Assembly: GCF_013002715.1 (NCBI RefSeq)
Contig: NZ_JABENB010000001.1
Location: 1,860,001-1,924,000 of the forward strand
Direction: 5' to 3'
Source: Flexivirga aerilata
GTDB taxonomy: Bacteria; Actinomycetota; Actinomycetes; Actinomycetales; Dermatophilaceae
Length of the DNA stretch: 64,000 nucleotides
The notes beneath the pieces were generated by a model, which saw nothing but the letters and a program-made list of their open reading frames with translations, was not told the origin of the DNA and searched no databases. Each line of letters opens with the position of its first letter. Position 1 is the first letter of the stretch. Below are positions 1-64,000 of the stretch, piece by piece. Made by a program: the position numbers and the translations under genes.

Positions 1-575
1 CGCGCGACGACCTGCTGTCGGTGCTCGCGGCCGAGCGCGGTGAGACGATCCGGCCCGAGGAGATCCTGCCGCTGTGTCAGCTGCTGCTCGTGGCCGGTTT
101 CGAGACCACGGTCAACCTGATCGGCAACGCCGTCCATGCGCTGCTGCGCCATCCGGACCAGTGGCAGCTACTCGTCGACGACCCGACGCTCGCCGGAGCC
201 GTCGTCGAGGAGACGCTGCGATGGGACCCGCCGATCCAGTTCACCTCACGGGTGGCGATGCGCGACGTCGAGGTCGCCAACACCGTTGTCAAGCAAGGAT
301 ATTGGGTCGTCACCGCACTCGGCGGGGCCAACCGTGACCCGGCCGAGTTCAGCCGGCCGAACGACTTCGACATCACCCGCACCGACGGCGGGGACCACCT
401 GGCCTTCTCCAGTGGCATCCACTACTGCCTCGGCGCCGGCCTCGCCCGCCTCGAAGGCGAGATCGCGCTGCGGGCGATCGCCGAGCGGATGCCGACGCTG
501 CAGCTGGCCGGCAAGGTGCCCATGCGTCGCACCACGACCATCCGCGGCGTACGCGCCCTGCCCGTCCGCGGCTGA
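1..575 (+). CDS. Cytochrome P450, C-terminal part (5' end outside window)
   Basis: Heme-thiolate monooxygenase, presumably cytosolic and fed by a ferredoxin/reductase pair. The open frame runs in from the left edge, so only about 190 C-terminal residues are visible. They include the I-helix oxygen-activation motif (AGFETT), the K-helix ExxR (EETLR) and the heme-binding loop FSSGIHYCLG, whose Cys is the axial ligand. The ending fits bacterial class I P450s of about 400 residues. Substrate cannot be predicted from this part. A 2-hydroxyacid dehydrogenase starts about 17 bases downstream, so co-transcription is plausible, but a shared pathway is not evident. Confidence 0.93.
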   Translation, partial: RDDLLSVLAAERGETIRPEEILPLCQLLLVAGFETTVNLIGNAVHALLRHPDQWQLLVDDPTLAGAVVEETLRWDPPIQFTSRVAMRDVEVANTVVKQGYWVVTALGGANRDPAEFSRPNDFDITRTDGGDHLAFSSGIHYCLGAGLARLEGEIALRAIAERMPTLQLAGKVPMRRTTTIRGVRALPVRG

Positions 576-592
576 CCGCTACCGTGCAGTCC

Positions 593-1510
593 ATGGTCGT
601 GGTCAGCATCGCCGAGCAGGAGTGGGTCGAGCCGCTGCGTGACGTCGCCGGGGTGGAGGTCGTGCACTGGGACCTGAAGTCCGACGCGCCGCGCGACGAC
701 ATCGAGGTGGTCGTCCCGCCATACATGAGCAACCCGAAGCGGCTGGAGCGGCTCGCCGGCCTGCCGAAGCTGCGGGCGGTGCAACTCGTCACCGCCGGTT
801 ACGAGCACGCAGTGCCCTACCTGCCGGACGGCGTCCAGCTAGCCAACGGTCGCGGCATCCACGACACCTCCACCGCCGAGCTCGCCGTCGGCCTGGCGAT
901 CGCCGCGGAGCGTGGCATCCCGGAGGCGGTGCGCGCCCAGGAGGACGGCGACTGGCTGCGTATGGCGGGCCGCCCGTCGCTCGCCGACCGGCACGCACTG
1001 GTGATCGGCTACGGCTCGATCGGCCGGGCGCTGGCGCAGCGCCTGCTCGCCTTCGAGGTGGAGGTGACCGCGGTGGCGTCCACGCCGCGGGAGGGCGACG
1101 ACCTGGTCGACCGGGTGCACGGCATCGACGAGCTCCCGACGCTGCTGCCGCAGCACGACGTCGTCTTCCTGATCGTGCCGTTGACCGAGACCACCCGGCA
1201 CCTGGTCGACGCGCAGTTTCTCGCCGCGATGCCGCCGAATGCGTTGCTGGTCAACGTCGCTCGCGGGGGAGTGGTCGACACCGACGCCTTGGTCGAGGCC
1301 TGCGCCGAGGGCCGGGTGCGTGCGGCGCTCGACGTGACCGACCCCGAGCCGTTGCCGCAGGACCACCCGCTCTGGCGCACCCGCGGCGTGCTGATCACCC
1401 CGCATGTCGGCGGTGCGACGACCGCGTTCGCGCCCCGTGCGCTGCGCTTCCTGCGCGACGAACTCGGCGGCTACGCGGCCGGCCGGCCACTGCGGAACAC
1501 GGTGCGGTGA
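593..1510 (+). CDS. D-isomer-specific 2-hydroxyacid dehydrogenase
   Basis: NAD(P)-dependent reductase of 2-oxo acids to D-2-hydroxy acids (phosphoglycerate dehydrogenase / glyoxylate reductase superfamily), cytosolic. The Rossmann motif VIGYGSIG lies near residue 140. Catalytic Arg is in NVARGG, Glu in DPEPLP and His in ITPHVGG, all in the usual order. At about 305 residues it is a compact member without an ACT domain, so it is unlikely to be the biosynthetic SerA. An alternative GTG start lies 9 bases upstream (584), and no strong ribosome site decides between them. The stop overlaps the next gene by 4 bases. The real substrate is unknown. Confidence 0.88.
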   Translation: MVVVSIAEQEWVEPLRDVAGVEVVHWDLKSDAPRDDIEVVVPPYMSNPKRLERLAGLPKLRAVQLVTAGYEHAVPYLPDGVQLANGRGIHDTSTAELAVGLAIAAERGIPEAVRAQEDGDWLRMAGRPSLADRHALVIGYGSIGRALAQRLLAFEVEVTAVASTPREGDDLVDRVHGIDELPTLLPQHDVVFLIVPLTETTRHLVDAQFLAAMPPNALLVNVARGGVVDTDALVEACAEGRVRAALDVTDPEPLPQDHPLWRTRGVLITPHVGGATTAFAPRALRFLRDELGGYAAGRPLRNTVR

Positions 1511-2589
1511 AACAGCGCACGATCGGGGTCCGGGTCCTGTGGCTCGCGATCGTCGCCCTCGGGGTCCAGGCCGTCTTCGTGCTGACGTATGCCGGGGCCT
1601 TCGAGTCCGGTGCGGACCGTCTGCGGGTGACGGTCGTGTCGCCCGACGCCGGCTGGGCCGGGCTGATGGCCAATCGGATCAATTCCATTGACGGTGAACC
1701 GATTTGGGCCGACATCGGCTCCGATCGCGCCAGTGCCGAGCAGTTGTTGCGCCAGGACGACCTGCAGGCGGTGCTGGTGTTCGACCCGCAACAGCAGGAG
1801 GACCTCCTGCTGACCAGTTCGGCCCAGGGTCAGACCGCGGCCACCGGGTTGCGGCTCGCGATCACTCAGATCGAGGCGAGTCAGGGACGCACCGTCCGCG
1901 CGCAGGACATCACTCCCGTGCAGCCCGGCGATCCGGGCGGCGTGACCGGCTACTACCTGGTGACGTGCTGGGTGGTCAGCGGCTATCTCTTCGCCGCGCT
2001 GCTGGTGACCAGTCGCGACATCATCCGCCGTCCGCAGCGCCACCATCCTGCATGGTGGCTGCTCGGCTCGGTCGTATTCGCCGCAGCCGCAGGGCTTTCC
2101 GGCGCATTCCTGGTGACCGGATTTCTCGGCGCGCTGGACGCCGCCCTGCTCTCGCTGGCAGCCGTCGGCGCGCTGGTCGTGCTGACGGGTGCGGTCGTGA
2201 CCCTCGCCCTGACCCGGTTGTTCGGCGCGTTCGGCCTCGGCGTGTCGGTGCTGGCCCTGGTCGCGGTCGGCGGACCGTCGGCAGGCGGTGCCTACGGCTT
2301 CGCCGTGCTGCCGCCGGTGTGGAGCGGGATCGTGCGATGGCTGCCCGGTGGGGCAGGGGTCGACGCGGTCCGCAAGCTGACCTACTTCGCCGCGGACGGC
2401 CTCGCGCTGCCCCTCGGCACGCTGATCTGGTGGTTGGTGCTCGGCGGTCTGGTCGTCGTGCTCGCCGGCGTCAATGCGCCCGCGGCCACCCGCAGCCGGC
2501 CCGGACGGCATCGCGCGGCTCCCGCGCGCAGGTCCGGGCGACACGGCGGGAGCAGCGGGTCGAGTCCACAGCGCGGACCCAGGAAGTGA
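1507..2589 (+). CDS. Multi-pass membrane protein with ABC-2/YhgE-like topology
   Basis: I do not recognise the exact family. The 360 residues begin with a hydrophobic helix (about residues 8-30). A polar, presumably extracytoplasmic domain of some 120 residues follows, then about five further membrane helices (roughly 150-340) and a basic Arg/Ser/Gly-rich cytoplasmic tail. This one-helix, large loop, several-helix layout is typical of ABC-2 permease-like and YhgE/Pip-like proteins, but no ATPase is adjacent. The GTG start overlaps the upstream dehydrogenase stop (GTGA), which indicates translational coupling. Function unknown. Confidence 0.6.
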   Translation: MKQRTIGVRVLWLAIVALGVQAVFVLTYAGAFESGADRLRVTVVSPDAGWAGLMANRINSIDGEPIWADIGSDRASAEQLLRQDDLQAVLVFDPQQQEDLLLTSSAQGQTAATGLRLAITQIEASQGRTVRAQDITPVQPGDPGGVTGYYLVTCWVVSGYLFAALLVTSRDIIRRPQRHHPAWWLLGSVVFAAAAGLSGAFLVTGFLGALDAALLSLAAVGALVVLTGAVVTLALTRLFGAFGLGVSVLALVAVGGPSAGGAYGFAVLPPVWSGIVRWLPGGAGVDAVRKLTYFAADGLALPLGTLIWWLVLGGLVVVLAGVNAPAATRSRPGRHRAAPARRSGRHGGSSGSSPQRGPRK

Positions 2590-2602
2590 CATCCTCGTCG
2601 GT

Positions 2603-3136
2603 ATGACCGCACCCCGACAGCTCATCGTCATCCGGCACGCGAAGGCCGCGAGCCCCGAGTCCGCCGAGGCCGACCACGAGCGCCCGCTGACGCCACGCGG
2701 AGTCGCGGATGCCAAGGCGATGGGTGCCTGGCTGAAGGAACGCGGCATCAGCGTCGACCTCGTCCTCTGCTCGACCGCGACCCGCACCCGCGAGACGTGG
2801 GCCGGCATCGTCGAGGGCGGCAAGCTCGGGGCGCTCGTCGAGCACGACCCCCGCATCTACAACGCCTCGGTCGAGCGCCTGATCGGGGTGATCCGGGAGC
2901 AGGGCAAGTCGGCGCGCTCGGTCGCGCTCGTCGGGCACGCCCCCGGCATACCCGGTCTGGCCGCGACGCTCAGCGAGGGACGTGGCGACGAGGACGAGAA
3001 GCTCGCGATGGCGAGCGGCTTCCCGACCTGCACCGCGGGCGTGCTCGAGGTCGAGGCGCCGTGGAAGGAACTCGCGGCCGGCACCGCCGAGCTCGTCGCC
3101 GTGCACACCGCGCGCAGCGACGATGCGTCCGATTGA
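2603..3136 (+). CDS. SixA-like histidine phosphatase family protein
   Basis: Small branch-2 histidine phosphatase of 177 residues. The N-terminal VIRHAKA carries the phospho-accepting His with RH, followed by the conserved Arg in CSTATRTRET and the second catalytic His in LVGHAPG. Escherichia coli SixA removes phosphate from His in phosphorelay and PTS proteins, but the actinobacterial homologues have unproven targets. The start is the ATG 13 bases past the previous gene. A longer in-frame extension upstream lacks family similarity. It precedes ilvD without obvious functional linkage. Confidence 0.85.
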   Translation: MTAPRQLIVIRHAKAASPESAEADHERPLTPRGVADAKAMGAWLKERGISVDLVLCSTATRTRETWAGIVEGGKLGALVEHDPRIYNASVERLIGVIREQGKSARSVALVGHAPGIPGLAATLSEGRGDEDEKLAMASGFPTCTAGVLEVEAPWKELAAGTAELVAVHTARSDDASD

Positions 3137-3181
3137 TGGGACCGCCGTCCCAACAGGTGGACGCGGGCATACGATGCCCAC

Positions 3182-4882
3182 ATGACCGACACGCCGGACC
3201 CCAAGCCCCGTAGCCGCGACGTCACCGACGGTCTGGAGAAGACCGCCGCGCGAGGGATGCTGCGCGCGGTAGGGCTCGGCGACGACGACTTCGCCAAACC
3301 CCAAGTGGGAGTGGCGAGTTCGTGGAACGAGATCACCCCCTGCAATCTGTCGCTGGACCGGCTCGCCCAGGCGGTGAAGGAAGGCGTGCACGCGGCCGGC
3401 GGTTACCCGCTGGAGTTCGGCACGATCAGCGTCTCCGACGGCATCTCGATGGGCCACGAGGGCATGCACTTCTCGCTGGTGTCGCGCGAGATCATCGCCG
3501 ACTCGGTCGAGACGGTGATGAACGCCGAACGCCTCGACGGGTCGGTGCTGCTCGCGGGCTGTGACAAGTCGCTGCCCGGCATGCTCATGGCCGCCGCGCG
3601 GCTCGACCTGGCCAGTGTCTTCCTCTATGCCGGTTCGATCCTGCCGGGCATCGCCAAGCTCTCCGACGGCAGCGAGAAGCAGGTCACGATCATCGACGCG
3701 TTCGAGGCGGTCGGGGCGTGTGCCGCCGGCCGGATGAGTCGCGAGGACGTGGACGCGATCGAGCGGGCCATCTGTCCCGGTGAGGGCGCCTGCGGCGGCA
3801 TGTACACCGCCAACACGATGGCGTCGGTGGCCGAGGCGATCGGTATGTCGCTGCCCGGGTCCGCGGCGCCGCCCGCCACCGACCGGCGGCGCGACGGGTT
3901 CGCGCGCAAGTCGGGCGAGGCCGTCGTCGAGTTGCTGCGCCGCGGCATCACCGCGCGCGACATCATGACCAAGGAGGCGTTCGAGAACGCCATCGCGGTC
4001 GTCATGGCCTTCGGTGGCTCCACCAACGCGGTCCTGCACCTGCTCGCGATAGCCCACGAGGCCGACGTCGAGCTGACCATCGACGACTTCCAGCGGGTCG
4101 GCTCGAAGGTGCCGCACCTGGCGGACGTGAAGCCGTTCGGGCAATACGTCATGACCGACATCGACCGCGTCGGTGGTGTGCCGGTCGTGATGCGCGCGCT
4201 GCTCGACGCGGGCCTGCTGCACGGGGACTGCCTCACGGTCACCGGCCGCACGGTCGCCGAGAACCTCGCCGACATCGCACCGCCGGACACCGACGGCAAG
4301 GTGCTGCGCGCGATGAACGAGCCGATCCATCCGACCGGCGGCCTGACGATCCTCAAGGGCTCGCTCGCGCCCGAGGGTGCCGTGGTGAAGTCGGCCGGTT
4401 TCGACAGTGACGTATTCGAAGGCACCGCAAGGGTTTTCGACGGCGAGCGTGCCGCGATGGACGCTGTCGAGGACGGCTCGCTGAAGGCGGGCGACGTCGT
4501 GGTGATCCGCTACGAGGGCCCCAAGGGCGGGCCCGGCATGCGCGAGATGCTCGCAGTGACCGGCGCGATCAAGGGTGCCGGTCTCGGCAAGGACGTGCTG
4601 TTGCTCACCGACGGCCGGTTCTCCGGAGGCACCACGGGGCTCTGTGTCGGCCACGTCGCGCCGGAGGCGGTCGACGAGGGGCCGATCGCGTTCGTCCAGG
4701 ACGGCGACCCCATCCGACTGGACGTCGCCGGCGCGACCCTCGACCTGCTCGTCGACGAGGACGAGCTCGACCGTCGGCGGGCGGCCGGGGTGACCCAGCC
4801 GGAGCCGAAATACACCCGCGGTGTGCTCGCGAAGTACCGCAAGCTCGTCGGCAGCGCGAGCGGCGGGGCGGTCTGCGACTGA
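3182..4882 (+). CDS. ilvD: Dihydroxy-acid dehydratase
   Basis: Fe-S dehydratase that converts 2,3-dihydroxy-isovalerate and -methylvalerate to the 2-oxo acids, the third common step of valine and isoleucine synthesis. It has 566 residues, normal for the family. Cluster-ligating Cys residues sit in [19 protein letters not shown] and [14 protein letters not shown], in the expected order. The C-terminal barrel motif [19 protein letters not shown] binds substrate. It stands alone upstream of ilvBNC and is separated from it by a large palindrome and an attenuator, so it is probably transcribed separately. Confidence 0.97.
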
Positions 4883-4891
4883 TGCCTGCGG

Positions 4892-4948
4892 CCGAGCGGA
4901 TGGTCCACATTCCGAGACGTGCGTCTCAGAATGTTGACCTCCGCTCGG
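4892..4948. repeat. Long imperfect palindrome downstream of ilvD
   Basis: Two arms of about 28 bases pair almost completely. CCGAGCGGA, GGTC, ACATTC and GAGACG on the left find their complements in CGTCTC, GAATGT, GACC and TCCGCTCGG on the right, with one bulged base and three mismatches. The loop is essentially absent. It starts 10 bases after the ilvD stop and ends 21 bases before the ilvB leader peptide. There is no T-run, so it is not a canonical intrinsic terminator. It could still end ilvD transcripts or be a protein-binding site. Confidence 0.8.
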
Positions 4949-4969
4949 TCGGCGGCGGAGACTGTCCGC

Positions 4970-5008
4970 GTGGCACGAATTCTCGTACTTCCCAGGCGCG
5001 CAAGCTGA
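4970..5008 (+). CDS. Branched-chain leader peptide of the ilvBNC attenuator
   Basis: A GTG-initiated 12-codon frame encodes MARILVLPRRAS. Four consecutive codons specify Ile, Leu, Val and Leu (att ctc gta ctt). Two of these, gta and ctt, are uncommon in this genome's G/C-ending style, which suits ribosome stalling. There is no Shine-Dalgarno sequence, so the peptide may be translated from a leaderless or near-leaderless transcript. Its stop codon lies inside the first hairpin (4995-5031), the arrangement expected for attenuation. Leader peptides before ilvB are established in other Actinobacteria, and this assignment follows that precedent. Confidence 0.85.
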   Translation: MARILVLPRRAS

Positions 5009-5031
5009 TTCGACGACTCAGCTAGCGCGCC
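4995..5031 (+). promoter_or_regulatory. ilvB leader anti-/pause hairpin
   Basis: Stem formed by GGCGCGC plus AGCTGA on the left and TCAGCT plus GCGCGCC on the right, with a single mismatched base between the two blocks and a 9-base loop. It contains the end and stop codon of the leader peptide, so a ribosome completing translation would block it and a ribosome stalled at the Ile-Leu-Val-Leu codons would leave it free. Confidence 0.75.
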
Positions 5032-5033
5032 AG

Positions 5034-5069
5034 CCCTCACTACCCGACATCGGGATTGAGGGTTTTTTT
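5034..5069 (+). terminator. Intrinsic terminator of the ilvB attenuator
   Basis: CCCTCA pairs with TGAGGG, and inside it CCCGA pairs with TCGGG. Seven T residues follow immediately. It lies 40 bases upstream of the ilvB start and is the only canonical rho-independent terminator in the ilvD-ilvB gap, as expected for a leader that ends transcription when branched-chain amino acids are plentiful. Confidence 0.9.
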
Positions 5070-5108
5070 GTGCTCAACGTCCGTTAACGAACCACGAGGG
5101 ACGACATC

Positions 5109-6971
5109 GTGACAACACAGATCCCGACCCCGGCAGAGGTGGCGGCCAAGTCCTCGACGCAGGCTGCCGTCCAGGAAGTGACCGGAGCGCAGAGCCTCGT
5201 CCTCGCGCTCGAGGCGGTGGGGGTCGAGGTCGTATTCGGGATCCCCGGCGGTGCGATCCTGCCGGCATACGACCCGTTGCTGGACTCGGTCAACCTGCGG
5301 CACATCCTGGTGCGGCACGAGCAGGGCGCCGGGCACGCGGCCGAGGGCTACGCCTCGGCGACCGGCAAGGTCGGGGTGTGTATGGCGACCAGCGGTCCCG
5401 GCGCCACCAACCTGGTGACCGCGATCGCGGACGCCTACATGGACTCGGTGCCGCTGGTCGCGATCACCGGGCAGGTCAACTCCCGCACGATCGGCACGGA
5501 CGCCTTCCAGGAGGCCGACATCCGCGGCATCACGATGCCGATCACCAAGCACAGCTACCTGGTCACCGACCCCGCCGAGATCCCGGCGGCGGTCAAGGAG
5601 GCCTTCCACATCGCCTCGACCGGTCGCCCGGGGCCGGTGCTGGTCGACATCACCAAGGACGCGCTCGTCGCCAAGACCCGCTTCGAGTGGCCGGCCGACG
5701 TCGAACTGCCCGGTTACAAGCCGGTCACCCGGCCGCACCACAAGCAGATCAAGGCCGCCGCCAAGCTGATCCGCGAGGCGAAGCGCCCGGTGTTCTACCT
5801 CGGCGGCGGGGTGGTCCGGGCCGGGGCGTCGGAGGAGTTGCGCGAGCTGGTCGACCTCAGCGGCATCCCGCTGGTGACCACGCTGATGGCCCGTGGCGCC
5901 GTGCCGGACAGTCACCCGCTGCACCTCGGCATGCCGGGCATGCACGGGTCGGTCGCCGCGGTGACCGCGCTGCAGAAGGCCGACCTGCTGATCACGCTCG
6001 GTGCCCGGTTCGACGACCGGGTGACCGGTGACCTGGCGTCGTTCGCCCCCGGTGCCAAGGTGATTCACGCCGACATCGACCCGGCCGAGATCTCCAAGAA
6101 CCGCGCCGCCGACGTGCCGATCGTCGGCGACGCCCGCGAGGTGATCCGCGACCTGACAACCACCCTGCGTGCCGACATCGAGGCCGGCAAGGGCGGCGAC
6201 TACGAGGCGTGGCGCCAGCGCACCAAGGGCTGGACCCGCACCTTCCCGCTCGGCTACACCACGCCCGAGGGCGCGACCGCGATCGCCCCGCAGTACGTCA
6301 TCGAGCGGCTCGGCGCCCTGTCCGGCCCGGACGCGGTGTATGCCGCGGGCGTCGGCCAGCACCAGATGTGGGCGGCGCAGTTCGTGCAGTACGAGCGGCC
6401 GAACGCCTGGCTCAACTCCGGTGGCCTCGGCACCATGGGCTATTCGGTGCCGGCCGCGATGGGCGCGAAGGTCGGCGAACCCGACCGGACCGTCTGGTCG
6501 ATCGACGGCGACGGCTGCTTCCAGATGACCAATCAGGAGCTGGCGACCTGTGTGATCAACAAGATCCCGATCAAGGTCGCGATCATCAACAACTCCAGCC
6601 TCGGCATGGTGCGTCAGTGGCAGACGCTGTTCTACAACGAGCGCTACTCCAACACAGACCTGCACACCGCGATCGGCGAGTCACGGGTGCCCGACTTCGT
6701 GAAGCTCGCCGAGGCCTACGGGTGTGTGGGTCTGCGCTGCGAGAAGCCGGAGGATGTCGACGCGACCATCGCAAAGGCGTTGGAGATCAACGATGTTCCG
6801 GTGGTGATCGACTTCGTCGTCGAGCGGGACGCCATGGTGTGGCCGATGGTGCCGGCCGGTGTCTCCAACGACCTGGTGACCACCGCGCGCGCGATGACGC
6901 CGGTCTGGGACCGCGACGACGACGCCGCGATCAGCGAGGAGACCGTGATCATCGAGGAGGAGGAGCGCTGA
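5109..6971 (+). CDS. ilvB: Acetolactate synthase, large subunit
   Basis: ThDP-, FAD- and Mg-dependent acetohydroxyacid synthase catalytic subunit. It condenses pyruvate with pyruvate or 2-oxobutyrate, the first common step of Val/Leu/Ile synthesis. 620 residues. The catalytic Glu is in [15 protein letters not shown], and the ThDP-binding motif opens with GDGCF and closes with IINN in the C-terminal domain. The GTG start at 5109 follows the leader terminator. A Thr/Ala/Gln-rich N-terminal extension of about 30 residues is typical of actinobacterial forms. It overlaps ilvN by one base, so the subunits are coupled. The attenuator upstream indicates control by branched-chain amino acid supply. 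Confidence 0.97.
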
Positions 6972-7483
6972 TGGCGCGTCATACCCTGTCCGTGCTGGTG
7001 GAGGACAAACCCGGTGTGCTCGCACGCATCTCGGGGCTGATCTCCCGGCGTGGGTTCAACATCAACTCGCTCGCGGTCGGTCCGACCGAGCACCCCGAGA
7101 TGTCCCGTATGACGATCGTCGTCGACGTCGACGAGACCGCGCTGGAGCAGGTCACCAAGCAGCTCAACAAGCTCGTCGAGGTGCTCAAGGTGGTCGAGCT
7201 CGAGACCAGCGCCTCGGTGCAGCGCGAGCTGGTGCTGATCAAGGTCCGCTGCGATGCGACGACCCGCGCCGAGATCGTGCAGCTGACCCAGATGTTCCGC
7301 TGCAACGTGGTCGACGTCGGTCTCGATTCGGTGGTCATCGAGGCGACCGGCACCCCCGAGAAGCTCGACGCACTGCTCGCCGTCCTCGAGCCCTACGGCG
7401 TGCGCGAGATCGTGCAGTCCGGTCTCGTCGCGGTCGGGCGCGGTGGCAAGTCGATCACCGACCGCGGTCGCAAGACCGCCTGA
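6971..7483 (+). CDS. ilvN: Acetolactate synthase, small (regulatory) subunit
   Basis: Regulatory subunit that activates IlvB and confers feedback inhibition by valine. 170 residues, normal for the long actinobacterial form. The N-terminal ACT domain is recognisable from LSVLVEDKPGVLARISGL and GFNINSLAVG, and a second ACT-like C-terminal domain follows. Its ATG shares a base with the ilvB stop codon (TGATG). ilvC begins 50 bases later with its own good ribosome site (AAGGAG), consistent with a single ilvBNC operon. Confidence 0.97.
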   Translation: MARHTLSVLVEDKPGVLARISGLISRRGFNINSLAVGPTEHPEMSRMTIVVDVDETALEQVTKQLNKLVEVLKVVELETSASVQRELVLIKVRCDATTRAEIVQLTQMFRCNVVDVGLDSVVIEATGTPEKLDALLAVLEPYGVREIVQSGLVAVGRGGKSITDRGRKTA

Positions 7484-7514
7484 AAACTTTTCTGCCCCAA
7501 CGAAGTTCACGTAA

Positions 7515-8658
<1,144 letters not shown>

Positions 8659-8744
8659 GTCCTTCGTCGTTGGGCCGGTGGACGCGTCCGCATCGTGGGA
8701 ATTGGGTATCGCGAAGTGGACGACGCGGCGTACTCTTCGACGTT

Positions 8745-8789
8745 ATGACGCGGTGGATCATCCTCATTCCCAGCCGCGGCGAGCTCTAG
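8745..8789 (+). CDS. Branched-chain leader peptide upstream of leuB
   Basis: ATG-initiated 14-codon frame encoding MTRWIILIPSRGEL, with Ile-Ile-Leu-Ile in succession after a Trp. No Shine-Dalgarno sequence is present, as for the ilvB and cimA leaders. The last codons form the left arm of a 10-bp hairpin (8774-8783 with 8798-8807), which competes with a second hairpin beginning at the stop codon. That layout, rather than the short frame alone, supports a regulatory leader. The gap from ilvC to leuB (8568-9123) also holds the small ORF and terminator listed separately. Confidence 0.75.
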   Translation: MTRWIILIPSRGEL

Positions 8790-8828
8790 GTCAGCCCCTC
8801 GCCGCGGAGAACCCGCGCTGCGCTGACC
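8774..8828 (+). promoter_or_regulatory. Mutually exclusive hairpins of the leuB leader
   Basis: Structure 1 pairs CCGCGGCGAG (8774-8783, inside the leader peptide) with CTCGCCGCGG (8798-8807), 10 perfect base pairs. Structure 2 pairs GGTCAGC (8789-8795) with GCTGACC (8822-8828), with an inner CCGCGG/CCGCG block. A T-rich stretch follows at 8836-8847. The two structures share bases 8798-8807, so only one can form at a time. Confidence 0.65.
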
Positions 8829-8910
8829 ACTCGCAATTTCCTTTATTCGCAACACCGTTCGGCTCCCGAACTTGGGGGATGAGCCGACCCGAGATCCCCC
8901 GGAGGATGAC

Positions 8911-8973
8911 ATGACCGAAGAGCAGCAGGACGCCCGCCGCGCATTGCAGGAGTCGATGGACCTGCGCGACTGA
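8911..8973 (+). CDS. Possible 20-residue small protein between ilvC and leuB
   Basis: An ATG frame with a consensus GGAGG ribosome site 5 bases upstream encodes MTEEQQDARRALQESMDLRD, a charged, probably helical peptide. It has no branched-chain codon run, so it is not a second leader of the usual type. A pairing of GGGGGAT with ATCCCCC lies just upstream of its ribosome site, and a 14-bp perfect hairpin follows at 9016. The good ribosome site and flanking signals favour real expression. Function unknown. Confidence 0.5.
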   Translation: MTEEQQDARRALQESMDLRD

Positions 8974-8997
8974 GTCCGACTGAGTCCGACTGAGTCC
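8968..8997 (+). repeat. Three tandem copies of a 10-bp unit
   Basis: GACTGAGTCC is repeated three times without change. The first copy supplies the last codon and stop (GAC TGA) of the small ORF, so the repeat also provides two further in-register GACTGA strings after the stop. Confidence 0.9.
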
Positions 8998-9015
8998 GCT
9001 CGTCTCGCACGCCCG

Positions 9016-9046
9016 AGCCCGGGTGACCGCAACGGTCACCCGGGCT
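9016..9046 (+). terminator. Perfect 14-bp hairpin upstream of leuB
   Basis: AGCCCGGGTGACCG and CGGTCACCCGGGCT form a perfect stem with the loop CAA. Only a short TTCCT follows, so it is a weak intrinsic terminator by T-run criteria but very stable. It ends the small-ORF unit 77 bases before the leuB start, so leuB needs read-through or its own promoter. Confidence 0.65.
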
Positions 9047-9123
9047 TCCTGCTGTCCGCGAGCGACTGTCCGGCATACAAGACTCAGATATCGTATGGCG
9101 AGACGCGCGCCTATGGTGGCGGC

Positions 9124-10176
9124 ATGACGACAGCAGGCGACACGATCAATCTGGCGGTCATCGGGGGCGACGGGATCGGGCCGGAGGTGGTGGCCGAAGG
9201 TCTGAAGGTGCTGGACGCCGTCTCCGACGCGAAGGTCGCGCGCACCGACTACGACCTCGGCGCCAAGCGCTGGCACGCGACCGGCGAGACGCTGCCCGAC
9301 TCGGTGCTGGAGGAGCTGCGCGGCCACGACGCGATCCTGCTCGGCGCGATCGGCGATCCGAGTGTGCCGAGCGGCGTGCTCGAGCGAAACCTGTTGCTGC
9401 GTCTGCGATTCGAGCTCGACCACTACATCAACCTGCGGCCCTCCAAGCTCTACCCGGGCACCGCATCGCCGCTCGACGTCGACCGCGTCGCACCCGACGG
9501 TATCGACTTCGTCGTCGTGCGGGAGGGCACCGAAGGTCCCTACACCGGCAACGGTGGCGCGCTGCGCGTCGGCACCCCGCACGAGCTCGCGACCGAGGTG
9601 AGCGTCAACACCCGGTTCGGCGCAGAGCGCGCGGTGCGCGACGCCTTCGCCCGCGCCCAGGCGCGCGACCGCAAGAAGCTGACGCTCGTGCACAAGCACA
9701 ACGTGCTCACCCACGCCGGACACCTCTGGCGGCGCACGGTCGAGGAGGTCGGCACGGAGTTCCCCGACGTCACCCACGACTACGCCCACGTGGACGCGGC
9801 GACCATCTACCTGACCACAGACCCCGGCCGGTTCGACGTGATCGTCACCGACAACCTGTTCGGCGACATCGTCACCGACCTGGCCGCGGCCGTCACCGGT
9901 GGCATTGGCCTGGCAGCATCCGGCAACGTCAACCCCGACCGCACCGCGCCGAGCATGTTCGAGCCGGTGCACGGCTCGGCACCGGACATCGCCGGGCAGG
10001 GCAAGGCCGACCCGACCGCGGCGATCCTCTCGGTCGCGCTGCTGCTGTCCCACCTCGGGCGCGACGCCGAGGCCCAGCGCATCGAGGACGCGGTCACTGC
10101 CGATCTCGCGGCGCGAGGTGAGCAGCCCCGCACCACGAGCGAGGTGGGCGACGCGATCGCCGCCCGCATCGGATAG
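9124..10176 (+). CDS. leuB: 3-Isopropylmalate dehydrogenase
   Basis: Oxidatively decarboxylates 3-isopropylmalate in leucine synthesis, NAD- and metal-dependent, cytosolic. 350 residues, the usual length of actinobacterial LeuB. Visible features are the N-terminal [11 protein letters not shown], the substrate Arg cluster near [19 protein letters not shown], the metal-binding Asp region [14 protein letters not shown] and the nucleotide site [19 protein letters not shown] related tartrate/isocitrate dehydrogenase is less likely given neighbours ilvC and ilvE. The other leucine genes (leuA, leuCD) are not in the window. Confidence 0.95.
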
Positions 10177-10233
10177 CAAGCCGTCGCGGCGGCCACACCG
10201 CCGCGCAGCACCCTCCGGCGGTAGCTCTACCCT

Positions 10234-10251
10234 TAGTAGGAAGACCTAGTA
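10234..10251. promoter_or_regulatory. Imperfect palindrome in the ilvE promoter region
   Basis: TAGTAGG and CCTAGTA flank a four-base AAGA centre about 30 bases before the ilvE start, with one mismatch. The run is unusually A/T-rich for this genome, which fits a promoter -10 area with an overlapping operator. No regulator can be named. Confidence 0.35.
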
Positions 10252-10279
10252 CTACGTCCCGGAACCGTCGGAGGTTGCC

Positions 10280-11380
10280 ATGGCCCTGGAGTTCACCGTC
10301 ACCGAGCGCGCCGATCGCGCAAGCGACGCGCAGCGTCAGGAGGTCCTCGCCAACCCCGGCTTCGGTGACCACTTCACCGACCACATGGTGCGCATCGAGT
10401 GGGACGCCGAGAAGGGCTGGCACGACGCGAGCGTCGCGGCATACGGCCCCTTCCAGCTCGACCCGGCGGCCGCCGTCCTGCACTACGCGCAGGAGATCTT
10501 CGAGGGTATGAAGGCCTACCGGCACGCCGACGGGTCGGTCTGGACCTTCCGCCCGGAGGCCAACGCCGCCCGGTTCGCGCGCAGTGCCACCCGTATGGCG
10601 CTGCCGCAGCTGCCCGAGGAGGACTTCCTGCAGTCGCTGCGCGAGATCGTCTCGATCGACCAGGCCTGGGTGCCGGACGCCTCCGGCGGTGCCGAGACCT
10701 CGCTCTATCTGCGGCCGTTCATGTTCGCCTCCGAGGCATTCCTCGGTGTCCGGCCGGCCCGCAAGGTCACCTACTCGGTCATCGCCTCCCCGGCCGGCGC
10801 CTACTTCGGCGGCGACGGGATCAAACCGGTCAAGCTCTGGATCTCCACCGACTACGCCCGCGCCGGCGAGGGTGGCACCGGTGCCGCCAAGTGCGGCGGC
10901 AACTACGCCTCGTCGCTCGCCGGCCAGCTCGAGGGCATCGCCCACGACTGCGACCAGGCGGTGTTCCTGGACTCCTCGACGCACACCTACATCGAGGAAC
11001 TCGGCGGGATGAACCTCTTCTTCGTCTACAAGGACGGCCGCATCGTCACTCCGGAGCTGACCGGCACGATCCTCGAAGGCGTCACCCGCAGCTCGATCCT
11101 CGAGCTCGCCAAGGACCTCGGCCTGTCGCCGGAGGAGCGCCGCATCCCGATCCAGGAGTGGAAGGACGCCGCCGAAAACGGTGAGTTGGCAGAGATTTTC
11201 GCCTGCGGCACCGCCGCGGTCGTCACGCCGGTCGGCGAGCTCCGGTGGGACGGCGGCTCGGTCGACCACCGCCGCGAGGGTCACACCGACGAGATCGCCA
11301 CCAAGATCCGGTCGACCCTGCTCGACATCCAGTACGGCCGCGCCGAGGACACCCGCGGCTGGATGACGCGCCTGGTCTAG
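10280..11380 (+). CDS. ilvE: Branched-chain amino acid aminotransferase
   Basis: PLP fold-type IV transaminase that makes Val, Leu and Ile from their 2-oxo acids with glutamate. 366 residues, normal for class IV BCAT of Actinobacteria. The PLP-Schiff-base Lys lies in GAAKCGGNYASSL, followed by the phosphate-binding ELGGMNLFFV and the C-terminal AACGTAAVVTPVG-like segment (here FACGTAAVVTPVG). ATG start with a GGAGG ribosome site. It is followed after 3 bases by a HAD phosphatase gene, so the two are probably co-transcribed. Confidence 0.96.
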   Translation: MALEFTVTERADRASDAQRQEVLANPGFGDHFTDHMVRIEWDAEKGWHDASVAAYGPFQLDPAAAVLHYAQEIFEGMKAYRHADGSVWTFRPEANAARFARSATRMALPQLPEEDFLQSLREIVSIDQAWVPDASGGAETSLYLRPFMFASEAFLGVRPARKVTYSVIASPAGAYFGGDGIKPVKLWISTDYARAGEGGTGAAKCGGNYASSLAGQLEGIAHDCDQAVFLDSSTHTYIEELGGMNLFFVYKDGRIVTPELTGTILEGVTRSSILELAKDLGLSPEERRIPIQEWKDAAENGELAEIFACGTAAVVTPVGELRWDGGSVDHRREGHTDEIATKIRSTLLDIQYGRAEDTRGWMTRLV

Positions 11381-11383
11381 TCG

Positions 11384-12202
11384 GTGAAACGTCCCCGCCT
11401 GGTCGCCAGCGATCTCGACGGCACGCTGCTGGCACCGGACGGGACGGTCTCGCCGCGCACCGCGGCCGCCTGGAGCAGGCTGCCCGCGCTCGGCATCGAG
11501 TCGGTGCTGGTCACCGCCCGGCCGCCGCGGTGGCTGCACCCGCTGCAGGACATCGTCGGCGCGCACGGCCTCGCCATCTGTGCCAACGGCGCCTTCGTGT
11601 ATGACGTGAGCAACCGAACCCTCCTGCAATCACAAGGGATCGAGCGTTCGCTCGTGTGCGAGCTGGTGGCCGAGTTGCGCGCGGAGCTGCCCGGAGTCGG
11701 CTTCGCCGCCGAACTCGCCGACGGGCTGCACATGGAGGACGCCTATCCGGATCTGCACTCCCAGTGGGTGCCGGCGGACGCGGTGCGGGCCCCGATGGAC
11801 GACCTCGCCGACTCGGCGGTGGTCGGCAAGCTGCTCGCGCGGAGCATGCAGGTGCCGGAGCAGTGGTTCCTCGACCGGGTCGCCGAGCTGGTCGGCGACC
11901 GCGCCGTCGTGTCCTACTCCGGCGCCGGCGGGCTGGCCGAGATCGCTGCGGCCGGCGTCACCAAGGCGTCCGCGCTCGCGCGGTGGTGCACGGCTCGGGG
12001 CGTCGACGCGGCCGACGTGTGGGCGTTCGGCGACATGCCCAACGACCTGCCGATGCTGCGCTGGGCCGGCACGTCATACGCAATGGTCAACGGGCACCCC
12101 GACGTGCGCGCCGCCGCCGATCACGTCTGCCCGAGCAATGCCGAGGACGGGGTGGCGCAGGTGCTGGAGGGGCTGCAGTCGTCAGGTCCAGGGCGCGGTT
12201 GA
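11384..12202 (+). CDS. Cof-type HAD-superfamily hydrolase
   Basis: Predicted Mg-dependent phosphatase of the Cof/YbiV class (HAD IIB), 272 residues, GTG start. The catalytic motif I ASDLDGTLL holds the nucleophile and acid Asp. Motif II is the Thr of VTARPP, a Lys is in the TKASAL segment, and motif IV GDMPNDLPML supplies metal-binding Asp residues. Substrates of this class are typically sugar phosphates or cofactors such as FMN or PLP precursors. The linkage to ilvE suggests no more than co-expression. The 3' end overlaps the opposite-strand doc remnant by 21 bases. Confidence 0.9.
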   Translation: MKRPRLVASDLDGTLLAPDGTVSPRTAAAWSRLPALGIESVLVTARPPRWLHPLQDIVGAHGLAICANGAFVYDVSNRTLLQSQGIERSLVCELVAELRAELPGVGFAAELADGLHMEDAYPDLHSQWVPADAVRAPMDDLADSAVVGKLLARSMQVPEQWFLDRVAELVGDRAVVSYSGAGGLAEIAAAGVTKASALARWCTARGVDAADVWAFGDMPNDLPMLRWAGTSYAMVNGHPDVRAAADHVCPSNAEDGVAQVLEGLQSSGPGRG

Positions 12203-12523
12203 TCGCTCTACGCGCGCGGCCAGTGTGGGGATGTCGTCGAGGGCACCAGTGGTGACATCGATGATCAGGGTGTACGCCTCGTCGTTGCTAAGGACGAAGC
12301 GGTAGCCGTTGATGCCGCAAAAGGCGATGGTCGCCGTCAACGCGAGGCGCTTGTTGCCGTCAATGAGCGCGGGATTGCGCGTTATCGAGTGTAGGAGTGC
12401 AGCGGCTTTGTCGTGGATTGTTGGGTAGGCATCTTCTCCGAACGCTGTCGCTACCAAGATTGGTATCGCGCGGCGTCCTGATATTCGAGACACCCATTCC
12501 GCGCACCGGACGCGCAGTGGCAA
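12182..12523 (-). pseudogene. Remnant of a Doc/Fic-type toxin gene
   Basis: From about residue 24 the protein matches the Doc (death-on-curing) core: TAFGEDAYPTIHDKAAALL, then DGNKRLAL and the C-terminal helices. Upstream of this the usual N-terminus is not recognisable in the frame, and the available start is a TTG. A second reading frame there has weak residual similarity, so a frameshift is likely. The catalytic His of the HxFx(D/N)GNKR motif is Pro (NPALIDGNKR), a single CAC-to-CCC change. No antitoxin gene lies upstream, where the cimA leader occupies the opposite strand. I infer an inactive remnant. Confidence 0.7.
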
Positions 12524-12532
12524 GCTACGACC

Positions 12533-12583
12533 GTGGCTTCAGCACTGACCACGGTCACCACCGCACAGGTCATTATCAGCTAG
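12533..12583 (+). CDS. Branched-chain/Thr leader peptide of the cimA attenuator
   Basis: GTG-initiated 16-codon frame encoding MASALTTVTTAQVIIS. It contains Val, Val-Ile-Ile, one Leu and four Thr codons, and the Val-Ile-Ile triplet lies immediately before the stop. No Shine-Dalgarno sequence is seen. The TAG stop abuts a 12-bp hairpin and then an intrinsic terminator 145 bases upstream of cimA. CimA makes the isoleucine precursor 2-oxobutyrate, so Ile codons near the end of the leader fit a sensor of isoleucyl-tRNA. Confidence 0.8.
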   Translation: MASALTTVTTAQVIIS

Positions 12584-12635
12584 CGCGTCGGACCCGGTCC
12601 GACGCGCAACCTCCCGTTACCCCGGGAGGTTTTTT
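12583..12635 (+). terminator. cimA attenuator: pause hairpin plus intrinsic terminator
   Basis: GCGCGTCGGACC (12583-12594) and GGTCCGACGCGC (12596-12607) form a perfect 12-bp stem starting at the leader stop codon. Two bases later CCTCCCG (12610-12616) pairs with CGGGAGG (12623-12629), followed by six T residues. The second element is a canonical intrinsic terminator placed before, not after, a gene, which is the hallmark of attenuation. Confidence 0.88.
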
Positions 12636-12728
12636 CGTGTCCGGGCCACCCACACCCGACGCGAAGCCGAGGACCGGCCGACGCGGCCACCGAAGACACC
12701 GCGACGAAAACACCTGAAGGACAAGGCA

Positions 12729-14312
12729 ATGAGCGACTTCCACGTCTACGACACGACGCTGCGGGACGGCGCGCAGCAGGAGGGGCTGAACCTCTCGGTC
12801 GCGGACAAGCTCGCGATTGCGGCCTACCTCGACGAGCTCGGCGTCGGCTACATCGAGGGCGGCTGGCCCGGCGCCAACCCCAAGGACACCGAGTTCTTCC
12901 GGCAGGCCCGCACCGCGCTCGACCTGCGCAACGCCAAGCTCGCGGCGTTCGGCTCCACCCGGCGGGCCGGGGCGGTCGCCGCCGACGACCCGCAGGTGCG
13001 CGCGCTGCTCGACGCGCAGACCGACGTCGTCACGCTGGTGGCCAAGTCCCACTCGCGGCACGTCACGGAGGCACTGCGCACCACGCCGGAGGAAAACCTG
13101 GCGATGATCCAGGACACCGTGAGTTTCCTGGTGGGAGAGGGGCGTTCGGTCTTCCTGGACGCCGAGCACTTCTTCGACGGCTATCGTGCCGACGCGGCAT
13201 ACGCACTGGAGGTCGTGCGCACCGCCGCAGCCGCCGGCGCCGAGGTCATCGCACTCTGCGACACCAACGGCGGCATGCTGCCGCCTCAGGTGACCGACGT
13301 CGTCGGCGAGGTCATCGCCGGCACGCAGGCGCGCCTCGGCATCCACTGCCACAACGACACCGGGTGCGCGGTCGCCAACTCGCTCGCCGCGGTGGAGGCC
13401 GGCGCCAGCCACGTGCAGGGCACGATCAACGGCTATGGCGAGCGCACCGGCAACGCCGACCTCGTCACCGTGGTCAGCAACCTGCAGCTCAAGCAGGGAC
13501 GCGAGGTCGTCGAGCCCGAGCGACTGCGGCAGGCGCTGCACCTGTCGCACGCGATCAGCGAGGTCACCAACGTGGTGCCCTACAGCCGCCAACCGTATGT
13601 CGGGGCAAGCGCTTTCGCGCACAAAGCAGGCCTGCACGCCTCCGCCCTGAAGGTCGACCCGGACCTCTACCAGCACACCGATCCGTCGCTGGTCGGCAAC
13701 TCGATGCGCACCCTCGTCTCCGACATGGCCGGCCGCGCGAGCATCGAGCTGAAGGGCAAGGAGCTCGGCTACGACCTCACCGGGCAGCCCGAGCTGCTCG
13801 GCCGCGTCGTCGCCCGGGTGAAGGAGCTGGAGCAGCAGGGCTGGACCTTCGACGCCGCCGACGCGTCGTTCGAGCTGCTGCTGCGCGAGGAGGTCACCGG
13901 CGACAAACTCGACTACTTCGACGCCGAATCCTGGCGGATCATCACCGAATCCGGCGACCGGTCACCATCACTGTCCGAGGCGACGGTCAAGCTGAGGGCA
14001 GCCGGCAAGCGGGTCGTCGCGACCGGCGAGGGCAACGGTCCGGTCAACGCGCTGGACCACGCGCTGCGCGAGGCGCTGACCGACGCCTACCCGGAGCTTG
14101 CGACCTTCGAGCTGATCGACTTCCGGGTGCGCATCCTCGACGCCGCGCACGGCACCGACGCGACGACCCGCGTGCTGATCGAGACCAGCGACGGCAAGGA
14201 CAGCTGGCAGACCCTCGGGGTGGCCCCGAACATCGTGCACGCCAGCTGGACCGCGCTCGTCGACTCGTTCAGCTACGGGCTGCTCAAGCAGGGAGTGCTG
14301 CCGAGGACGTGA
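12729..14312 (+). CDS. cimA: (R)-Citramalate synthase
   Basis: Claisen-type condensation of pyruvate and acetyl-CoA to citramalate, the threonine-independent route to 2-oxobutyrate and isoleucine. 527 residues: an HMGL-like TIM barrel with the metal/catalytic YDTTLRDGAQQEG at residues 7-19 and the metal-binding HCHNDTG, a linker, and a C-terminal LeuA-dimer regulatory domain (about 410-525). The GGWPGANPKD segment and overall pattern match the CimA family rather than LeuA. The attenuator upstream indicates regulation by branched-chain amino acid supply. It completes the ilv/leu neighbourhood. Confidence 0.93.
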   Translation: MSDFHVYDTTLRDGAQQEGLNLSVADKLAIAAYLDELGVGYIEGGWPGANPKDTEFFRQARTALDLRNAKLAAFGSTRRAGAVAADDPQVRALLDAQTDVVTLVAKSHSRHVTEALRTTPEENLAMIQDTVSFLVGEGRSVFLDAEHFFDGYRADAAYALEVVRTAAAAGAEVIALCDTNGGMLPPQVTDVVGEVIAGTQARLGIHCHNDTGCAVANSLAAVEAGASHVQGTINGYGERTGNADLVTVVSNLQLKQGREVVEPERLRQALHLSHAISEVTNVVPYSRQPYVGASAFAHKAGLHASALKVDPDLYQHTDPSLVGNSMRTLVSDMAGRASIELKGKELGYDLTGQPELLGRVVARVKELEQQGWTFDAADASFELLLREEVTGDKLDYFDAESWRIITESGDRSPSLSEATVKLRAAGKRVVATGEGNGPVNALDHALREALTDAYPELATFELIDFRVRILDAAHGTDATTRVLIETSDGKDSWQTLGVAPNIVHASWTALVDSFSYGLLKQGVLPRT

Positions 14313-15165
14313 GCAGGGCGTCGCATGCGCTGATCAACCGCGCCCGCAACGCTTGGCCCCGGTCAGTGAATGCCCTTTGCTGGCGGACATATTCGGCCTT
14401 GCCCTCCGGCGTTTCGATCGGCACGGGCAGGTAGCCGAGCTCGCGCAGGTCGTACGGCGACGCCCGCATGTCGAGGGTGCGCACGTCACGGGCCAACTCG
14501 AAGCAGTCGGCGACCAGCTCGCTCGGCAGCGCGGGAGTCAGCTTGTAGGCCCACTTGTAGAGATCCATGCCGGCATGGAGGCAGCCCGGCTGCTCGTCGG
14601 CGACCTGCGTCGCCCGCGACGGGGCCAGGGTGTTGCGCGGCCTGGCGTCGTCGGTGAAGAAGCGGAACGCGTCGTAGTGCGAGCACCGGACCGTATGCCG
14701 CTCGACGACCTCGTCCGTGCCGTCCTGCCCGAGGCGCAACGGCCACGCCTCGTGCCGGATGTCCTGCGCCCGGTAGACCATCGCCCACTCGTGCAGCCCG
14801 AAGCAGCCCAGGCTCGGCGGGCGTTCGGCGGTCGAGGCCAGCAGGGAACGCACGAACCGCACCGTGCTCCCGCGCGCGTCGAGGAAGGCGCGGGCGTCGA
14901 GCGACACCGCGCCGTCATACGAGCGGTAGAACTTCCAGCCGGTGTGCTCGGGCGCCTCGATGAGCGCGGTCCCGGCGCCCGGGGGCCACCGTCGCAGCAG
15001 CCGCGGCCGGTGCGAGTAATAGGTGAAGAGGAAGTCCTCGACCGGGTGGGCGCGGCCCCCGGCGGCGCGTTCGCGGTGACCGCAGGTGAGGTCGTCGACA
15101 CGCCGCTCGTGAGCGCGGGCGAGCGGGCGCCATACCCCGGGCGCGAGGATCTGCAGATCAGCCAT
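14284..15165 (-). CDS. Conserved actinobacterial protein (often labelled 3-methyladenine DNA glycosylase)
   Basis: 293-residue soluble protein rich in Trp, His and Arg. Clear landmarks are RAHERRVDDL near the N-terminus, HPVEDFLFTYYSHRP and a CLHAGMDLYKWAYKLTP segment. From memory, homologues are common in Actinobacteria and frequently carry the 3-methyladenine DNA glycosylase label, but I see no helix-hairpin-helix or other glycosylase motif, so the function should be treated as unknown. The start is the ATG at 15165. The 3' end overlaps cimA by 29 bases, convergently. Confidence 0.6.
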   Translation of the reverse strand: MADLQILAPGVWRPLARAHERRVDDLTCGHRERAAGGRAHPVEDFLFTYYSHRPRLLRRWPPGAGTALIEAPEHTGWKFYRSYDGAVSLDARAFLDARGSTVRFVRSLLASTAERPPSLGCFGLHEWAMVYRAQDIRHEAWPLRLGQDGTDEVVERHTVRCSHYDAFRFFTDDARPRNTLAPSRATQVADEQPGCLHAGMDLYKWAYKLTPALPSELVADCFELARDVRTLDMRASPYDLRELGYLPVPIETPEGKAEYVRQQRAFTDRGQALRARLISACDALLTSSAALPA

Positions 15166-15225
15166 CCGGACCAGCGTAAACGTGGCAGAGTAACCGTGAT
15201 TCGGCTCACTTCCGGGAGGAAATCC

Positions 15226-16317
15226 ATGTCTCGTGCTCTGCGGGTGGCAAGCGCCCTGGCACTGGCGGCGGCATCGGCGGGCGGCGCCGCGGCGTTCGCG
15301 CAGGCTGCTGCGGCCGCGCCGTCGACCGGCGGCTACTACCTGGCACTGGGCGACTCGCTCGCCGCGGGCTACCAGCCGGGGCAGGGCGACGACAAGACCG
15401 GCGGTTATGTCGGGGACGTCCTCGCGCACCTGCAGCAGACCGAGCCCGGCTTGCAGCTGCAAAACCTCGCCTGCTCGGGGGAGACCACCACCACGATGCT
15501 CGCCGGCGGCAAGTGCAGCTACCCGCAGGGCAACCAGGTCGACGCGGCGGTCGCCTACCTCAAGGCGCACCCGAAGGTCAGCCTCGTCACCATCGACATC
15601 GGCGCCAACAACGTGCAGAAGTGCGCGACCACCAGCAACGTCGATCTGCCGTGCGTGATCAAGGGCCTCGGCGAGGTGTCCGCGGACATGCCGAAGATCC
15701 TCGGCAAGCTCCGCGCAGCCGTGCCCAACGCCCGCATCGTCGTCGCCAACTACTACAACCCTTTCCTCGCCGCCTGGCTCACCGGAACCAGCGGGCAGGC
15801 GCTGGCCAAGGCGTCCGTGCAGCTGCAGGGGCAGCTGAACGGCGCCATCGAGGGCGCCGCCAAGGGCATCAACGCCCCCGTCGCCGATGTCGCGACCGCG
15901 TTCTCCAGCACCGACTTCACTACAACGAAAACCGTTGCCCCGTATGGCGCTCTGCCGCTCAACGTCGCGCGGATCTGCGAGTGGACCTGGATGTGCGCCC
16001 AGAAGGACATCCACGCCAACGACCTCGGCTACCCGGTCGTGGCCAAGGCGGTCATCGCCGCGATCCCGGCGGCGCCGAGCAGCCCGACCCCGAGCTCGTC
16101 CGGCACGTCATCCAGCACCGCGACGTCGACCAGCAGCACGACCAACACTGCGACCTCGACTGCGACGTCGACCACCACCGGGCCGCCGATCATCACCGAC
16201 GGCGGCGAGACCGGCGGCAGCAACGACGGGCTGCTCGTCGGCGCCGGAGTGGCGGCCGCCGGAGCCGCGGCGCTCGCCGGTGGAGCGCTGGTCCGCACCC
16301 GCCGCCGTCGCGACTGA
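15226..16317 (+). CDS. Secreted, C-terminally anchored SGNH/GDSL-type esterase
   Basis: 363 residues. A signal peptide (residues 1 to about 31, ending in an Ala-rich AAAAAP) is followed by the SGNH block I ALGDSLAAGY with the nucleophile Ser, block III IDIGANNV (Gly/Asn) and a C-terminal DIHAND with catalytic Asp/His. A Ser/Thr-rich linker (about 285-325) leads to a hydrophobic helix and an RTRRRRD tail, so the enzyme is probably tethered to the outer membrane face with the catalytic domain outside. A GGAGG ribosome site precedes the ATG at 15226. Likely substrate: lipid or acylated cell-surface polymer. Confidence 0.88.
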   Translation: MSRALRVASALALAAASAGGAAAFAQAAAAAPSTGGYYLALGDSLAAGYQPGQGDDKTGGYVGDVLAHLQQTEPGLQLQNLACSGETTTTMLAGGKCSYPQGNQVDAAVAYLKAHPKVSLVTIDIGANNVQKCATTSNVDLPCVIKGLGEVSADMPKILGKLRAAVPNARIVVANYYNPFLAAWLTGTSGQALAKASVQLQGQLNGAIEGAAKGINAPVADVATAFSSTDFTTTKTVAPYGALPLNVARICEWTWMCAQKDIHANDLGYPVVAKAVIAAIPAAPSSPTPSSSGTSSSTATSTSSTTNTATSTATSTTTGPPIITDGGETGGSNDGLLVGAGVAAAGAAALAGGALVRTRRRRD

Positions 16318-16348
16318 CGACCCCCGTCATACGCACTAGGGTTGACGG

Positions 16349-17128
<780 letters not shown>

Positions 17129-17195
17129 GCCGGTGTGATCGGACTGACGCCCCGAATGGTCATCCCGGCGTCGCCGAGGTTTTACCCTGGACATC

Positions 17196-18025
<830 letters not shown>

Positions 18026-18029
<4 letters not shown>

Positions 18030-18811
18030 AGGTGACCGTCATCGGTTGCTCCGGGTCGTTCGCCGGCCCGGAGTCCCCGGCGTCCTGCTATCTGGTGCAG
18101 GCGCGGCACGAGGGCCGCGACTGGCACCTCCTGCTCGACTTCGGCAACGGCGCCCTCGGGGTGCTGCAGCGCTTCCTCGACCCGGCCGCGCTCGACGCGA
18201 TCGTGATCTCGCACCTGCACCCCGACCACTGCGCGGACCTGTCGGGGCTGCACGTGATCTACCGCTACCACCCGCAGTCCGACGAGCCCCTCACGGTGCC
18301 GGTCTGGGGGCCGCCCGGCACTGACCTGCGTGCGGCGCGCGCGGCCGGCGTCACCGACGAGGAGGCCGAGGACCCCGACCTGTTGCGGCCGGAGTTCGAC
18401 TTCCGTGACCTGGTCGACGGCGGATCCTTCGAGGTCGGCCCGTTCACCGTCACCGCCTACCGAGTCAACCACCCGGTGACCGCGTTCGGGCTGCGCGTCG
18501 AGGCGGACGGCGCGGTCCTGGCCTACACCGGCGACACCGACAGCACCCCCGCGCTGACACCGTTGCTCGCCAATGCCGATGTGGCACTGATGGATTCGGC
18601 CTTCTGCGAGGGCCGCGACGACGAGGTCGTCGGCGTGCACCTGACCGGCCGCCGCGCCGCCGAGGCGGCCGTGGCCGCCGGAGGAGTCAAGCGACTCATG
18701 CTCACGCACATCCCACCGTGGAACGACCCGCAGTGCTGCCACGACCAGGCCGCGGCTGTCTGGCCGGGCGAGGTCGAACTCGCGCAGCCGCTCGCGTCAT
18801 ACGAGATCTGA
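18026..18811 (+). CDS. MBL-fold metallo-hydrolase (cyclic-nucleotide phosphodiesterase-like)
   Basis: Metallo-beta-lactamase-fold hydrolase, 261 residues. The metal-binding signature [10 protein letters not shown] is near residue 58, further ligands follow in YTGDTDS and at a His in the LTHIPPW segment. Homologues in this murI-rph-rdgB context include the mycobacterial cyclic-nucleotide phosphodiesterase type, which is the best guess. RNase Z-like activity is an alternative. ATGA overlap with murI. The 3' end overlaps the opposite-strand YqeY gene by 15 bases. Confidence 0.88.
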
Positions 18812-19153
18812 GAGGTATGCCGAGAGCGTCTCGGCCTCGGTGCGCAGGCGCGCCGCCCGGTCGGGCGCAGCCGCCTCGTATTCGGTTGCGGCCGAACGCC
18901 GTTCACTGATCTCGTCCTGCAGAACTGCTCGTATGTCGTCAGCGGTCAGCTCCCGGCGGGCAGCCTCGGTCGTGCCCGCGCCGACCGACGCCTGCTTGAT
19001 GGCCCCGGCCTTCGCCTCCGTCGGGACCGCCTCCGCGTTGTCGATGGCGGAGAGCGCGCCGCGCAGCGTGCGGGCCCGGTCGGCGTCGCGATCGCGCATC
19101 GCCTGCAGCAGGTCCGTTCGAAGGCGGGTGCGGACGGTCTCGATCGCGGTCAT
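18797..19153 (-). CDS. GatB/YqeY domain protein
   Basis: 118-residue YqeY-family protein, a stand-alone relative of the tail domain of the amidotransferase subunit GatB. Helical throughout, with [21 protein letters not shown] and a C-terminal [20 protein letters not shown]. Family members may bind tRNA, but the role is unproven. It is transcribed against the murI-rph-rdgB genes and starts at the ATG 19153. Confidence 0.85.
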
Positions 19154-19228
19154 ACCGAGCACGGTAACGACGCTCGCGCTCGCGGCCCAGCGCATTTGGC
19201 GGCGGCCGACCTCTCTACCCTGGTCGGC

Positions 19229-19990
19229 ATGAGCGAGAACGACGCAGCCCGCCACGACGGACGCACACCCGACCAACTCCGCAAGGTGCGGATCACCCGC
19301 AACTGGCTGGACCACGCCGAGGGCAGCGTGCTGGTCGAGTTCGGGCGCACCCGGGTGCTGGTCGCGGCGTCCTTCACCGAGGGTGTGCCGCGCTGGATGA
19401 AGGGTCAGGGCCGCGGCTGGGTCACCTCCGAATACGAGATGCTGCCGCGGTCGACCAACACCCGCTCGGACCGTGAGGCCCGCAAGGGCAAGGTCGGCGG
19501 CCGCACCCACGAGATCTCCCGGCTGATCGGCCGGTCGCTGCGCGCGATCATCGACCTGAAGGCGTTGGGGGAGAACACCATCGTCGTCGACTGCGACGTG
19601 CTGCAGGCCGACGGCGGCACTCGCACCGCGTCGATCACCGGTGCGTATGTCGCGCTCGCCGACGCCGTCGAGGACGCCCGCAAACGCGGACTGATCGCCG
19701 CCAAGGCACAGCCGCTGACCGGGTCGGTCGCGGCGGTGAGCGTCGGCATCGTCAAGGGCACACCGGTGCTCGACCTCGACTACCCCGAGGACTCCACCGC
19801 AGAGACCGACATGAACGTCGTGATGACCGGCGAGGGCCGCTTTGTCGAGGTGCAGGGCACCGCGGAGGGCGCGCCGTTCGACCGGGCCGAGTTGGACGCA
19901 CTGCTCGGTCTCGCGGAGAAGGGCATCGCCGAGTTGACCACGCTCCAGCAGGCGGCCCTCGACGCGCCCGCGCGGGAGCGCCTCCAGTGA
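19229..19990 (+). CDS. rph: Ribonuclease PH
   Basis: Phosphate-dependent 3'-5' exoribonuclease that trims tRNA 3' ends. 253 residues. Recognisable by [15 protein letters not shown] start ([12 protein letters not shown]), the phosphate-binding [29 protein letters not shown] region (here [18 protein letters not shown]) and [23 protein letters not shown] with the metal-binding Asp. The ATG at 19229 is chosen over an upstream in-frame start because the family begins near here. It overlaps rdgB by 4 bases. Confidence 0.96.
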
Positions 19991-20613
19991 ATGACCTCGA
20001 CGTGAGGGAGGTCGTGCTCGCCACCCGCAACGCGGGCAAGCTGCGGGAGATGCAGGAGATCGTCGCGTCCGTGCCCGAACTCGCCGGCGTGAAGGTGGTG
20101 TCGGTCGCGTCGTTCGAGGACGTGGACGACGTCGTGGAGACCGGCGTGACCTTCGAGGAGAATGCCGCGCTCAAGGCGCACGCGGTCGCCAAGGCCACGG
20201 GTCTGCCTGCGATTGCTGACGATTCAGGTCTTGCCGTCGACGTGCTCGGCGGCTGCCCGGGTGTCTTCTCGGCACGCTGGTCGGGCGCGCACGGCGCGGA
20301 CCAGGCGAACATCGACCTGTTGCTGGCGCAGACCGGCGACGTCGACGCCGAGCGACTCGCCGCGCATTTCGTGTGCTGCGTCGTACTCGCCCTGCCGGAC
20401 GGCACGGAGCGGGTGCGCTTCGGCGAACTGCACGGCCGGCTGACCCGCGACCAGCGGGGTGCGGGTGGCTTCGGCTACGACCCGATCTTCGAGCTGCCCG
20501 ACGGCCGGACCCTCGCCGAGCTGGACTCGCAGGAGAAGAACGCGATCTCGCACCGCGCCAAGGCATTGCACGCGCTGCGCGCCGACCTGGCCGAGGTGCT
20601 GACCGGCTCCTGA
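19987..20613 (+). CDS. rdgB: Non-canonical purine NTP pyrophosphatase (RdgB/HAM1)
   Basis: Hydrolyses dITP, XTP and related mutagenic nucleotides to monophosphates. 208 residues. N-terminal [13 protein letters not shown] binds the nucleotide, [13 protein letters not shown] carries the metal/catalytic Asp, and [13 protein letters not shown] is the C-terminal signature. A GTG start overlaps the rph stop (GTGA). Co-transcription with rph is standard in Actinobacteria. Confidence 0.96.
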
Positions 20614-20642
20614 GCAGCCGGCCATGGCAGCGGCCCCGAGCA

Positions 20643-20670
20643 GCGTTCCTGCGGCTCCTGCCAGGAACGC
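20643..20670 (+). terminator. Hairpin after rdgB
   Basis: GCGTTCCTG pairs perfectly with CAGGAACGC across a 10-base loop, 30 bases after the rdgB stop and 17 before the next start. No T-run follows, so termination would be imperfect. An operator role is also possible. Confidence 0.45.
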
Positions 20671-20686
20671 GTGACACGATCGAGGC

Positions 20687-22249
20687 ATGCACCAGAAGGC
20701 ACCGACCATCACGCCGTCGTGGGCGCTCGCACCACTCGGCGGCCTGCTCGCCGGTGTCGTCACGGTGGGCATCGCGGAGTTTCTCGCCGGTGTCGTGCAG
20801 CGCATGGGGTGGAGCAACGGCACCCCGTCGCCGGTGCTCGCCGTCGGCGGCGCGTTCATCGACCGCACTCCGCCCTGGCTGAAGACCTTCGCCGTCGACA
20901 CCTTCGGCACTCACGACAAGCAGGTGCTGCTCGGCGGCATCGCGGTCGTGCTGGTGCTGCTCAGTCTGCTGATCGGGTGGCTGGCGCGCACCCGCTTCAC
21001 GATGACGCTGGTGGTCTTCGTGGGTTTGGTCGCGGTGGCTGCCGCAGCCGTCACGTCACGTCCGCACGCGGGCGTGCTCGACGTCCTACCCCTGCTGGTC
21101 GGGGCGGTCGCCGGCCTTGGCGTGCTCTCGCAGTGGCGGCGAAACCTGTTGGCGCCCAAGGCTTCCGACGACCGCGTCGTGGCGCTCGACCGGCGGCGTG
21201 CGCTGCTGCTCGGCGGAGGGGCCGCGCTCGGCGCGGTGGTCCTCGGTCTCGCCGGGCGGGCGTGGAGCACCGGGGCACGCGCGGTCCAGGACGCGCGCCG
21301 GGCGTTCCGGGTGCCTCGCGTCGCGCGCCCGGTGGCGGTGCCGCCGGGCGCCTCCGTGGGGGTGTCCGGGGTGACGCCGTTCGTCGTACCCAACGCGGAC
21401 TTCTACCGCATCGACACCGCGCTCACGGTGCCGCAGGTCGACCCGGCGAGCTGGCGGCTACGGGTGACCGGCATGGTCGACCGTGAGGTCGAAATCGACT
21501 GGCAGACCTTGCTGTCCAAGCCGATGCAGGAAGCCATGGTCACGCTGATGTGCGTGTCGAACGAGGTTGGCGGAAGTCTCAATGGCAACGCGATCTGGAC
21601 CGGGTGGCCGGTGCGCGAACTCCTCGCCCAGGCCGGGGTGCGGCCCGGCGCCGACATGGTGCTGTCCCGGAGCGTCGACGGCTTCACCGCCGGCACGCCG
21701 ATCGAGGCACTCACCGACGACCGCAACGCGCTGATCGCCGTCGCGATGAACGGCGAGGCGCTGCCGGCCGAGCACGGCTTCCCGGTGCGTCTTGTGGTGC
21801 CGGGGCTCTACGGATATGTGAGCGCGACCAAGTGGCTCACCGAGCTCAAGGTCACCACCTACGCCAGGGACATGGGTTACTGGACGCCGCGCGGCTGGTC
21901 GGCGAAGGGGCCGGTCAAGACATCGTCGCGCATCGACGTGCCCCGCAGCGGCGCCAAGCTGAAGGTGGGCACCATCGCCGTTGCCGGCGTCGCCTGGCAT
22001 CAGCACACCGGCATCGAAAAGGTCCAGGTGAGAGTCGATTCCGGCGACTGGCAGGACGCTCGCCTCGGCACCTCCGCCGGCGCGGACGTATGGCGGCAGT
22101 GGGTCTACGAGTGGTCTGCGACGCCCGGGCACCACACGCTCACCGTGCGGGCGATCGACGCCGTCGGGCAGGTGCAAAGCTCGGTGGTGGCGCCGCCCGC
22201 GCCCGACGGGTCGAGTGGTTATCACTCGGTGTCGGTCACGGTGTCGTGA
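20687..22249 (+). CDS. Membrane-anchored molybdopterin-dependent oxidoreductase (sulfite oxidase family)
   Basis: 520 residues. The N-terminal third holds about four hydrophobic helices (roughly residues 12-35, 75-95, 100-120, 160-185), followed by an exported oxidoreductase domain. The Mo-ligating Cys is in TLMCVSNEVGG, with the fold-typical GNAIWTGWPV and YGYVSATKWLTEL, then a C-terminal Mo-co dimerisation Ig-like domain. Similar actinobacterial proteins are assigned to sulfite/methionine-sulfoxide-type oxidoreductases, but substrate is unknown. It converges with the flavoprotein gene, overlapping by 14 bases. Confidence 0.9.
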   Translation: MHQKAPTITPSWALAPLGGLLAGVVTVGIAEFLAGVVQRMGWSNGTPSPVLAVGGAFIDRTPPWLKTFAVDTFGTHDKQVLLGGIAVVLVLLSLLIGWLARTRFTMTLVVFVGLVAVAAAAVTSRPHAGVLDVLPLLVGAVAGLGVLSQWRRNLLAPKASDDRVVALDRRRALLLGGGAALGAVVLGLAGRAWSTGARAVQDARRAFRVPRVARPVAVPPGASVGVSGVTPFVVPNADFYRIDTALTVPQVDPASWRLRVTGMVDREVEIDWQTLLSKPMQEAMVTLMCVSNEVGGSLNGNAIWTGWPVRELLAQAGVRPGADMVLSRSVDGFTAGTPIEALTDDRNALIAVAMNGEALPAEHGFPVRLVVPGLYGYVSATKWLTELKVTTYARDMGYWTPRGWSAKGPVKTSSRIDVPRSGAKLKVGTIAVAGVAWHQHTGIEKVQVRVDSGDWQDARLGTSAGADVWRQWVYEWSATPGHHTLTVRAIDAVGQVQSSVVAPPAPDGSSGYHSVSVTVS

Positions 22250-23471
22250 CCTGCTGCCCGAGCTCGTCCAGTGGCACGGACTCGTCGGCCAAGGCGACCG
22301 CATCGACCTGGGCATGACTCTCGATCAACCCGCGGATCGTGTCGGCGGCGCCCCAGGAGTTCGCGTTGAGACCGGCCTGAATGACATTGTCCTGCAACCA
22401 GAAGGCCATGAAACTGCTATCGGTGGGGTCGCCCCGCAGGACCAACCGGTGCGTCGCATCGGGGCGGCCGGTGACTTCGATGGTCACGTCATACTGGGTG
22501 GAGAAGAAGTAAGGCACCCGCTCGTAGACGCCGTCAGCGCCGAGCATCGACGAGCCGGCGAAGCCGCCTTGCTGCATCGCGTTGTCCCAGTGCTCGACCC
22601 GGATGGCCTCCGCGTAGCGAGGATGGTCCGCCCTCGCGACGTCGCCAGCGGCGTACACCTCGGGTGCGCTCGTGCGTAGTCGGTCGTCGACCAGGACGCC
22701 GCGGTCGACGCGGATGCCCGCCTGCTCGGCCAGTTCGGTGTTGGGCTCGGCGCCGACGGCGACCAACACCAGGTCGGTCTCGATGACGTCGCCACCGTCG
22801 GTGCGGACCCCCGTGACGCGGCCGCCTTTGCCGTCGATGCCGGTGACGAGCCGACCGGCGCGCAAGTCCACTCCGTTGTCGGTGTGCCGGACACCGAACG
22901 CCCGGCCGATTTCGGCGCCCAGGACAGACTCGAGTGGAACTGTCAGCGGATCGAGCACTGTCACCTCAGCCCCCAGCGAACGGGCCGTGGCCGCAACCTC
23001 CGACCCCACCCAACCCGCACCCACGATGGTCAGGTGCACTCCGGGCGCGAGACGTGCGCGAAGCGCGTCGGAGTCGTCGATCGTGCGAAGGTAGTGCACG
23101 CCGTCCAGGTCGATCCCGGGCAACGCAGGGATGCGCGGGCGAGCGCCGGTCGCGAGGAGCAACTGATCGTAGGCGATGTCGTCGCCGTCATCCACGGACA
23201 GGCGCTGCGAGGCGGTGTCGATCGCGGTCGCCCGGGTGCCAAGACGGAGGTCGACGGCCAACTCCCGATAGCGATCCTCGGGGTGCACCAGCAGCTCCTC
23301 GTGTCCGTCCTTGCCCCGAAGGTATCCCTTGGACAGACCTGGCCGCTGATACGGCAGGTGCGACTCCGCGCCGACGAGGACGATAGCGCCGTCGTGACCA
23401 CGGTCGCGCAGCGCACTGGCGGCGTGGGCACCGGCGAGGCTGGCGCCCACGATCACAATTGTGCTGGGCAT
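22236..23471 (-). CDS. Ferredoxin-reductase-type FAD/NAD(P) oxidoreductase
   Basis: 411-residue flavoprotein of the rubredoxin/ferredoxin reductase type that feeds P450s and ring hydroxylases (BenD/ThcD-like). FAD site VIVGASLAGAHAASAL at the N-terminus, NAD(P) site VGAGWVGSEVAATARSLGA near 150, second FAD motif VYAAGDVA near 270, and a C-terminal reductase domain. No Fe-S motif of its own. It is the last gene of a minus-strand operon, 28 bases after the multicopper oxidase, divergent from the phz operon. It may supply electrons for phenazine tailoring or reduce phenazines, which is inference. No ferredoxin gene is adjacent. Confidence 0.9.
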   Translation of the reverse strand: MPSTIVIVGASLAGAHAASALRDRGHDGAIVLVGAESHLPYQRPGLSKGYLRGKDGHEELLVHPEDRYRELAVDLRLGTRATAIDTASQRLSVDDGDDIAYDQLLLATGARPRIPALPGIDLDGVHYLRTIDDSDALRARLAPGVHLTIVGAGWVGSEVAATARSLGAEVTVLDPLTVPLESVLGAEIGRAFGVRHTDNGVDLRAGRLVTGIDGKGGRVTGVRTDGGDVIETDLVLVAVGAEPNTELAEQAGIRVDRGVLVDDRLRTSAPEVYAAGDVARADHPRYAEAIRVEHWDNAMQQGGFAGSSMLGADGVYERVPYFFSTQYDVTIEVTGRPDATHRLVLRGDPTDSSFMAFWLQDNVIQAGLNANSWGAADTIRGLIESHAQVDAVALADESVPLDELGQQVTTP

Positions 23472-23499
23472 GGCTCTGCCTTTCGTTGAGAGTTGCTGA

Positions 23500-25053
23500 T
23501 CAGATGACTTTGAAGTTGGCCATCATGGCCATGTCTTCGTGCTCGGAGTTATGGCAATGGAAGACGAATCGACCTCGGTATGCGTCGAATCGGGTGATGA
23601 CCTCGGCGGCTTCGCCAGGACGCAGGTCGATGGTGTCCTTCACGCCTGTGTCGAAGGCTCCCGGCGGCTTGCCCCCACGGGACAGCACCTGGAAACCGAC
23701 CTGGTGCAGGTGGATCGGGTGGTGCAAGTCGGTGATGAAGCGCCAGATCTCGACCGCGCCCAGTCTTGGCTCCGCAGCGAAGTAGTCCGGGGCGAAGGGG
23801 CGGCCGTTGATCACCCAACCGGCGTGGCCACCGTGCACTTTGCCCGCGCGGAACGAGAACTCCCGGGTCACTGTGGCATCCGAGCGCTGAAGCGGCTGGA
23901 TCTGTCTGAGCGCAGCTGGGATCCGGCTCTCATCGGCCGCGCGACGGACGACGTTGAAGCGCATGACGCGGCTGGTAGTTCCCCTGCCGAGGGAGTTGAC
24001 CAGTTCCACCTTGGCGCCTACCCGGACCTTTGCGAAGTCGATGACGAGGTCAAATCGTTCGGCCGGTGCGATGACGAGGTGCTGATGCTCTCGTGGCCGG
24101 TCGAGCAGGCCCTGATCGGCGCCGATCTGCACGAACGGCACCGGCTTGCCGTCGACCCGGAACGCGAGGTCGTAGCGACGAGCATTGGACGCGTTGAGGA
24201 TTCGCAGGCGATACCGGGCAGCGTCGACCGGATGCTCAGGCCAGGGTGCACCGTTGACCAGGATGACGTCGCCGAACACGCCCTCGATATACGTCTCCCG
24301 CACACCCGGTGTGCGGGTCAGCGTCGGGTCCTTCGACGGGTAGGCGAACTGGCCGTCGGCGGCGAATGCGCGGTCGGCGATCGCCAGCGGCAGATCGCGG
24401 ACGCCGGAGGGCAGCCCGAGCCCCTGCTCGTGGTCGTCGGAGACCAGATGGAATCCGGCCAGGCCGCGGTAGACCGCGGGGCCGGTGAAGTCCATCCGGT
24501 GATCGTGGTACCAGAGGGTGGCGGCTGGCTGCTGCAGGGGATACACATAACGCCGCGAGCCGCGGGTGAGCTTCGCGAGCTGGTCGCCCATGGGTGCGGA
24601 GGCCGCCCAACCGTTACGGGGCAGGACCAGATCGGTTGGATATCCGTCGGATTCGGCAGGCGTGCGTGCTCCGTGCAGGTGGACAACCGTCGGCACCGGC
24701 AGCTGGTTGTCGTGCTCGACCTCGGTGCGGCGGCCGCTGCGGCTGACGATCGTCGGCCCGGGAAATCTCCCGTCATACCCCCAGATCGGGGTCTGCACAC
24801 CCGGCAGGATCTCGGCGATCGCCTCGCGCTGCACCATGCGGTAGCTGTCATGGTCGGACCCACTGCTGACCGGCCGGGCGACGGGCGGGATCGGGAGCGG
24901 GAGTTTGTACGGCGCCGGAAGCTTCAGCTGACTGCGCACCAGGTGCCCGGTGCTGCCCGAGCCGATGACTGCCGGCAGACCGACCCCCGCGCCGACGGTC
25001 AGGCCCGCGCCGACGACCCCACCGACGAACATGCGGCGTGACATGTGGGTCAT
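23500..25053 (-). CDS. Multicopper oxidase (CotA / phenoxazinone-synthase-like), exported by Tat
   Basis: Three-cupredoxin-domain laccase-type oxidase, 517 residues. The start at 25053 gives a twin-arginine-like signal (SRRMFVGG then a hydrophobic stretch), so it probably folds in the cytoplasm and acts outside. All copper motifs are present: VVHLHG, LWYHDHRM, HPIHLHQVGF and the type 1/3 HCHNSEHEDMAM. The architecture is that of bilirubin oxidase, CotA and Streptomyces phenoxazinone synthase, which oxidatively couples o-aminophenols. Its start overlaps the upstream membrane gene by 4 bases. The divergent position beside phz genes makes oxidative phenazine chemistry or detoxification plausible but unproven. 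Confidence 0.92.
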   Translation of the reverse strand: MTHMSRRMFVGGVVGAGLTVGAGVGLPAVIGSGSTGHLVRSQLKLPAPYKLPLPIPPVARPVSSGSDHDSYRMVQREAIAEILPGVQTPIWGYDGRFPGPTIVSRSGRRTEVEHDNQLPVPTVVHLHGARTPAESDGYPTDLVLPRNGWAASAPMGDQLAKLTRGSRRYVYPLQQPAATLWYHDHRMDFTGPAVYRGLAGFHLVSDDHEQGLGLPSGVRDLPLAIADRAFAADGQFAYPSKDPTLTRTPGVRETYIEGVFGDVILVNGAPWPEHPVDAARYRLRILNASNARRYDLAFRVDGKPVPFVQIGADQGLLDRPREHQHLVIAPAERFDLVIDFAKVRVGAKVELVNSLGRGTTSRVMRFNVVRRAADESRIPAALRQIQPLQRSDATVTREFSFRAGKVHGGHAGWVINGRPFAPDYFAAEPRLGAVEIWRFITDLHHPIHLHQVGFQVLSRGGKPPGAFDTGVKDTIDLRPGEAAEVITRFDAYRGRFVFHCHNSEHEDMAMMANFKVI

Positions 25054-25478
25054 GGCTGCTCCGACGAGCGGGACGGACGCTTCCACCGGAAGATCCACAC
25101 GGCGAAGAGGACGACGCCGACTGCGATGCTGACCCCGAGTGGAATGTGCAGGTAGAGCGCGCCGGCGACGCCGGCGAAATACTGGGCGGTCTCGGCGATC
25201 ACGATCAGCGCGGTGAAACCCGCGGCGGCCCACGAGTGGCTCGACCAGCCGAACCCGAGGGTGAGGAGCAGCTGCAGCAGGCCGCCGTACCAGACCAGGT
25301 CGGCGCCGTGCTGGTGCAGGCCGAGCATGTCGTAACGGCCGCTGAGGAAGAGTCCGGCGAACGACGCCTGCCCCATGACGGCGACGACCTGGATCACCGC
25401 GAGCACGCGCACGACACCGAGCAACACGCCGGTCGTCCTGGACGGTCGTGCTTCCGGCGCTGCGTCGACTGCGACCAT
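25050..25478 (-). CDS. Small four-helix membrane protein
   Basis: 142 residues with about four hydrophobic helices and a short basic C-terminus (RWKRPSRSSEQP). The start at 25478 is chosen because an AAGGAGAG ribosome site lies just upstream. Two ATGs further upstream lack one. It is the first gene of the operon membrane protein, multicopper oxidase, flavoprotein, with a 4-base overlap to the oxidase. I do not recognise the family; the topology resembles DoxX-like proteins. A role in export or as a quinone/electron link to the oxidase is conceivable. Confidence 0.7.
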   Translation of the reverse strand: MVAVDAAPEARPSRTTGVLLGVVRVLAVIQVVAVMGQASFAGLFLSGRYDMLGLHQHGADLVWYGGLLQLLLTLGFGWSSHSWAAAGFTALIVIAETAQYFAGVAGALYLHIPLGVSIAVGVVLFAVWIFRWKRPSRSSEQP

Positions 25479-25842
25479 CGTCTCTCCTTCGGAGCGCATC
25501 AAGATGCTTCGAAGTTATGTCGCTGCGGATATGACGTCCAAGACCAGTTGGGTTATGGCGGCATGTCTCTCGAGCTATCAGATTGCATCGTCGAGGACTG
25601 CGAAAACATCGGGATATGTCGCGAAAAGCGTTGGTATTGAAAAGGATTCAGCGACTCGCGGGCGCCGGATTGTGGTATGTGAACAGTGCCTGTCGTGGTG
25701 GTTTCCCACGGCTTCATCCAGCGGGTCTTGTGGCGACTTCCAGGCGACCCACAGGCTTTCACCTGGTCGATCGACCGGGGCTGGCGGAAGTGCGGCGCGG
25801 CCCCTCGGTGGTGCAAGCAGATGTGAGTAAGGGGAAGACGAG
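25479..25842. promoter_or_regulatory. Divergent promoter region between the phz and oxidase operons
   Basis: 364 bases with no convincing gene. It is notably A/T-richer than the flanking oxidase genes. Three similar motifs occur: TTATGTCGC (25515), ATATGACG (25529) and ATATGTCGC (25614), plus the palindrome GGTCGATCGACC near 25769. They are candidate operators for the LysR protein at the other end of the cluster. I cannot assign -10/-35 elements with confidence. A good ribosome site (AAGGGGAAG) ends the region in front of phzB. Confidence 0.5.
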
Positions 25843-26346
25843 ATGTCGGAAGACAAGATTCTGCGCAAGCCGGATCCGGAAGTGTTCGCAAGCGACGTGG
25901 ATCTGCGACGCAAGAACCAGGCGACGGTTGAGACGTACATGGTCTGCACTGGGCAGGCTCGGCTCCGTCGGCATGAGCTGTTCGCGGAGGACGGGGAGGG
26001 CGGTCTGTGGACCTCGGACAAGAACGAGCCAATTGTTACGAAGGGCCGGGAGCGGCTCGCAGAGCACGCGAAATGGTCGCTGCGCTGTTTTCCGGACTGG
26101 GAGTGGTACAACATCGAGATTTTTGCAACCCACGACCCCAACCGTTTCTGGGTGGAATGCGACGGGCGTGGAACAATCGATTTCGATGGATATCCAACGG
26201 GTTTCTACGAAAATCACTTCATGCATTCATTTGAGCTTGCAGACGGGAAAATTCTTCGCAATCGCGAGTTCATGAATCCCCTGAGGCAGATGGCTGCTCT
26301 GGAAATCGACGTTCCGCAAATCTCCAGGGAGGGAATTCCGCTATGA
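25843..26346 (+). CDS. phzB: Phenazine biosynthesis protein PhzB (PhzA/B family)
   Basis: NTF2-fold protein of 167 residues that accelerates condensation of two PhzF products to the tricyclic phenazine precursor. It reads very close to Pseudomonas PhzB: QARLRRHELFAEDG, LAEHAKWS, CFPDWEWYN, WVECDGRG and ILRNREFMN are all recognisable. Residues matching the known catalytic set (Arg43, His75, Ser79, Glu142) are present. It opens the operon behind an AAGGGGAAG ribosome site and overlaps phzC by 4 bases. Base composition is lower in GC than flanking genes. Confidence 0.95.
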   Translation: MSEDKILRKPDPEVFASDVDLRRKNQATVETYMVCTGQARLRRHELFAEDGEGGLWTSDKNEPIVTKGRERLAEHAKWSLRCFPDWEWYNIEIFATHDPNRFWVECDGRGTIDFDGYPTGFYENHFMHSFELADGKILRNREFMNPLRQMAALEIDVPQISREGIPL

Positions 26347-27548
26347 CGACGAACCTCATGCCGCGTGAAAGAACCGGGCCGCTCGCGTCGATCGAAGAGC
26401 GGATGGCAGCCGCGCTCCAGCAACCGCAATGGCCCGATCCAGATCGGGTCGACGCGGTCCGTGCCGCGCTGCGCGGACGCCCGGCGTTGGTTCGGCCCGA
26501 GCATGTCATCGAGTTGCGCACGCGACTGGCGGCGGTGGCCGGTGGGGAGGCGGTCGTCATCCAAGCCGGCGACTGCGCAGAGCACCCCGAGGAGACGGAT
26601 CCGATCTCAGTGGGCCGCAAGGTCGCGTTGATCAGTTCGCTCGCCGGGATCCTCGGTGCTGAGTTGGGTTGCCCAGTGGTCAAAGTGGGCCGGATCGCAG
26701 GTCAGTTCTCCAAGCCTCGATCGCGTGCGACTGAACTGGTGGACGGTGTCGAACTCACGGCGTACCGCGGTGAGATGGTCAACTCCCAGCAGCCGACGGA
26801 GTCCGACCGGCGCCCCGACCCGATGCGGATGTTGACCGGCTATCTCGTGGCTTCGGACGTCATGCGCCACTTGGGCTGGCTGACGTCCACCCGTGGTGCC
26901 AGGAGCATGGCCAGGACGTGGACCTCACACGAGGCGCTCCTCTTGGACTACGAGCTGCCAATGGTCCGGACGGACGACTACGGCCGGCTCTTTCTCGCGT
27001 CGACCCATTGGCCGTGGGTGGGTGCTCGCACCCGGAACCTGAATGGTCCACACCTGGAACTCATGAGTCGCATCATTAATCCGGTCGCCGTCAAGATCGG
27101 GCCAGATGTTGGGGTTCCGGAGATTCGCGAGCTTTGCCGCTTGCTCGATCCGCACCGGCTGCCCGGCCGGCTGACGCTGATCTCGCGGATGGGTGCGGGC
27201 CGAATCGGTGAGGGGCTACCCAGTCTGGTCGGTGCGGTTCGCGATGCCGGACATCCGGTGATCTGGATGTGCGATCCGATGCACGGGAACACCATCACGG
27301 TCGCGGGCCGAAAAACGCGAATGGCACGGGACATCGTCTCGGAAGCGGAGAATTTTGTCCGAATAGTCCGCAATGCCGGGGTGCATCCCGGAGGACTCCA
27401 CTTGGAGGCTACGCCCGACGCTGTCACTGAATGTGACCTTGTGGACGGCCCTGCTGAGCCGGGCACGTACCGCACTCTGTGCGACCCGCGGTTGAACCCT
27501 GAGCAGGCGACTCGCATTGCCTCGGCGTGGGCGCGGGGTGTGCGGTGA
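26343..27548 (+). CDS. phzC: Class II DAHP synthase for phenazine synthesis
   Basis: Condenses phosphoenolpyruvate and erythrose-4-phosphate to DAHP, feeding the shikimate pathway toward phenazines. 401 residues, the length of PhzC. Plant-type (class II) motifs are visible: IQAGDCAEHPEE, VKVGRIAGQFSKPRS, the metal-binding CDPMHGNT and LHLEATPD. As in PhzC proteins, the long N-terminal regulatory extension of housekeeping class II enzymes is absent, so escape from aromatic feedback is expected. ATGA overlap with phzB, GTGA overlap with phzD. Confidence 0.94.
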   Translation: MTTNLMPRERTGPLASIEERMAAALQQPQWPDPDRVDAVRAALRGRPALVRPEHVIELRTRLAAVAGGEAVVIQAGDCAEHPEETDPISVGRKVALISSLAGILGAELGCPVVKVGRIAGQFSKPRSRATELVDGVELTAYRGEMVNSQQPTESDRRPDPMRMLTGYLVASDVMRHLGWLTSTRGARSMARTWTSHEALLLDYELPMVRTDDYGRLFLASTHWPWVGARTRNLNGPHLELMSRIINPVAVKIGPDVGVPEIRELCRLLDPHRLPGRLTLISRMGAGRIGEGLPSLVGAVRDAGHPVIWMCDPMHGNTITVAGRKTRMARDIVSEAENFVRIVRNAGVHPGGLHLEATPDAVTECDLVDGPAEPGTYRTLCDPRLNPEQATRIASAWARGVR

Positions 27549-28189
27549 ACGCCACAGCGAGCGGGGCGACTGGGTTGCCAGTCATCGACAGCTATCGGCT
27601 GCCTGCCCGAAGACCGACGGTGCCGGTGGCATTGGGTTGGACCGTTTCGCCGGAGCGCGCCGTCGTCCTTGTCCACGATATGCAGCGGTACTTCGTGGAG
27701 CCATTCCCCGAACGCATGCGAGCGGACCTCGTGGGCAACATTGCCGCGGTCAGTCAAGCGCTCCGTGAGCGAGGGGCGATGGTGGCGTTTTCTGCACAGC
27801 CGGGCGATATGACGAGCAGTGAGCGCGGCCTGCTGAACGATTTTTGGGGGCCGGGAATGAAGGCCTCGGCCGATCAGCGTCAGATTGTGGCAGAGCTTAC
27901 TCCTCATCCAAGTGACTGGCATTTCACGAAATGGCGATACAGCGCGTTCCACAGGTCGGATCTGCTGCAGTGCATGCGGGAGTCCGGACGGGACCAGTTG
28001 ATTTTGTGCGGCGTGTATGCACATGTCGGCATTCTGGCGACGGCTCTCGACGCATTCACAAACGACGTACAGACCTTCATCGTCGCGGATGCCGTCGCCG
28101 ATTTCTCTGAGCAGGAGCATCAGTGGGCTCTGGACTATGCGGGCCGTCGGTGTGCTCAGATCGTTATGAGCACCGAGGTGGTCGCATGA
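27545..28189 (+). CDS. phzD: Isochorismatase PhzD (ADIC hydrolase)
   Basis: Hydrolyses the vinyl ether of 2-amino-2-deoxyisochorismate (ADIC) to trans-2,3-dihydro-3-hydroxyanthranilate. 214 residues. The catalytic Asp is in LVHDMQRYF and the catalytic Lys in TKWRYSAF. LCGVYAHVG has Gly where cysteine hydrolases of the fold have Cys, as in true PhzD. The GTG at 27545 is chosen because it overlaps the phzC stop. PhzD-type GLLNDFWGPGMKAS is present. ATGA overlap with phzE. Confidence 0.95.
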   Translation: MNATASGATGLPVIDSYRLPARRPTVPVALGWTVSPERAVVLVHDMQRYFVEPFPERMRADLVGNIAAVSQALRERGAMVAFSAQPGDMTSSERGLLNDFWGPGMKASADQRQIVAELTPHPSDWHFTKWRYSAFHRSDLLQCMRESGRDQLILCGVYAHVGILATALDAFTNDVQTFIVADAVADFSEQEHQWALDYAGRRCAQIVMSTEVVA

Positions 28190-30027
28190 GTCTCTTGCAG
28201 CAGATCCTTAAATCGCCGCCACCTGCCTTCGCCATCATCGCCCGCGGTGAAGACAAGAAGGTCAGTGTGCATGTGGGCGATGTGGCTTATCCCCGCACCA
28301 TCGATGAACTACCCGACGGTGACATGGGGCCGACGATCGCTGTCGTTCCTTTTCGGCAGGTTTCTGAGCGAGGGTTTACCTGCGAGGACGACGGCACCCC
28401 ACTCCTTGCCATCCGATCATTTTCCCACGAGCACATTTCGCTGAGTGAAGCACTTGAAGACCTGCCTGATGTCGACACCGAACTCGTGGGCGGAGCGTTC
28501 GACCAGTCCGACGATGAGTACGCCGACATGGTGAACACCGTCAAACAGGACGTGATCAGTGCCGGTGACGGAGCGAACTTCGTGCTCGCACGACAGTATG
28601 AGGCGCGCCTCGCCCGGCCCGACGCGAACGCCGCTCCGAGCGTGTTGCGCCGACTGCTGGCGAACGAGGTATCGGCGCACTGGACGTTTCTCGTGCACGC
28701 AGGAGGTCGCACCCTCGTCGGCGCGAGCCCGGAGTTGCACGTGAGTCTGCGAGGCGGCATCGCAGCAATGACGCCGATCAGCGGCACGTACCGATATCCG
28801 GTGACGGGTCCGAGCGAGCTGGGCGTCCTGCGATTTCTTCGCGATCAGAAGGAGACGAGTGAGCTCTTCATGGTCGTGGACGAGGAACTCAAGATGATGG
28901 CCGAGATCTGCTCGGAATCGCCGACGGTCACCGGGCCGTTCTTGCGCACCATGGCGCGTCTCGCTCACACCGAGTACCGAATCGAGGGCAGGTGCGACAA
29001 GGATCCACGGGTTGTGCTCCGCGAGACACTGCTTGCCCCGACCGTCACTGGTGCGCCGTTGGAGAACGCTTGCCGGGTAATTGCTCGGCACGAGCCGTCT
29101 CCTCGGGGGTACTACAGCGGGGTAGCCGCATGGATTGACTCCGATGACGACGGGACGGCGGCACTGGATTCCGCAATCCTTATCCGCACCTGTGAGATTG
29201 ACTCGGAGGGTGGGGTCCGCTTGGGTGTCGGAGCCACACTCGTGAGTGGTTCGGATCCCAGGACCGAGGTTGCGGAGACACACACCAAGGTCGCGACACT
29301 CCTGGCCTCCTTCACGAGAACTGCAGAGGTTCCGGACCTGCATACCGAATCTGTGCAGCGCGCCCTTGCGCAACGTAACTCCCATCTGTCTCAGTTCTGG
29401 GCCGGCGCACGGCCAACGCGGCCGATGCAGCGGCGCTGCCGTGGCCTGTTGGTTGACGCGGAGGATTCGTTCACCGCGATGCTTGAGGCCCAGCTGGACG
29501 CGATCGGGATCGAGGTGCGCACGTTACGCGTCAACGAAGTCCACGGTCTCGACCATGACTCTGATTTGCTCATTCTCGGCCCCGGTCCTGGTGACCCGAC
29601 CGACCTGTCACTACCGAAGAATCAGGTCCTCGGGTTCCTTGCGGACCGGGCGTTGAGTGCGAAGCAGCCCATGCTCGCGATCTGCCTCAGCCATCAGATC
29701 TTGTCGGCCAGGATGGGCGTCTCGGTTCGGCGCAAGGAGACGCCGAACCAAGGTGTGCAACAAGAGATCGATCTTTTCGGTGCGCGCGAGCGGGTTGGCT
29801 TCTACAACTCCTTTGCAGCAGTGTTGGCGGGAGATCAGCCGCCACCGGCCGACCTGGAGATTGCCTGTGATCCTGCGACGGGCGAGGTACATGCCATGCG
29901 GGCGGCCGGCCTATCGTCGATGCAGTTCCACCCGGAGTCCGTGCTGACGATGAACGGGCCGGATCTCCTGGCTCGGGAGATTGATCATGTCTTGGCGACG
30001 TCACCGGTCCGAGCGGAGGCGGATTGA
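28186..30027 (+). CDS. phzE: ADIC synthase PhzE (anthranilate-synthase-like fusion)
   Basis: Converts chorismate and glutamine-derived ammonia to ADIC, the committed step. 613 residues in two domains: an N-terminal chorismate-binding MST domain (about 1-420; PISGTYRYP, FMVVDEELKMMAEIC, GRCDKDPRVVLRETLLAPTVTGAP, YYSGVAAW) and a C-terminal class I glutamine amidotransferase (about 430-613) with nucleophile Cys500 in AICLSHQ and His/Glu in QFHPES. A single-chain fusion of this order is characteristic of PhzE as opposed to split TrpE/TrpG. The ATG at 28186 overlaps phzD by 4 bases. Confidence 0.95.
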   Translation: MSLLQQILKSPPPAFAIIARGEDKKVSVHVGDVAYPRTIDELPDGDMGPTIAVVPFRQVSERGFTCEDDGTPLLAIRSFSHEHISLSEALEDLPDVDTELVGGAFDQSDDEYADMVNTVKQDVISAGDGANFVLARQYEARLARPDANAAPSVLRRLLANEVSAHWTFLVHAGGRTLVGASPELHVSLRGGIAAMTPISGTYRYPVTGPSELGVLRFLRDQKETSELFMVVDEELKMMAEICSESPTVTGPFLRTMARLAHTEYRIEGRCDKDPRVVLRETLLAPTVTGAPLENACRVIARHEPSPRGYYSGVAAWIDSDDDGTAALDSAILIRTCEIDSEGGVRLGVGATLVSGSDPRTEVAETHTKVATLLASFTRTAEVPDLHTESVQRALAQRNSHLSQFWAGARPTRPMQRRCRGLLVDAEDSFTAMLEAQLDAIGIEVRTLRVNEVHGLDHDSDLLILGPGPGDPTDLSLPKNQVLGFLADRALSAKQPMLAICLSHQILSARMGVSVRRKETPNQGVQQEIDLFGARERVGFYNSFAAVLAGDQPPPADLEIACDPATGEVHAMRAAGLSSMQFHPESVLTMNGPDLLAREIDHVLATSPVRAEAD

Positions 30028-30857
30028 TGAGACGCTATGTGACTGTCGACTGTTTCACGAAGACCAGGCTGCACGGCAATCCGGTGGCAGTCTTCGACGA
30101 TGCAGACGGGATGAGTCCGGGGCTGATGCAACGCGTCGCTCGGGAAATGAACCTCTCAGAGACCACTTTCGTGACTCGTCGGCCACAACGTGGAGAGTTC
30201 TCGGTAAGGATCTTCACCCCGGTCAACGAACTCGCATTCGCAGGCCACCCTTTGCTCGGCACGGCGCTTGCGCTCGCAGCGGAAGCCGAGGGCGGCGAGC
30301 TCGGACTGCATACCCAGATGGGGCGAGTACCGGTGCGCCTGTCGGACGACGACAGCTGTGCGCGTATGACGCAACCCACCCCGACCGTGAAGACGTTCGA
30401 CCGGTCGGAGGATCTGTTGGTCGCCCTCGGCGTGCGTGAGGCCACCATGCCGTTGGAGATTTACCACAACGGACCGCGGCACGTGCTCGTCGGTCTGGCC
30501 AGTATCGCTGAGTTGGCGAGTCTGCGGCCCGATCATCGCGCGCTCGGCGCCTTCGAAGACATGGCTGTGAACTGTTTCGCCGGCTCCGGGACGCAGTGGC
30601 GAAACCGAATGTTTTCGCCGGCCTACGGTGTGGTCGAGGACGCCGCGACCGGCTCGGCCGCCGGCCCGATCGCCATACACCTCGCGCGCCATGGAGCGGC
30701 CACACTCGGCACACCGCTACGCATCACCCAGGGCGTCGAGATGGGGAGGCCGTCGGATATGTACGCGTGTGTTTCGCAAGACCACGACGGTGGAGCCCGG
30801 GCGGTCCAGGTCTGGGGCCACGGCATCCTATGCGCGGAAGGTCGAATGCATGTCTGA
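30027..30857 (+). CDS. phzF: Dihydrohydroxyanthranilate isomerase PhzF
   Basis: Isomerises trans-2,3-dihydro-3-hydroxyanthranilate to the reactive aminoketone that dimerises to the phenazine skeleton. 276 residues, diaminopimelate-epimerase fold. Catalytic Glu is in MNLSETTFV. RIFTPVNELAFAGHPLLGTA, EIYHNGPRHVLVGL and SPAYGVVEDAATGSAAGPIAIHLARHG match PhzF closely. ATG at 30027 with an upstream GGAGG, sharing one base with the phzE stop. A TTG three bases earlier is the weaker choice. The 3' end overlaps phzG by 8 bases. Confidence 0.95.
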   Translation: MRRYVTVDCFTKTRLHGNPVAVFDDADGMSPGLMQRVAREMNLSETTFVTRRPQRGEFSVRIFTPVNELAFAGHPLLGTALALAAEAEGGELGLHTQMGRVPVRLSDDDSCARMTQPTPTVKTFDRSEDLLVALGVREATMPLEIYHNGPRHVLVGLASIAELASLRPDHRALGAFEDMAVNCFAGSGTQWRNRMFSPAYGVVEDAATGSAAGPIAIHLARHGAATLGTPLRITQGVEMGRPSDMYACVSQDHDGGARAVQVWGHGILCAEGRMHV

Positions 30858-31503
30858 CCTTGCCGAGCAACACCGATCCGAGTCGATGACGGCTGCTCGG
30901 CCGGCCGATTTCCCCGAGTATCACTCGCCGCCGCCCGATCCAATGCCGTTGCTGCACAAATGGATCGAGGAGGCCGCCGAGCTTGGAGTCCGAGAACCAT
31001 TGGCTCTCGCGCTTGCGACGGTCGACGCCACCGGCCAGCCATCCAGCCGCACCGTCGTGGTTGGTGCGGTGACCAACGTGGGTCTGGTTATCGCCACCCA
31101 CTCAACGAGCCGCAAGGCCCACGATCTCAGGTCGAACGAGCGCGCGAGCGGTCTGCTCTACTGGCGTGAAACGAGCCAGCAATTGCAGTTCGAGGGACGA
31201 ATGATCGCTCTCGACGAAGCATCGTCCGATCGACTCTGGGAGAAGCGGCCCGTCTTCACCCACGCGATGACGGTCGCATCCGAGCAAAGCGCGACGCTGG
31301 CAGATCCCGCTGAACTGCGTTCTCGTGCAGCCCAGTTGGCCACCGGAGCACCCCTGCCTCGGCCCGCGCGGTACACGGCATACGAGTTCGTCATATCGGC
31401 GATCGAGTTCTGGGCGAACGGCACAGACCGCCTGCACGAGCGGCTGCGCTACACCCGGACACCGGCATCGGCCGGCTGGTCCTGGAACCGGCTTCAACCG
31501 TAA
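30850..31503 (+). CDS. phzG: PhzG, FMN-dependent phenazine oxidase
   Basis: Pyridoxamine-5'-phosphate-oxidase-fold flavoenzyme that oxidises the reduced tricyclic intermediates toward phenazine-1,6-dicarboxylic and phenazine-1-carboxylic acid. 217 residues. FMN-binding segments ATGQPSSRTVVVGAV, TSRKAHDLRSNERASGLLYW and the C-terminal EFWANGTDRLHERLRY are those of the PhzG/PdxH family. ATG at 30850 lies inside the phzF end. Position in the operon and absence of other pyridoxine genes favour PhzG over PdxH. 20 bases separate it from the next gene. Confidence 0.93.
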   Translation: MSDLAEQHRSESMTAARPADFPEYHSPPPDPMPLLHKWIEEAAELGVREPLALALATVDATGQPSSRTVVVGAVTNVGLVIATHSTSRKAHDLRSNERASGLLYWRETSQQLQFEGRMIALDEASSDRLWEKRPVFTHAMTVASEQSATLADPAELRSRAAQLATGAPLPRPARYTAYEFVISAIEFWANGTDRLHERLRYTRTPASAGWSWNRLQP

Positions 31504-31523
31504 ATCGGCAGAGGAGAGTGACA

Positions 31524-31967
31524 TTGAAACCCGGACTCGCATTGATTGACGCTTACCTCGACGTCAGCCACGAGGCGCGCCTGAACCGCTACCAGCTTTA
31601 TGACGAGAACGGTGCCGCATCGTTGTGGTTCACCGATCGTGGCAGACCGATTACGGTTCGTGGCCGCGACAACCTGCGTAAGCACAACGAGCTGTCCATC
31701 CAAGTGCTGCCCGACTGGCGGTGGGGCGATGTCGAGATCCATCTCGATGACAAACGCCGCACGGCGTGGGTTGAATGCACAGGGGAGGGGACGATCCAGT
31801 TTCCTGGCTACCCCTGGGGTCACTATCGCAACAGCTTCGTGCACCGCTTCGAGTTCGGGGACGGCCTGATCGTGTCGACGCGTGAGTACACCAACCCGTT
31901 GGAACACATGCGAGCATTGCGCATCGCGACCCCACAGATCCGGCGCGATTGGATACCGGAAGCATGA
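31524..31967 (+). CDS. Second PhzA/B-family protein at the operon end
   Basis: 147-residue NTF2-fold paralogue of PhzB, shortened at the N-terminus. ARLNRYQLYDENG, LRKHNELS, VLPDWRWGD, WVECTGEG and STREYTNPL align with the first copy at a constant offset of 21 residues. The equivalents of the catalytic Arg, His, Ser and Glu (Arg22, His54, Ser58, Glu121) are kept, unlike Pseudomonas PhzA. TTG at 31524 is chosen because the GAGGAG site lies 7 bases before it. A GTG at 31518 would sit too close. ATGA overlap with the methyltransferase. It could form hetero-oligomers with PhzB or handle a different product. Confidence 0.88.
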   Translation: MKPGLALIDAYLDVSHEARLNRYQLYDENGAASLWFTDRGRPITVRGRDNLRKHNELSIQVLPDWRWGDVEIHLDDKRRTAWVECTGEGTIQFPGYPWGHYRNSFVHRFEFGDGLIVSTREYTNPLEHMRALRIATPQIRRDWIPEA

Positions 31968-32998
31968 CCGGGTCGGGCCGGACGGAGACGTCCGTGATCG
32001 AACTCTTGACGGGCGGATGGCGCGCGCAGCTCGCGCGCGTCGGGGTCGAGCTGGGCATACCAGATCTCCTCGCTGGTGCTGATCTCACGGTCGCCGAGCT
32101 GAGTACACGCACCGCCGTCCCGCAGAACCTTATGTATCGGCTGATGCGCGGACTGGACTCGATAGGCATCGCCGCGAGGATTCCGGACAGGCCGGACGGC
32201 ACGACCGACGCCGGCGCGACCTACGCGCTCGGGCCGTTGGGTGTCCACATGGTCGATGGGCCGGGGAGCATGCGTGACGCATGCCTGCTCTACGGTGACG
32301 AATTCCACAGCGCGTGGGGCAACGCTCCAGTGGCCTTCGGCTCCTCCGCAACCGGATTCGAGGCTACCTACGGCACCGAGCTGATCCCGTATCTCGCGGC
32401 GAATCCACCTGTCGCTAAACGGTTCCAGAGCGCATTGGCGGCGACAAGTTTCTACTTTGATCTGCTGGCTGACGCGATGGAGGTGCCCGTTCACGGCGTG
32501 GTCGTGGACATTGCGGGCGGAAGCGGCGCGTTGCTCACCCAGGTGCTGCAGGCCCGTCCGCATGCCCGTGGTGTGCTCACCGACTTGCCACACATGCTCG
32601 CGATCGCCGATGGTGCCTTTGCCGATGCCGGCTTGACCGAGCGAGTGACCACGATGTCCGTCGACCTGTTCAGGGGACGGTTGCCCAAGGATGCGGACAT
32701 CTACGTCTTGTCACGCGTGCTCGGCGACTGGAGCGACGAAGAGTGCGAGCGGATACTCACCAACATCAAGGTCGCAATGGGCTGCCGATCGAGACTGTGG
32801 ATAGTGGAGCGGCTCACCAGGGATGACGGCTCCGCGCCACTGGCGACGCTTTGGGACCTCCACCTCCACGTCGTCAACGGGGGACGTCAGCGATCGATCC
32901 GGGAGTATCAACGGCTGGCCGAGGACTGCGGGTTGGAAATCCTCGAGGACAAGCGCCTTCCTGCGGACAACGCCGCGCTGGCCCTGCGGCTCAGGTAG
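31964..32998 (+). CDS. PhzM-like SAM-dependent methyltransferase
   Basis: 344 residues: an N-terminal dimerisation/winged-helix domain (AQLARVGVELGIPDLLAGADLTVAEL onward is the family pattern) and a C-terminal class I methyltransferase with SAM motif VDIAGGSGALL near residue 183. The family includes plant COMT-type O-methyltransferases and Pseudomonas PhzM, which N-methylates phenazine-1-carboxylate. The usual LHDW motif, whose His is the base in O-methyltransferases, reads VLGDWSDEECERIL here. Coupled by ATGA to the second PhzA/B gene, so it belongs to the operon. Probable phenazine tailoring enzyme; N- versus O-methylation is undecided. Confidence 0.88.
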   Translation: MTGSGRTETSVIELLTGGWRAQLARVGVELGIPDLLAGADLTVAELSTRTAVPQNLMYRLMRGLDSIGIAARIPDRPDGTTDAGATYALGPLGVHMVDGPGSMRDACLLYGDEFHSAWGNAPVAFGSSATGFEATYGTELIPYLAANPPVAKRFQSALAATSFYFDLLADAMEVPVHGVVVDIAGGSGALLTQVLQARPHARGVLTDLPHMLAIADGAFADAGLTERVTTMSVDLFRGRLPKDADIYVLSRVLGDWSDEECERILTNIKVAMGCRSRLWIVERLTRDDGSAPLATLWDLHLHVVNGGRQRSIREYQRLAEDCGLEILEDKRLPADNAALALRLR

Positions 32999-33908
32999 CG
33001 TGCCGACCGCGCCTCCGTGACTCTTGCGCACGGTGGTTCATGAACGGTCGGCTGGTGACGACTTCCCGGAAAGCAACTGCGGGCGCGGGAAGCTCGCGGT
33101 CTCTGCGCCACATGAGCCGCAGGGTGCGCTGGGCGCCGGGCGAGTCGATGTGGGCCCACGCCACCGGCGCGTGAGTGCCGGCCCGCTGGGACATGGCCGG
33201 AATCAGGCCGATGCCCAGACCAGCGCTGATGAGGTCTTGGGAGACGCCCGGTTCGTTGGACTCGCACGCGATGATCGGCTGGGCGCCGGCATCGGCGAAG
33301 AGGCGCTCCAGCAACTCCCGCTGCCAATGCCCACGGCGCGTCGTCACCCAGTCCTCGGTGGTGAGGTCAGCAACGGGTATCGCGTCCTGCTGGGCACGCG
33401 GGTGTGACTGTGGCATGGCGAGGAGCACCTCCTCCCGCACCAACTCGACCGACTCGAGATCTTCGGCATTCACGGATTGGGATGCGATGCCGAAATCTAT
33501 TTCCCCGGAACGCAATTGGCGGCGCATTTCTCCGGCAGCCGCCTGCTGCAGGCGCACTCTAATGCCGGGTTTGGCACGACGAAAGGTGGTGAGTACGCCG
33601 GTGAGGGTGAGCAGCGACTCGGCTGCGACCACGACCTCTCCGCCGGCACCGCCCTTGAGGTCGTCCAAGGCGCGGCGTCCGTCATCCAGCTCGCTCAGCG
33701 CACGTTCGACGTGTCGCAGGAACACCCGACCGTTCTCGTTCAGACGGACGCGACCCTGCCGGGTGAACAGCGGCATGCCCAGCTCGTCCTCGAGCCTTGC
33801 GATCGTCCGGCTCAGCGACGGCTGGGCGACGCGCAGCTCGTCGGCGGCCCGGCTGAGGTGCTCGAGCCGGGCAACCGTGCGGAAATATTGCAGTGCGAGT
33901 AGATCCAT
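32991..33908 (-). CDS. LysR-family transcriptional regulator
   Basis: 305 residues: N-terminal winged HTH (QYFRTVARLEHLSRAADELRVAQPSLSRTIARLEDELGMPLF, quoted here only as landmarks AADELRVAQPSLSRTI and LGMPLF) and a C-terminal periplasmic-binding-like effector domain (about 90-290). A GAGGAGG ribosome site precedes the ATG at 33908. It converges on the methyltransferase with an 8-base overlap and has no adjacent divergent target, so its likely operators are its own promoter or the divergent phz/oxidase region. I infer, without proof, that it regulates the phenazine cluster. Confidence 0.9.
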   Translation of the reverse strand: MDLLALQYFRTVARLEHLSRAADELRVAQPSLSRTIARLEDELGMPLFTRQGRVRLNENGRVFLRHVERALSELDDGRRALDDLKGGAGGEVVVAAESLLTLTGVLTTFRRAKPGIRVRLQQAAAGEMRRQLRSGEIDFGIASQSVNAEDLESVELVREEVLLAMPQSHPRAQQDAIPVADLTTEDWVTTRRGHWQRELLERLFADAGAQPIIACESNEPGVSQDLISAGLGIGLIPAMSQRAGTHAPVAWAHIDSPGAQRTLRLMWRRDRELPAPAVAFREVVTSRPFMNHRAQESRRRGRHAT

Positions 33909-34017
33909 CCACCCTCCTCAACGATGCGACGGTATCGGGTGAACAAAACTCGATGGACCAGCACCGATGGATGCCCTCGGGGCGCACGGGTGGAAGTGTC
34001 GACCCGTCATACCCGAT

Positions 34018-34058
34018 CGAGCGGCGGCCGGTCCCGGCTCGGACCGACCTGCCGCTCG
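34018..34058. terminator. Hairpin between the LysR and secreted-protein genes
   Basis: CGAGCGGC pairs with GCCGCTCG around an inner GGTCC pairing, 32 bases past the end of the minus-strand secreted-protein gene. No T-run follows on either strand. It is a plausible imperfect terminator. Confidence 0.4.
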
Positions 34059-34090
34059 ACGTGTGACGTGCAGGATCTGACGACTTGGTG

Positions 34091-34600
34091 TTACAGGCCC
34101 TTGCCGTTGTTGTCCGCGCCCGCCCAGTTGTTGTCCCAGTTGACGTCGGTCGTGCCCGACGGGTAGCTGTCGATGTAGACCTCGACGTGCACCCGGTGCC
34201 ACGGGGCGTAGTGGTAGACGCTCCAGTTGAAGGAGAAGGACTGCCCGGGGGCGAGCGGCTTCAGCGTGCGCAGGCCGTTGCCGTTGAGTCCGATCGGGAA
34301 GACGCTCAGCTCGCCGGAGCCCTTCGGCGAGACCATCGTGGCGTGGACCTCGTTGGGCATGCCGGGCATGTTCATCACGCCGTACTTCACGACCGTCCCG
34401 GCGGGAATGGTCGTGGTGCCGTTGTTGACAATCGAGGCGACGCCCCAACCGCTGATGCCCTGCATCTCGCCGGTCTGCTGCATCGTGACGGCCCCGTCGA
34501 CCATCGTGTCTGCGGCGTGTGCCTGCGGCGCCGCCATACCAAATGTGGCCAGGGCCGCTACCGCCGCGCCTGCGGTTGCGACTGCGACTTTGCGTTTCAT
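34091..34600 (-). CDS. Small secreted protein, unknown function
   Basis: 169 residues. A clear Sec signal peptide (KRK, hydrophobic Ala/Val-rich core, cleavage near AHA-AD at about residue 29) is followed by a beta-rich, Asn/Gly/Trp-rich domain with no Cys. The order VNNGTTTIPAGTVVKYGVM and repeated Trp/Tyr pairs suggest an Ig- or adhesin-like fold exported to the envelope or medium. I do not recognise the family. It lies beyond the LysR gene and is GC-rich like the chromosome, so it is probably not part of the phenazine cluster. Confidence 0.75.
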   Translation of the reverse strand: MKRKVAVATAGAAVAALATFGMAAPQAHAADTMVDGAVTMQQTGEMQGISGWGVASIVNNGTTTIPAGTVVKYGVMNMPGMPNEVHATMVSPKGSGELSVFPIGLNGNGLRTLKPLAPGQSFSFNWSVYHYAPWHRVHVEVYIDSYPSGTTDVNWDNNWAGADNNGKGL

Positions 34601-34770
34601 GTCTTCCTGCCTTCGGGTGTGAGTGCCAACGACTGGACAGCCGCGACTAGACAGCCGTCCAGTCGCACACTAGCGGTCGCAGCAGGGCCGGCGGGTTAAC
34701 AGTTCGTACGGAGATCACCAAGAATGTGCCGAGGCGGTCGGGCACCGTGGCACTCCGAGGAGGTTGGCTG

Positions 34771-35502
34771 ATGGACCTGCAGGTTTGCGTGAACGGAGCA
34801 CGGTCCGTGAGTGAACATCCGCGGCTGTCATCCGATGCCTCCGAGGTGGCGGAGGAGGCCGCCGCCGCGGTCGACGCCGGCGCCGGCAGCGTGCACCTGC
34901 ACCCCAAGGACGCCGACGGCACGGACACCCTGGACGAGGATTGCGTTGCGCACTGGGTGCGGGAAGTGCGGCGGAGGTGTCCGGGCGTCCCGGTCGGGGT
35001 GACGACGGGGGCATGGATCGCACCCGACGTGGACCGCCGAGTGGCCGCCATCGCGGCCTGGAGCACGATGCCCGACTTCGCCTCCGTCAACTGGCACGAG
35101 CAAGGAGCGGAGGCGGTCGCCGCCGTCCTGCTGGAGCACGGTGTCGGCATCGAAGCCGGGATCTGGCACCTCGACGGCCTGCGGGCGTGGCAACGCTCCG
35201 CGCTGCGCAGTCAGTGTCTGCGGGTGCTGATCGAGCTGCCGGACATCGGGGACGTCGACGCAGTGCGGCAGCATGCCGAGTCACTCGTGACCGGGGTGCG
35301 ACGGGTCGCCCCGGGCTCCTCGATCCTGCTGCACGGGGAGGAACGCTCCACCTGGCCGGCGATCGACCTCGCGGTCGAGGCAGAGCTGCCGACGCGCATC
35401 GGGCTGGAGGACACGCTCACCCTGCCCGACGGCACCCCGGCGAGCGGGAACGCCCAGCTTGTCGAGGAGGTGGTGCGATGCTTCGGCCGGCGGGCGCGGT
35501 GA
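34771..35502 (+). CDS. BKACE-family beta-keto acid cleavage enzyme (DUF849)
   Basis: 243-residue TIM-barrel enzyme of the 3-keto-5-aminohexanoate cleavage (BKACE) family. These enzymes use Zn to split beta-keto acids with acetyl-CoA. The Zn-binding VHLHPKD near residue 50, the Glu of VEAGIWHLDG-like segment (IEAGIWHLDGL) and the C-terminal IGLEDTLTLPDG support this. It is shorter than the canonical lysine-fermentation enzyme of about 275 residues, as are many BKACE members of unassigned substrate. ATG at 34771 is preceded by GAGGAGG at suitable distance. Confidence 0.82.
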   Translation: MDLQVCVNGARSVSEHPRLSSDASEVAEEAAAAVDAGAGSVHLHPKDADGTDTLDEDCVAHWVREVRRRCPGVPVGVTTGAWIAPDVDRRVAAIAAWSTMPDFASVNWHEQGAEAVAAVLLEHGVGIEAGIWHLDGLRAWQRSALRSQCLRVLIELPDIGDVDAVRQHAESLVTGVRRVAPGSSILLHGEERSTWPAIDLAVEAELPTRIGLEDTLTLPDGTPASGNAQLVEEVVRCFGRRAR

Positions 35503-35511
35503 GGGGCGCGG

Positions 35512-35835
35512 TCACGGGCGCGACTCCCGCCATACGTCGTGGAAGTGGTCGACGGAGGGCACCGGGTCGTAGAAGTGGTGCAGGGCCGTGCGCCAGCGCT
35601 GATAGTCGTCGGACTCACGAAATCCGACGGTGTGGTCGGCGAGTGAGTCCCACTCGACATGGAGCAGGTATTCGTTCGGACGCTCGATGCAACGCGACAG
35701 GCGAAGGCTGCGAAAACCCTTCTGCCGTTTGATGATCGGCACAGCGTCTGCGAACGCCGCTTCGAACCCGGCCTCGTGCCCGGGACGAACGGGCAACACG
35801 ACGGACTCGATGCAGGGTGCGCTGTCGGAGGTCAT
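35512..35835 (-). CDS. Antibiotic biosynthesis monooxygenase (ABM) domain protein
   Basis: 107-residue dimeric alpha/beta-barrel (ABM) protein: PVRPGHEAGFEAAFADA at the N-terminus, then GFRSLRLSRCIERPNEYLLHVEWDSLADH, and a C-terminal WRTALHHFYDPVP. The family includes cofactor-free quinone-forming monooxygenases and heme-degrading enzymes, but short stand-alone copies often have unknown roles. It is convergent with the BKACE gene (10-base gap). It lies about 2.5 kb from the phz operon, so participation in phenazine chemistry is possible but not indicated by operon structure. Confidence 0.85.
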   Translation of the reverse strand: MTSDSAPCIESVVLPVRPGHEAGFEAAFADAVPIIKRQKGFRSLRLSRCIERPNEYLLHVEWDSLADHTVGFRESDDYQRWRTALHHFYDPVPSVDHFHDVWRESRP

Positions 35836-35884
35836 GCCCGCACGCTACCGAGCCGGCTCACCTCCGCCGTGGCAGTCTTGCCCC

Positions 35885-36772
35885 ATGACCCTGATGAAGC
35901 TGCCCGACGGGCGCGACCTCGACATCCGGATCAGCGGAGCGGACGACGGACCCGTCTTGCTCTTCCACCACGGCACACCGGGGTCGGTGCTCCCGCGGTC
36001 CGCGATGGCCGAGTCGGCGAAGGAGCGGGGCATTCGCCTGGTGACGTATTCCCGTGCGGGGTATGGCGATTCGACGCGCAACCCGGGCCGGTCCGTGGCC
36101 GATGTCGCGGACGATGCCGCCGCCATACTCGACCACCTGGGTGTCGAGAAGGCGATGACCGCCGGATGGTCCGGCGGCGGGCCGCACGCGCTGGCGACGG
36201 GAGCCCTGCTGCCCGACCGCGTCACCGGCATCCTCAGCATTGCGGGTGTCGCGCCGTACGACGAGCCGGACCTGGCCTTCCTCCAGGGCATGGGGGAGGG
36301 CAACCACGTCGAGTTCAATGCTGCTGCCGAGGGCGAGGACGCGCTGCGCCGAGTGCTCGAGCCGATGCGCGCCGAGCTCGCCGACGCCACGCCCGACGAC
36401 ATCATCGGCGAGCTGAGCACCCTGCTGCCCGACGTCGACCGGGCCGTCATCACCGACGAGACCGGTGCGGAGGTCGCGGCCAACTTCGCCGAGGGTCTCA
36501 AGAACGGCGTCGACGGCTGGGCCGACGACGACCTGGCCTTCACCCGGCCGTGGGGTTTCGACCTCAGCAGCATCACCGTGCCGACCTTCGTCTGGCAGGG
36601 CAGCCTCGACCTGATGGTGCCGTTCGCGCACGGCCAATGGCTGGCTGGCAACATCCCGGGCGCGACCGCGCACCTGGTCGACGGCGAGGGGCACCTGTCG
36701 ATCGGCATCGGCGCCATCGACGCGATGCTGGACGAACTGCGTGAGACCTTCGCCGAGCGGGACCCGAGATGA
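35885..36772 (+). CDS. Alpha/beta hydrolase
   Basis: 295 residues. Oxyanion hole HHGTPGS near residue 21, nucleophile elbow GWSGGGPHAL near residue 98, acid Asp in WQGSLDLMVP and catalytic His in VDGEGHLSI. This is a complete triad of the classical fold with a lid region rich in Asp/Glu. Substrate unknown. The start at 35885 fits the family; longer frames upstream are unsupported. It overlaps the glutathione peroxidase gene by 4 bases (ATGA), so the two are coupled. Confidence 0.9.
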   Translation: MTLMKLPDGRDLDIRISGADDGPVLLFHHGTPGSVLPRSAMAESAKERGIRLVTYSRAGYGDSTRNPGRSVADVADDAAAILDHLGVEKAMTAGWSGGGPHALATGALLPDRVTGILSIAGVAPYDEPDLAFLQGMGEGNHVEFNAAAEGEDALRRVLEPMRAELADATPDDIIGELSTLLPDVDRAVITDETGAEVAANFAEGLKNGVDGWADDDLAFTRPWGFDLSSITVPTFVWQGSLDLMVPFAHGQWLAGNIPGATAHLVDGEGHLSIGIGAIDAMLDELRETFAERDPR

Positions 36773-37254
36773 CCACGCTGGGCGACTTCACCGCCGACCT
36801 GCTCGACGGCACGCCGCAACCTCTCGATGCGTATGACGGCAAGGTCGTCCTCGTCGTCAACACCGCCTCCAAGTGCGGATTCACCCCGCAATACAAGGAA
36901 TTGGAGCAGTTGTGGCAGGACTACCGGGACCAGGGGCTGGTGGTGCTCGGCTTCCCGTGCAACCAGTTCGGGCACCAGGAGCCCGGTGACGCTGACGAGA
37001 TCGGCGGCTTCTGCGAGCGCAACTACGGCGTCACCTTCCCGATGTTCGCCAAGGTCGACGTCAACGGCGACGACGCGCACCCGCTCTACGCCTGGCTGCG
37101 CAACCAGGCGAAGGGCGCGCTCGGCAGCAGCCGGATCAAGTGGAACTTCACCAAGTTCCTGATCGGCCGCGACGGCTCGGTGCTCGCGCGCTACGGATCG
37201 GCCACCAAGCCGGGCAAACTCGCCCAGCCCGTGGAGCGAGCGCTGGCCGGCTGA
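36769..37254 (+). CDS. Glutathione peroxidase-family thiol peroxidase
   Basis: 161-residue peroxidase of the GPx fold with catalytic Cys (not selenocysteine) in NTASKCGFTPQY, Gln/Trp partners in LGFPCNQFG and WNFTKFLI. A second Cys in the FPCNQFG loop allows a thioredoxin-dependent mechanism, which is usual for bacterial Cys-GPx. It reduces hydroperoxides in the cytosol. Coupled to the upstream hydrolase. Two large palindromes follow before the convergent tRNA-Leu gene. Confidence 0.93.
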   Translation: MTTLGDFTADLLDGTPQPLDAYDGKVVLVVNTASKCGFTPQYKELEQLWQDYRDQGLVVLGFPCNQFGHQEPGDADEIGGFCERNYGVTFPMFAKVDVNGDDAHPLYAWLRNQAKGALGSSRIKWNFTKFLIGRDGSVLARYGSATKPGKLAQPVERALAG

Positions 37255-37270
37255 GGGAGTGACTAGAGCT

Positions 37271-37378
37271 CCCGGTGGTGCAGATCGCGGGGTATACGGC
37301 GCGATCTGCACCTCCCCGGGCGAGTCCGGCCGCTACCGCTCTACACATCGTGCGCCATACCGCACGATGTGCAGAGCG
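37271..37378. repeat. Pair of long palindromes between glutathione peroxidase and tRNA-Leu
   Basis: Palindrome 1 pairs GGTGCAGATCGCG (37277-37289) with CGCGATCTGCACC (37300-37312), extended outward by CCCGG/CCGGG with a small bulge. Palindrome 2 pairs two 18-base arms (37337-37354 and 37361-37378) with one mismatch around CCATAC. Both lie where convergent transcripts meet and lack T-runs. They may act as bidirectional terminators or be a dispersed palindromic element. Confidence 0.8.
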
Positions 37379-37398
37379 ACGGAACGCCGAGTCAGCTG

Positions 37399-37480
37399 TG
37401 CGCGAGGCGGGACTCGAACCCGCACACCCGAAGGCACCAGAACCTAAATCTGGCGCGTCTGCCTGTTCCGCCACTCGCGC
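37399..37480 (-). tRNA. tRNA-Leu (anticodon TAG)
   Basis: Read on the minus strand, the acceptor GCGCGAG pairs with CTCGCGC. The anticodon stem CCAGA/TCTGG encloses loop TTTAGGT (anticodon TAG), the long variable arm TGCCTTCGGGTGT marks a type II tRNA, and the T arm is GCGGG TTCGAGT CCCGC. Discriminator A, as in all tRNA-Leu. CCA is not encoded. Confidence 0.96.
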
Positions 37481-37517
37481 GCAGTCACCGAGTCTAAGCG
37501 GCTCGGCGACGCTCGCG

Positions 37518-37985
37518 TCATACCAGCTGGAGCGCCTTGCTCAAGGAGGCGACGTGGCCGGTGGCCTTGACGTTGTAGCGGGCGAGCTCGACCGTGCCCT
37601 CGGGGTCGACCACGATCGTCGAGCGGATGACGCCGACGACGGTCTTGCCGTAGAGCTTCTTCTCGCCGTAGGCGCCGTAGGCCTCGAGCACCTTCTTGTC
37701 CGGGTCGGCGAGCAGCGGATAGGTGAGCGACTCCTTCTCCACGAACTTCGCCAGCTTCTCCGGCTTGTCGGGGGAGATGCCGACGACCTCGTAACCGGCG
37801 CCCTGCAGGGTGGCGAGTGAGTCGCGGAAGTCGCAGGCCTCCTTGGTGCAGCCGGGCGTCATCGCGGCGGGGTAGAAGAAGATCACCAGGTGCTTGCCGG
37901 CGTAGTCGGAGAGCGACACCCCCTTGCCCGAGTCGGACGTCAGGGTGAAGGCGGGGGCTGTGTCACCGATCTCGAGCCGCGGCAT
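37518..37985 (-). CDS. bcp: Thioredoxin-dependent thiol peroxidase (BCP peroxiredoxin)
   Basis: 155-residue peroxiredoxin of the BCP/PrxQ type, which reduces peroxides at the expense of thioredoxin. FYPAAMTPGCTKEACDFRD carries the peroxidatic Cys (GCT) and the resolving Cys five residues later, the PrxQ arrangement. It lies upstream of tRNA-Leu on the same strand and divergent from the DUF3618 gene. GGAGGA ribosome site before the ATG. Confidence 0.95.
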   Translation of the reverse strand: MPRLEIGDTAPAFTLTSDSGKGVSLSDYAGKHLVIFFYPAAMTPGCTKEACDFRDSLATLQGAGYEVVGISPDKPEKLAKFVEKESLTYPLLADPDKKVLEAYGAYGEKKLYGKTVVGVIRSTIVVDPEGTVELARYNVKATGHVASLSKALQLV

Positions 37986-38062
37986 GGCATGTCCTCCTGG
38001 TTACGAACGGGGGTTCCTGCGTTATCGTCTCAGGCGAATCGCGACCCGCCTAAGGAGACATC

Positions 38063-38347
38063 ATGGCTGACAAGGCCCCCGCGAAGCCCGCGACCCGATC
38101 CGCCCAGCAGATCGAGGCCGACCTCGCGGCGACGCGCGAGCGACTCGCCGGCACGATCGACGAGCTGTCCTTCCGCGCGCAGCCGAAGGAGATCGTCAAC
38201 CGGGCGGTCGAGGACGTCAAGCTCAAGGCGAACGACGCCACCCACACGCCCGACGGTGAGCTCAACACCCAGAAGCTCGGTATGGCGCTCGGCGGCGTCG
38301 CGGCGATCCTGCTGACGCTCGGCATCATCCGCCGCGCGCGCAGCTGA
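38063..38347 (+). CDS. DUF3618 membrane-associated protein
   Basis: 94 residues. The N-terminal RSAQQIEADLAATRERLAGTIDEL is the DUF3618 signature, an amphipathic helix. A single C-terminal membrane helix (about 74-90) ends in RRARS. Common in Actinobacteria, often beside phage-holin-like or GroES-like small genes. Function unknown. AAGGAG ribosome site. The next gene starts 6 bases after its stop. Confidence 0.88.
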   Translation: MADKAPAKPATRSAQQIEADLAATRERLAGTIDELSFRAQPKEIVNRAVEDVKLKANDATHTPDGELNTQKLGMALGGVAAILLTLGIIRRARS

Positions 38348-38353
38348 CCCCCC

Positions 38354-38692
38354 GTGGCTGACGCAGCCGCGTCGGGGAATCTCCCCATCAAGATGCTGCA
38401 CGACCGGCTGCTGGTGTCCGCGGACGCCGAGTCGGGGGAGCGCAAGTCCGGCGGCGGCATCGTCATCCCCGCAACCGCGTCGGTCGGCAAGCGACTCGCG
38501 TGGGCCGAGGTCGTCGCCGTCGGGCAGCACGTGCGGCAGGTGCAGCTCGGCGACCGCGTGCTCTTCGACCCCGAGGAGCGTGCCGAGGTCGAGCTGCAGA
38601 GCAAGACCTACGTGTTGCTGCGCGAGCGCGATTTGCACGCCGTCGCCGCGCAGCGGGTCGACTCCAGCAGCTCGACCGGGTTGTACCTCTAG
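38354..38692 (+). CDS. GroES-like co-chaperonin family protein
   Basis: 112 residues, GTG start. The GroES fold is evident from MLHDRLLVSADAESGERKSGGGIVIP with the mobile-loop region, WAEVVAVGQHVRQVQLGDRVLF and a C-terminal extension VDSSSSTGLYL. No groEL is near, and the Actinobacteria-typical true groES normally precedes groEL1, so this is a divergent paralogue. Whether it caps a chaperonin is unknown. Probably co-transcribed with DUF3618. Confidence 0.85.
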   Translation: MADAAASGNLPIKMLHDRLLVSADAESGERKSGGGIVIPATASVGKRLAWAEVVAVGQHVRQVQLGDRVLFDPEERAEVELQSKTYVLLRERDLHAVAAQRVDSSSSTGLYL

Positions 38693-38693
38693 T

Positions 38694-38727
38694 CGCTGGT
38701 TTCGATACGCGGCTCGTGGCTCGCCGC

Positions 38728-38737
<10 letters not shown>
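38694..38737. repeat. GGTTTCGATACG-type actinobacterial intergenic palindrome
   Basis: CGCTGGTT and AACCAGCG enclose TCGATACGCGGCTC and its partial inverse. This resembles a short palindrome that I recall between convergent genes in many Micrococcales. Here its right arm contains the stop codon of the minus-strand kbl gene, so it may serve as the terminator of both converging genes. Confidence 0.6.
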
Positions 38738-39957
<1,220 letters not shown>

Positions 39958-39960
39958 CCG

Positions 39961-40998
39961 TCAGCTCCAATCCATCACGACTTTGCCGACCTCGCCGGAC
40001 CGTGCGGCGTTGAAGGCGTCCTGCCACTGCTCCGCCGGGAAGCGGTGGGTGATCACCGAGGCGACCGCACGCTCCAGCTCCGGGGAGGACTGCAGCATCG
40101 AACTCATGGCATACCAGGTGTCGTACATCTCCCGGCCGTAAATGCCCTTGATCGTCAGCATGTGGGTGATCACCCGGCCCCAGTCGATCGCGAACTCGTC
40201 GGCGGGCAGGCCGAGCATCGCGATGCGTCCGCCGTGATTCATGTTGTCGATCGCCTCGCGCACCGCCGACGGGTTGCCGGACATCTCCAGCGCGATGTCG
40301 AAGCCCTCGCGCATCCCGAGATCGCGCTGCGCGTCCGCGATCCGCTCGCGCGACACGTTGACCACCCGGTCGGCACCGGCGGCCTTGGCCAGGTCGAGCC
40401 GGTAGTCGCTCACGTCGGTCACCACGACGTAGCGGGCACCGACGTGCTTGGCGATCGCGGCGCCCATCACCCCGATGGGTCCGGCGCCGGTGACCAGCAC
40501 GTCCTCGCCGGCGATCGGGAAGGACAACGCGGTGTGGGTGGCATTGCCGAACGGGTCGAAGACCGCGCCGACGTCGGGGTCCAGGTCGTCCGGCTGCACC
40601 CACACATTGGAGGCAGGTATGACGACGTAATCCGCGAACGCACCGTCGCGATTGACACCGACGGAGCTGGTCCGGATGCACAGCTGGCGACGTCCCGCGC
40701 GGCAGTTGCGGCACTCGTTGCACACGACGTGCCCTTCGCCGGACGCGAGCTGACCGACCTTGACGCTGGTCACGCCCGGCCCGACCTCGACGACCTCGCC
40801 GAAGAACTCGTGCCCGATGATCAGCGGCGGCTCGACCGTGGAGGCGGCCCAGTCGTCCCAGCCCTCCAGATGCAGGTCGGTGCCGCAGAGGCCGGCCCGC
40901 CATACCTTGATCTTGACTTCACCCGGGCCGGCAGTCGGCTCCGGAGCGTCGATCAGCTCCAGACCGGGACCGGCACTCGTCTTTGCAAGTGCACGCAC
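39961..40998 (-). CDS. tdh: L-threonine 3-dehydrogenase
   Basis: Zn-dependent medium-chain dehydrogenase oxidising threonine to 2-amino-3-ketobutyrate with NAD. 345 residues. Catalytic Zn Cys in [10 protein letters not shown], the proton-relay [12 protein letters not shown], four structural-Zn Cys residues in [15 protein letters not shown], and Rossmann [23 protein letters not shown] start at 40998, only 19 bases after the T-run of the tRNA-Lys terminator. Operon with kbl. Confidence 0.95.
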
Positions 40999-41017
40999 TG
41001 CACCAGTCTCGCATGCG

Positions 41018-41049
41018 AAAAGCCCCAGGTCACAAGGGGACCCGGGGCT
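41018..41049 (-). terminator. Terminator of tRNA-Lys
   Basis: On the minus strand AGCCCC and GGGGCT form the stem, followed by TTTT. It sits 12 bases after the tRNA 3' end and 19 bases before the tdh start. Confidence 0.8.
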
Positions 41050-41061
41050 CTTCGAGGGTGG

Positions 41062-41134
<73 letters not shown>

Positions 41135-41185
41135 AACGAGGAAAAACCTTAGCAGGCAGTGGTCGCAGATCTGAAATCGAGGCGG

Positions 41186-41830
41186 TCAGCGACGCATCTC
41201 GCGCAGCGCGACGCCCGCGGCGAGCAGGGCAACCACCGCCGAGCCGGCGACGATGACGGTGCGCGTGGTGTCCGACGAGCCGCCGTCCGGCTGGGCGGTT
41301 GCCGCCGACGAGGTCGGCGGCGTGCTGAACGACACCGTCGCGCTGGATGATGAACCGGCCGAACTGGCCGGGCTGTTCGTCGCCGCACCGGTGTCCCAGG
41401 TCGTCGTCTCCGGCTGCTGCGTCGTGACCGCCGTCGAGGTCGCACTCTCCGGACCGGCGTATGACGGTGCTTGCGGTGAGCCCGACGACGTCGAGTAGGG
41501 CCGATCGGCACCCGCACTGGTTGAGGTGGTCGCCGCCGGGTCGCTCGGTTGCAGCGGCGGCGGCGCGATCGTCGTCGGACCGATGGTCGGCGGACGGTAG
41601 GTCGGCCGCGTCGGCGGACGGTAGGTGGGCCGGGTCGGCGGTCGGGTGGACGGATCCGACGTCACCGACGAGGAAGAGCTCGCACTCACCGAGGTCGACG
41701 TACTCGGCGAACCCGACGTACTGGCCGACGGGCTCACCGGTTCGGCCGTGGCCGCGCTCGCCGCCAGGGCAAGGGCGCAGCCCGTGCCCAGCACCAGACC
41801 CGCCGCGGTGAGACCACCCCTCCACCTCAT
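41186..41830 (-). CDS. Ser/Thr/Pro-rich exported protein with C-terminal membrane anchor
   Basis: 214 residues. Signal peptide (GLTAAGLVLGTGCALALAASAATAEP), then a low-complexity region of Ser, Thr and Pro with tandem PTRPTYRPP units, and a C-terminal helix (VIVAGSAVVALLAAGVAL) with REMRR tail. Such proteins span and decorate the cell wall. No catalytic domain is seen. ATG at 41830 is preferred; a GTG at 41845 is possible. The protein may be glycosylated on Thr/Ser, by analogy. Function unknown. Confidence 0.7.
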   Translation of the reverse strand: MRWRGGLTAAGLVLGTGCALALAASAATAEPVSPSASTSGSPSTSTSVSASSSSSVTSDPSTRPPTRPTYRPPTRPTYRPPTIGPTTIAPPPLQPSDPAATTSTSAGADRPYSTSSGSPQAPSYAGPESATSTAVTTQQPETTTWDTGAATNSPASSAGSSSSATVSFSTPPTSSAATAQPDGGSSDTTRTVIVAGSAVVALLAAGVALREMRR

Positions 41831-41952
41831 GGCGACATTGTGCACTGCGGCGCGCGGGATCTCGCCTCTTTGGCGGACGGGCGCTAAGTTGCACAGTCAG
41901 TGCCAGAAGACGCCAGAAGACGTGGCCCCCGATTCTGCGAGGACTCATCCCG

Positions 41953-43686
41953 ATGTCGCTGCTGTTGCTCAATGACGAAGAAGTGGAACGTCCGAAGGAA
42001 GACATCCCGGACGCACCCGCCAAACCGAGCTGGAGCGTCGCCCTGAAGCGGGCGGCGAGCAAGTTCTCCAGCGATCAGTGCACCGACAAGGCCGCGGCGC
42101 TGACCTATTACTCGATGCAGTCGCTCTTCCCCGGCCTGATCGCGGTGCTGTCGCTGATCAACGTGTTCGGCAATGGCAAGGAGACCACCGACAGCCTGGT
42201 CAAGATCCTCGCCGGGATCGCCGGCAAGGACCCGAACGACAAGTCGCTCAGCACGATTCGCGACTTCATCGACAACATCAGCACCCAGGGCGGCGGCGGC
42301 GTCGCGCTGGTCGTCGGCATCCTGCTGTCGATCTGGTCGGCCTCCGGTTACGTCGGCGGCTTCAGCCGTGCGCTCAACAAGATCTACGAGATCCCCGAAG
42401 GCCGCCCGGTCTGGAAGCTGCGGCCGGCGCTCTACCTGGTCACGATCATCGAGGTCATCCTGATCATCGTGGTGATGATCGCGCTGACCACGACCGGCAG
42501 CGTCGCCACGTCGATCGCGAACGAGATCGGCATACCGAGCAACCTGGTGACGATCTGGGACATCGCCAAGTGGCCGTTCGTCGTGCTGATCGTGGTCTTC
42601 ATCATCGGGATGCTCTACTGGGCCACCCCGAACGTCCGCAAGACCAAGCGCGATATCTTCACCTGGGGTGCGCTCATCGGCTTCGTGGTGTGGGTGGTCG
42701 CTTCCGGTGCGCTCGTCACCTACTTCGGGCTCACCCAGGGCGCGAGCTACCAGAAGACGTATGGCGTGTTCGCCGGCGCGATCATGTTCATGCTGTGGCT
42801 CTGGATCACCAACATTGCGATGCTCTTCGGCGCGGAGGTGGACGCCGAGCTGATCCGCACCCGGCAGCTGAAGTCCGGCCTGCCGGCCGAGGAGATGATC
42901 CTGTTGCCGCCGAAGGACGACTCCGGTTTCGCCAAGCAGGATCTCAAGGCCGCCACGACTCTCGACGTGGCGCACGACCTGCGACTCAGCTCGATGAAGG
43001 ACGCGTCCGGCGACCCGACCAGTTACGGCCGGGCGTCGCTCGCCGCCGGGCACGCCGCGCTGGTCAGCGGTGCGGCCAGCACCGCGGGCCGCGGCACCAA
43101 GACCGGCATCGTCGGTCCCCGCGACGCCGGCGCCCCGCGCGGCACCGGGAGCACGTTGACCGGATCGAACGACCGAAAGGCAGGAACCACCGTGACGCCA
43201 TACGACCCGCAGTTGCCGCCGGCCGTCGAGGAGGCGCGACTGCTGCGCCGCGACGCCGCGCTCATCAAGGCCCAGCGCTCGCGCAAGGAACGTGACCGTC
43301 TCGAACGCCAGCAGGCGAAGGCGAAGGCCGCCGCGAAGCAGCAGGAGAAGAAGGAAGCGCAGGCGCACAAGATCGCCGAGTCGCACATCACCCGTGAGGA
43401 ACGCTGGGCCTCGGTCGAGCGGGTGCGGGCGCAGTATGCGCCGCCGGAGAAGCCCGAGCGCGACCAGGTCGCTGCCGAGCGTGCCGCGCGTCGTGCGGCG
43501 TATGACGCGAATCTCGCTGAGCGGCAAGCGAAAGCGGCGGCCGAGCCGCCCAAGCCGCCGGAGCCGAAGAAGCCCAAGGTGAAGAAGCCGCCGATGCCGA
43601 GCGAGCTGCGCACCGAGACCGAGCAGGAGCAGCAGCGACGTCGCGACGAATGGTTCGCCACGCACCCGCCGCGGTCCACTGATTGA
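41953..43686 (+). CDS. YihY/BrkB-family membrane protein with long charged C-terminal extension
   Basis: 577 residues. Residues about 30-300 are the YihY (formerly RNase BN) membrane domain: LTYYSMQSLFPGLIAVLSL, SASGYVGGFSRALNKIYEI and WGALIGFVVWVVASGALVTYF with six hydrophobic helices. Residues from about 400 form a Lys/Glu/Ala/Arg-rich, probably coiled-coil cytoplasmic tail ending in Pro-rich PPKPPEPKKPKVKKPPMP. The family was once misannotated as tRNA-processing RNase BN. Actual role unknown. Confidence 0.88.
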   Translation: MSLLLLNDEEVERPKEDIPDAPAKPSWSVALKRAASKFSSDQCTDKAAALTYYSMQSLFPGLIAVLSLINVFGNGKETTDSLVKILAGIAGKDPNDKSLSTIRDFIDNISTQGGGGVALVVGILLSIWSASGYVGGFSRALNKIYEIPEGRPVWKLRPALYLVTIIEVILIIVVMIALTTTGSVATSIANEIGIPSNLVTIWDIAKWPFVVLIVVFIIGMLYWATPNVRKTKRDIFTWGALIGFVVWVVASGALVTYFGLTQGASYQKTYGVFAGAIMFMLWLWITNIAMLFGAEVDAELIRTRQLKSGLPAEEMILLPPKDDSGFAKQDLKAATTLDVAHDLRLSSMKDASGDPTSYGRASLAAGHAALVSGAASTAGRGTKTGIVGPRDAGAPRGTGSTLTGSNDRKAGTTVTPYDPQLPPAVEEARLLRRDAALIKAQRSRKERDRLERQQAKAKAAAKQQEKKEAQAHKIAESHITREERWASVERVRAQYAPPEKPERDQVAAERAARRAAYDANLAERQAKAAAEPPKPPEPKKPKVKKPPMPSELRTETEQEQQRRRDEWFATHPPRSTD

Positions 43687-43831
43687 AATCGATTGCACCC
43701 GTGCCCTTTTGGATGTGGCGAGGATGGGGTAGACACGGTGGTGGCGTCGGCATCGGCCGCGCCCGGCGGGCGGACAGCCCGCAGTGCACCCAACAGGTCC
43801 CTGGTGGACCACGAGATTCGCAGGAGGACGC

Positions 43832-44320
43832 ATGACTGATTCCACGCAGGACTCGTTCGGGCAGGAAGACTCGACCGGGGGTAACGACAACCTCTCCGGC
43901 GGCCAGGACAGCAACACCGGCGGTTCCGGTGGCTTCGGTGGCTCGGAGGGCCCCGCTGACGGCGGCGCCTCGGGCCAGCAGGGTGTGCAGGACGGCGGCG
44001 CCGACGGTGGCGCGGGCGGTGGCTCCGGTGAGGGCCCGGCCGACGGTGGAGCTGCCGGTTCGACCGGCCAGGACGGTGGCGCCGATGGCGGTGCCGACGG
44101 TGGCGCGGGCGGTGGCTCCGGTGAGGGCCCGGCCGATGGCGGAGCTGCCGGTTCGACCGGCCAGGACGGTGGCGCCGATGGCGGTGCCGACGGTGGCGCG
44201 GGCGGTGGCTCCGGTGAGGGCCCGGCCGACGGTGGAGCTGCCGGTTCGACCGGCCAGGACGGTGGCGCCGATGGCGGTGCCGACGGTGGCGCCGGTGGTG
44301 GCTCCGGCTACAACAATTGA
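43832..44320 (+). CDS. Gly/Asp/Ala-rich tandem-repeat protein
   Basis: 162 residues, about half Gly, with no hydrophobic segment, Cys, Lys or Arg. A Ser/Thr/Gln/Asp-containing N-terminal part of about 40 residues precedes three perfect or near-perfect 31-residue repeats built of GGAD, GGAGGGSGEGPADGG and AAGSTGQD blocks, ending in GYNN. The ATG at 43832 has an AGGAGG ribosome site. A GTG 48 bases earlier lacks one. Its stop overlaps the TTG start of a JmjC-type oxygenase gene. It could be a substrate of that enzyme or a disordered surface protein. Function unknown. Confidence 0.75.
   Translation: MTDSTQDSFGQEDSTGGNDNLSGGQDSNTGGSGGFGGSEGPADGGASGQQGVQDGGADGGAGGGSGEGPADGGAAGSTGQDGGADGGADGGAGGGSGEGPADGGAAGSTGQDGGADGGADGGAGGGSGEGPADGGAAGSTGQDGGADGGADGGAGGGSGYNN
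44028..44306 (+). repeat. Three 93-bp tandem repeats inside the Gly-rich gene
   Basis: Units start at 44028, 44121 and 44214 and differ at only a few third-codon positions (for example gac versus gat). The 93-base length keeps the frame. The low divergence means recent expansion or ongoing homogenisation. Confidence 0.92.
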
Positions 44321-45522
44321 GCATTTCGCGCTCTGACCTTCGCGACCCCGGCGCCACTGCAGGCGCCGGGGTCGCGTCGGCTCGCCTCATCGACATACCT
44401 CTGCCGACCTTCGCCGACGAGCACTGGGGGTCCCGGGCCCTGCTCACCCGCGGCGCCGACGACTACTCCGATCTCTTCTCGGCCGGCGCGGTCGACCAAC
44501 TGCTCTCCGAGCGCGGTCTGCGCACGCCGTTCCTGCGGATGGCCAAGGACGGATCCACGCTGCCCGAGCGCAGTTTCACCGCCGGCGCCGGTGTCGGCGC
44601 GACGATCACCGACCAGCTGGACGACACCGCGATCTGGCGGCAGTTCGCCGACGGGGCGACGATCGTGCTGCAAGCGCTGCATCGCACCTGGGCGCCGATC
44701 ACCGACTTCACCGCCCGGCTCGGCACCGAGCTCGGCCACCCGGTGCAGGCCAATGCCTACGTCACGCCGCCGCAGAATCGCGGCTTCGACGATCACTACG
44801 ACGTCCACGACGTCTTCGTGCTGCAGATCGAGGGCAGCAAGCGCTGGATCATCCACGAGCCGGTGCACCCCGACCCGCTGCGCGACCAGCCGTGGACCGA
44901 TCGCCGCGAGGCGGTCGCCGACGCCGCGGCGGGGGAGCCGGTGATCGACACCGTGCTCGGGCCCGGGGACTGCCTCTACCTGCCGCGCGGCTGGCTGCAC
45001 GCCGCGCAGGCGCAGGGGGCGGTCTCGATCCACCTCACCCTCGGCATCCACAACTGGACCCGCTATGCCGTCGCCGAGCAGCTCGCGCAGGACGCGCTCG
45101 CCCGGTTGCGGCAGGAGCCGGACCTGCGGGCGTCGCTGCCGCTCGGGGTGGACGGCACCGACGAGGTCGTCGACCAGGTGCGCAAGGCGCTCACGGCCGC
45201 CGTCGAGCAGGCCGACCCCGAGCCGGCCTTCCGGCGTACCCGCCGCACGCAGGCGCGTCCGGCCGCGCTCGGTCCGCTGGCGCAGCTCGCGGCCCTCGAC
45301 GCATTGACCCCGCAGACGGCGCTGCGGCTGCGCGGCAATCTCGCGCCACGCCTCGACGGCACCCGGCTGCACACCCGGGTCGGCTGGCTCGACCTGCCCG
45401 CCGACGATGTGGCGGCGGCCGAATTGCTGCTTGCCGGAGGGGTTTTGGTCGCCGACGAGCTCGGACTGGACTTCGCCCGTCGCGTGCTGCGCGCCGGCAT
45501 CGCCATACCCGCCCGGCCGTGA
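44317..45522 (+). CDS. JmjC/cupin-type 2-oxoglutarate oxygenase (ROXA-like)
   Basis: 401 residues. Fe(II) ligands HxD in DDHYDVHD and the distal His in PRGWLHAA are present, and a Lys in EGSKRWIIHEP can hold 2-oxoglutarate. The C-terminal part resembles the winged-helix dimerisation region of bacterial ribosomal oxygenases such as YcfD/RoxA, which hydroxylate Arg of ribosomal protein uL16. The only available start is TTG, overlapping the Gly-rich gene stop (TTGA). A perfect 15-bp hairpin covers codons 9-20, so the true start may be uncertain. Coupled downstream to a sucrase/ferredoxin-like gene. Substrate may be ribosomal or the Gly-rich protein. Confidence 0.85.
   Translation: MSISRSDLRDPGATAGAGVASARLIDIPLPTFADEHWGSRALLTRGADDYSDLFSAGAVDQLLSERGLRTPFLRMAKDGSTLPERSFTAGAGVGATITDQLDDTAIWRQFADGATIVLQALHRTWAPITDFTARLGTELGHPVQANAYVTPPQNRGFDDHYDVHDVFVLQIEGSKRWIIHEPVHPDPLRDQPWTDRREAVADAAAGEPVIDTVLGPGDCLYLPRGWLHAAQAQGAVSIHLTLGIHNWTRYAVAEQLAQDALARLRQEPDLRASLPLGVDGTDEVVDQVRKALTAAVEQADPEPAFRRTRRTQARPAALGPLAQLAALDALTPQTALRLRGNLAPRLDGTRLHTRVGWLDLPADDVAAAELLLAGGVLVADELGLDFARRVLRAGIAIPARP
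44341..44376 (+). terminator. Perfect 15-bp hairpin at the start of the oxygenase gene
   Basis: CGCGACCCCGGCGCC and GGCGCCGGGGTCGCG flank the loop ACTGCA, 21 bases after the Gly-rich gene stop. No T-run. It could attenuate transcription between the two genes or hinder translation of the oxygenase unless ribosomes arrive from upstream. Confidence 0.6.
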
Positions 45523-46415
45523 CGCAGAGCGGGGACTTCAGGTGTGCCGTCCAGGCCCGCCTGCGGGGTGACGACCAGGCCGGCACGGCGGCCCCGGCGC
45601 ACGGTTGGGTGCTGATCGAGCACCACGGGCCGTGGCCGTTCGGCGGCTTCGCGGAGTTGCCGATCGACCCCTCGATCGTGCAGCCGGTCCGGCACGCGGC
45701 GCAGCGAATCGGCGCGCGGGTGTTGCTGATCCGGCGCTACGGGCGCCGGGCGGCGGGCGTGCCGCTGCGCTGGGCCGTGCTGCGCTACGACGCCGCCGGC
45801 AACCACAGCCAGCAGTGGGGCACGTGGACCACCGACGAGGACCTGCTGCAGATCGTGCCGGGGACCGAGGCACCGGGACGCACCGACCTGCCGCCGGTCT
45901 TCCTGGTCTGCACACACGGTGTGCACGACGCGTGTTGCGCGATCCGAGGGCGGCCGGTGGCGGCAGCGCTCACCGAGGTGTGGCCCGAAAACACCTGGGA
46001 ATGCAGCCATGTCGGCGGTGACCGGTTTGCGGCGAACCTGCTGGTGCTGCCGTCCGGCGTCTACTTCGGCGAGGTCGAGCCGGCCGAGGCGGTCGAGGTC
46101 GTCCGCGACCTGCTGCACGGGCGGGTGTCCGCCTCCCACCTGCGCGGGTATGCCGACCTGAACCCGCCGGCCCAGGTGGCGGTGATCGAGGTGCTGCGTC
46201 GCTTCGGTCCCGCGGGCCGGCACGCCATACGGGTGGAGAAGGCCGTGCGTGCGGGGGAGCGGTGGCGGGTCCTGCTGGCCTGTGCGCCGCCGCTGCCGCC
46301 GCGGATCGAGGTCGAACTGCAGGCCCACCAGCTGCCGGAGGCGAAACTCACCTGCCGGGCGCCGATGCCGACGCAGGCGGTCGGTTTCGCGCTCGTGGAG
46401 CTGCGGGCGGGATGA
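45519..46415 (+). CDS. Sucrase/ferredoxin-like (Apd1-type) family protein
   Basis: 298 residues with a thioredoxin-like ferredoxin fold. VFLVCTHGVHDACCAIRGRPVA and ECSHVGGDRFAANLLVLP carry the Cys and His positions that hold the [2Fe-2S] cluster in Apd1-type proteins. A GTG start overlaps the oxygenase stop (GTGA). In this position it could be the electron donor that keeps the oxygenase iron reduced, which is inference. A bidirectional terminator follows. Confidence 0.85.
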   Translation: MTQSGDFRCAVQARLRGDDQAGTAAPAHGWVLIEHHGPWPFGGFAELPIDPSIVQPVRHAAQRIGARVLLIRRYGRRAAGVPLRWAVLRYDAAGNHSQQWGTWTTDEDLLQIVPGTEAPGRTDLPPVFLVCTHGVHDACCAIRGRPVAAALTEVWPENTWECSHVGGDRFAANLLVLPSGVYFGEVEPAEAVEVVRDLLHGRVSASHLRGYADLNPPAQVAVIEVLRRFGPAGRHAIRVEKAVRAGERWRVLLACAPPLPPRIEVELQAHQLPEAKLTCRAPMPTQAVGFALVELRAG

Positions 46416-46416
46416 C

Positions 46417-46450
46417 GAAAAGGCCCGGCCGTCCGACGACGACCGGGCCT
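46417..46450. terminator. Bidirectional terminator between the oxygenase operon and tRNA-His
   Basis: AGGCCCGG pairs with CCGGGCCT. On the minus strand the stem is followed by TTTT (the AAAA at 46418-46421), so it terminates tRNA-His transcripts. It can also stop the convergent plus-strand operon. Confidence 0.8.
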
Positions 46451-46458
46451 CATCCCGG

Positions 46459-46532
46459 GGTGAGTGACGGGGCTTGAACCCGCGACATCCGCGACCACAA
46501 CGCGACGCTCTACCAGCTGAGCTACACCCACC
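46459..46532 (-). tRNA. tRNA-His (anticodon GTG)
   Basis: Minus strand: acceptor GTGGGTG/CACTCAC preceded by an encoded G at -1 opposite C73, the identity element of tRNA-His. Anticodon stem TCGCG/CGCGG encloses TTGTGGT (anticodon GTG). T arm GCGGG TTCAAGC CCCGT. Confidence 0.96.
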
Positions 46533-46624
46533 ATGGCTGCCTCTGGCGGGAGGCAACGCCGACTATCGTACCTGCTCCGAAGGGGTGGTCGTGACCACCA
46601 CCGGGGCGGGGACGTGGCGGCGGT

Positions 46625-47239
46625 CTACTCGCCGCTGTACTTCTCGGCGATCTTCTTGGCCTGCTTCGAATCCGGGCCGGGCGGCGGCACGAAGACCGCC
46701 TCGCGGTAGTAGCGCAGCTCCTCGATGGACTCCCGGATGTCGGCGAGCGCCCGGTGGCCGCCGTTCTTCTCCGGGGCGTTGAAGTAGGCACGCGGGAACC
46801 AGCGGCGGGACAGCTCCTTGATGGAGGAGACGTCGATGATGCGGTAGTGCAGGTGCGCCTCGAGCTCCGGCATGTCGCGGGCCAGGAAGCCGCGATCGGT
46901 GGCGACGGTGTTGCCGCCGAGCGGCCAGCGGCCCTCGTCCGGGGCGAACTCCCGGATGTAGTCCAGCACCTGCTGCTGCGCCTCCTCCATCGTGACGCCG
47001 TGTGAAAGCTCTTCCAGCAGACCGCTTTTGGTGTGCATGTCGCGCACGAAGTCGTTCATCTGCTCCAGCGCCCCGTCGGACGGTTTGATGATCACGTCGA
47101 CGCCGTCGCCCAGCTGGTTCAGGTCGAAGTCGGTGACCAGCGCGGCGACCTCGATCAGCGCGTCGTCGGTCAGGCTCAACCCGGTCATCTCACAGTCGAT
47201 CCAGACGATGCGGTCGCTGCGTGCCTTGTCCTCACTCAC
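46625..47239 (-). CDS. orn: Oligoribonuclease
   Basis: DEDDh 3'-5' exonuclease that degrades short RNAs and linear di-nucleotides such as pGpG. 204 residues. Acidic residues in VWIDCEMTGL (DxE), FVRDMHTKSGL and HRALADIRESIEELRYYR (with the catalytic His) are present. The GTG at 47239 starts the conserved region; longer frames upstream are unsupported. tRNA-His lies downstream on the same strand. Confidence 0.95.
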   Translation of the reverse strand: MSEDKARSDRIVWIDCEMTGLSLTDDALIEVAALVTDFDLNQLGDGVDVIIKPSDGALEQMNDFVRDMHTKSGLLEELSHGVTMEEAQQQVLDYIREFAPDEGRWPLGGNTVATDRGFLARDMPELEAHLHYRIIDVSSIKELSRRWFPRAYFNAPEKNGGHRALADIRESIEELRYYREAVFVPPPGPDSKQAKKIAEKYSGE

Positions 47240-47315
47240 CCGCTCACTGTAGGGGTTTGTTCGCGATGCGGAGCACCGTGCAGGCCCGCGGCTGCCGTCA
47301 TACAGTGCCGTGGTG

Positions 47316-48488
47316 ATGCCGACCATGCAGCCCCGAGCGGACCGTCGCCCGCTGCTGCGCAAATGGCTGTATGGCGCACTCGGCGCTCTCGTGTTCGGCT
47401 TCGGCGGTGTGGCGATGCTCACCCTGATCGGCATCCAATCGGGCGTCACGGCAACGGTTTTGGGCTTCGTCCTGTCGCTGATCGTCGTCGGCGTCGTCGT
47501 GCCGGTGTTTCTCTGGCTGGACCGTTTCGAGCGCGAACCACCGTGGATGCTTGTCTTCGCGTTCCTGTGGGGCGCGTGCATCGCGACCCTGGGCGCGGCG
47601 ATCCTCAACGACGTCGGCTCCTACCTGATCGACCCGTTGCGCGACCAGCAACCCGGCGTCGCGGTGTGGGTTGCGCCGGTCGTGGAGGAGTCGATGAAGG
47701 GCCTCGGCCCGTTGATCCTCCTGCTGCTGCGGCGGCGGGAGATCGACGGCGTCGTCGACGGGATGGTCTACGCCGGCCTGACCGCCGCGGGGTTCGCCGC
47801 GGTCGAGGACATCGTGTATCTCGCTGCGGGATATGCCGATTCGGGCGACAAGGGACTGGTCGCCACCTTCATCGTGCGCGTGCTGATGAGCCCGTTCGCG
47901 CACCCGATGTTCACGATCTGCACCGGCATCGGGATCGGCATCGCCGCCACGACCCCGCACCGGTGGCTGCGGTTCGTCGCACCAGTGGTCGGCTGGTGCT
48001 GTGCGGTCGCGTTGCACACCGTCTGGAACCTCGGCGCGGTCCTCTCCCAGAACGGCTGGCTGATCTTCTACATCGCGCTCCAACTGCCGCTCTTCCTCGG
48101 CTTCCTCGCGCTGATCGTGCTCGCGCGGCGGCACGAGGCCCGGACGATCGCGGTCGAACTCGGCCGCTACGTCGGTCCCGGGCTGTTGTCCCCGCAGGAG
48201 GTGACGATGCTCGCGTCGGTGAAGGAGCGGCGCTACGCGGTCGCCTGGGCCGAGCGGCACGGCGGCAAGCGGGCGCAGCGCGAGATGCGCGAATTCCAGG
48301 AGGCCGGCAGCGAACTCGCGATGATCCGCGCCCGGCTCGACCGCGGCCAGACCGACCCCAAGACGGTGCAGGCCGAGCACGAGCTGCTGCAGCTGGTCGG
48401 CCGGCGTCGCGCACAGTTCCTCGGCACGGCGCTCTACCGCTACTACGACGACAGCGGGATCACCCGCGGCGGGGAGCAGCCGGTATGA
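47316..48488 (+). CDS. PrsW-family intramembrane metalloprotease
   Basis: 390 residues with about eight membrane helices in the first 270 and a soluble charged C-terminal domain. PrsW hallmark residues are seen: EESMKGLGPL (EExxK), then GLTAAGFAAVEDIVYL (FxxxE) and SPFAHPMFT/ALHTVWN His positions. PrsW site-1 proteases cut anti-sigma factors in Bacillus. The actinobacterial targets are unknown. ATG at 47316 is preferred among three adjacent possible starts. Confidence 0.88.
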   Translation: MPTMQPRADRRPLLRKWLYGALGALVFGFGGVAMLTLIGIQSGVTATVLGFVLSLIVVGVVVPVFLWLDRFEREPPWMLVFAFLWGACIATLGAAILNDVGSYLIDPLRDQQPGVAVWVAPVVEESMKGLGPLILLLLRRREIDGVVDGMVYAGLTAAGFAAVEDIVYLAAGYADSGDKGLVATFIVRVLMSPFAHPMFTICTGIGIGIAATTPHRWLRFVAPVVGWCCAVALHTVWNLGAVLSQNGWLIFYIALQLPLFLGFLALIVLARRHEARTIAVELGRYVGPGLLSPQEVTMLASVKERRYAVAWAERHGGKRAQREMREFQEAGSELAMIRARLDRGQTDPKTVQAEHELLQLVGRRRAQFLGTALYRYYDDSGITRGGEQPV

Positions 48489-48596
48489 CGGGACGCCCCG
48501 ATCTGACGACATACATCGACGGGCGCCGGGTCACCCGCGACCAGGTGCTCCAACGGTGTGGCTCCACACTTGCGCCTCCTACACTGAGGGGCGTTT

Positions 48597-48670
48597 GCCC
48601 CCGTAGCTCAGCTGGATAGAGCGTGTCACTTCTAATGACTTGGTCGCAGGTTCGAGTCCTGCCGGGGGTG
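48597..48670 (+). tRNA. tRNA-Arg (anticodon TCT)
   Basis: Acceptor GCCCCCG with CGGGGGT (one G-T pair), D arm GCTC/GAGC, anticodon stem TGTCA/TGACT with loop CTTCTAA (anticodon TCT, reading AGA), T arm GCAGG TTCGAGT CCTGC, discriminator G. The gap 48489-48801 contains this tRNA and otherwise nothing I can assign. No island follows at its 3' end. Confidence 0.96.
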
Positions 48671-48801
48671 CTTCGGGCAACACGATCTCCCGGCGATGGG
48701 TGCGGAGGCGACTGATCGGGTCGCTGCTGCCGGTGCAGCGGCCCGCCGTTTCGCGGCTGCCTCGCCGGAGTGCCAAGTTGAGTCGGGGGCGCTGACACGA
48801 A

Positions 48802-50526
48802 ATGCTGTGCCCTGTGTCCCACGACGTCGAGGGCGAACGCCTACTCACCGCGCTGCAATCGCTGCGTCGTGGCGTCGACGCGACGGCGCTCCCGCTCGAC
48901 CTGCCCGCGGTCGACCAGGCCCGGCGTGAGCGCGCCGAACTCCTCGCCCAGCTCGACGACTACATCATCCCGCGGGTCACCGCACTCGACGCACCGCTGC
49001 TGACCGTCGTCGGTGGCTCGACCGGGGCCGGAAAGTCCACCCTGGTCAACTCGCTGGTCGGCACGGTCGTCACCCGCAGCGGCGTGCTGCGCCCGACCAC
49101 CCGCGCGTCGACGCTGATCCACAACCCCGCCGACGAGCGGTGGTTCACCGGCACCCGGGTGCTGCCCGGCCTCGCCCGGCTCACCGGCGCCGCACCGGAG
49201 ACCGGCGACCCCAACACGCTGCGGCTCGTGGCGAGCACCGGCGTGCCCCAGGGCCTCGCACTGCTCGACGCGCCCGACATCGACTCCGTGGTGTCCGCCA
49301 ACCGCGACCTGGCCCGGCAGCTGCTGTCCGCCGCCGACCTGTGGATGTTCGTCACCACCGCGGTCCGCTATGCCGACGCCGTCCCCTGGGACCTACTGCA
49401 GCAGGCGATACGCCGCGGCACGTCCGTCGCGGTCGTCCTCGACCGGGTGCCGCTCGACGCGATGGAGGAGGTGCGCGCCGACCTCGCCGGGATGTTGATG
49501 GAGCAGGGGCTCGGCCAGTCGCCGGTGTTCGCGATCGCGGAGTCGTCGCTCACCGAGGACGGACTGCTCCCGCCGAACGAGGTCGAGCGGATCAACGGCT
49601 GGCTGCGCTCGCTCGCGGCCGACGCTCACGCGCGCAGCATCGTCATACGACGCACCCTGCAGGGAGCGCTCGACTCACTCGACGGCCGGGCACGGGCGCT
49701 CGGCAACGCCGCGCAGGAGCAGACCGACGCACGCGGCGCGCTGCACACCGCCGCACTCGACGGCTACGCGTCGGCGCGAGCCGGCGTCGAGGAGGGCATG
49801 CGCGACGGGTCCCTGTTGCGCGGCGAGGTGCTGGCCCGGTGGCAGGAGTTCGTCGGCACCGGCGAGCTCTTCCGGCAGCTGGAGGCCGGGGTCGGGCGCA
49901 TGCGGGACCGGGTGGTCTCCGTGCTGCGCGGCCGCGGTCGGCAGCAGCCCGCGAACGACCTCGGTGAGGCCCTGCAGAGCGGTGTCGCGGCCCTGCTGCA
50001 GGCGCACGGCGAGACCGCCGCAATCACCGTCAGCCGGGCCTGGCGCAGCCTGCCCGGAGGAGCCCCGATCATCGGGTCGCATGCCGAACTTGCAGAGGTG
50101 TCAACCGATTTCATCGCTCGCTCCGAGAAGCTCGTCCGTGTCTGGCAGGACGACGTGATGGAGATGGTCCGCGACGAGGCCGGCGGCAAACGCACCACCG
50201 CGCGTTTCCTCGCTTTCGGCGTCAACGGCATCTCGGTGCTGCTGATGCTCGTGGTCTTCTCCGCCACCGCCGGCCTCACCGGCGCCGAGATCGGCATCGC
50301 CGGGGGATCGGCGATCCTCGCCCAGCGGCTGCTCGAAGCGGTCTTCGGCGATCAGGCGGTCCGCTCGCTCGCCGCCCGCGCGCGCACCCGGCTCCTCGAG
50401 CTCACCGACGAGCTGTATGGCGCCGAGCGCGCCCGATTCGAGGACGTGCTCGAGCAGGCAGCGCCCGCCGGCGAATCGCCGGCAGCGCTCACGCGTGCCA
50501 TCTCCGACGTACAGGCGTCACGATGA
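48802..50526 (+). CDS. Dynamin-like GTPase, first of a pair
   Basis: 574 residues. GTPase motifs: P-loop VVGGSTGAGKST near residue 68, switch Thr in LRPTTRAS, G3 LLDAPDID. The G4 position reads VVLDRVPLD rather than N/TKxD, so nucleotide specificity is uncertain. A helical stalk (about 280-440) and a hydrophobic segment (about 470-510) suggest membrane interaction. Bacterial dynamin pairs such as Streptomyces DynA/DynB or mycobacterial IniA/IniC act in membrane remodelling. A second copy starts 55 bases downstream. Start could also be GTG at 48814. Confidence 0.85.
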   Translation: MLCPVSHDVEGERLLTALQSLRRGVDATALPLDLPAVDQARRERAELLAQLDDYIIPRVTALDAPLLTVVGGSTGAGKSTLVNSLVGTVVTRSGVLRPTTRASTLIHNPADERWFTGTRVLPGLARLTGAAPETGDPNTLRLVASTGVPQGLALLDAPDIDSVVSANRDLARQLLSAADLWMFVTTAVRYADAVPWDLLQQAIRRGTSVAVVLDRVPLDAMEEVRADLAGMLMEQGLGQSPVFAIAESSLTEDGLLPPNEVERINGWLRSLAADAHARSIVIRRTLQGALDSLDGRARALGNAAQEQTDARGALHTAALDGYASARAGVEEGMRDGSLLRGEVLARWQEFVGTGELFRQLEAGVGRMRDRVVSVLRGRGRQQPANDLGEALQSGVAALLQAHGETAAITVSRAWRSLPGGAPIIGSHAELAEVSTDFIARSEKLVRVWQDDVMEMVRDEAGGKRTTARFLAFGVNGISVLLMLVVFSATAGLTGAEIGIAGGSAILAQRLLEAVFGDQAVRSLAARARTRLLELTDELYGAERARFEDVLEQAAPAGESPAALTRAISDVQASR

Positions 50527-50581
50527 TCACCCCCCAAAGTTCTCCGCTCGTGCCTCGCTCCGATACTTTGCGGGGACCCCG

Positions 50582-52234
50582 ATGAGCAACTTCTTCCGCC
50601 GCGACGACACGGCCACCGCCGACAGGGCGGTGTCCCGCGCCGAGCTGACCTCCCGCGGCGAGGCCCTCGCCGAAGCATTGCGCAGCGGCGCCGGGCGGCT
50701 GCCCGCGGACCAGGTCGCGCAGACCGAGGAGCTGCTGCGCAAGGTCGACTCGCGCACCTCGATCGCGGGCTCGCGCACGGTCGTCGTGCTCGCCGGGGCG
50801 ACCGGCAGCGGCAAGTCGAGCCTGTTCAACGCCCTTGTGGCAGAACCTGTTTCGCGCATCGGCGCTCGCCGTCCGACGACCTCCGTGCCCAGTGCCGCGA
50901 TCTGGGGCGACGAACCGAGCGGCGAACTGCTCGACTGGCTCAAGGTCGGCGCGCGCCACCAGGTGCCGCCGACGGCGCGTCGCGCCGAGTCGCTCGACGG
51001 CCTCGTCCTGCTCGACCTGCCCGACTTCGACTCGCGGGTGGCCGCGCACCGCGCCGAGGCCGACCGGGTCATCGGGCTCGCCGACGTCTTCATCTGGGTC
51101 ACCGACCCGCAGAAGTATGCCGACGCCGTCCTGCACGACGACTACCTCAAGCGGCTGGCCGGCCACAACACCGTCACCCTCGTGGTGCTCAACCAGATCG
51201 ACCGGCTCACCCGGCCCCAGGTCGCGGCGTGCGTCGACGACCTGCACCGGCTGCTCGCCGCCGACGGTCTGGCCGACGCGACCATCATCCCGACCTCGGC
51301 CGCCCGGGGCATCGGCGTCGACGACGTCGCGGGCACGATCGCGGCGATCGTGCAGGAGCGCAACGCGGCCGAGCAGCGGCTGCTCGCCGACCTGCGCGGT
51401 CAGGCGCGCACACTGCTCGCCGGCGTCGCACCGGATGAGCCGGCGCTGCACCGCTCGGACGACGCCAAACTGAACGAAGCGCTCGCCCGCGCAGCCGGCG
51501 TGCCCGCCGTCGTGAGCGCGGTCGAACGCGACTACCGGATGCAGTCGGTGCGGCACGGCGGATGGCCGTTCACCCGCTGGGTGCACCAGTTGCGGCCCGC
51601 GCCGTTGCGCCGGCTCGGCCTGGACAAGGTCGGCGGTATGACGCGCAGCGAGGCCAAGCGGGCGCTCGGCCGGTCCTCCATGCCGCCTCCCACGCCGGCC
51701 GCCCGTGCGGCGGTCGACCTGGCGACCCGCAAGGTCGGCCAGGCGGCTTCCGAGGGGCTTCCCGCTCCGTGGGCCGATGCCGTGCAGGACGCCGCGACGC
51801 CCAGCGACCGGCACCTGCACGACGCACTCGACCAGGCGGTGCTCGGCACCCAGCTGCGGGAGCGCACGCCGATCTGGTGGACGGTGGTGTCGGTGCTGCA
51901 GTGGATCTTCGCGGCCGCCGTCATCGTCGGGGTGCTGTGGCTGGTGCTGCTCGCCGCGCTCGGCTTCGGTCAGATCCACGTGTCCGCGCCGACCTGGATC
52001 GGCATCCCGATCCCGTTGTGGCTGGTGGTGGGCGGCGTGCTCGCCGGGCTGCTGCTGGCGCTGTTGTCGCGGTGGTTCGCCGCTCGTGGGGCGCGGCGGC
52101 GCGCGGCGCACGCCGACCGGCGGTTGCGCAAGGCGGTGGCCGGGGTTGCGGCGGAGCAGATCCACGAACCGGTGGCCCGGGTGCTGCGCGAGCACCGTCA
52201 TACCCGCGAGGCGCTGGAGTCGGCCGCGGCCTGA
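50582..52234 (+). CDS. Dynamin-like GTPase, second of a pair
   Basis: 550 residues. P-loop LAGATGSGKSS near residue 75, G2 RPTTSVP, G3 LLDLPDFDSR and a standard G4 LNQIDRL. Two membrane helices lie near the C-terminus (about 440-465 and 480-500), followed by an Arg-rich helix (ARGARRRAAHADRRLRKAV). Unlike its partner it has complete G motifs, so this may be the active GTPase of a heteromeric pair. Likely peripheral or integral at the inner membrane face. It is followed by an ssb paralogue, transcribed separately. Confidence 0.87.
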   Translation: MSNFFRRDDTATADRAVSRAELTSRGEALAEALRSGAGRLPADQVAQTEELLRKVDSRTSIAGSRTVVVLAGATGSGKSSLFNALVAEPVSRIGARRPTTSVPSAAIWGDEPSGELLDWLKVGARHQVPPTARRAESLDGLVLLDLPDFDSRVAAHRAEADRVIGLADVFIWVTDPQKYADAVLHDDYLKRLAGHNTVTLVVLNQIDRLTRPQVAACVDDLHRLLAADGLADATIIPTSAARGIGVDDVAGTIAAIVQERNAAEQRLLADLRGQARTLLAGVAPDEPALHRSDDAKLNEALARAAGVPAVVSAVERDYRMQSVRHGGWPFTRWVHQLRPAPLRRLGLDKVGGMTRSEAKRALGRSSMPPPTPAARAAVDLATRKVGQAASEGLPAPWADAVQDAATPSDRHLHDALDQAVLGTQLRERTPIWWTVVSVLQWIFAAAVIVGVLWLVLLAALGFGQIHVSAPTWIGIPIPLWLVVGGVLAGLLLALLSRWFAARGARRRAAHADRRLRKAVAGVAAEQIHEPVARVLREHRHTREALESAAA

Positions 52235-52370
52235 GCCGGCGTCCACATCCCCGGCCCGGCGGCGCGGTCGTCCACAGTCGGACCGATCGGTGCTGTCACC
52301 GGGACCGGCGGCGGGTCGAGTGTTGGGGCAGGTGACCGCCCGGTCGCCGCACCGATGCAAAGGACCCGTC

Positions 52371-53015
52371 ATGAACGAAACCACCGTCACCATCCACGGC
52401 AACCTGGTCGCCGACCCCGAGCGCCGCAGCGGGCGCACCGGCGACTTCACCACCTTCCGGGTCGCGGTCAACGAGCGCTGGTACGACAAGAAGACCCAGG
52501 CGTATGTCGACGGCCCCAGCTCGTTCTACAACGTGCGGGCGTTCCGGACCCTCGGCGAGCACGTGCACAAGTCGTTGCACTCCGGTGCCGCGGTGATCGT
52601 CACCGGCTTCCAGCGGATCAACCGCTGGCAGACCTCGAGCGGGGAGCCGCGCGAGACGATCGAGATCGACGCGCACAACGTCGGCCCCGACCTGAAATGG
52701 GGCATCGCCACCTTCCAGCGGGTAAGGACGCATGCCGAGGAGGCGTCCGGCTGGGGCGACCAGCGGTCCGACCGGCCGCAGTCCGACTCGAGCGACGTGT
52801 GGTCGCAGGGCGCACCCGGTGAGCAGGCCGCCGCCGTCCGGCAGGCGGCACCGGGCTGGCAGACGGGTGTGTCAGTCTCGTCCGGGCCGGCACCGGACTT
52901 CGCCACCGACGAGGCGAGCGCCCTGCAGCAATCCGTCGACGGGACAGGCGATTTCGCCGATTCGGGCACGACGGCGCAGGACGACCAGGCGCGGGTGGAG
53001 CAGCAGGCCAGTTGA
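52371..53015 (+). CDS. ssb: Single-stranded DNA-binding protein paralogue
   Basis: 214 residues. The N-terminal OB fold (about 1-115) shows ETTVTIHGNLVADPERR, FTTFRVAVNERWYDKK and VIVTGFQRINRWQ. The C-terminal half is Gln/Ser/Asp-rich and ends QQAS without the acidic DDDIPF-type tip that recruits repair partners in primary SSBs. This and its location away from rpsF/rplI suggest an accessory SsbB-type paralogue. ATG at 52371; longer upstream frames are spurious. Confidence 0.88.
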   Translation: MNETTVTIHGNLVADPERRSGRTGDFTTFRVAVNERWYDKKTQAYVDGPSSFYNVRAFRTLGEHVHKSLHSGAAVIVTGFQRINRWQTSSGEPRETIEIDAHNVGPDLKWGIATFQRVRTHAEEASGWGDQRSDRPQSDSSDVWSQGAPGEQAAAVRQAAPGWQTGVSVSSGPAPDFATDEASALQQSVDGTGDFADSGTTAQDDQARVEQQAS

Positions 53016-53090
53016 CGGGCGCGCTCACCGGCAGCGCGTCCGCCGGGCGCGATTTCGGGGGCGTGGCCCGGCCCCGATAGCCTGACGGTC

Positions 53091-54773
<1,683 letters not shown>

Positions 54774-54808
54774 CCCGCGACTGGTCGGCCCACAATCGAG
54801 CCCTCGTG

Positions 54809-54884
54809 GATCGAGCGGCCCAGTTACGCATCGAGAGGCACACGAATACGTGTGCCTCTCGATGCGTAGGTGGGCCTGTCGATC
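54809..54884. repeat. 76-base palindrome between convergent ettA and VOC genes
   Basis: The central stem is a perfect 19 bp: ACGCATCGAGAGGCACACG pairs with CGTGTGCCTCTCGATGCGT around AATA. Further out GGCCCA pairs with TGGGCC and GATCGA with TCGATC, separated by small symmetric internal loops. The right end touches the stop of the minus-strand gene. It probably terminates both transcripts although no T-run is present. Confidence 0.9.
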
Positions 54885-55296
54885 AGCCGGGCTGGTCGCC
54901 CTGGGCGCGTTCGCGGTCGGCGACCTCGGCGTCCGACATCAGGACGCAGAACTCGTTGCCTTCCGGATCGGCCAGCACCGCCCAGCCGCTGTCGGGCCGG
55001 CGACGATCGTCATACATGGTCGCGCCGAGAGCGAGGATGCGGTCGACCTCCTCGTCGCGGGTGCGGTCGGTCGGGCGCAGACAGACGTGCATCCGGTTCT
55101 TGACCGTCTTGCCCTCGGGCACCTTGAGGAACAACAGGTAGGTGTCGTTCGGCCCGGCGAGCCCGGCCTCGTCGTCACCCGGCTGCGGCGGGTCGTCGGT
55201 CTCGAGGTGGTAGTCGCCCAGCACCTTGCTCCACCAGAGCGTCTGGGCGTAGGGGTCGGCGGCGTCGATGCAGAAGTTGGCAGCGCGTGAGGTCAT
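54883..55296 (-). CDS. Glyoxalase/VOC-fold protein
   Basis: 137 residues forming two VOC modules. Landmarks are FCIDAADPYAQTLWWSKVLG at the N-terminus, LLFLKVPEGKTVKNRMHVCL and WAVLADPEGNEFCVL at the C-terminus. The actinobacterial VOC proteins of this type (often labelled glyoxalase or bleomycin-resistance-like) have no assigned substrate. It follows the GNAT gene on the minus strand after 123 bases. Confidence 0.88.
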   Translation of the reverse strand: MTSRAANFCIDAADPYAQTLWWSKVLGDYHLETDDPPQPGDDEAGLAGPNDTYLLFLKVPEGKTVKNRMHVCLRPTDRTRDEEVDRILALGATMYDDRRRPDSGWAVLADPEGNEFCVLMSDAEVADRERAQGDQPG

Positions 55297-55419
55297 GACC
55301 TCATCGTGCTGCGACCCACCGACACCGGCAACGCGATTTCGCGCGCTCTCGCGGGCGACCGTCGTCGCAACGGCGCGGTGGCCGCTCGCGGGCGGCGTCG
55401 GTCGTGGCGGGTGCGCCCG

Positions 55420-56022
55420 TCAGACCCGGTGCCGCAGACGGTGCTCGAGGTTGGCGCGGACCGTCGGCCACTCGTGCCGCAGGATCGAGAACAACACCGC
55501 GTCGAGAAGCGCTCCGTTGCGGTGCCGCTTGTTGCTGCGCAGGACGCCGTCCTGCTTGGCGCCGAGCCGGGCAATCGCCTCCCGGGACTGCGTGTTGACC
55601 CACTGGGTGCGCAATCCAACGCATTCGCAGCCGAGTTCGTCGAATGCGTGCGTGAGGAGCAGCAGCTTCGACTCGGGGTTGGTGCCGGTGCCGTGCGCGG
55701 ACGCGGCGTTCCAGGTGTAGCCGATCTCGAGCCGTGGCACCTCCGGGTCGATGTCGTAGAAGGTGGTCATCCCGATGACCCGGTCGTCGGACTGGCGGAT
55801 CGCGGTGAACGGCAGCATCTCGCCCCTCGCCTGCAACTCGAGGCGACGCTCGATCTCGGCGCCCATGTCCTCCGGCCGCGGCACCGAGGTGTACCACCGG
55901 TCCCACACGTCACCGTCGCGGATCGCCTCGACCAGGCCGTCGTGGTGGTCGGGCGAGAGCGGCGCGAGGCGCACGAGTGTGCCGGTGAGCGTGACCGGTC
56001 GCAGGGGAGTCGGCATCGTCAT
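55420..56022 (-). CDS. GNAT-family N-acetyltransferase (RimJ/RimL-like)
   Basis: 200 residues. VTLTGTLVRLAPLSPDHHDGL is the typical start of the RimJ-like group. RLEIGYTWNAASAHGTGTNPESK forms the acetyl-CoA site, and QWVNTQSREAIARLGAKQDG the C-terminal motif. Likely acetylates a protein N-terminus or small amine. It is divergent from the MocR-like regulator and shares a 76-base promoter region that holds an inverted repeat, so it may be that regulator's target. Alternative ATG at 56016. Confidence 0.87.
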   Translation of the reverse strand: MTMPTPLRPVTLTGTLVRLAPLSPDHHDGLVEAIRDGDVWDRWYTSVPRPEDMGAEIERRLELQARGEMLPFTAIRQSDDRVIGMTTFYDIDPEVPRLEIGYTWNAASAHGTGTNPESKLLLLTHAFDELGCECVGLRTQWVNTQSREAIARLGAKQDGVLRSNKRHRNGALLDAVLFSILRHEWPTVRANLEHRLRHRV

Positions 56023-56038
56023 ACGGCGATCAGAGCAG

Positions 56039-56089
56039 ATACTGGTCAACCATCTCGGACCAGAATCAGTTGATTGCGAAGACCAGTAT
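56039..56089. promoter_or_regulatory. Inverted repeat in the GNAT/MocR divergent promoter
   Basis: ATACTGGTC (56039-56047) and GACCAGTAT (56081-56089) are exact inverse complements with 33 bases between them. A third GACCAG occurs at 56059, on the inner side. The right copy lies directly before the regulator's start codon, the position expected for autoregulation. Confidence 0.65.
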
Positions 56090-56098
56090 GGTGCGCTC

Positions 56099-57508
56099 AT
56101 GCCGCGGAACCGTCGCCCCGACACGCTCCACCTGCCGACCGATGCCGGCGCCTCCGCAGAAGCAGTTGCCGAACATGTCGTGCGCCTGATCGCTGCCGGC
56201 CGGTTGAGCGTCGGCGACCCGCTGCCGTCGACGCGCGCCGTGGCGCTCGACTCCGGCATACCCCGATCGAGGGTGGTCCGCGCCTACGAGCTGCTCGGTG
56301 CCGGCGGCTACGTGACGGCGAGGGCGGGTTCCGGCGTGGTCGTCGCCGCCGGTCGCGAGGCCGCGCGCAGCGTCACCGCGTCGCCCGGCCTGCGCGGGGC
56401 GCGCCCGTCCTCGGCTCGGCCGGCCGATCGACGGCAAGCGCGTCGCCCGCGGCTCAACCTGATGCCCGGGGCGCCGGACACCTCCCTGATCGACGAGCGC
56501 GCCTGGCGACAGGCCTGGCGCGAGTCGAGCCGACGGGTGCCGGACCTCGACTGGTATCGCCCCAACGAGCACGAGGTTCTCTCGCACGCGCTGCGCGACC
56601 ACCTCCGACAGGTGCGCGGCGTCGTCGCCGACGCGGCGGACATCGTGATCTTCCCCGGTGTCACGGCCGCGATCACCGCGGTCGTCGATGCGGTCACCCC
56701 GCGCCGTGCGGCGATGGAGGACCCGGGTTATCGGTGGGCACGAAAACCACTGCAGGACAATGTTGCTCGCCTTGATCTGCTCGATGTCGACGACGACGGG
56801 CTGCGCGTCGACCGACTGCGAGACGCCCACCAACTCGTCTATGTGACACCGGCTCACCAATATCCGCTGGGCGGCCGGATGCCGGTCGAGCGCCGCCACG
56901 ACCTGCTGCGCTGGGCCCGGACACACCACGGTGTGGTGATCGAGGACGACTTCGACGGCGAGTTCCGCCACGACGCGCCACCGCTCGGACCGTTGCGCGC
57001 GATGTCCGGCGCCGCCGACCAGGTCGTGTATGTCGGGACCGCCTCCAAGACCCTCACTCCGCATCTGCGGCTCGCCTGGGCCGTCACGCCCGCGCGGCTC
57101 ACCGACGACGTGCGCCGCGCGGCCGCCGAGCGCCGTGCGGATGTCTGCCGGATCACCTCCGGCGCACTGGCACACTTCATCCAATCCGGAGCAATGGCAA
57201 AGCATTTGGCCCGCACCCAACGCACCTATGCCGCCCGCCGGCAGCGCCTGGTCGCCGCCCTGACCGAGCAGCTGCCCGACCTGCGGATCACCGGCGCGGA
57301 CAGCGGCATGCACCTCACCGTGCGCTGGGCCGGCGGCCGCGACGACGTCGAGGTGGTCGAGCGCCTGCGCCGGCGCGGGGTGGCGACTGCGGCGCTCTCG
57401 TCATACGGGGTGGAACATCGGCCCAACGGCCTGCTGCTCGGCTACGCCCAGCTGCCCGAGACCGCCGCGGCCGGCGCGGTCCGTGACCTGGCCCACGCCC
57501 TAGACTGA
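56099..57508 (+). CDS. MocR-type regulator (GntR HTH fused to aminotransferase fold)
   Basis: 469 residues. Winged HTH of the GntR family at about 15-85 (LIAAGRLSVGDPLPSTRAVA, then SRVVRAYELL), a linker, and a fold-type I PLP domain with Lys in VGTASKTLTPHLR. MocR proteins (PdxR, GabR) sense PLP or its adducts with amino compounds. No pdx or gab gene lies nearby. The divergent GNAT gene or the downstream quinone reductase may be controlled. A conserved operator-like repeat sits just upstream of the start. Confidence 0.9.
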   Translation: MPRNRRPDTLHLPTDAGASAEAVAEHVVRLIAAGRLSVGDPLPSTRAVALDSGIPRSRVVRAYELLGAGGYVTARAGSGVVVAAGREAARSVTASPGLRGARPSSARPADRRQARRPRLNLMPGAPDTSLIDERAWRQAWRESSRRVPDLDWYRPNEHEVLSHALRDHLRQVRGVVADAADIVIFPGVTAAITAVVDAVTPRRAAMEDPGYRWARKPLQDNVARLDLLDVDDDGLRVDRLRDAHQLVYVTPAHQYPLGGRMPVERRHDLLRWARTHHGVVIEDDFDGEFRHDAPPLGPLRAMSGAADQVVYVGTASKTLTPHLRLAWAVTPARLTDDVRRAAAERRADVCRITSGALAHFIQSGAMAKHLARTQRTYAARRQRLVAALTEQLPDLRITGADSGMHLTVRWAGGRDDVEVVERLRRRGVATAALSSYGVEHRPNGLLLGYAQLPETAAAGAVRDLAHALD

Positions 57509-57535
57509 AGACCCCTCGATCGGAAGGAGCCCGCT

Positions 57536-58477
57536 GTGCGTGCAGCTACCTATTCGGCCTATTCCCAAGACAATTCGACGCTCTCGGTGACCGACCAGCC
57601 CGACCCCAAGGTGGCGCCCGGCACGGTGCTGATCGAGGTCAGGGGAGCGGGCGTCAACCCGGTCGACTGGAAGATCATGACAGGCTACCTCGACGGCCTG
57701 ATGGACGTCGTCTTCCCGGTGATCCCCGGCTGGGACGTCGCCGGCGTGGTCACCGCAGTTGGCCCGGACACCCCGGAGTTCGCCGTCGGTGACGAGGTCT
57801 ACGCCTACGCCCGCAAGGAGGTCGTGCACGGCGGGACCTTCGCCGAGCTCGTCGCGGTGCCGGCCGAATCGGTGGCCGCCAAGCCGCGCAGCCTCGACTT
57901 CGTGCAGGCCGGCGCGGTCCCGCTCGCCGGCCTCACCGCGCTGAAAGCGTTGCAGCGCACCTGGCTCAGCCCGGACGGCGCCGGCAAGACCGTGCTGATC
58001 CACGGCGGATCCGGCGGTGTGGGCGGCTTCGCCATACAGATCGCCAAGGCGGCGGGCGCGCGCGTCATCGCGACGGCCTCCGAGCCTAACCACGACTATC
58101 TGCGCGAGCTCGGCGCCGAGCCGGTGACGTATGGCGCAGGTCTGCCCGACCGGGTGCGCGCCCTCGCCCCGGACGGCGTCGACGCGGTCGTCGACTTCGT
58201 CGGCGGCGTCGAGCAGGACACCCTGGCCGTGCTCGCCGACGGCGGCAAGCACGCCTCGGTCGCCGACGCCGAGGTCACCGAGCACGGCGGCGACTACCTC
58301 TGGGTGCGGCCCAGCCACGACGGGCTGGTCTTCCTCGCCGAGCTCATCGACGCGGGCAAGGTGAAGGTCGACGTGGCGCAGACCTTCGGCCTGGACAGTG
58401 TCGGTGAGGCGTTCGACGTCAGCCGCGCCGGGCACACCCGCGGCAAGCTGGTGATCGTGCCCACCGAGCAGGGCTGA
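57536..58477 (+). CDS. NADPH:quinone reductase-like zinc-free MDR protein
   Basis: 313 residues of the medium-chain reductase superfamily. GAGVNPVDWKIMTGYLDG and VIPGWDVAGVV mark the substrate domain, VLIHGGSGGVGGFAIQIAKAAGA the NADPH-binding Rossmann fold. Zn-binding Cys residues are absent, which fits the quinone oxidoreductase / zeta-crystallin branch. GTG start 27 bases after the MocR gene with a GGAAGGAG ribosome site, so it may be in the same transcript. Confidence 0.88.
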   Translation: MRAATYSAYSQDNSTLSVTDQPDPKVAPGTVLIEVRGAGVNPVDWKIMTGYLDGLMDVVFPVIPGWDVAGVVTAVGPDTPEFAVGDEVYAYARKEVVHGGTFAELVAVPAESVAAKPRSLDFVQAGAVPLAGLTALKALQRTWLSPDGAGKTVLIHGGSGGVGGFAIQIAKAAGARVIATASEPNHDYLRELGAEPVTYGAGLPDRVRALAPDGVDAVVDFVGGVEQDTLAVLADGGKHASVADAEVTEHGGDYLWVRPSHDGLVFLAELIDAGKVKVDVAQTFGLDSVGEAFDVSRAGHTRGKLVIVPTEQG

Positions 58478-58496
58478 CTCGCAGGCGGACCGGAGG

Positions 58497-59786
58497 CTAA
58501 CCCGAGGTCGCCGGGGCGCTCGGGCTCCCGCTCGCCCCGGCGGCCTTCTTGCAGTCGTCGAAGACGAGCATGCTGCCGCCGTAGCAGGCGACCCACACCT
58601 GGCGGGTCGTGTCGTCATACGTGATGCCGATCGGGCTCTCGTCGGTCGGCACCCGCCCGACGACCTTCATGTCCGCGGTGCTGATCTTGCTGACCGACGC
58701 GCCGAAGTAGTTGACGGTGTAGAGCGCGGTGCCGTCGGCCGAGATCGTCATGCTGCGCGGCTCCGGACCCGAGATGACCTGTGCCACGGTCTTGTCGGTC
58801 GCGGTGTCGATCTTGTAGACGGTGTTGGTGCCGCTCGCGGCGAGGTAGACGTACTTGGCGTCGGGGGAGAGCACGAGGTGTCGCGGCCGGTAGACGTCCT
58901 TGATCAGCGTCGTGGTGCCCGCCTGCAGGTCGACCTTGAAGACCTTGTTGCCGTACATCGCAGCCACGTAGGCGGTGCGGTTGTCGGGCAGGATCACGAT
59001 GCCGCGCGGCTGCTGGCCGATCTTGATGACCTTGGTCTGCTTCGCGCTGGCCCGGTCGACGACGCTGATCGTGAAGTCGCACCAGTTGCTGACCACGACC
59101 TTGCTCTGATCCGGAGTGATGGCAACGTATTTCGGCACCGCACCGACCGGGATGACCTGGTCCCAGTCCATCGTGTCGGCGTTGAAGCGGTAGAGGTAGC
59201 TCGAGCCGACGCCCGAGTCGGAGGTGCAGTCGTCCCAGCCTTCCTTGCCGAAGCCGGTGCCATACATCGTGTACTGCGACACGTAGGCGTACTTGCCGTC
59301 CTTGGTCCAGGCGGCCTCGACCGGGGCGCCCTTGGAGATGCCCGGGTGGCCGTTGATGCCGAACTTCGACAGATCGACCGAGTCGGGCAGCTTCTTCAGC
59401 AGCTTGCGGCTCCGGGAGTCGTAGAGCGTCACCGTGTGGCTGTACATCATGTTGTTGGCGATGACCAGGCCACGCTGGCTGGCGTCGACCGACTTCGGGG
59501 TGATGCCGCCGGTGAAGCGGTCGATCCGTTGCAGCGTGGTGCCCGACGACGGACCGTCCTGCGCGGGCGGTTTCGGGGCCGACGACGACTCGGAGCCACC
59601 GGACGAACTGTCGGGCGAACCGGATCCGTCGGTCCCCGCCGCGGCAGCAGGCGGGTCGGAGCTGAAGGACCGCCATACGGCGATGGTCGACCCGGCGGCC
59701 ACCACGACCAGCAGCACCACCAGGGCGAGCACCATCCGCCGCCGACGCACGTAGATGTCGTCCTGTCTCCATCGGGCCCCCGCCAT
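58497..59786 (-). CDS. Membrane-anchored YVTN-type beta-propeller protein
   Basis: 429 residues. A cytoplasmic RRRRM stretch, one membrane helix (about 17-38) and a Ser/Gly/Pro-rich linker (to about 85) lead to an extracytoplasmic beta-propeller with repeated KYVYLAASGTNTVYKIDTAT-type blades. Similar YncE-like proteins lack known enzymatic activity and may bind ligands at the wall. It overlaps no neighbour. The C-terminal tail GASGSPSAPATSG is low complexity. Confidence 0.8.
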   Translation of the reverse strand: MAGARWRQDDIYVRRRRMVLALVVLLVVVAAGSTIAVWRSFSSDPPAAAAGTDGSGSPDSSSGGSESSSAPKPPAQDGPSSGTTLQRIDRFTGGITPKSVDASQRGLVIANNMMYSHTVTLYDSRSRKLLKKLPDSVDLSKFGINGHPGISKGAPVEAAWTKDGKYAYVSQYTMYGTGFGKEGWDDCTSDSGVGSSYLYRFNADTMDWDQVIPVGAVPKYVAITPDQSKVVVSNWCDFTISVVDRASAKQTKVIKIGQQPRGIVILPDNRTAYVAAMYGNKVFKVDLQAGTTTLIKDVYRPRHLVLSPDAKYVYLAASGTNTVYKIDTATDKTVAQVISGPEPRSMTISADGTALYTVNYFGASVSKISTADMKVVGRVPTDESPIGITYDDTTRQVWVACYGGSMLVFDDCKKAAGASGSPSAPATSG

Positions 59787-59872
59787 GGCAGTGAGCGTAC
59801 GGGAGGAACGCCCAGATCGATGTGATAACCGAGATCGTCGGCGGGGCGCCGGTGCGGCGGGTCAGCGCCCGG

Positions 59873-60829
59873 TCACTCCGGCTTCAGCCGCACCATGCCC
59901 TCCTGCGCGACGGATGCGATGAGCGTGCCGTCCAGCGCGAAGATCTTGCCCAGGCCGAGACCCCGGCCGCCGGACGCCGACGGGGATTCCTGCTCGTAGA
60001 GCACCCACTCGTCGATGCGACCCGGCCGGTGGAACCACATCGCGTGGTCCAGGCTCGCCGCGCGCAGTCGGCGGTTGGCCCAGGCCAGGCCGTGCCCGCG
60101 CAGCACCGACTCCAGGAGCGAGTAGTCGGAGGCGTAGGCCAGCACCGCGGCGTGCAGCAACGGGTCGTCGGGGAGGGTGTCGAGCGCCTTCATCCAGACG
60201 TGCTGCTGGGCCGCGTGCTGCCGGCCGGGCACCAGGAAGATCGCACCCTCGACCGTGCGCACGTCCATCGCCCGGCGCTTCCAGTGCTCGGCGGCCGGGT
60301 GGTCGATGCCGGCGAGCTCCTCGGCGGTGGTGCGCACCCGGTCCGGGTCGGGCACCGAGCTCATGTCGGCCTGGTGGTCCAGGCCATCGGCAGGCTCCTG
60401 GAAGGACAGCGTCGCGGAGAGGATCGTGTGGCCGTATTGCATCGCGTAGACGCGCCGGACCGAGAAGGAATTGCCGTCGCGCAGGTTTTCCACCCCGAAC
60501 TCGATGGGGTGATTGGAGTCGCCCGGCCGGATGAAGTAGCCGTGCAGGGAGTGGATCAGCCGGCTCTCGAGGCCGGCCGACGCGACCGACCGCCCGGCGG
60601 CGATGACGGTCTGGGCGAGCACCTGGCCGCCGAACGCCCGCCCGTGCGGGGTGCGCTGGCTCCGGCCGGTGAACAACTGGAGGGTGCGCTCGCTGAGGTC
60701 GAGCTCGGGGGCATCCGCCGGCGCGGTGACCACCGAGCTGGACCGGGCCTCGCCGACCGACTGCAGGTCGAGCACGTCGAGCAGGTCCTCGACGGGGTTG
60801 ATCGCGGGCGTCTCTTCTTCGGAAGTCAC
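59873..60829 (-). CDS. tesB: Acyl-CoA thioesterase II
   Basis: Cytosolic double-hotdog thioesterase hydrolysing medium/long acyl-CoA. 318 residues. RTPHGRAFGGQVLAQTVIA in the first hotdog and SLDHAMWFHRPGRIDEWVLYEQESPSA in the second are TesB signatures; the latter holds the catalytic Asp-Ser/Thr-Gln environment. It is divergent from another thioesterase gene (60879), 49 bases apart, so two acyl-CoA hydrolases share one promoter region. Confidence 0.94.
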   Translation of the reverse strand: MTSEEETPAINPVEDLLDVLDLQSVGEARSSSVVTAPADAPELDLSERTLQLFTGRSQRTPHGRAFGGQVLAQTVIAAGRSVASAGLESRLIHSLHGYFIRPGDSNHPIEFGVENLRDGNSFSVRRVYAMQYGHTILSATLSFQEPADGLDHQADMSSVPDPDRVRTTAEELAGIDHPAAEHWKRRAMDVRTVEGAIFLVPGRQHAAQQHVWMKALDTLPDDPLLHAAVLAYASDYSLLESVLRGHGLAWANRRLRAASLDHAMWFHRPGRIDEWVLYEQESPSASGGRGLGLGKIFALDGTLIASVAQEGMVRLKPE

Positions 60830-60878
60830 GACGCGAGCCTAGTGCGCGCCATTTCGTTGCTGCTGGGACCATGAACCC

Positions 60879-61340
60879 ATGCCGACTCGTCCCTATTACG
60901 TCGACGTCCCGCTCCGCTGGTCGGACATGGACGCGCTGCGCCACGTCAACAACGTGCAGTTCCTGCGGCTGCTGGAGGAGGCGCGGGTGCACGGCCTGCG
61001 CGAATGGTTCGAGAGCACCGCCGCCGACCGGCACCGACCGCCGATGCTGATCGCCCGTGCCGAGATCGACTACGTGCGCCAGCTGCACTACCGCGAGGAG
61101 CCGATCGTCATCGCGATGTGGGTGCCGGCGATCTCCGGGGCGTCGTTCGACCTGGCCTATGAGGTGCTGTCGTCGCGTGAGCCCGACGCGGAGCTGTATG
61201 CAGTGGCCGAGACCACCCAGGTCGCCTTTGACATGGAGACCCAGCGCCCGAAGCGGCTGAGCGACGCCGACCGGGAGGTCCTCGAGCGGTATGCCGGGGA
61301 GTCGCCCCACCTGAAGCGGCGCCCCAAGGATCACCTGTGA
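60879..61340 (+). CDS. YbgC/FadM-like 4HBT thioesterase
   Basis: 153-residue single-hotdog thioesterase. VPLRWSDMDALRHVNNVQFLRLLEEARV carries the catalytic Asp and the HVNN motif of the 4-hydroxybenzoyl-CoA thioesterase family. Substrate is probably a short or aromatic acyl-CoA. The stop overlaps the next gene start by 4 bases (GTGA). Confidence 0.92.
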   Translation: MPTRPYYVDVPLRWSDMDALRHVNNVQFLRLLEEARVHGLREWFESTAADRHRPPMLIARAEIDYVRQLHYREEPIVIAMWVPAISGASFDLAYEVLSSREPDAELYAVAETTQVAFDMETQRPKRLSDADREVLERYAGESPHLKRRPKDHL

Positions 61341-61969
61341 CGCTGCGCCTCGCGGACGCCGAGACGCGCGCCGACCTCGCGACCTACGTCGCCCGGGTGC
61401 GGCGTCTCGACGAAGGCGGTGCCATGCGGCTGCAGGCGAGCGGCCGCACCCTCGCCGCGTGGGCGGGGGTGCTCTCCGGGCGCGGGTTGTCCGCCGAGGG
61501 CACCGCCCTGGGCCTGCGCGTGATGGCGCTGGGGGAGGACGCCGACGAGGACGCCGTGGTGCCGGTCGCCGCCCTCGGGGACCGGCTGGCGCACGCCGGG
61601 TCGGGCACCGAACTCGACGTGCCACCGACCCGGGTGATGGTCAGCTGGGCTGCGGTGTCACCGCCCCGTTCGGGGTGGGAGCAGATCGGTGAGGTGGCGA
61701 CAGGTGTGCTGAAAGATGTTGCCGAGCAAGGCATTTCGGAGATCGCGGCGGGCGCTCCGGAAGGGTCGGGCGCGGCTGCGGTGGAGTCGCTGCGGCACCG
61801 CGTGTGGGGCCGTGGCTTCCCGGCGCCGGGCGGTGCCGACGGGTTGCCGGCCGGAGCGGCCTTTGCGGCATACGCCCTGGGATTCGTGGTCGGTGACCAC
61901 GCCCAGGTGTATGCCGCAGGCCGCTGGCACCGGCTCAGCACGCCCGTCGGGCACGTGCTCGTGCGCTGA
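61337..61969 (+). CDS. Conserved actinobacterial protein of unknown function
   Basis: 210 residues, acidic and Ala-rich, no signal peptide or membrane helix. ETRADLATYVARVRRLDEGGAMRLQASG is reminiscent of a family that often follows thioesterase genes in Actinobacteria, but I cannot name it. It is translationally coupled to the 4HBT gene by a GTGA overlap, so a role alongside that thioesterase is plausible. A repeat-rich intergenic region follows. Confidence 0.72.
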   Translation: MTLRLADAETRADLATYVARVRRLDEGGAMRLQASGRTLAAWAGVLSGRGLSAEGTALGLRVMALGEDADEDAVVPVAALGDRLAHAGSGTELDVPPTRVMVSWAAVSPPRSGWEQIGEVATGVLKDVAEQGISEIAAGAPEGSGAAAVESLRHRVWGRGFPAPGGADGLPAGAAFAAYALGFVVGDHAQVYAAGRWHRLSTPVGHVLVR

Positions 61970-61992
61970 GACCGGCGCGGGACCGGCGGGCA

Positions 61993-62250
61993 GCCGCTGG
62001 TCTCGTAAGCGATGGTGACGCCGCACGTGCGCTTACGAGATGCGCGGGGGCGTGCAGAAGTCGCGACGGTTGCGGGCTGTGCACGCGGATCGGCGCGGGG
62101 GCGTGCAGAAGTCGCGACGGTCGCGGGGTGTGCACGCGAAACCGGCGAGCGGCCGCTGGTCTCGTAAGCGATGGTGACGTCAGCCGCACGTGCGCTTACG
62201 AGATGCGCGGGGCTGTGCAGAAGCCGCGACGGTTGCGGGGTGTGCGCGCC
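61993..62250. repeat. Cluster of two hairpin-forming repeat families
   Basis: The 328-base gap 61970-62297 has no gene. Family A occurs twice (61993-62050 and 62152-62212, the second with 4 extra bases). Its arms TCTCGTAAGCG and CGCTTACGAGA form a hairpin. Family B occurs three times (about 62050-62087, 62101-62138 and 62211-62250) with flanks GCGTGCA and TGCACGC in the first two copies and core GAAGTCGCGACGG. Order is A-B-B-A-B. It separates two convergent genes. Confidence 0.88.
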
Positions 62251-62297
62251 ACCGGTCACGACGGACGCATCCATCGCGACCGGCGGCGGCGCGCTGA

Positions 62298-64000
62298 CTA
62301 CTGCAGCCAGACGGCGGTGTCGGTCGGCAGCTGCCCGGCGATGTCCGGCTCGCTGGCGACGAGCACCTCGCGGTCGGCCGGCAACTGCACCGGCTGGGCG
62401 CCGAAGTTGACGATCACCCGCACGGTCTGCGAGCCGCTCGTGACGTCGTAGGCGAGGACGTCGTCGCCGAGGTCGACCGTGGCGAGTGCGCCCTCGCCGA
62501 GGTCGAGGTCGCGGCGCACCCGCAGCAGGCGGCGGTAGAGCTCCAGCGTCGAGGCTGGGTCGCCCTCCTGCTGGTCGACGGCGAGGTCGCCATACGCCTC
62601 GGGCTGGGGGAGCCACGGCTGGTCTCCCTCGCCGAATCCGTATGACGTAGCGTCCTTCTCCCACGGCATCGGGATGCGGCAGCCGTCGCGTCCCTTCTCC
62701 CGGCCCGCGGTGCGGTGGAAGGTCGGGTCCTGACGCACCTCGTCCGGCAGGGCGGTCGCCTCGGGCAGCCCGAGCTCCTCACCCTGGTAGAGGTAGGCGC
62801 CACCGGGCAGCGCGAGCATGAGCGTCGTCGCCGCGCGAGCGCGGCGCAGGCCGAGCGCGGCGTCCGGCTGGGGGTCGTCCACGCCGATGCCGTTGGGCCG
62901 GGGCTCGCCGACGGGCAGCCCGAGCCGCGAGGCGTGCCGCACGACGTCGTGGTTGGACAGCACCCAGGTGGTCGGGGCGTCCACCGCGTCGTTGGCCAGA
63001 TAGGACCGGTCGATCGCGTCCGCGAGGTCGCGTGCCCGCCAGGGCGCCTGCAGGAACTCGAAGTTGAAGGCCTGCTGGAACTCGTCGTCGCGCACGTAGA
63101 GCGCAGCCCGGTCGGCCGGCTGCACCCATGCCTCGGCGACCATCGCGCGTTCGCCGGGGTAGGACGCGAGCACCCGGTGCCAGTCGCGGTAGACCTCGTG
63201 CACGCCGTCCTGGTCCCACATCGGGGGCCGGGTCTGGTCGCCGCTGAGCTCGAGCATGTTGAGCGGACCGCTCCAGTCGGGCAGGCCGTCGGCCTTGATC
63301 AGGCCGTGCGCGACGTCGACCCGGAAGCCGTCCACGCCACGGTCGAGCCAGAAGCGCAGGATGTCCTCGAACTCCGAACGCACCTGCGGGTTCTGCCAAT
63401 TCAGGTCAGGCTGCTTGCTGTCGAAAAGGTGCAGGTACCACTGGCCGGGGGTGCCGTCGGGCTCGGTGACGCGGGTCCACGCGGCGCCGCCGAAGACGCT
63501 CTCCCAGTTGTTGGGCGGCAGCTCGCCGTGCGCGCCCGAGCCGTCGCGGAAGATGTAGCGCTCCCGCTCCGCCGAGCCCGGAGCCGCCCGCAGCGCCGCC
63601 TGGAACCACGCGTGCTCGTCGGAGGTGTGGTTGGGCACCAGGTCGACCAGCACCCGCAGACCGAGCTCGTGGGACCTGGCGATGAGTGTGTCGGCGTCGT
63701 CGAGCCGGCCGAAGAGCGGCTCGACGCCCCGGTAGTCGGAGACGTCGTATCCCGCGTCGGCCTGCGGGGAGGGGTAGAACGGTGACAGCCAGACCGCGTC
63801 GACGCCGAGTGCCTTGAGGTAGGGCAGGCGTGCCGTGATGCCCGGCAGGTCGCCGATGCCGTTGCCGTCGGCGTCGGCCCAGGAGCGCGGGTAGATCTGG
63901 TAGATCACGGCGCTGCGCCACCACTCGCCGCCCGGGTGGGCGTCGTGCACCTGCACGTCGGTGGTCGTCTCGGCCGTGCCCTGCACGTTGATGTCTTGCA
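62298..64000 (-). CDS. GH13 alpha-glucosidase (oligo-1,6/alpha-1,4-glucosidase type)
   Basis: At least 567 residues. The frame is open to the window edge; TGCAAG at the very end suggests that an ATG lies one base outside, though GTG at 63986 is also possible. Catalytic residues are in GVDGFRVDVAHG (nucleophile Asp), MVAEAWV (acid Glu) and VLSNHDVVRH (transition-state Asp). IYQIYPRSWADADGNGIGDLPGI is the GH13 N-terminal signature. A cytosolic enzyme releasing glucose from maltodextrins or isomaltose-type oligosaccharides is expected. No regulator or transporter is visible in the window. Confidence 0.93.
   Translation of the reverse strand, partial: QDINVQGTAETTTDVQVHDAHPGGEWWRSAVIYQIYPRSWADADGNGIGDLPGITARLPYLKALGVDAVWLSPFYPSPQADAGYDVSDYRGVEPLFGRLDDADTLIARSHELGLRVLVDLVPNHTSDEHAWFQAALRAAPGSAERERYIFRDGSGAHGELPPNNWESVFGGAAWTRVTEPDGTPGQWYLHLFDSKQPDLNWQNPQVRSEFEDILRFWLDRGVDGFRVDVAHGLIKADGLPDWSGPLNMLELSGDQTRPPMWDQDGVHEVYRDWHRVLASYPGERAMVAEAWVQPADRAALYVRDDEFQQAFNFEFLQAPWRARDLADAIDRSYLANDAVDAPTTWVLSNHDVVRHASRLGLPVGEPRPNGIGVDDPQPDAALGLRRARAATTLMLALPGGAYLYQGEELGLPEATALPDEVRQDPTFHRTAGREKGRDGCRIPMPWEKDATSYGFGEGDQPWLPQPEAYGDLAVDQQEGDPASTLELYRRLLRVRRDLDLGEGALATVDLGDDVLAYDVTSGSQTVRVIVNFGAQPVQLPADREVLVASEPDIAGQLPTDTAVWLQ

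Follow-up and report, generated by a model that had tools for sequence, protein, structure and literature searches.

A phenazine operon in Flexivirga aerilata, probably of the endophenazine layout without its prenylation half

The window analyzed here is a stretch of 64,000 nucleotides from Flexivirga aerilata (GCF_013002715.1, contig NZ_JABENB010000001.1, positions 1,860,001 to 1,924,000). At 25843-32998 it contains eight genes in the order phzB-C-D-E-F-G, phzB2 (coding for a second PhzA/B-family protein) and a PhzM-like methyltransferase gene (Table 1). All 7 junctions, read by eye, overlap or leave gaps of no more than 14 nt: ATGA overlaps at phzB/C, phzD/E and phzB2/methyltransferase, GTGA at phzC/D, TGATG at phzE/F, an 8-bp overlap at phzF/G and a 14-nt gap at phzG/phzB2. 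Gene starts were chosen among in-frame candidates, and those of phzD, E, F, G and the methyltransferase differ from the first listed start. Two frames on the forward strand (23539-25041 and 25038-25640) were dismissed as wrong-strand frames without families.

Table 1. Features of the phenazine locus and its surroundings, in window coordinates.
Feature	Position	Strand	Evidence
FAD pyridine-nucleotide reductase, phz+-only region	22236..23471	-	PF07992 + PF14759
Multicopper oxidase, phz+-only region	23500..25098	-	Cu-oxidase domains
Upstream of phzB, intergenic, presumed promoter/operator region	25479..25842	.	89% mean column identity with F. meconopsidis
phzB (PhzB1), PhzA/B-family tricycle-forming enzyme, canonical active site	25843..26346	+	PF03284 252.6 bits; PDB 3ff0 5e-74
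phzC, class II DAHP synthase	26343..27548	+	PF01474 8e-120
phzD, isochorismatase; GTG start 27545 inferred	27545..28189	+	PF00857; PDB 1nf9 8e-79
phzE, ADIC synthase (chorismate-binding + glutamine amidotransferase)	28186..30027	+	PF00425 + PF00117; PDB 3r74 1e-166
phzF, DHHA isomerase	30027..30857	+	TIGR00654 above cut-off; PDB 1t6k 2e-97
phzG, FMN-dependent oxidase	30850..31503	+	NF038138 275.6 bits; PDB 1ty9 3e-62
phzB2 (phzA-type), second PhzA/B protein, separate clade	31518..31967	+	PF03284 159.3 bits; residue signature; tree
PhzM/PpzM-like SAM methyltransferase, Gly at catalytic-His position	31964..32998	+	PF00891; PDB 6c5b, 2ip2
LysR regulator, convergent with operon	32991..33908	-	PF00126 + PF03466

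Phenazines are redox-active antibiotic pigments, and the core genes phzB, phzD, phzE, phzF and phzG are all present, plus phzC. The Pfam domains across the operon are PHZA_PHZB (twice), class II DAHP synthase, isochorismatase, chorismate-binding with GATase, PhzC-PhzF, PNPOx/PhzG and Methyltransf_2. Among the NCBIfam models, PhzG exceeds the cut-off of 270 for NF038138 and PhzF that of its family model; PhzC reaches 389.7 with TIGR01358, under the cut-off of 614.7. The comparison with solved structures covered PhzB1, D, E, F, G, PhzB2 and the methyltransferase (the PhzD query began at 27527), and the top relatives of all of them are phenazine enzymes, inside the Phz families that the initial annotation had proposed for comparison. 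Active sites were checked by residues in PhzB1 and by motifs in PhzD, E and F. In PhzB1, the active-site positions as given in PMC11998002 are all canonical (R38, R41, D57, H73, W76, S77, E140 and Q147; aligned to 3b4o, BcPhzA/B numbering). By eye, HDMQ and TKWRY are retained in PhzD (alignment with 1nf9), CLSHQ and FHPES in PhzE (with 3r74), and LSE, AGHP and EDAATGS in PhzF (with 1t6k). We take the motif residues of PhzD and PhzE, and those of PhzF other than E45, to be catalytic. The catalytic role of E45 is described in PMC5524880. Domains, models, structures and junctions together bear out the tightly packed gene set of the initial annotation and its reading as a complete actinobacterial phenazine operon, here of the genus Flexivirga. 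At the level of sequence the operon is confirmed as real, since the E-values and the syntenic copy in F. meconopsidis exclude chance.

The LysR protein has a 96% counterpart in the phz-positive F. meconopsidis (G031), and the best matches in three phz-negative Flexivirga genomes reach 33-34%. Homologues with 54-55% identity adjoin phzF in Nocardiopsis phz clusters. It is probably the regulator of the cluster, and we infer a role like that of PpzY. Upstream of phzB, no site with a sigma-70-like consensus was found, in a scan that is weak in a high-GC actinobacterium. Neither the reductase nor the multicopper oxidase is matched at the syntenic position in the three phz-negative genomes. The reductase shows 41% identity to a Nocardiopsis reductase beside PhzB2 and is possibly, with some uncertainty, an analogue of PpzK, given that a gene of equal similarity exists at another site in the phz-negative genome G032. 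The multicopper oxidase shows 38% identity to one in the neighbourhood of the phz/B2 cluster in Streptomyces sp. Ru71, and may be unrelated to phenazines.

All 8 operon genes are intact and free of stops in F. aerilata and its sister species F. meconopsidis, which holds a syntenic copy (87-92% at the amino acid level). The dN/dS values against F. meconopsidis, from our own Nei-Gojobori script, lie between 0.072 and 0.199 (0.116 for PhzB2 and 0.155 for the methyltransferase), pointing to purifying selection. The operon is of foreign composition, the three phz-negative genomes lack its region at the corresponding site, and in the D-E-F-G tree Flexivirga stands on a long deep branch outside the B2-positive Streptomyces. 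A mobile island was considered and rejected, the four tRNAs of the window lying at 37398 and beyond and none at either edge of the region; gene calling over 14377-46415 revealed no integrase.

PhzB2 is the most informative part of the operon. It keeps H73 and E140, as well as the PhzA/B site residues R38, R41 and D57, and carries the signature Y45 L76 Y141 T142 H147 (BcPhzA/B numbering). The same signature recurs in 14 loci, one of which has I instead of L at position 76, in an alignment of 15 PhzB2 rows (L048 and L067 being one contig) with 89 others. Among the PhzA/B sequences compared, these proteins form one actinobacterial clade with support of 100/99; the PDB relative of PhzB2 is 3b4o (7e-43). 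Of the loci with PhzB2, 12 extend far enough to judge its company, and 10 of these carry a PhzM-like or aromatic prenyltransferase gene. It has been suggested that organisms which have phzA together with phzB, among them the endophenazine producers, make PCA only (PMC4044012), and a phzA mutant of P. chlororaphis is described as making PDC alongside PCA (PMC9919295). We read PhzB2 as the 'phzA' of actinobacteria, which would direct flux towards the mono-carboxylate. We tentatively propose, with more doubt than confidence, that it represents a distinct and catalytically competent PhzA/B subfamily with a re-packed pocket, which commits the actinobacterial pathway to the mono-carboxylate. If so, an active enzyme would here play the part ascribed in Pseudomonas to an altered PhzA, and finding it in a genome sequence would be enough to predict phenazines that derive from PCA and are N-substitutable. 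The signature also offers a simple test of the old question of the choice between PCA and PDC, since the Flexivirga system is small: the core, a second PhzA/B, one methyltransferase, one regulator and no ppz-family prenyltransferase.

The closest solved structures of the methyltransferase are those of LaPhzM (6c5b, 1e-45) and PhzM (2ip2, 1e-42). In a tree restricted to stretches of at least 220 aa, and leaving out L041 as the same locus as L058, it falls in a 25-row PhzM-type group (support 100/99), with PhzM rather than LaPhzM; exact places are unsure because the branches of PhzM and of the Flexivirga pair are long, as the tool warned. Gly replaces the catalytic His, which is likewise missing in PhzM and kept in LaPhzM, so that both grouping and residue agree with the PhzM type. 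The His is also absent from a 4-row group outside that set. According to PMC10784701, N- and O-methylation cannot be told apart by any residue, and some O-methyltransferases also lack the His. The methyl would most likely be added on the ring nitrogen N5. PpzM alone is reported as inactive in vitro, and PhzM as needing PhzS (PMC3326630). An FAD_binding_3 query from L063, which we took for PhzS-like, matched only weakly or over part of its length in the genus (27-42%; 30% in F. aerilata, G000), and pyocyanin as the end product is therefore unsupported.

We consider it probable that this is a horizontally acquired and maintained phenazine operon of endophenazine (ppz) layout minus the prenylation half. 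With each core step assigned from known families, PhzC would feed the shikimate pathway, PhzE would convert chorismate to ADIC, PhzD would produce DHHA and PhzF would isomerize it. PhzB1 would then couple two units to the tricycle, with PhzB2 biasing the outcome to the mono-carboxylate, and PhzG would complete the oxidation to dihydro-phenazine-1-carboxylate before methylation by the PhzM/PpzM-like enzyme. The LysR protein would activate the operon. PTase_Orf2, the ppz-family ABBA prenyltransferase, has no match in F. aerilata or F. meconopsidis, and both B2-positive Streptomyces control genomes were positive; a prenylated product was accordingly rejected, and the operon probably yields an N-methylated phenazine-1-carboxylate. 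The route from chorismate to a methylated phenazine, as initially read, is still the best reading of the gene set, and a specific, testable product class for Flexivirga now replaces the Pseudomonas-like or dermacozine reading.

A PDC-type pathway would make PhzB2 a redundant or inactive duplicate, with the methyltransferase turning PDC or PCA into methyl esters or O-methyl ethers. Most producers outside Pseudomonas are stated to make PDC (PMC7591250), in S. coelicolor the cluster from S. anulatus is reported to yield PCA methyl ester as well (PMC3326630), and the His criterion is not decisive for the methylated atom. However, the retained H73/E140 of PhzB2, its low dN/dS and the signature shared among loci argue against a useless duplicate, and the grouping of the methyltransferase with PhzM against such products, so that we regard this pathway as unlikely. 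PhzB2 could also be a partner or tailoring protein of an N-substituting enzyme (methyl- or prenyltransferase) instead of a PCA switch, which is compatible with the rest of our explanation. The PhzM-like gene directly 3' of PhzB2 in two Flexivirga and three Nocardiopsis loci would fit, as would the PTase_Orf2-group gene in the fetched stretch of L059, L063, L064, L066 and L127, and the unknown partner that PpzM is said to need in vitro (PMC3326630). Yet PhzB2 follows phzG with no adjacent methyl- or prenyltransferase gene in L062, L065 and L066, PhzM-type genes are common without it (18 B2-negative loci), and its PhzA/B site residues are conserved; such a partner role seems to us rather improbable.

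That the operon is silent or decaying is very unlikely, since all frames are intact and constrained in two species and the LysR gene is co-conserved, although no report of Flexivirga phenazine chemistry was found in the literature as far as accessible and the upstream scan, a weak argument, was negative. The dermacozine-type locus put forward initially is contradicted and deserves hardly any credence. The shared family name and phenazine core enzymes speak for it, but the cluster of Dermacoccus abyssi MT1.1 is described with the order F-C-E-G-H-B, a single PhzB, the asparagine synthase PhzH and other regulators (PMC7143476). The Flexivirga order is a different one, and the genes called over 14377-46415 include no asparagine synthase domain. 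A genome of the same family (G020) has the order F-C-D-E-G-B, similar to D. abyssi, in which 1.9 kb separate G from B, and its PhzB and the Flexivirga PhzB1 fall in different tree groups.

The order had also been called Pseudomonas-like, which is not specially so: B-C-D-E-F-G is the commonest arrangement in our sample, in 29 of 79 loci. The sample derives from the top 80 among 107 PhzB2 matches and contains a few non-actinobacteria. Within these 29, 24 have no PhzB2-type copy and 4 show the B-C-D-E-F-G-B2 order of the window. Outside Flexivirga this block is present in L062, L065 and L066 and in 4 of 4 Streptomyces plasmid records examined. Pseudomonas phzABCDEFG with phzM shares all the core enzymes, two PhzA/B copies and a PhzM-type methyltransferase. 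In Flexivirga, however, the second copy is 3'-terminal and has both H73 and E140, unlike Pseudomonas PhzA, known here by description, which reportedly has changed catalytic and binding residues (PMC11998002); moreover, Flexivirga has no close PhzS-like match.

Nocardiopsis suaedae, N. chromatogenes and N. endophytica (L067-L069, L071, L076) have the PhzM-like gene directly after PhzB2, as in Flexivirga, and the LysR gene beside phzF mentioned above, but their core order is different and ferredoxin and reductase genes follow the methyltransferase; the L067/L048 contig also carries cytochrome bd and ABC genes. Region 2.2 of F. meconopsidis Q11 is the same locus (87-96% at the amino acid level), for which PMC10745605 gives no more than the antiSMASH label of a phenazine region, 30% similar to an endophenazine cluster. 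In the S. anulatus 9663 cluster, as described, the core is ppzBCDEFGA with ppzM and the LysR gene ppzY, deletion of ppzM abolished the N-methylated endophenazine B, and the epz cluster of S. cinnamonensis DSM 1042 is its endophenazine counterpart (PMC3326630). In Flexivirga, the gene calls over 14377-46415 contain no mevalonate, cytochrome bd, ABC transporter or ferredoxin genes, the ferredoxin also without a match in the whole genome (a search without positive control). The methyltransferase gene closes the operon in Flexivirga, whereas ppzM belongs to the group ppzTUVM, located between the mevalonate genes and the core. Both clusters have the B-C-D-E-F-G-A order, PhzB2 being equated with PpzA by position and company only, a PhzM-like methyltransferase gene and a LysR regulator, matched to PpzM and PpzY by family only, and an FAD-dependent oxidoreductase nearby. 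The layout therefore matches one already known from Streptomyces, and the locus is not a new kind of system.

The eight genes that the initial annotation had read as a phenazine operon were all found in F. aerilata at its coordinates, on a single strand and tightly packed. The check on homologue families agreed, the best relatives of solved structure being phenazine enzymes for all seven proteins searched, while PhzC was assigned through Pfam alone. Five starts were chosen other than the first in-frame one, and those of phzD, phzE and the methyltransferase gene generate 4-bp overlaps with the preceding stops. Alignments to solved relatives revealed the catalytic motifs in PhzD, PhzE and PhzF. 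The upstream repeats are operator candidates, perhaps for the divergent gene.

Features of the F. aerilata phenazine locus and its surroundings (window positions unless stated)
Feature	Position	Strand	Observation
Multicopper oxidase	23500-25098	-	In the region restricted to phz-positive genomes, common to F. meconopsidis; a 38% relative in Streptomyces sp. Ru71 lies near the phz/B2 cluster (locus L062, 13407-14924)
Divergent gene	25050-25478		
Repeats upstream of the operon	25496-25514		Inverted repeat GCATC-AA-GATGC, then palindrome CTTCGAAG; conserved in F. meconopsidis
phz operon	25843-32998	+	
phzD start	27545	+	GTG
phzE start	28186	+	ATG
phzF start	30027	+	ATG
phzG start	30850	+	ATG
phzB2	31518-31967	+	Second PhzA/B-family gene
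PhzM-like methyltransferase	31964-32998	+	Start ATG 31964
Beta-keto acid cleavage enzyme	34771-35502	+	Without a match in the syntenic stretches from F. meconopsidis and three phz-negative genomes

The whole locus is also present in the sister species F. meconopsidis, in whose strain Q11 it was published as an antiSMASH phenazine region with 30% similarity to an endophenazine cluster (PMC10745605 Table 1). A PhzA/B gene was found in 2 of 5 Flexivirga genomes and in 3 of the 186 family genomes searched (both species and G020). Matches were found in 9 of 396 genomes of the order sample (8 above cut-off) and in 37 of 394 of the class sample (25 above cut-off), many of the 37 being weak. In another genome of the order, a lone divergent PhzA/B-family gene (L047, 10025-10486) has Tyr at the His73 position, and no other phz gene was matched within the fetched 20 kb.

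The interval between the homologues of 20687-22249 and 35885-36772 is 1.9-2.7 kb in three phz-negative Flexivirga genomes, against 13.6 kb in the window of this 4.0-Mb genome. The genes from 22236 to 34600 have no match within the 9-9.5 kb fetched around the syntenic site in those three genomes, and all are present in F. meconopsidis; the LysR gene has 96% identity there and only 33-34% relatives in the three phz-negative genomes. GC3 is 0.68-0.79 in the eight operon genes versus 0.90-0.96 in the three flanking genes measured, and sliding GC falls to 0.62-0.64. The neighbors LysR, multicopper oxidase and reductase have GC3 of 0.79, 0.82 and 0.84. Small genes at 25050 (GC3 0.89) and 34091 (0.91) look host-like in composition, so acquisition may have involved less than the whole absent region. 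The dN/dS of the eight operon genes varies from 0.072 to 0.199, and the operon is therefore maintained.

The best 80 of 107 PhzB2 relatives gave 79 loci, where frequencies are biased because the PhzB2 type was the query. The order B-C-D-E-F-G occurs in 29 of these (24 without a PhzB2-type copy), or in 27 of the 64 loci that span 15 kb or more. It is followed by B2 in four, F. meconopsidis (L058) and the Streptomyces loci L062, L065 and L066, and in L063 PhzB2 precedes the block. On plasmids, a 55-58% PhzB2 match was found in 5 of 24 records with a match, all from Streptomyces, and the four PhzB2 records read all contain the seven-gene block. These are linear plasmids of 133-682 kb (L170-L173). 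In the stretches read, an aromatic prenyltransferase is annotated on three plasmids and mevalonate genes on the fourth, L171; two contain a type III polyketide synthase and one condensation-domain proteins.

PhzB2 is distinguished by Y45, L76 (I in the Nocardiopsis locus L069), Y141, T142 and H147 (BcPhzA/B numbering), found in 15 of 104 aligned rows from 14 loci, a split that played no part in gathering the loci. L/I76, T142 and H147 are each absent from the other 89 rows. In crystal structures the ligand site is described as lined by His73, Trp76, Asp57, Gln147 and Glu140 (PMC11998002), and signature rows retain R38, R41, D57, H73, S77, W86, Y120, E140, R160 and P164. By eye, all five residues are present in three of four plasmid copies, and L171 differs at 141 and 147. 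In the 102-row tree, 14 PhzB2 copies form one group (support 100/99, 100% of 200 bootstrap trees), unchanged when L117 is left out.

Within that group, the Flexivirga copies fall inside those of Streptomyces. This conflicts with the joined D-E-F-G tree (all four genes were present in 69 of 95 loci), where Flexivirga is a long, deep branch outside the B2-positive Streptomyces, also without L117. The block B-C-D-E-F-G-A may be old, with frequent loss of B2, or else B2 may have moved; both trees are limited by long branches.

The methyltransferase falls within a 25-row PhzM-type group (100/99), separate from the LaPhzM group, in a midpoint-rooted tree whose long-branch warning names the Flexivirga pair. 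Gly stands at the position of the usual catalytic His, as in PhzM, whereas LaPhzM retains the His. PhzM is described as lacking a catalytic base, none being needed for ring-nitrogen methylation, and N-methyltransferases as having no reliable marker residue (PMC10784701). N5-methylation is thus the likely activity. The predicted product is most likely N-methyl phenazine-1-carboxylate.

A PhzM-like gene directly follows PhzB2 in the window, in L058 and in three Nocardiopsis loci (L067-L069). The fetched stretches of L059, L063, L064, L066 and L127 contain a member of the PTase_Orf2 blast group, one of which, from L063, was named by Pfam; neither type of gene was found in those of L062 and L065. 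With L060 and L061 set aside (contigs of about 4 kb), one or the other accompanies PhzB2 in 10 of 12 loci. PhzM-type genes also occur in 18 B2-negative loci, so this company is not methyltransferase-specific. PTase_Orf2 had no match in either phz-positive Flexivirga genome or in the Nocardiopsis genome G846, and both Streptomyces control genomes matched. Among the B2-negative loci are those of Streptomyces lomondensis and Lysobacter antibioticus, whose products are PDC-derived. It has been suggested that organisms with phzA and phzB, including endophenazine producers, make phenazine-1-carboxylic acid (PCA), with PDC as the product where phzA is missing; the 1,6-dihydroxyphenazine producer of that report is without phzA (PMC4044012). 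MAR4 Streptomyces, which include the PhzB2 carriers L059 and L063, are reported to make lavanducyanin as well as 1,6-dihydroxyphenazine-type marinophenazines, apparently in different strains (PMC10897937, PMC4650096), which speaks against a neat PhzB2/PCA rule.

Phenazine core genes are described as nearly always single-copy, and in one Streptomyces the core adjoins a homologue of phzM together with a 'ketosteroid isomerase' (PMC7591250), which may be the same pairing as PhzB2 and the PhzM-like gene. The endophenazine cluster of S. anulatus comprises ppzBCDEFGA plus ppzM, a phenazine N-methyltransferase gene demonstrated by deletion, ppzK, ppzL, ppzY, and cytochrome bd and ABC genes (PMC3326630). 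The Nocardiopsis cluster L067 (4281-9862; same contig as L048) likewise includes genes for a cytochrome bd oxidase together with an ABC pair, which may shield respiration or provide phenazine in reduced form. In the Flexivirga locus, it is the PhzB2 clade that merits testing. The operon belongs to an already known kind of system: it is a real phenazine operon, intact and maintained, and has the endophenazine layout minus prenylation.
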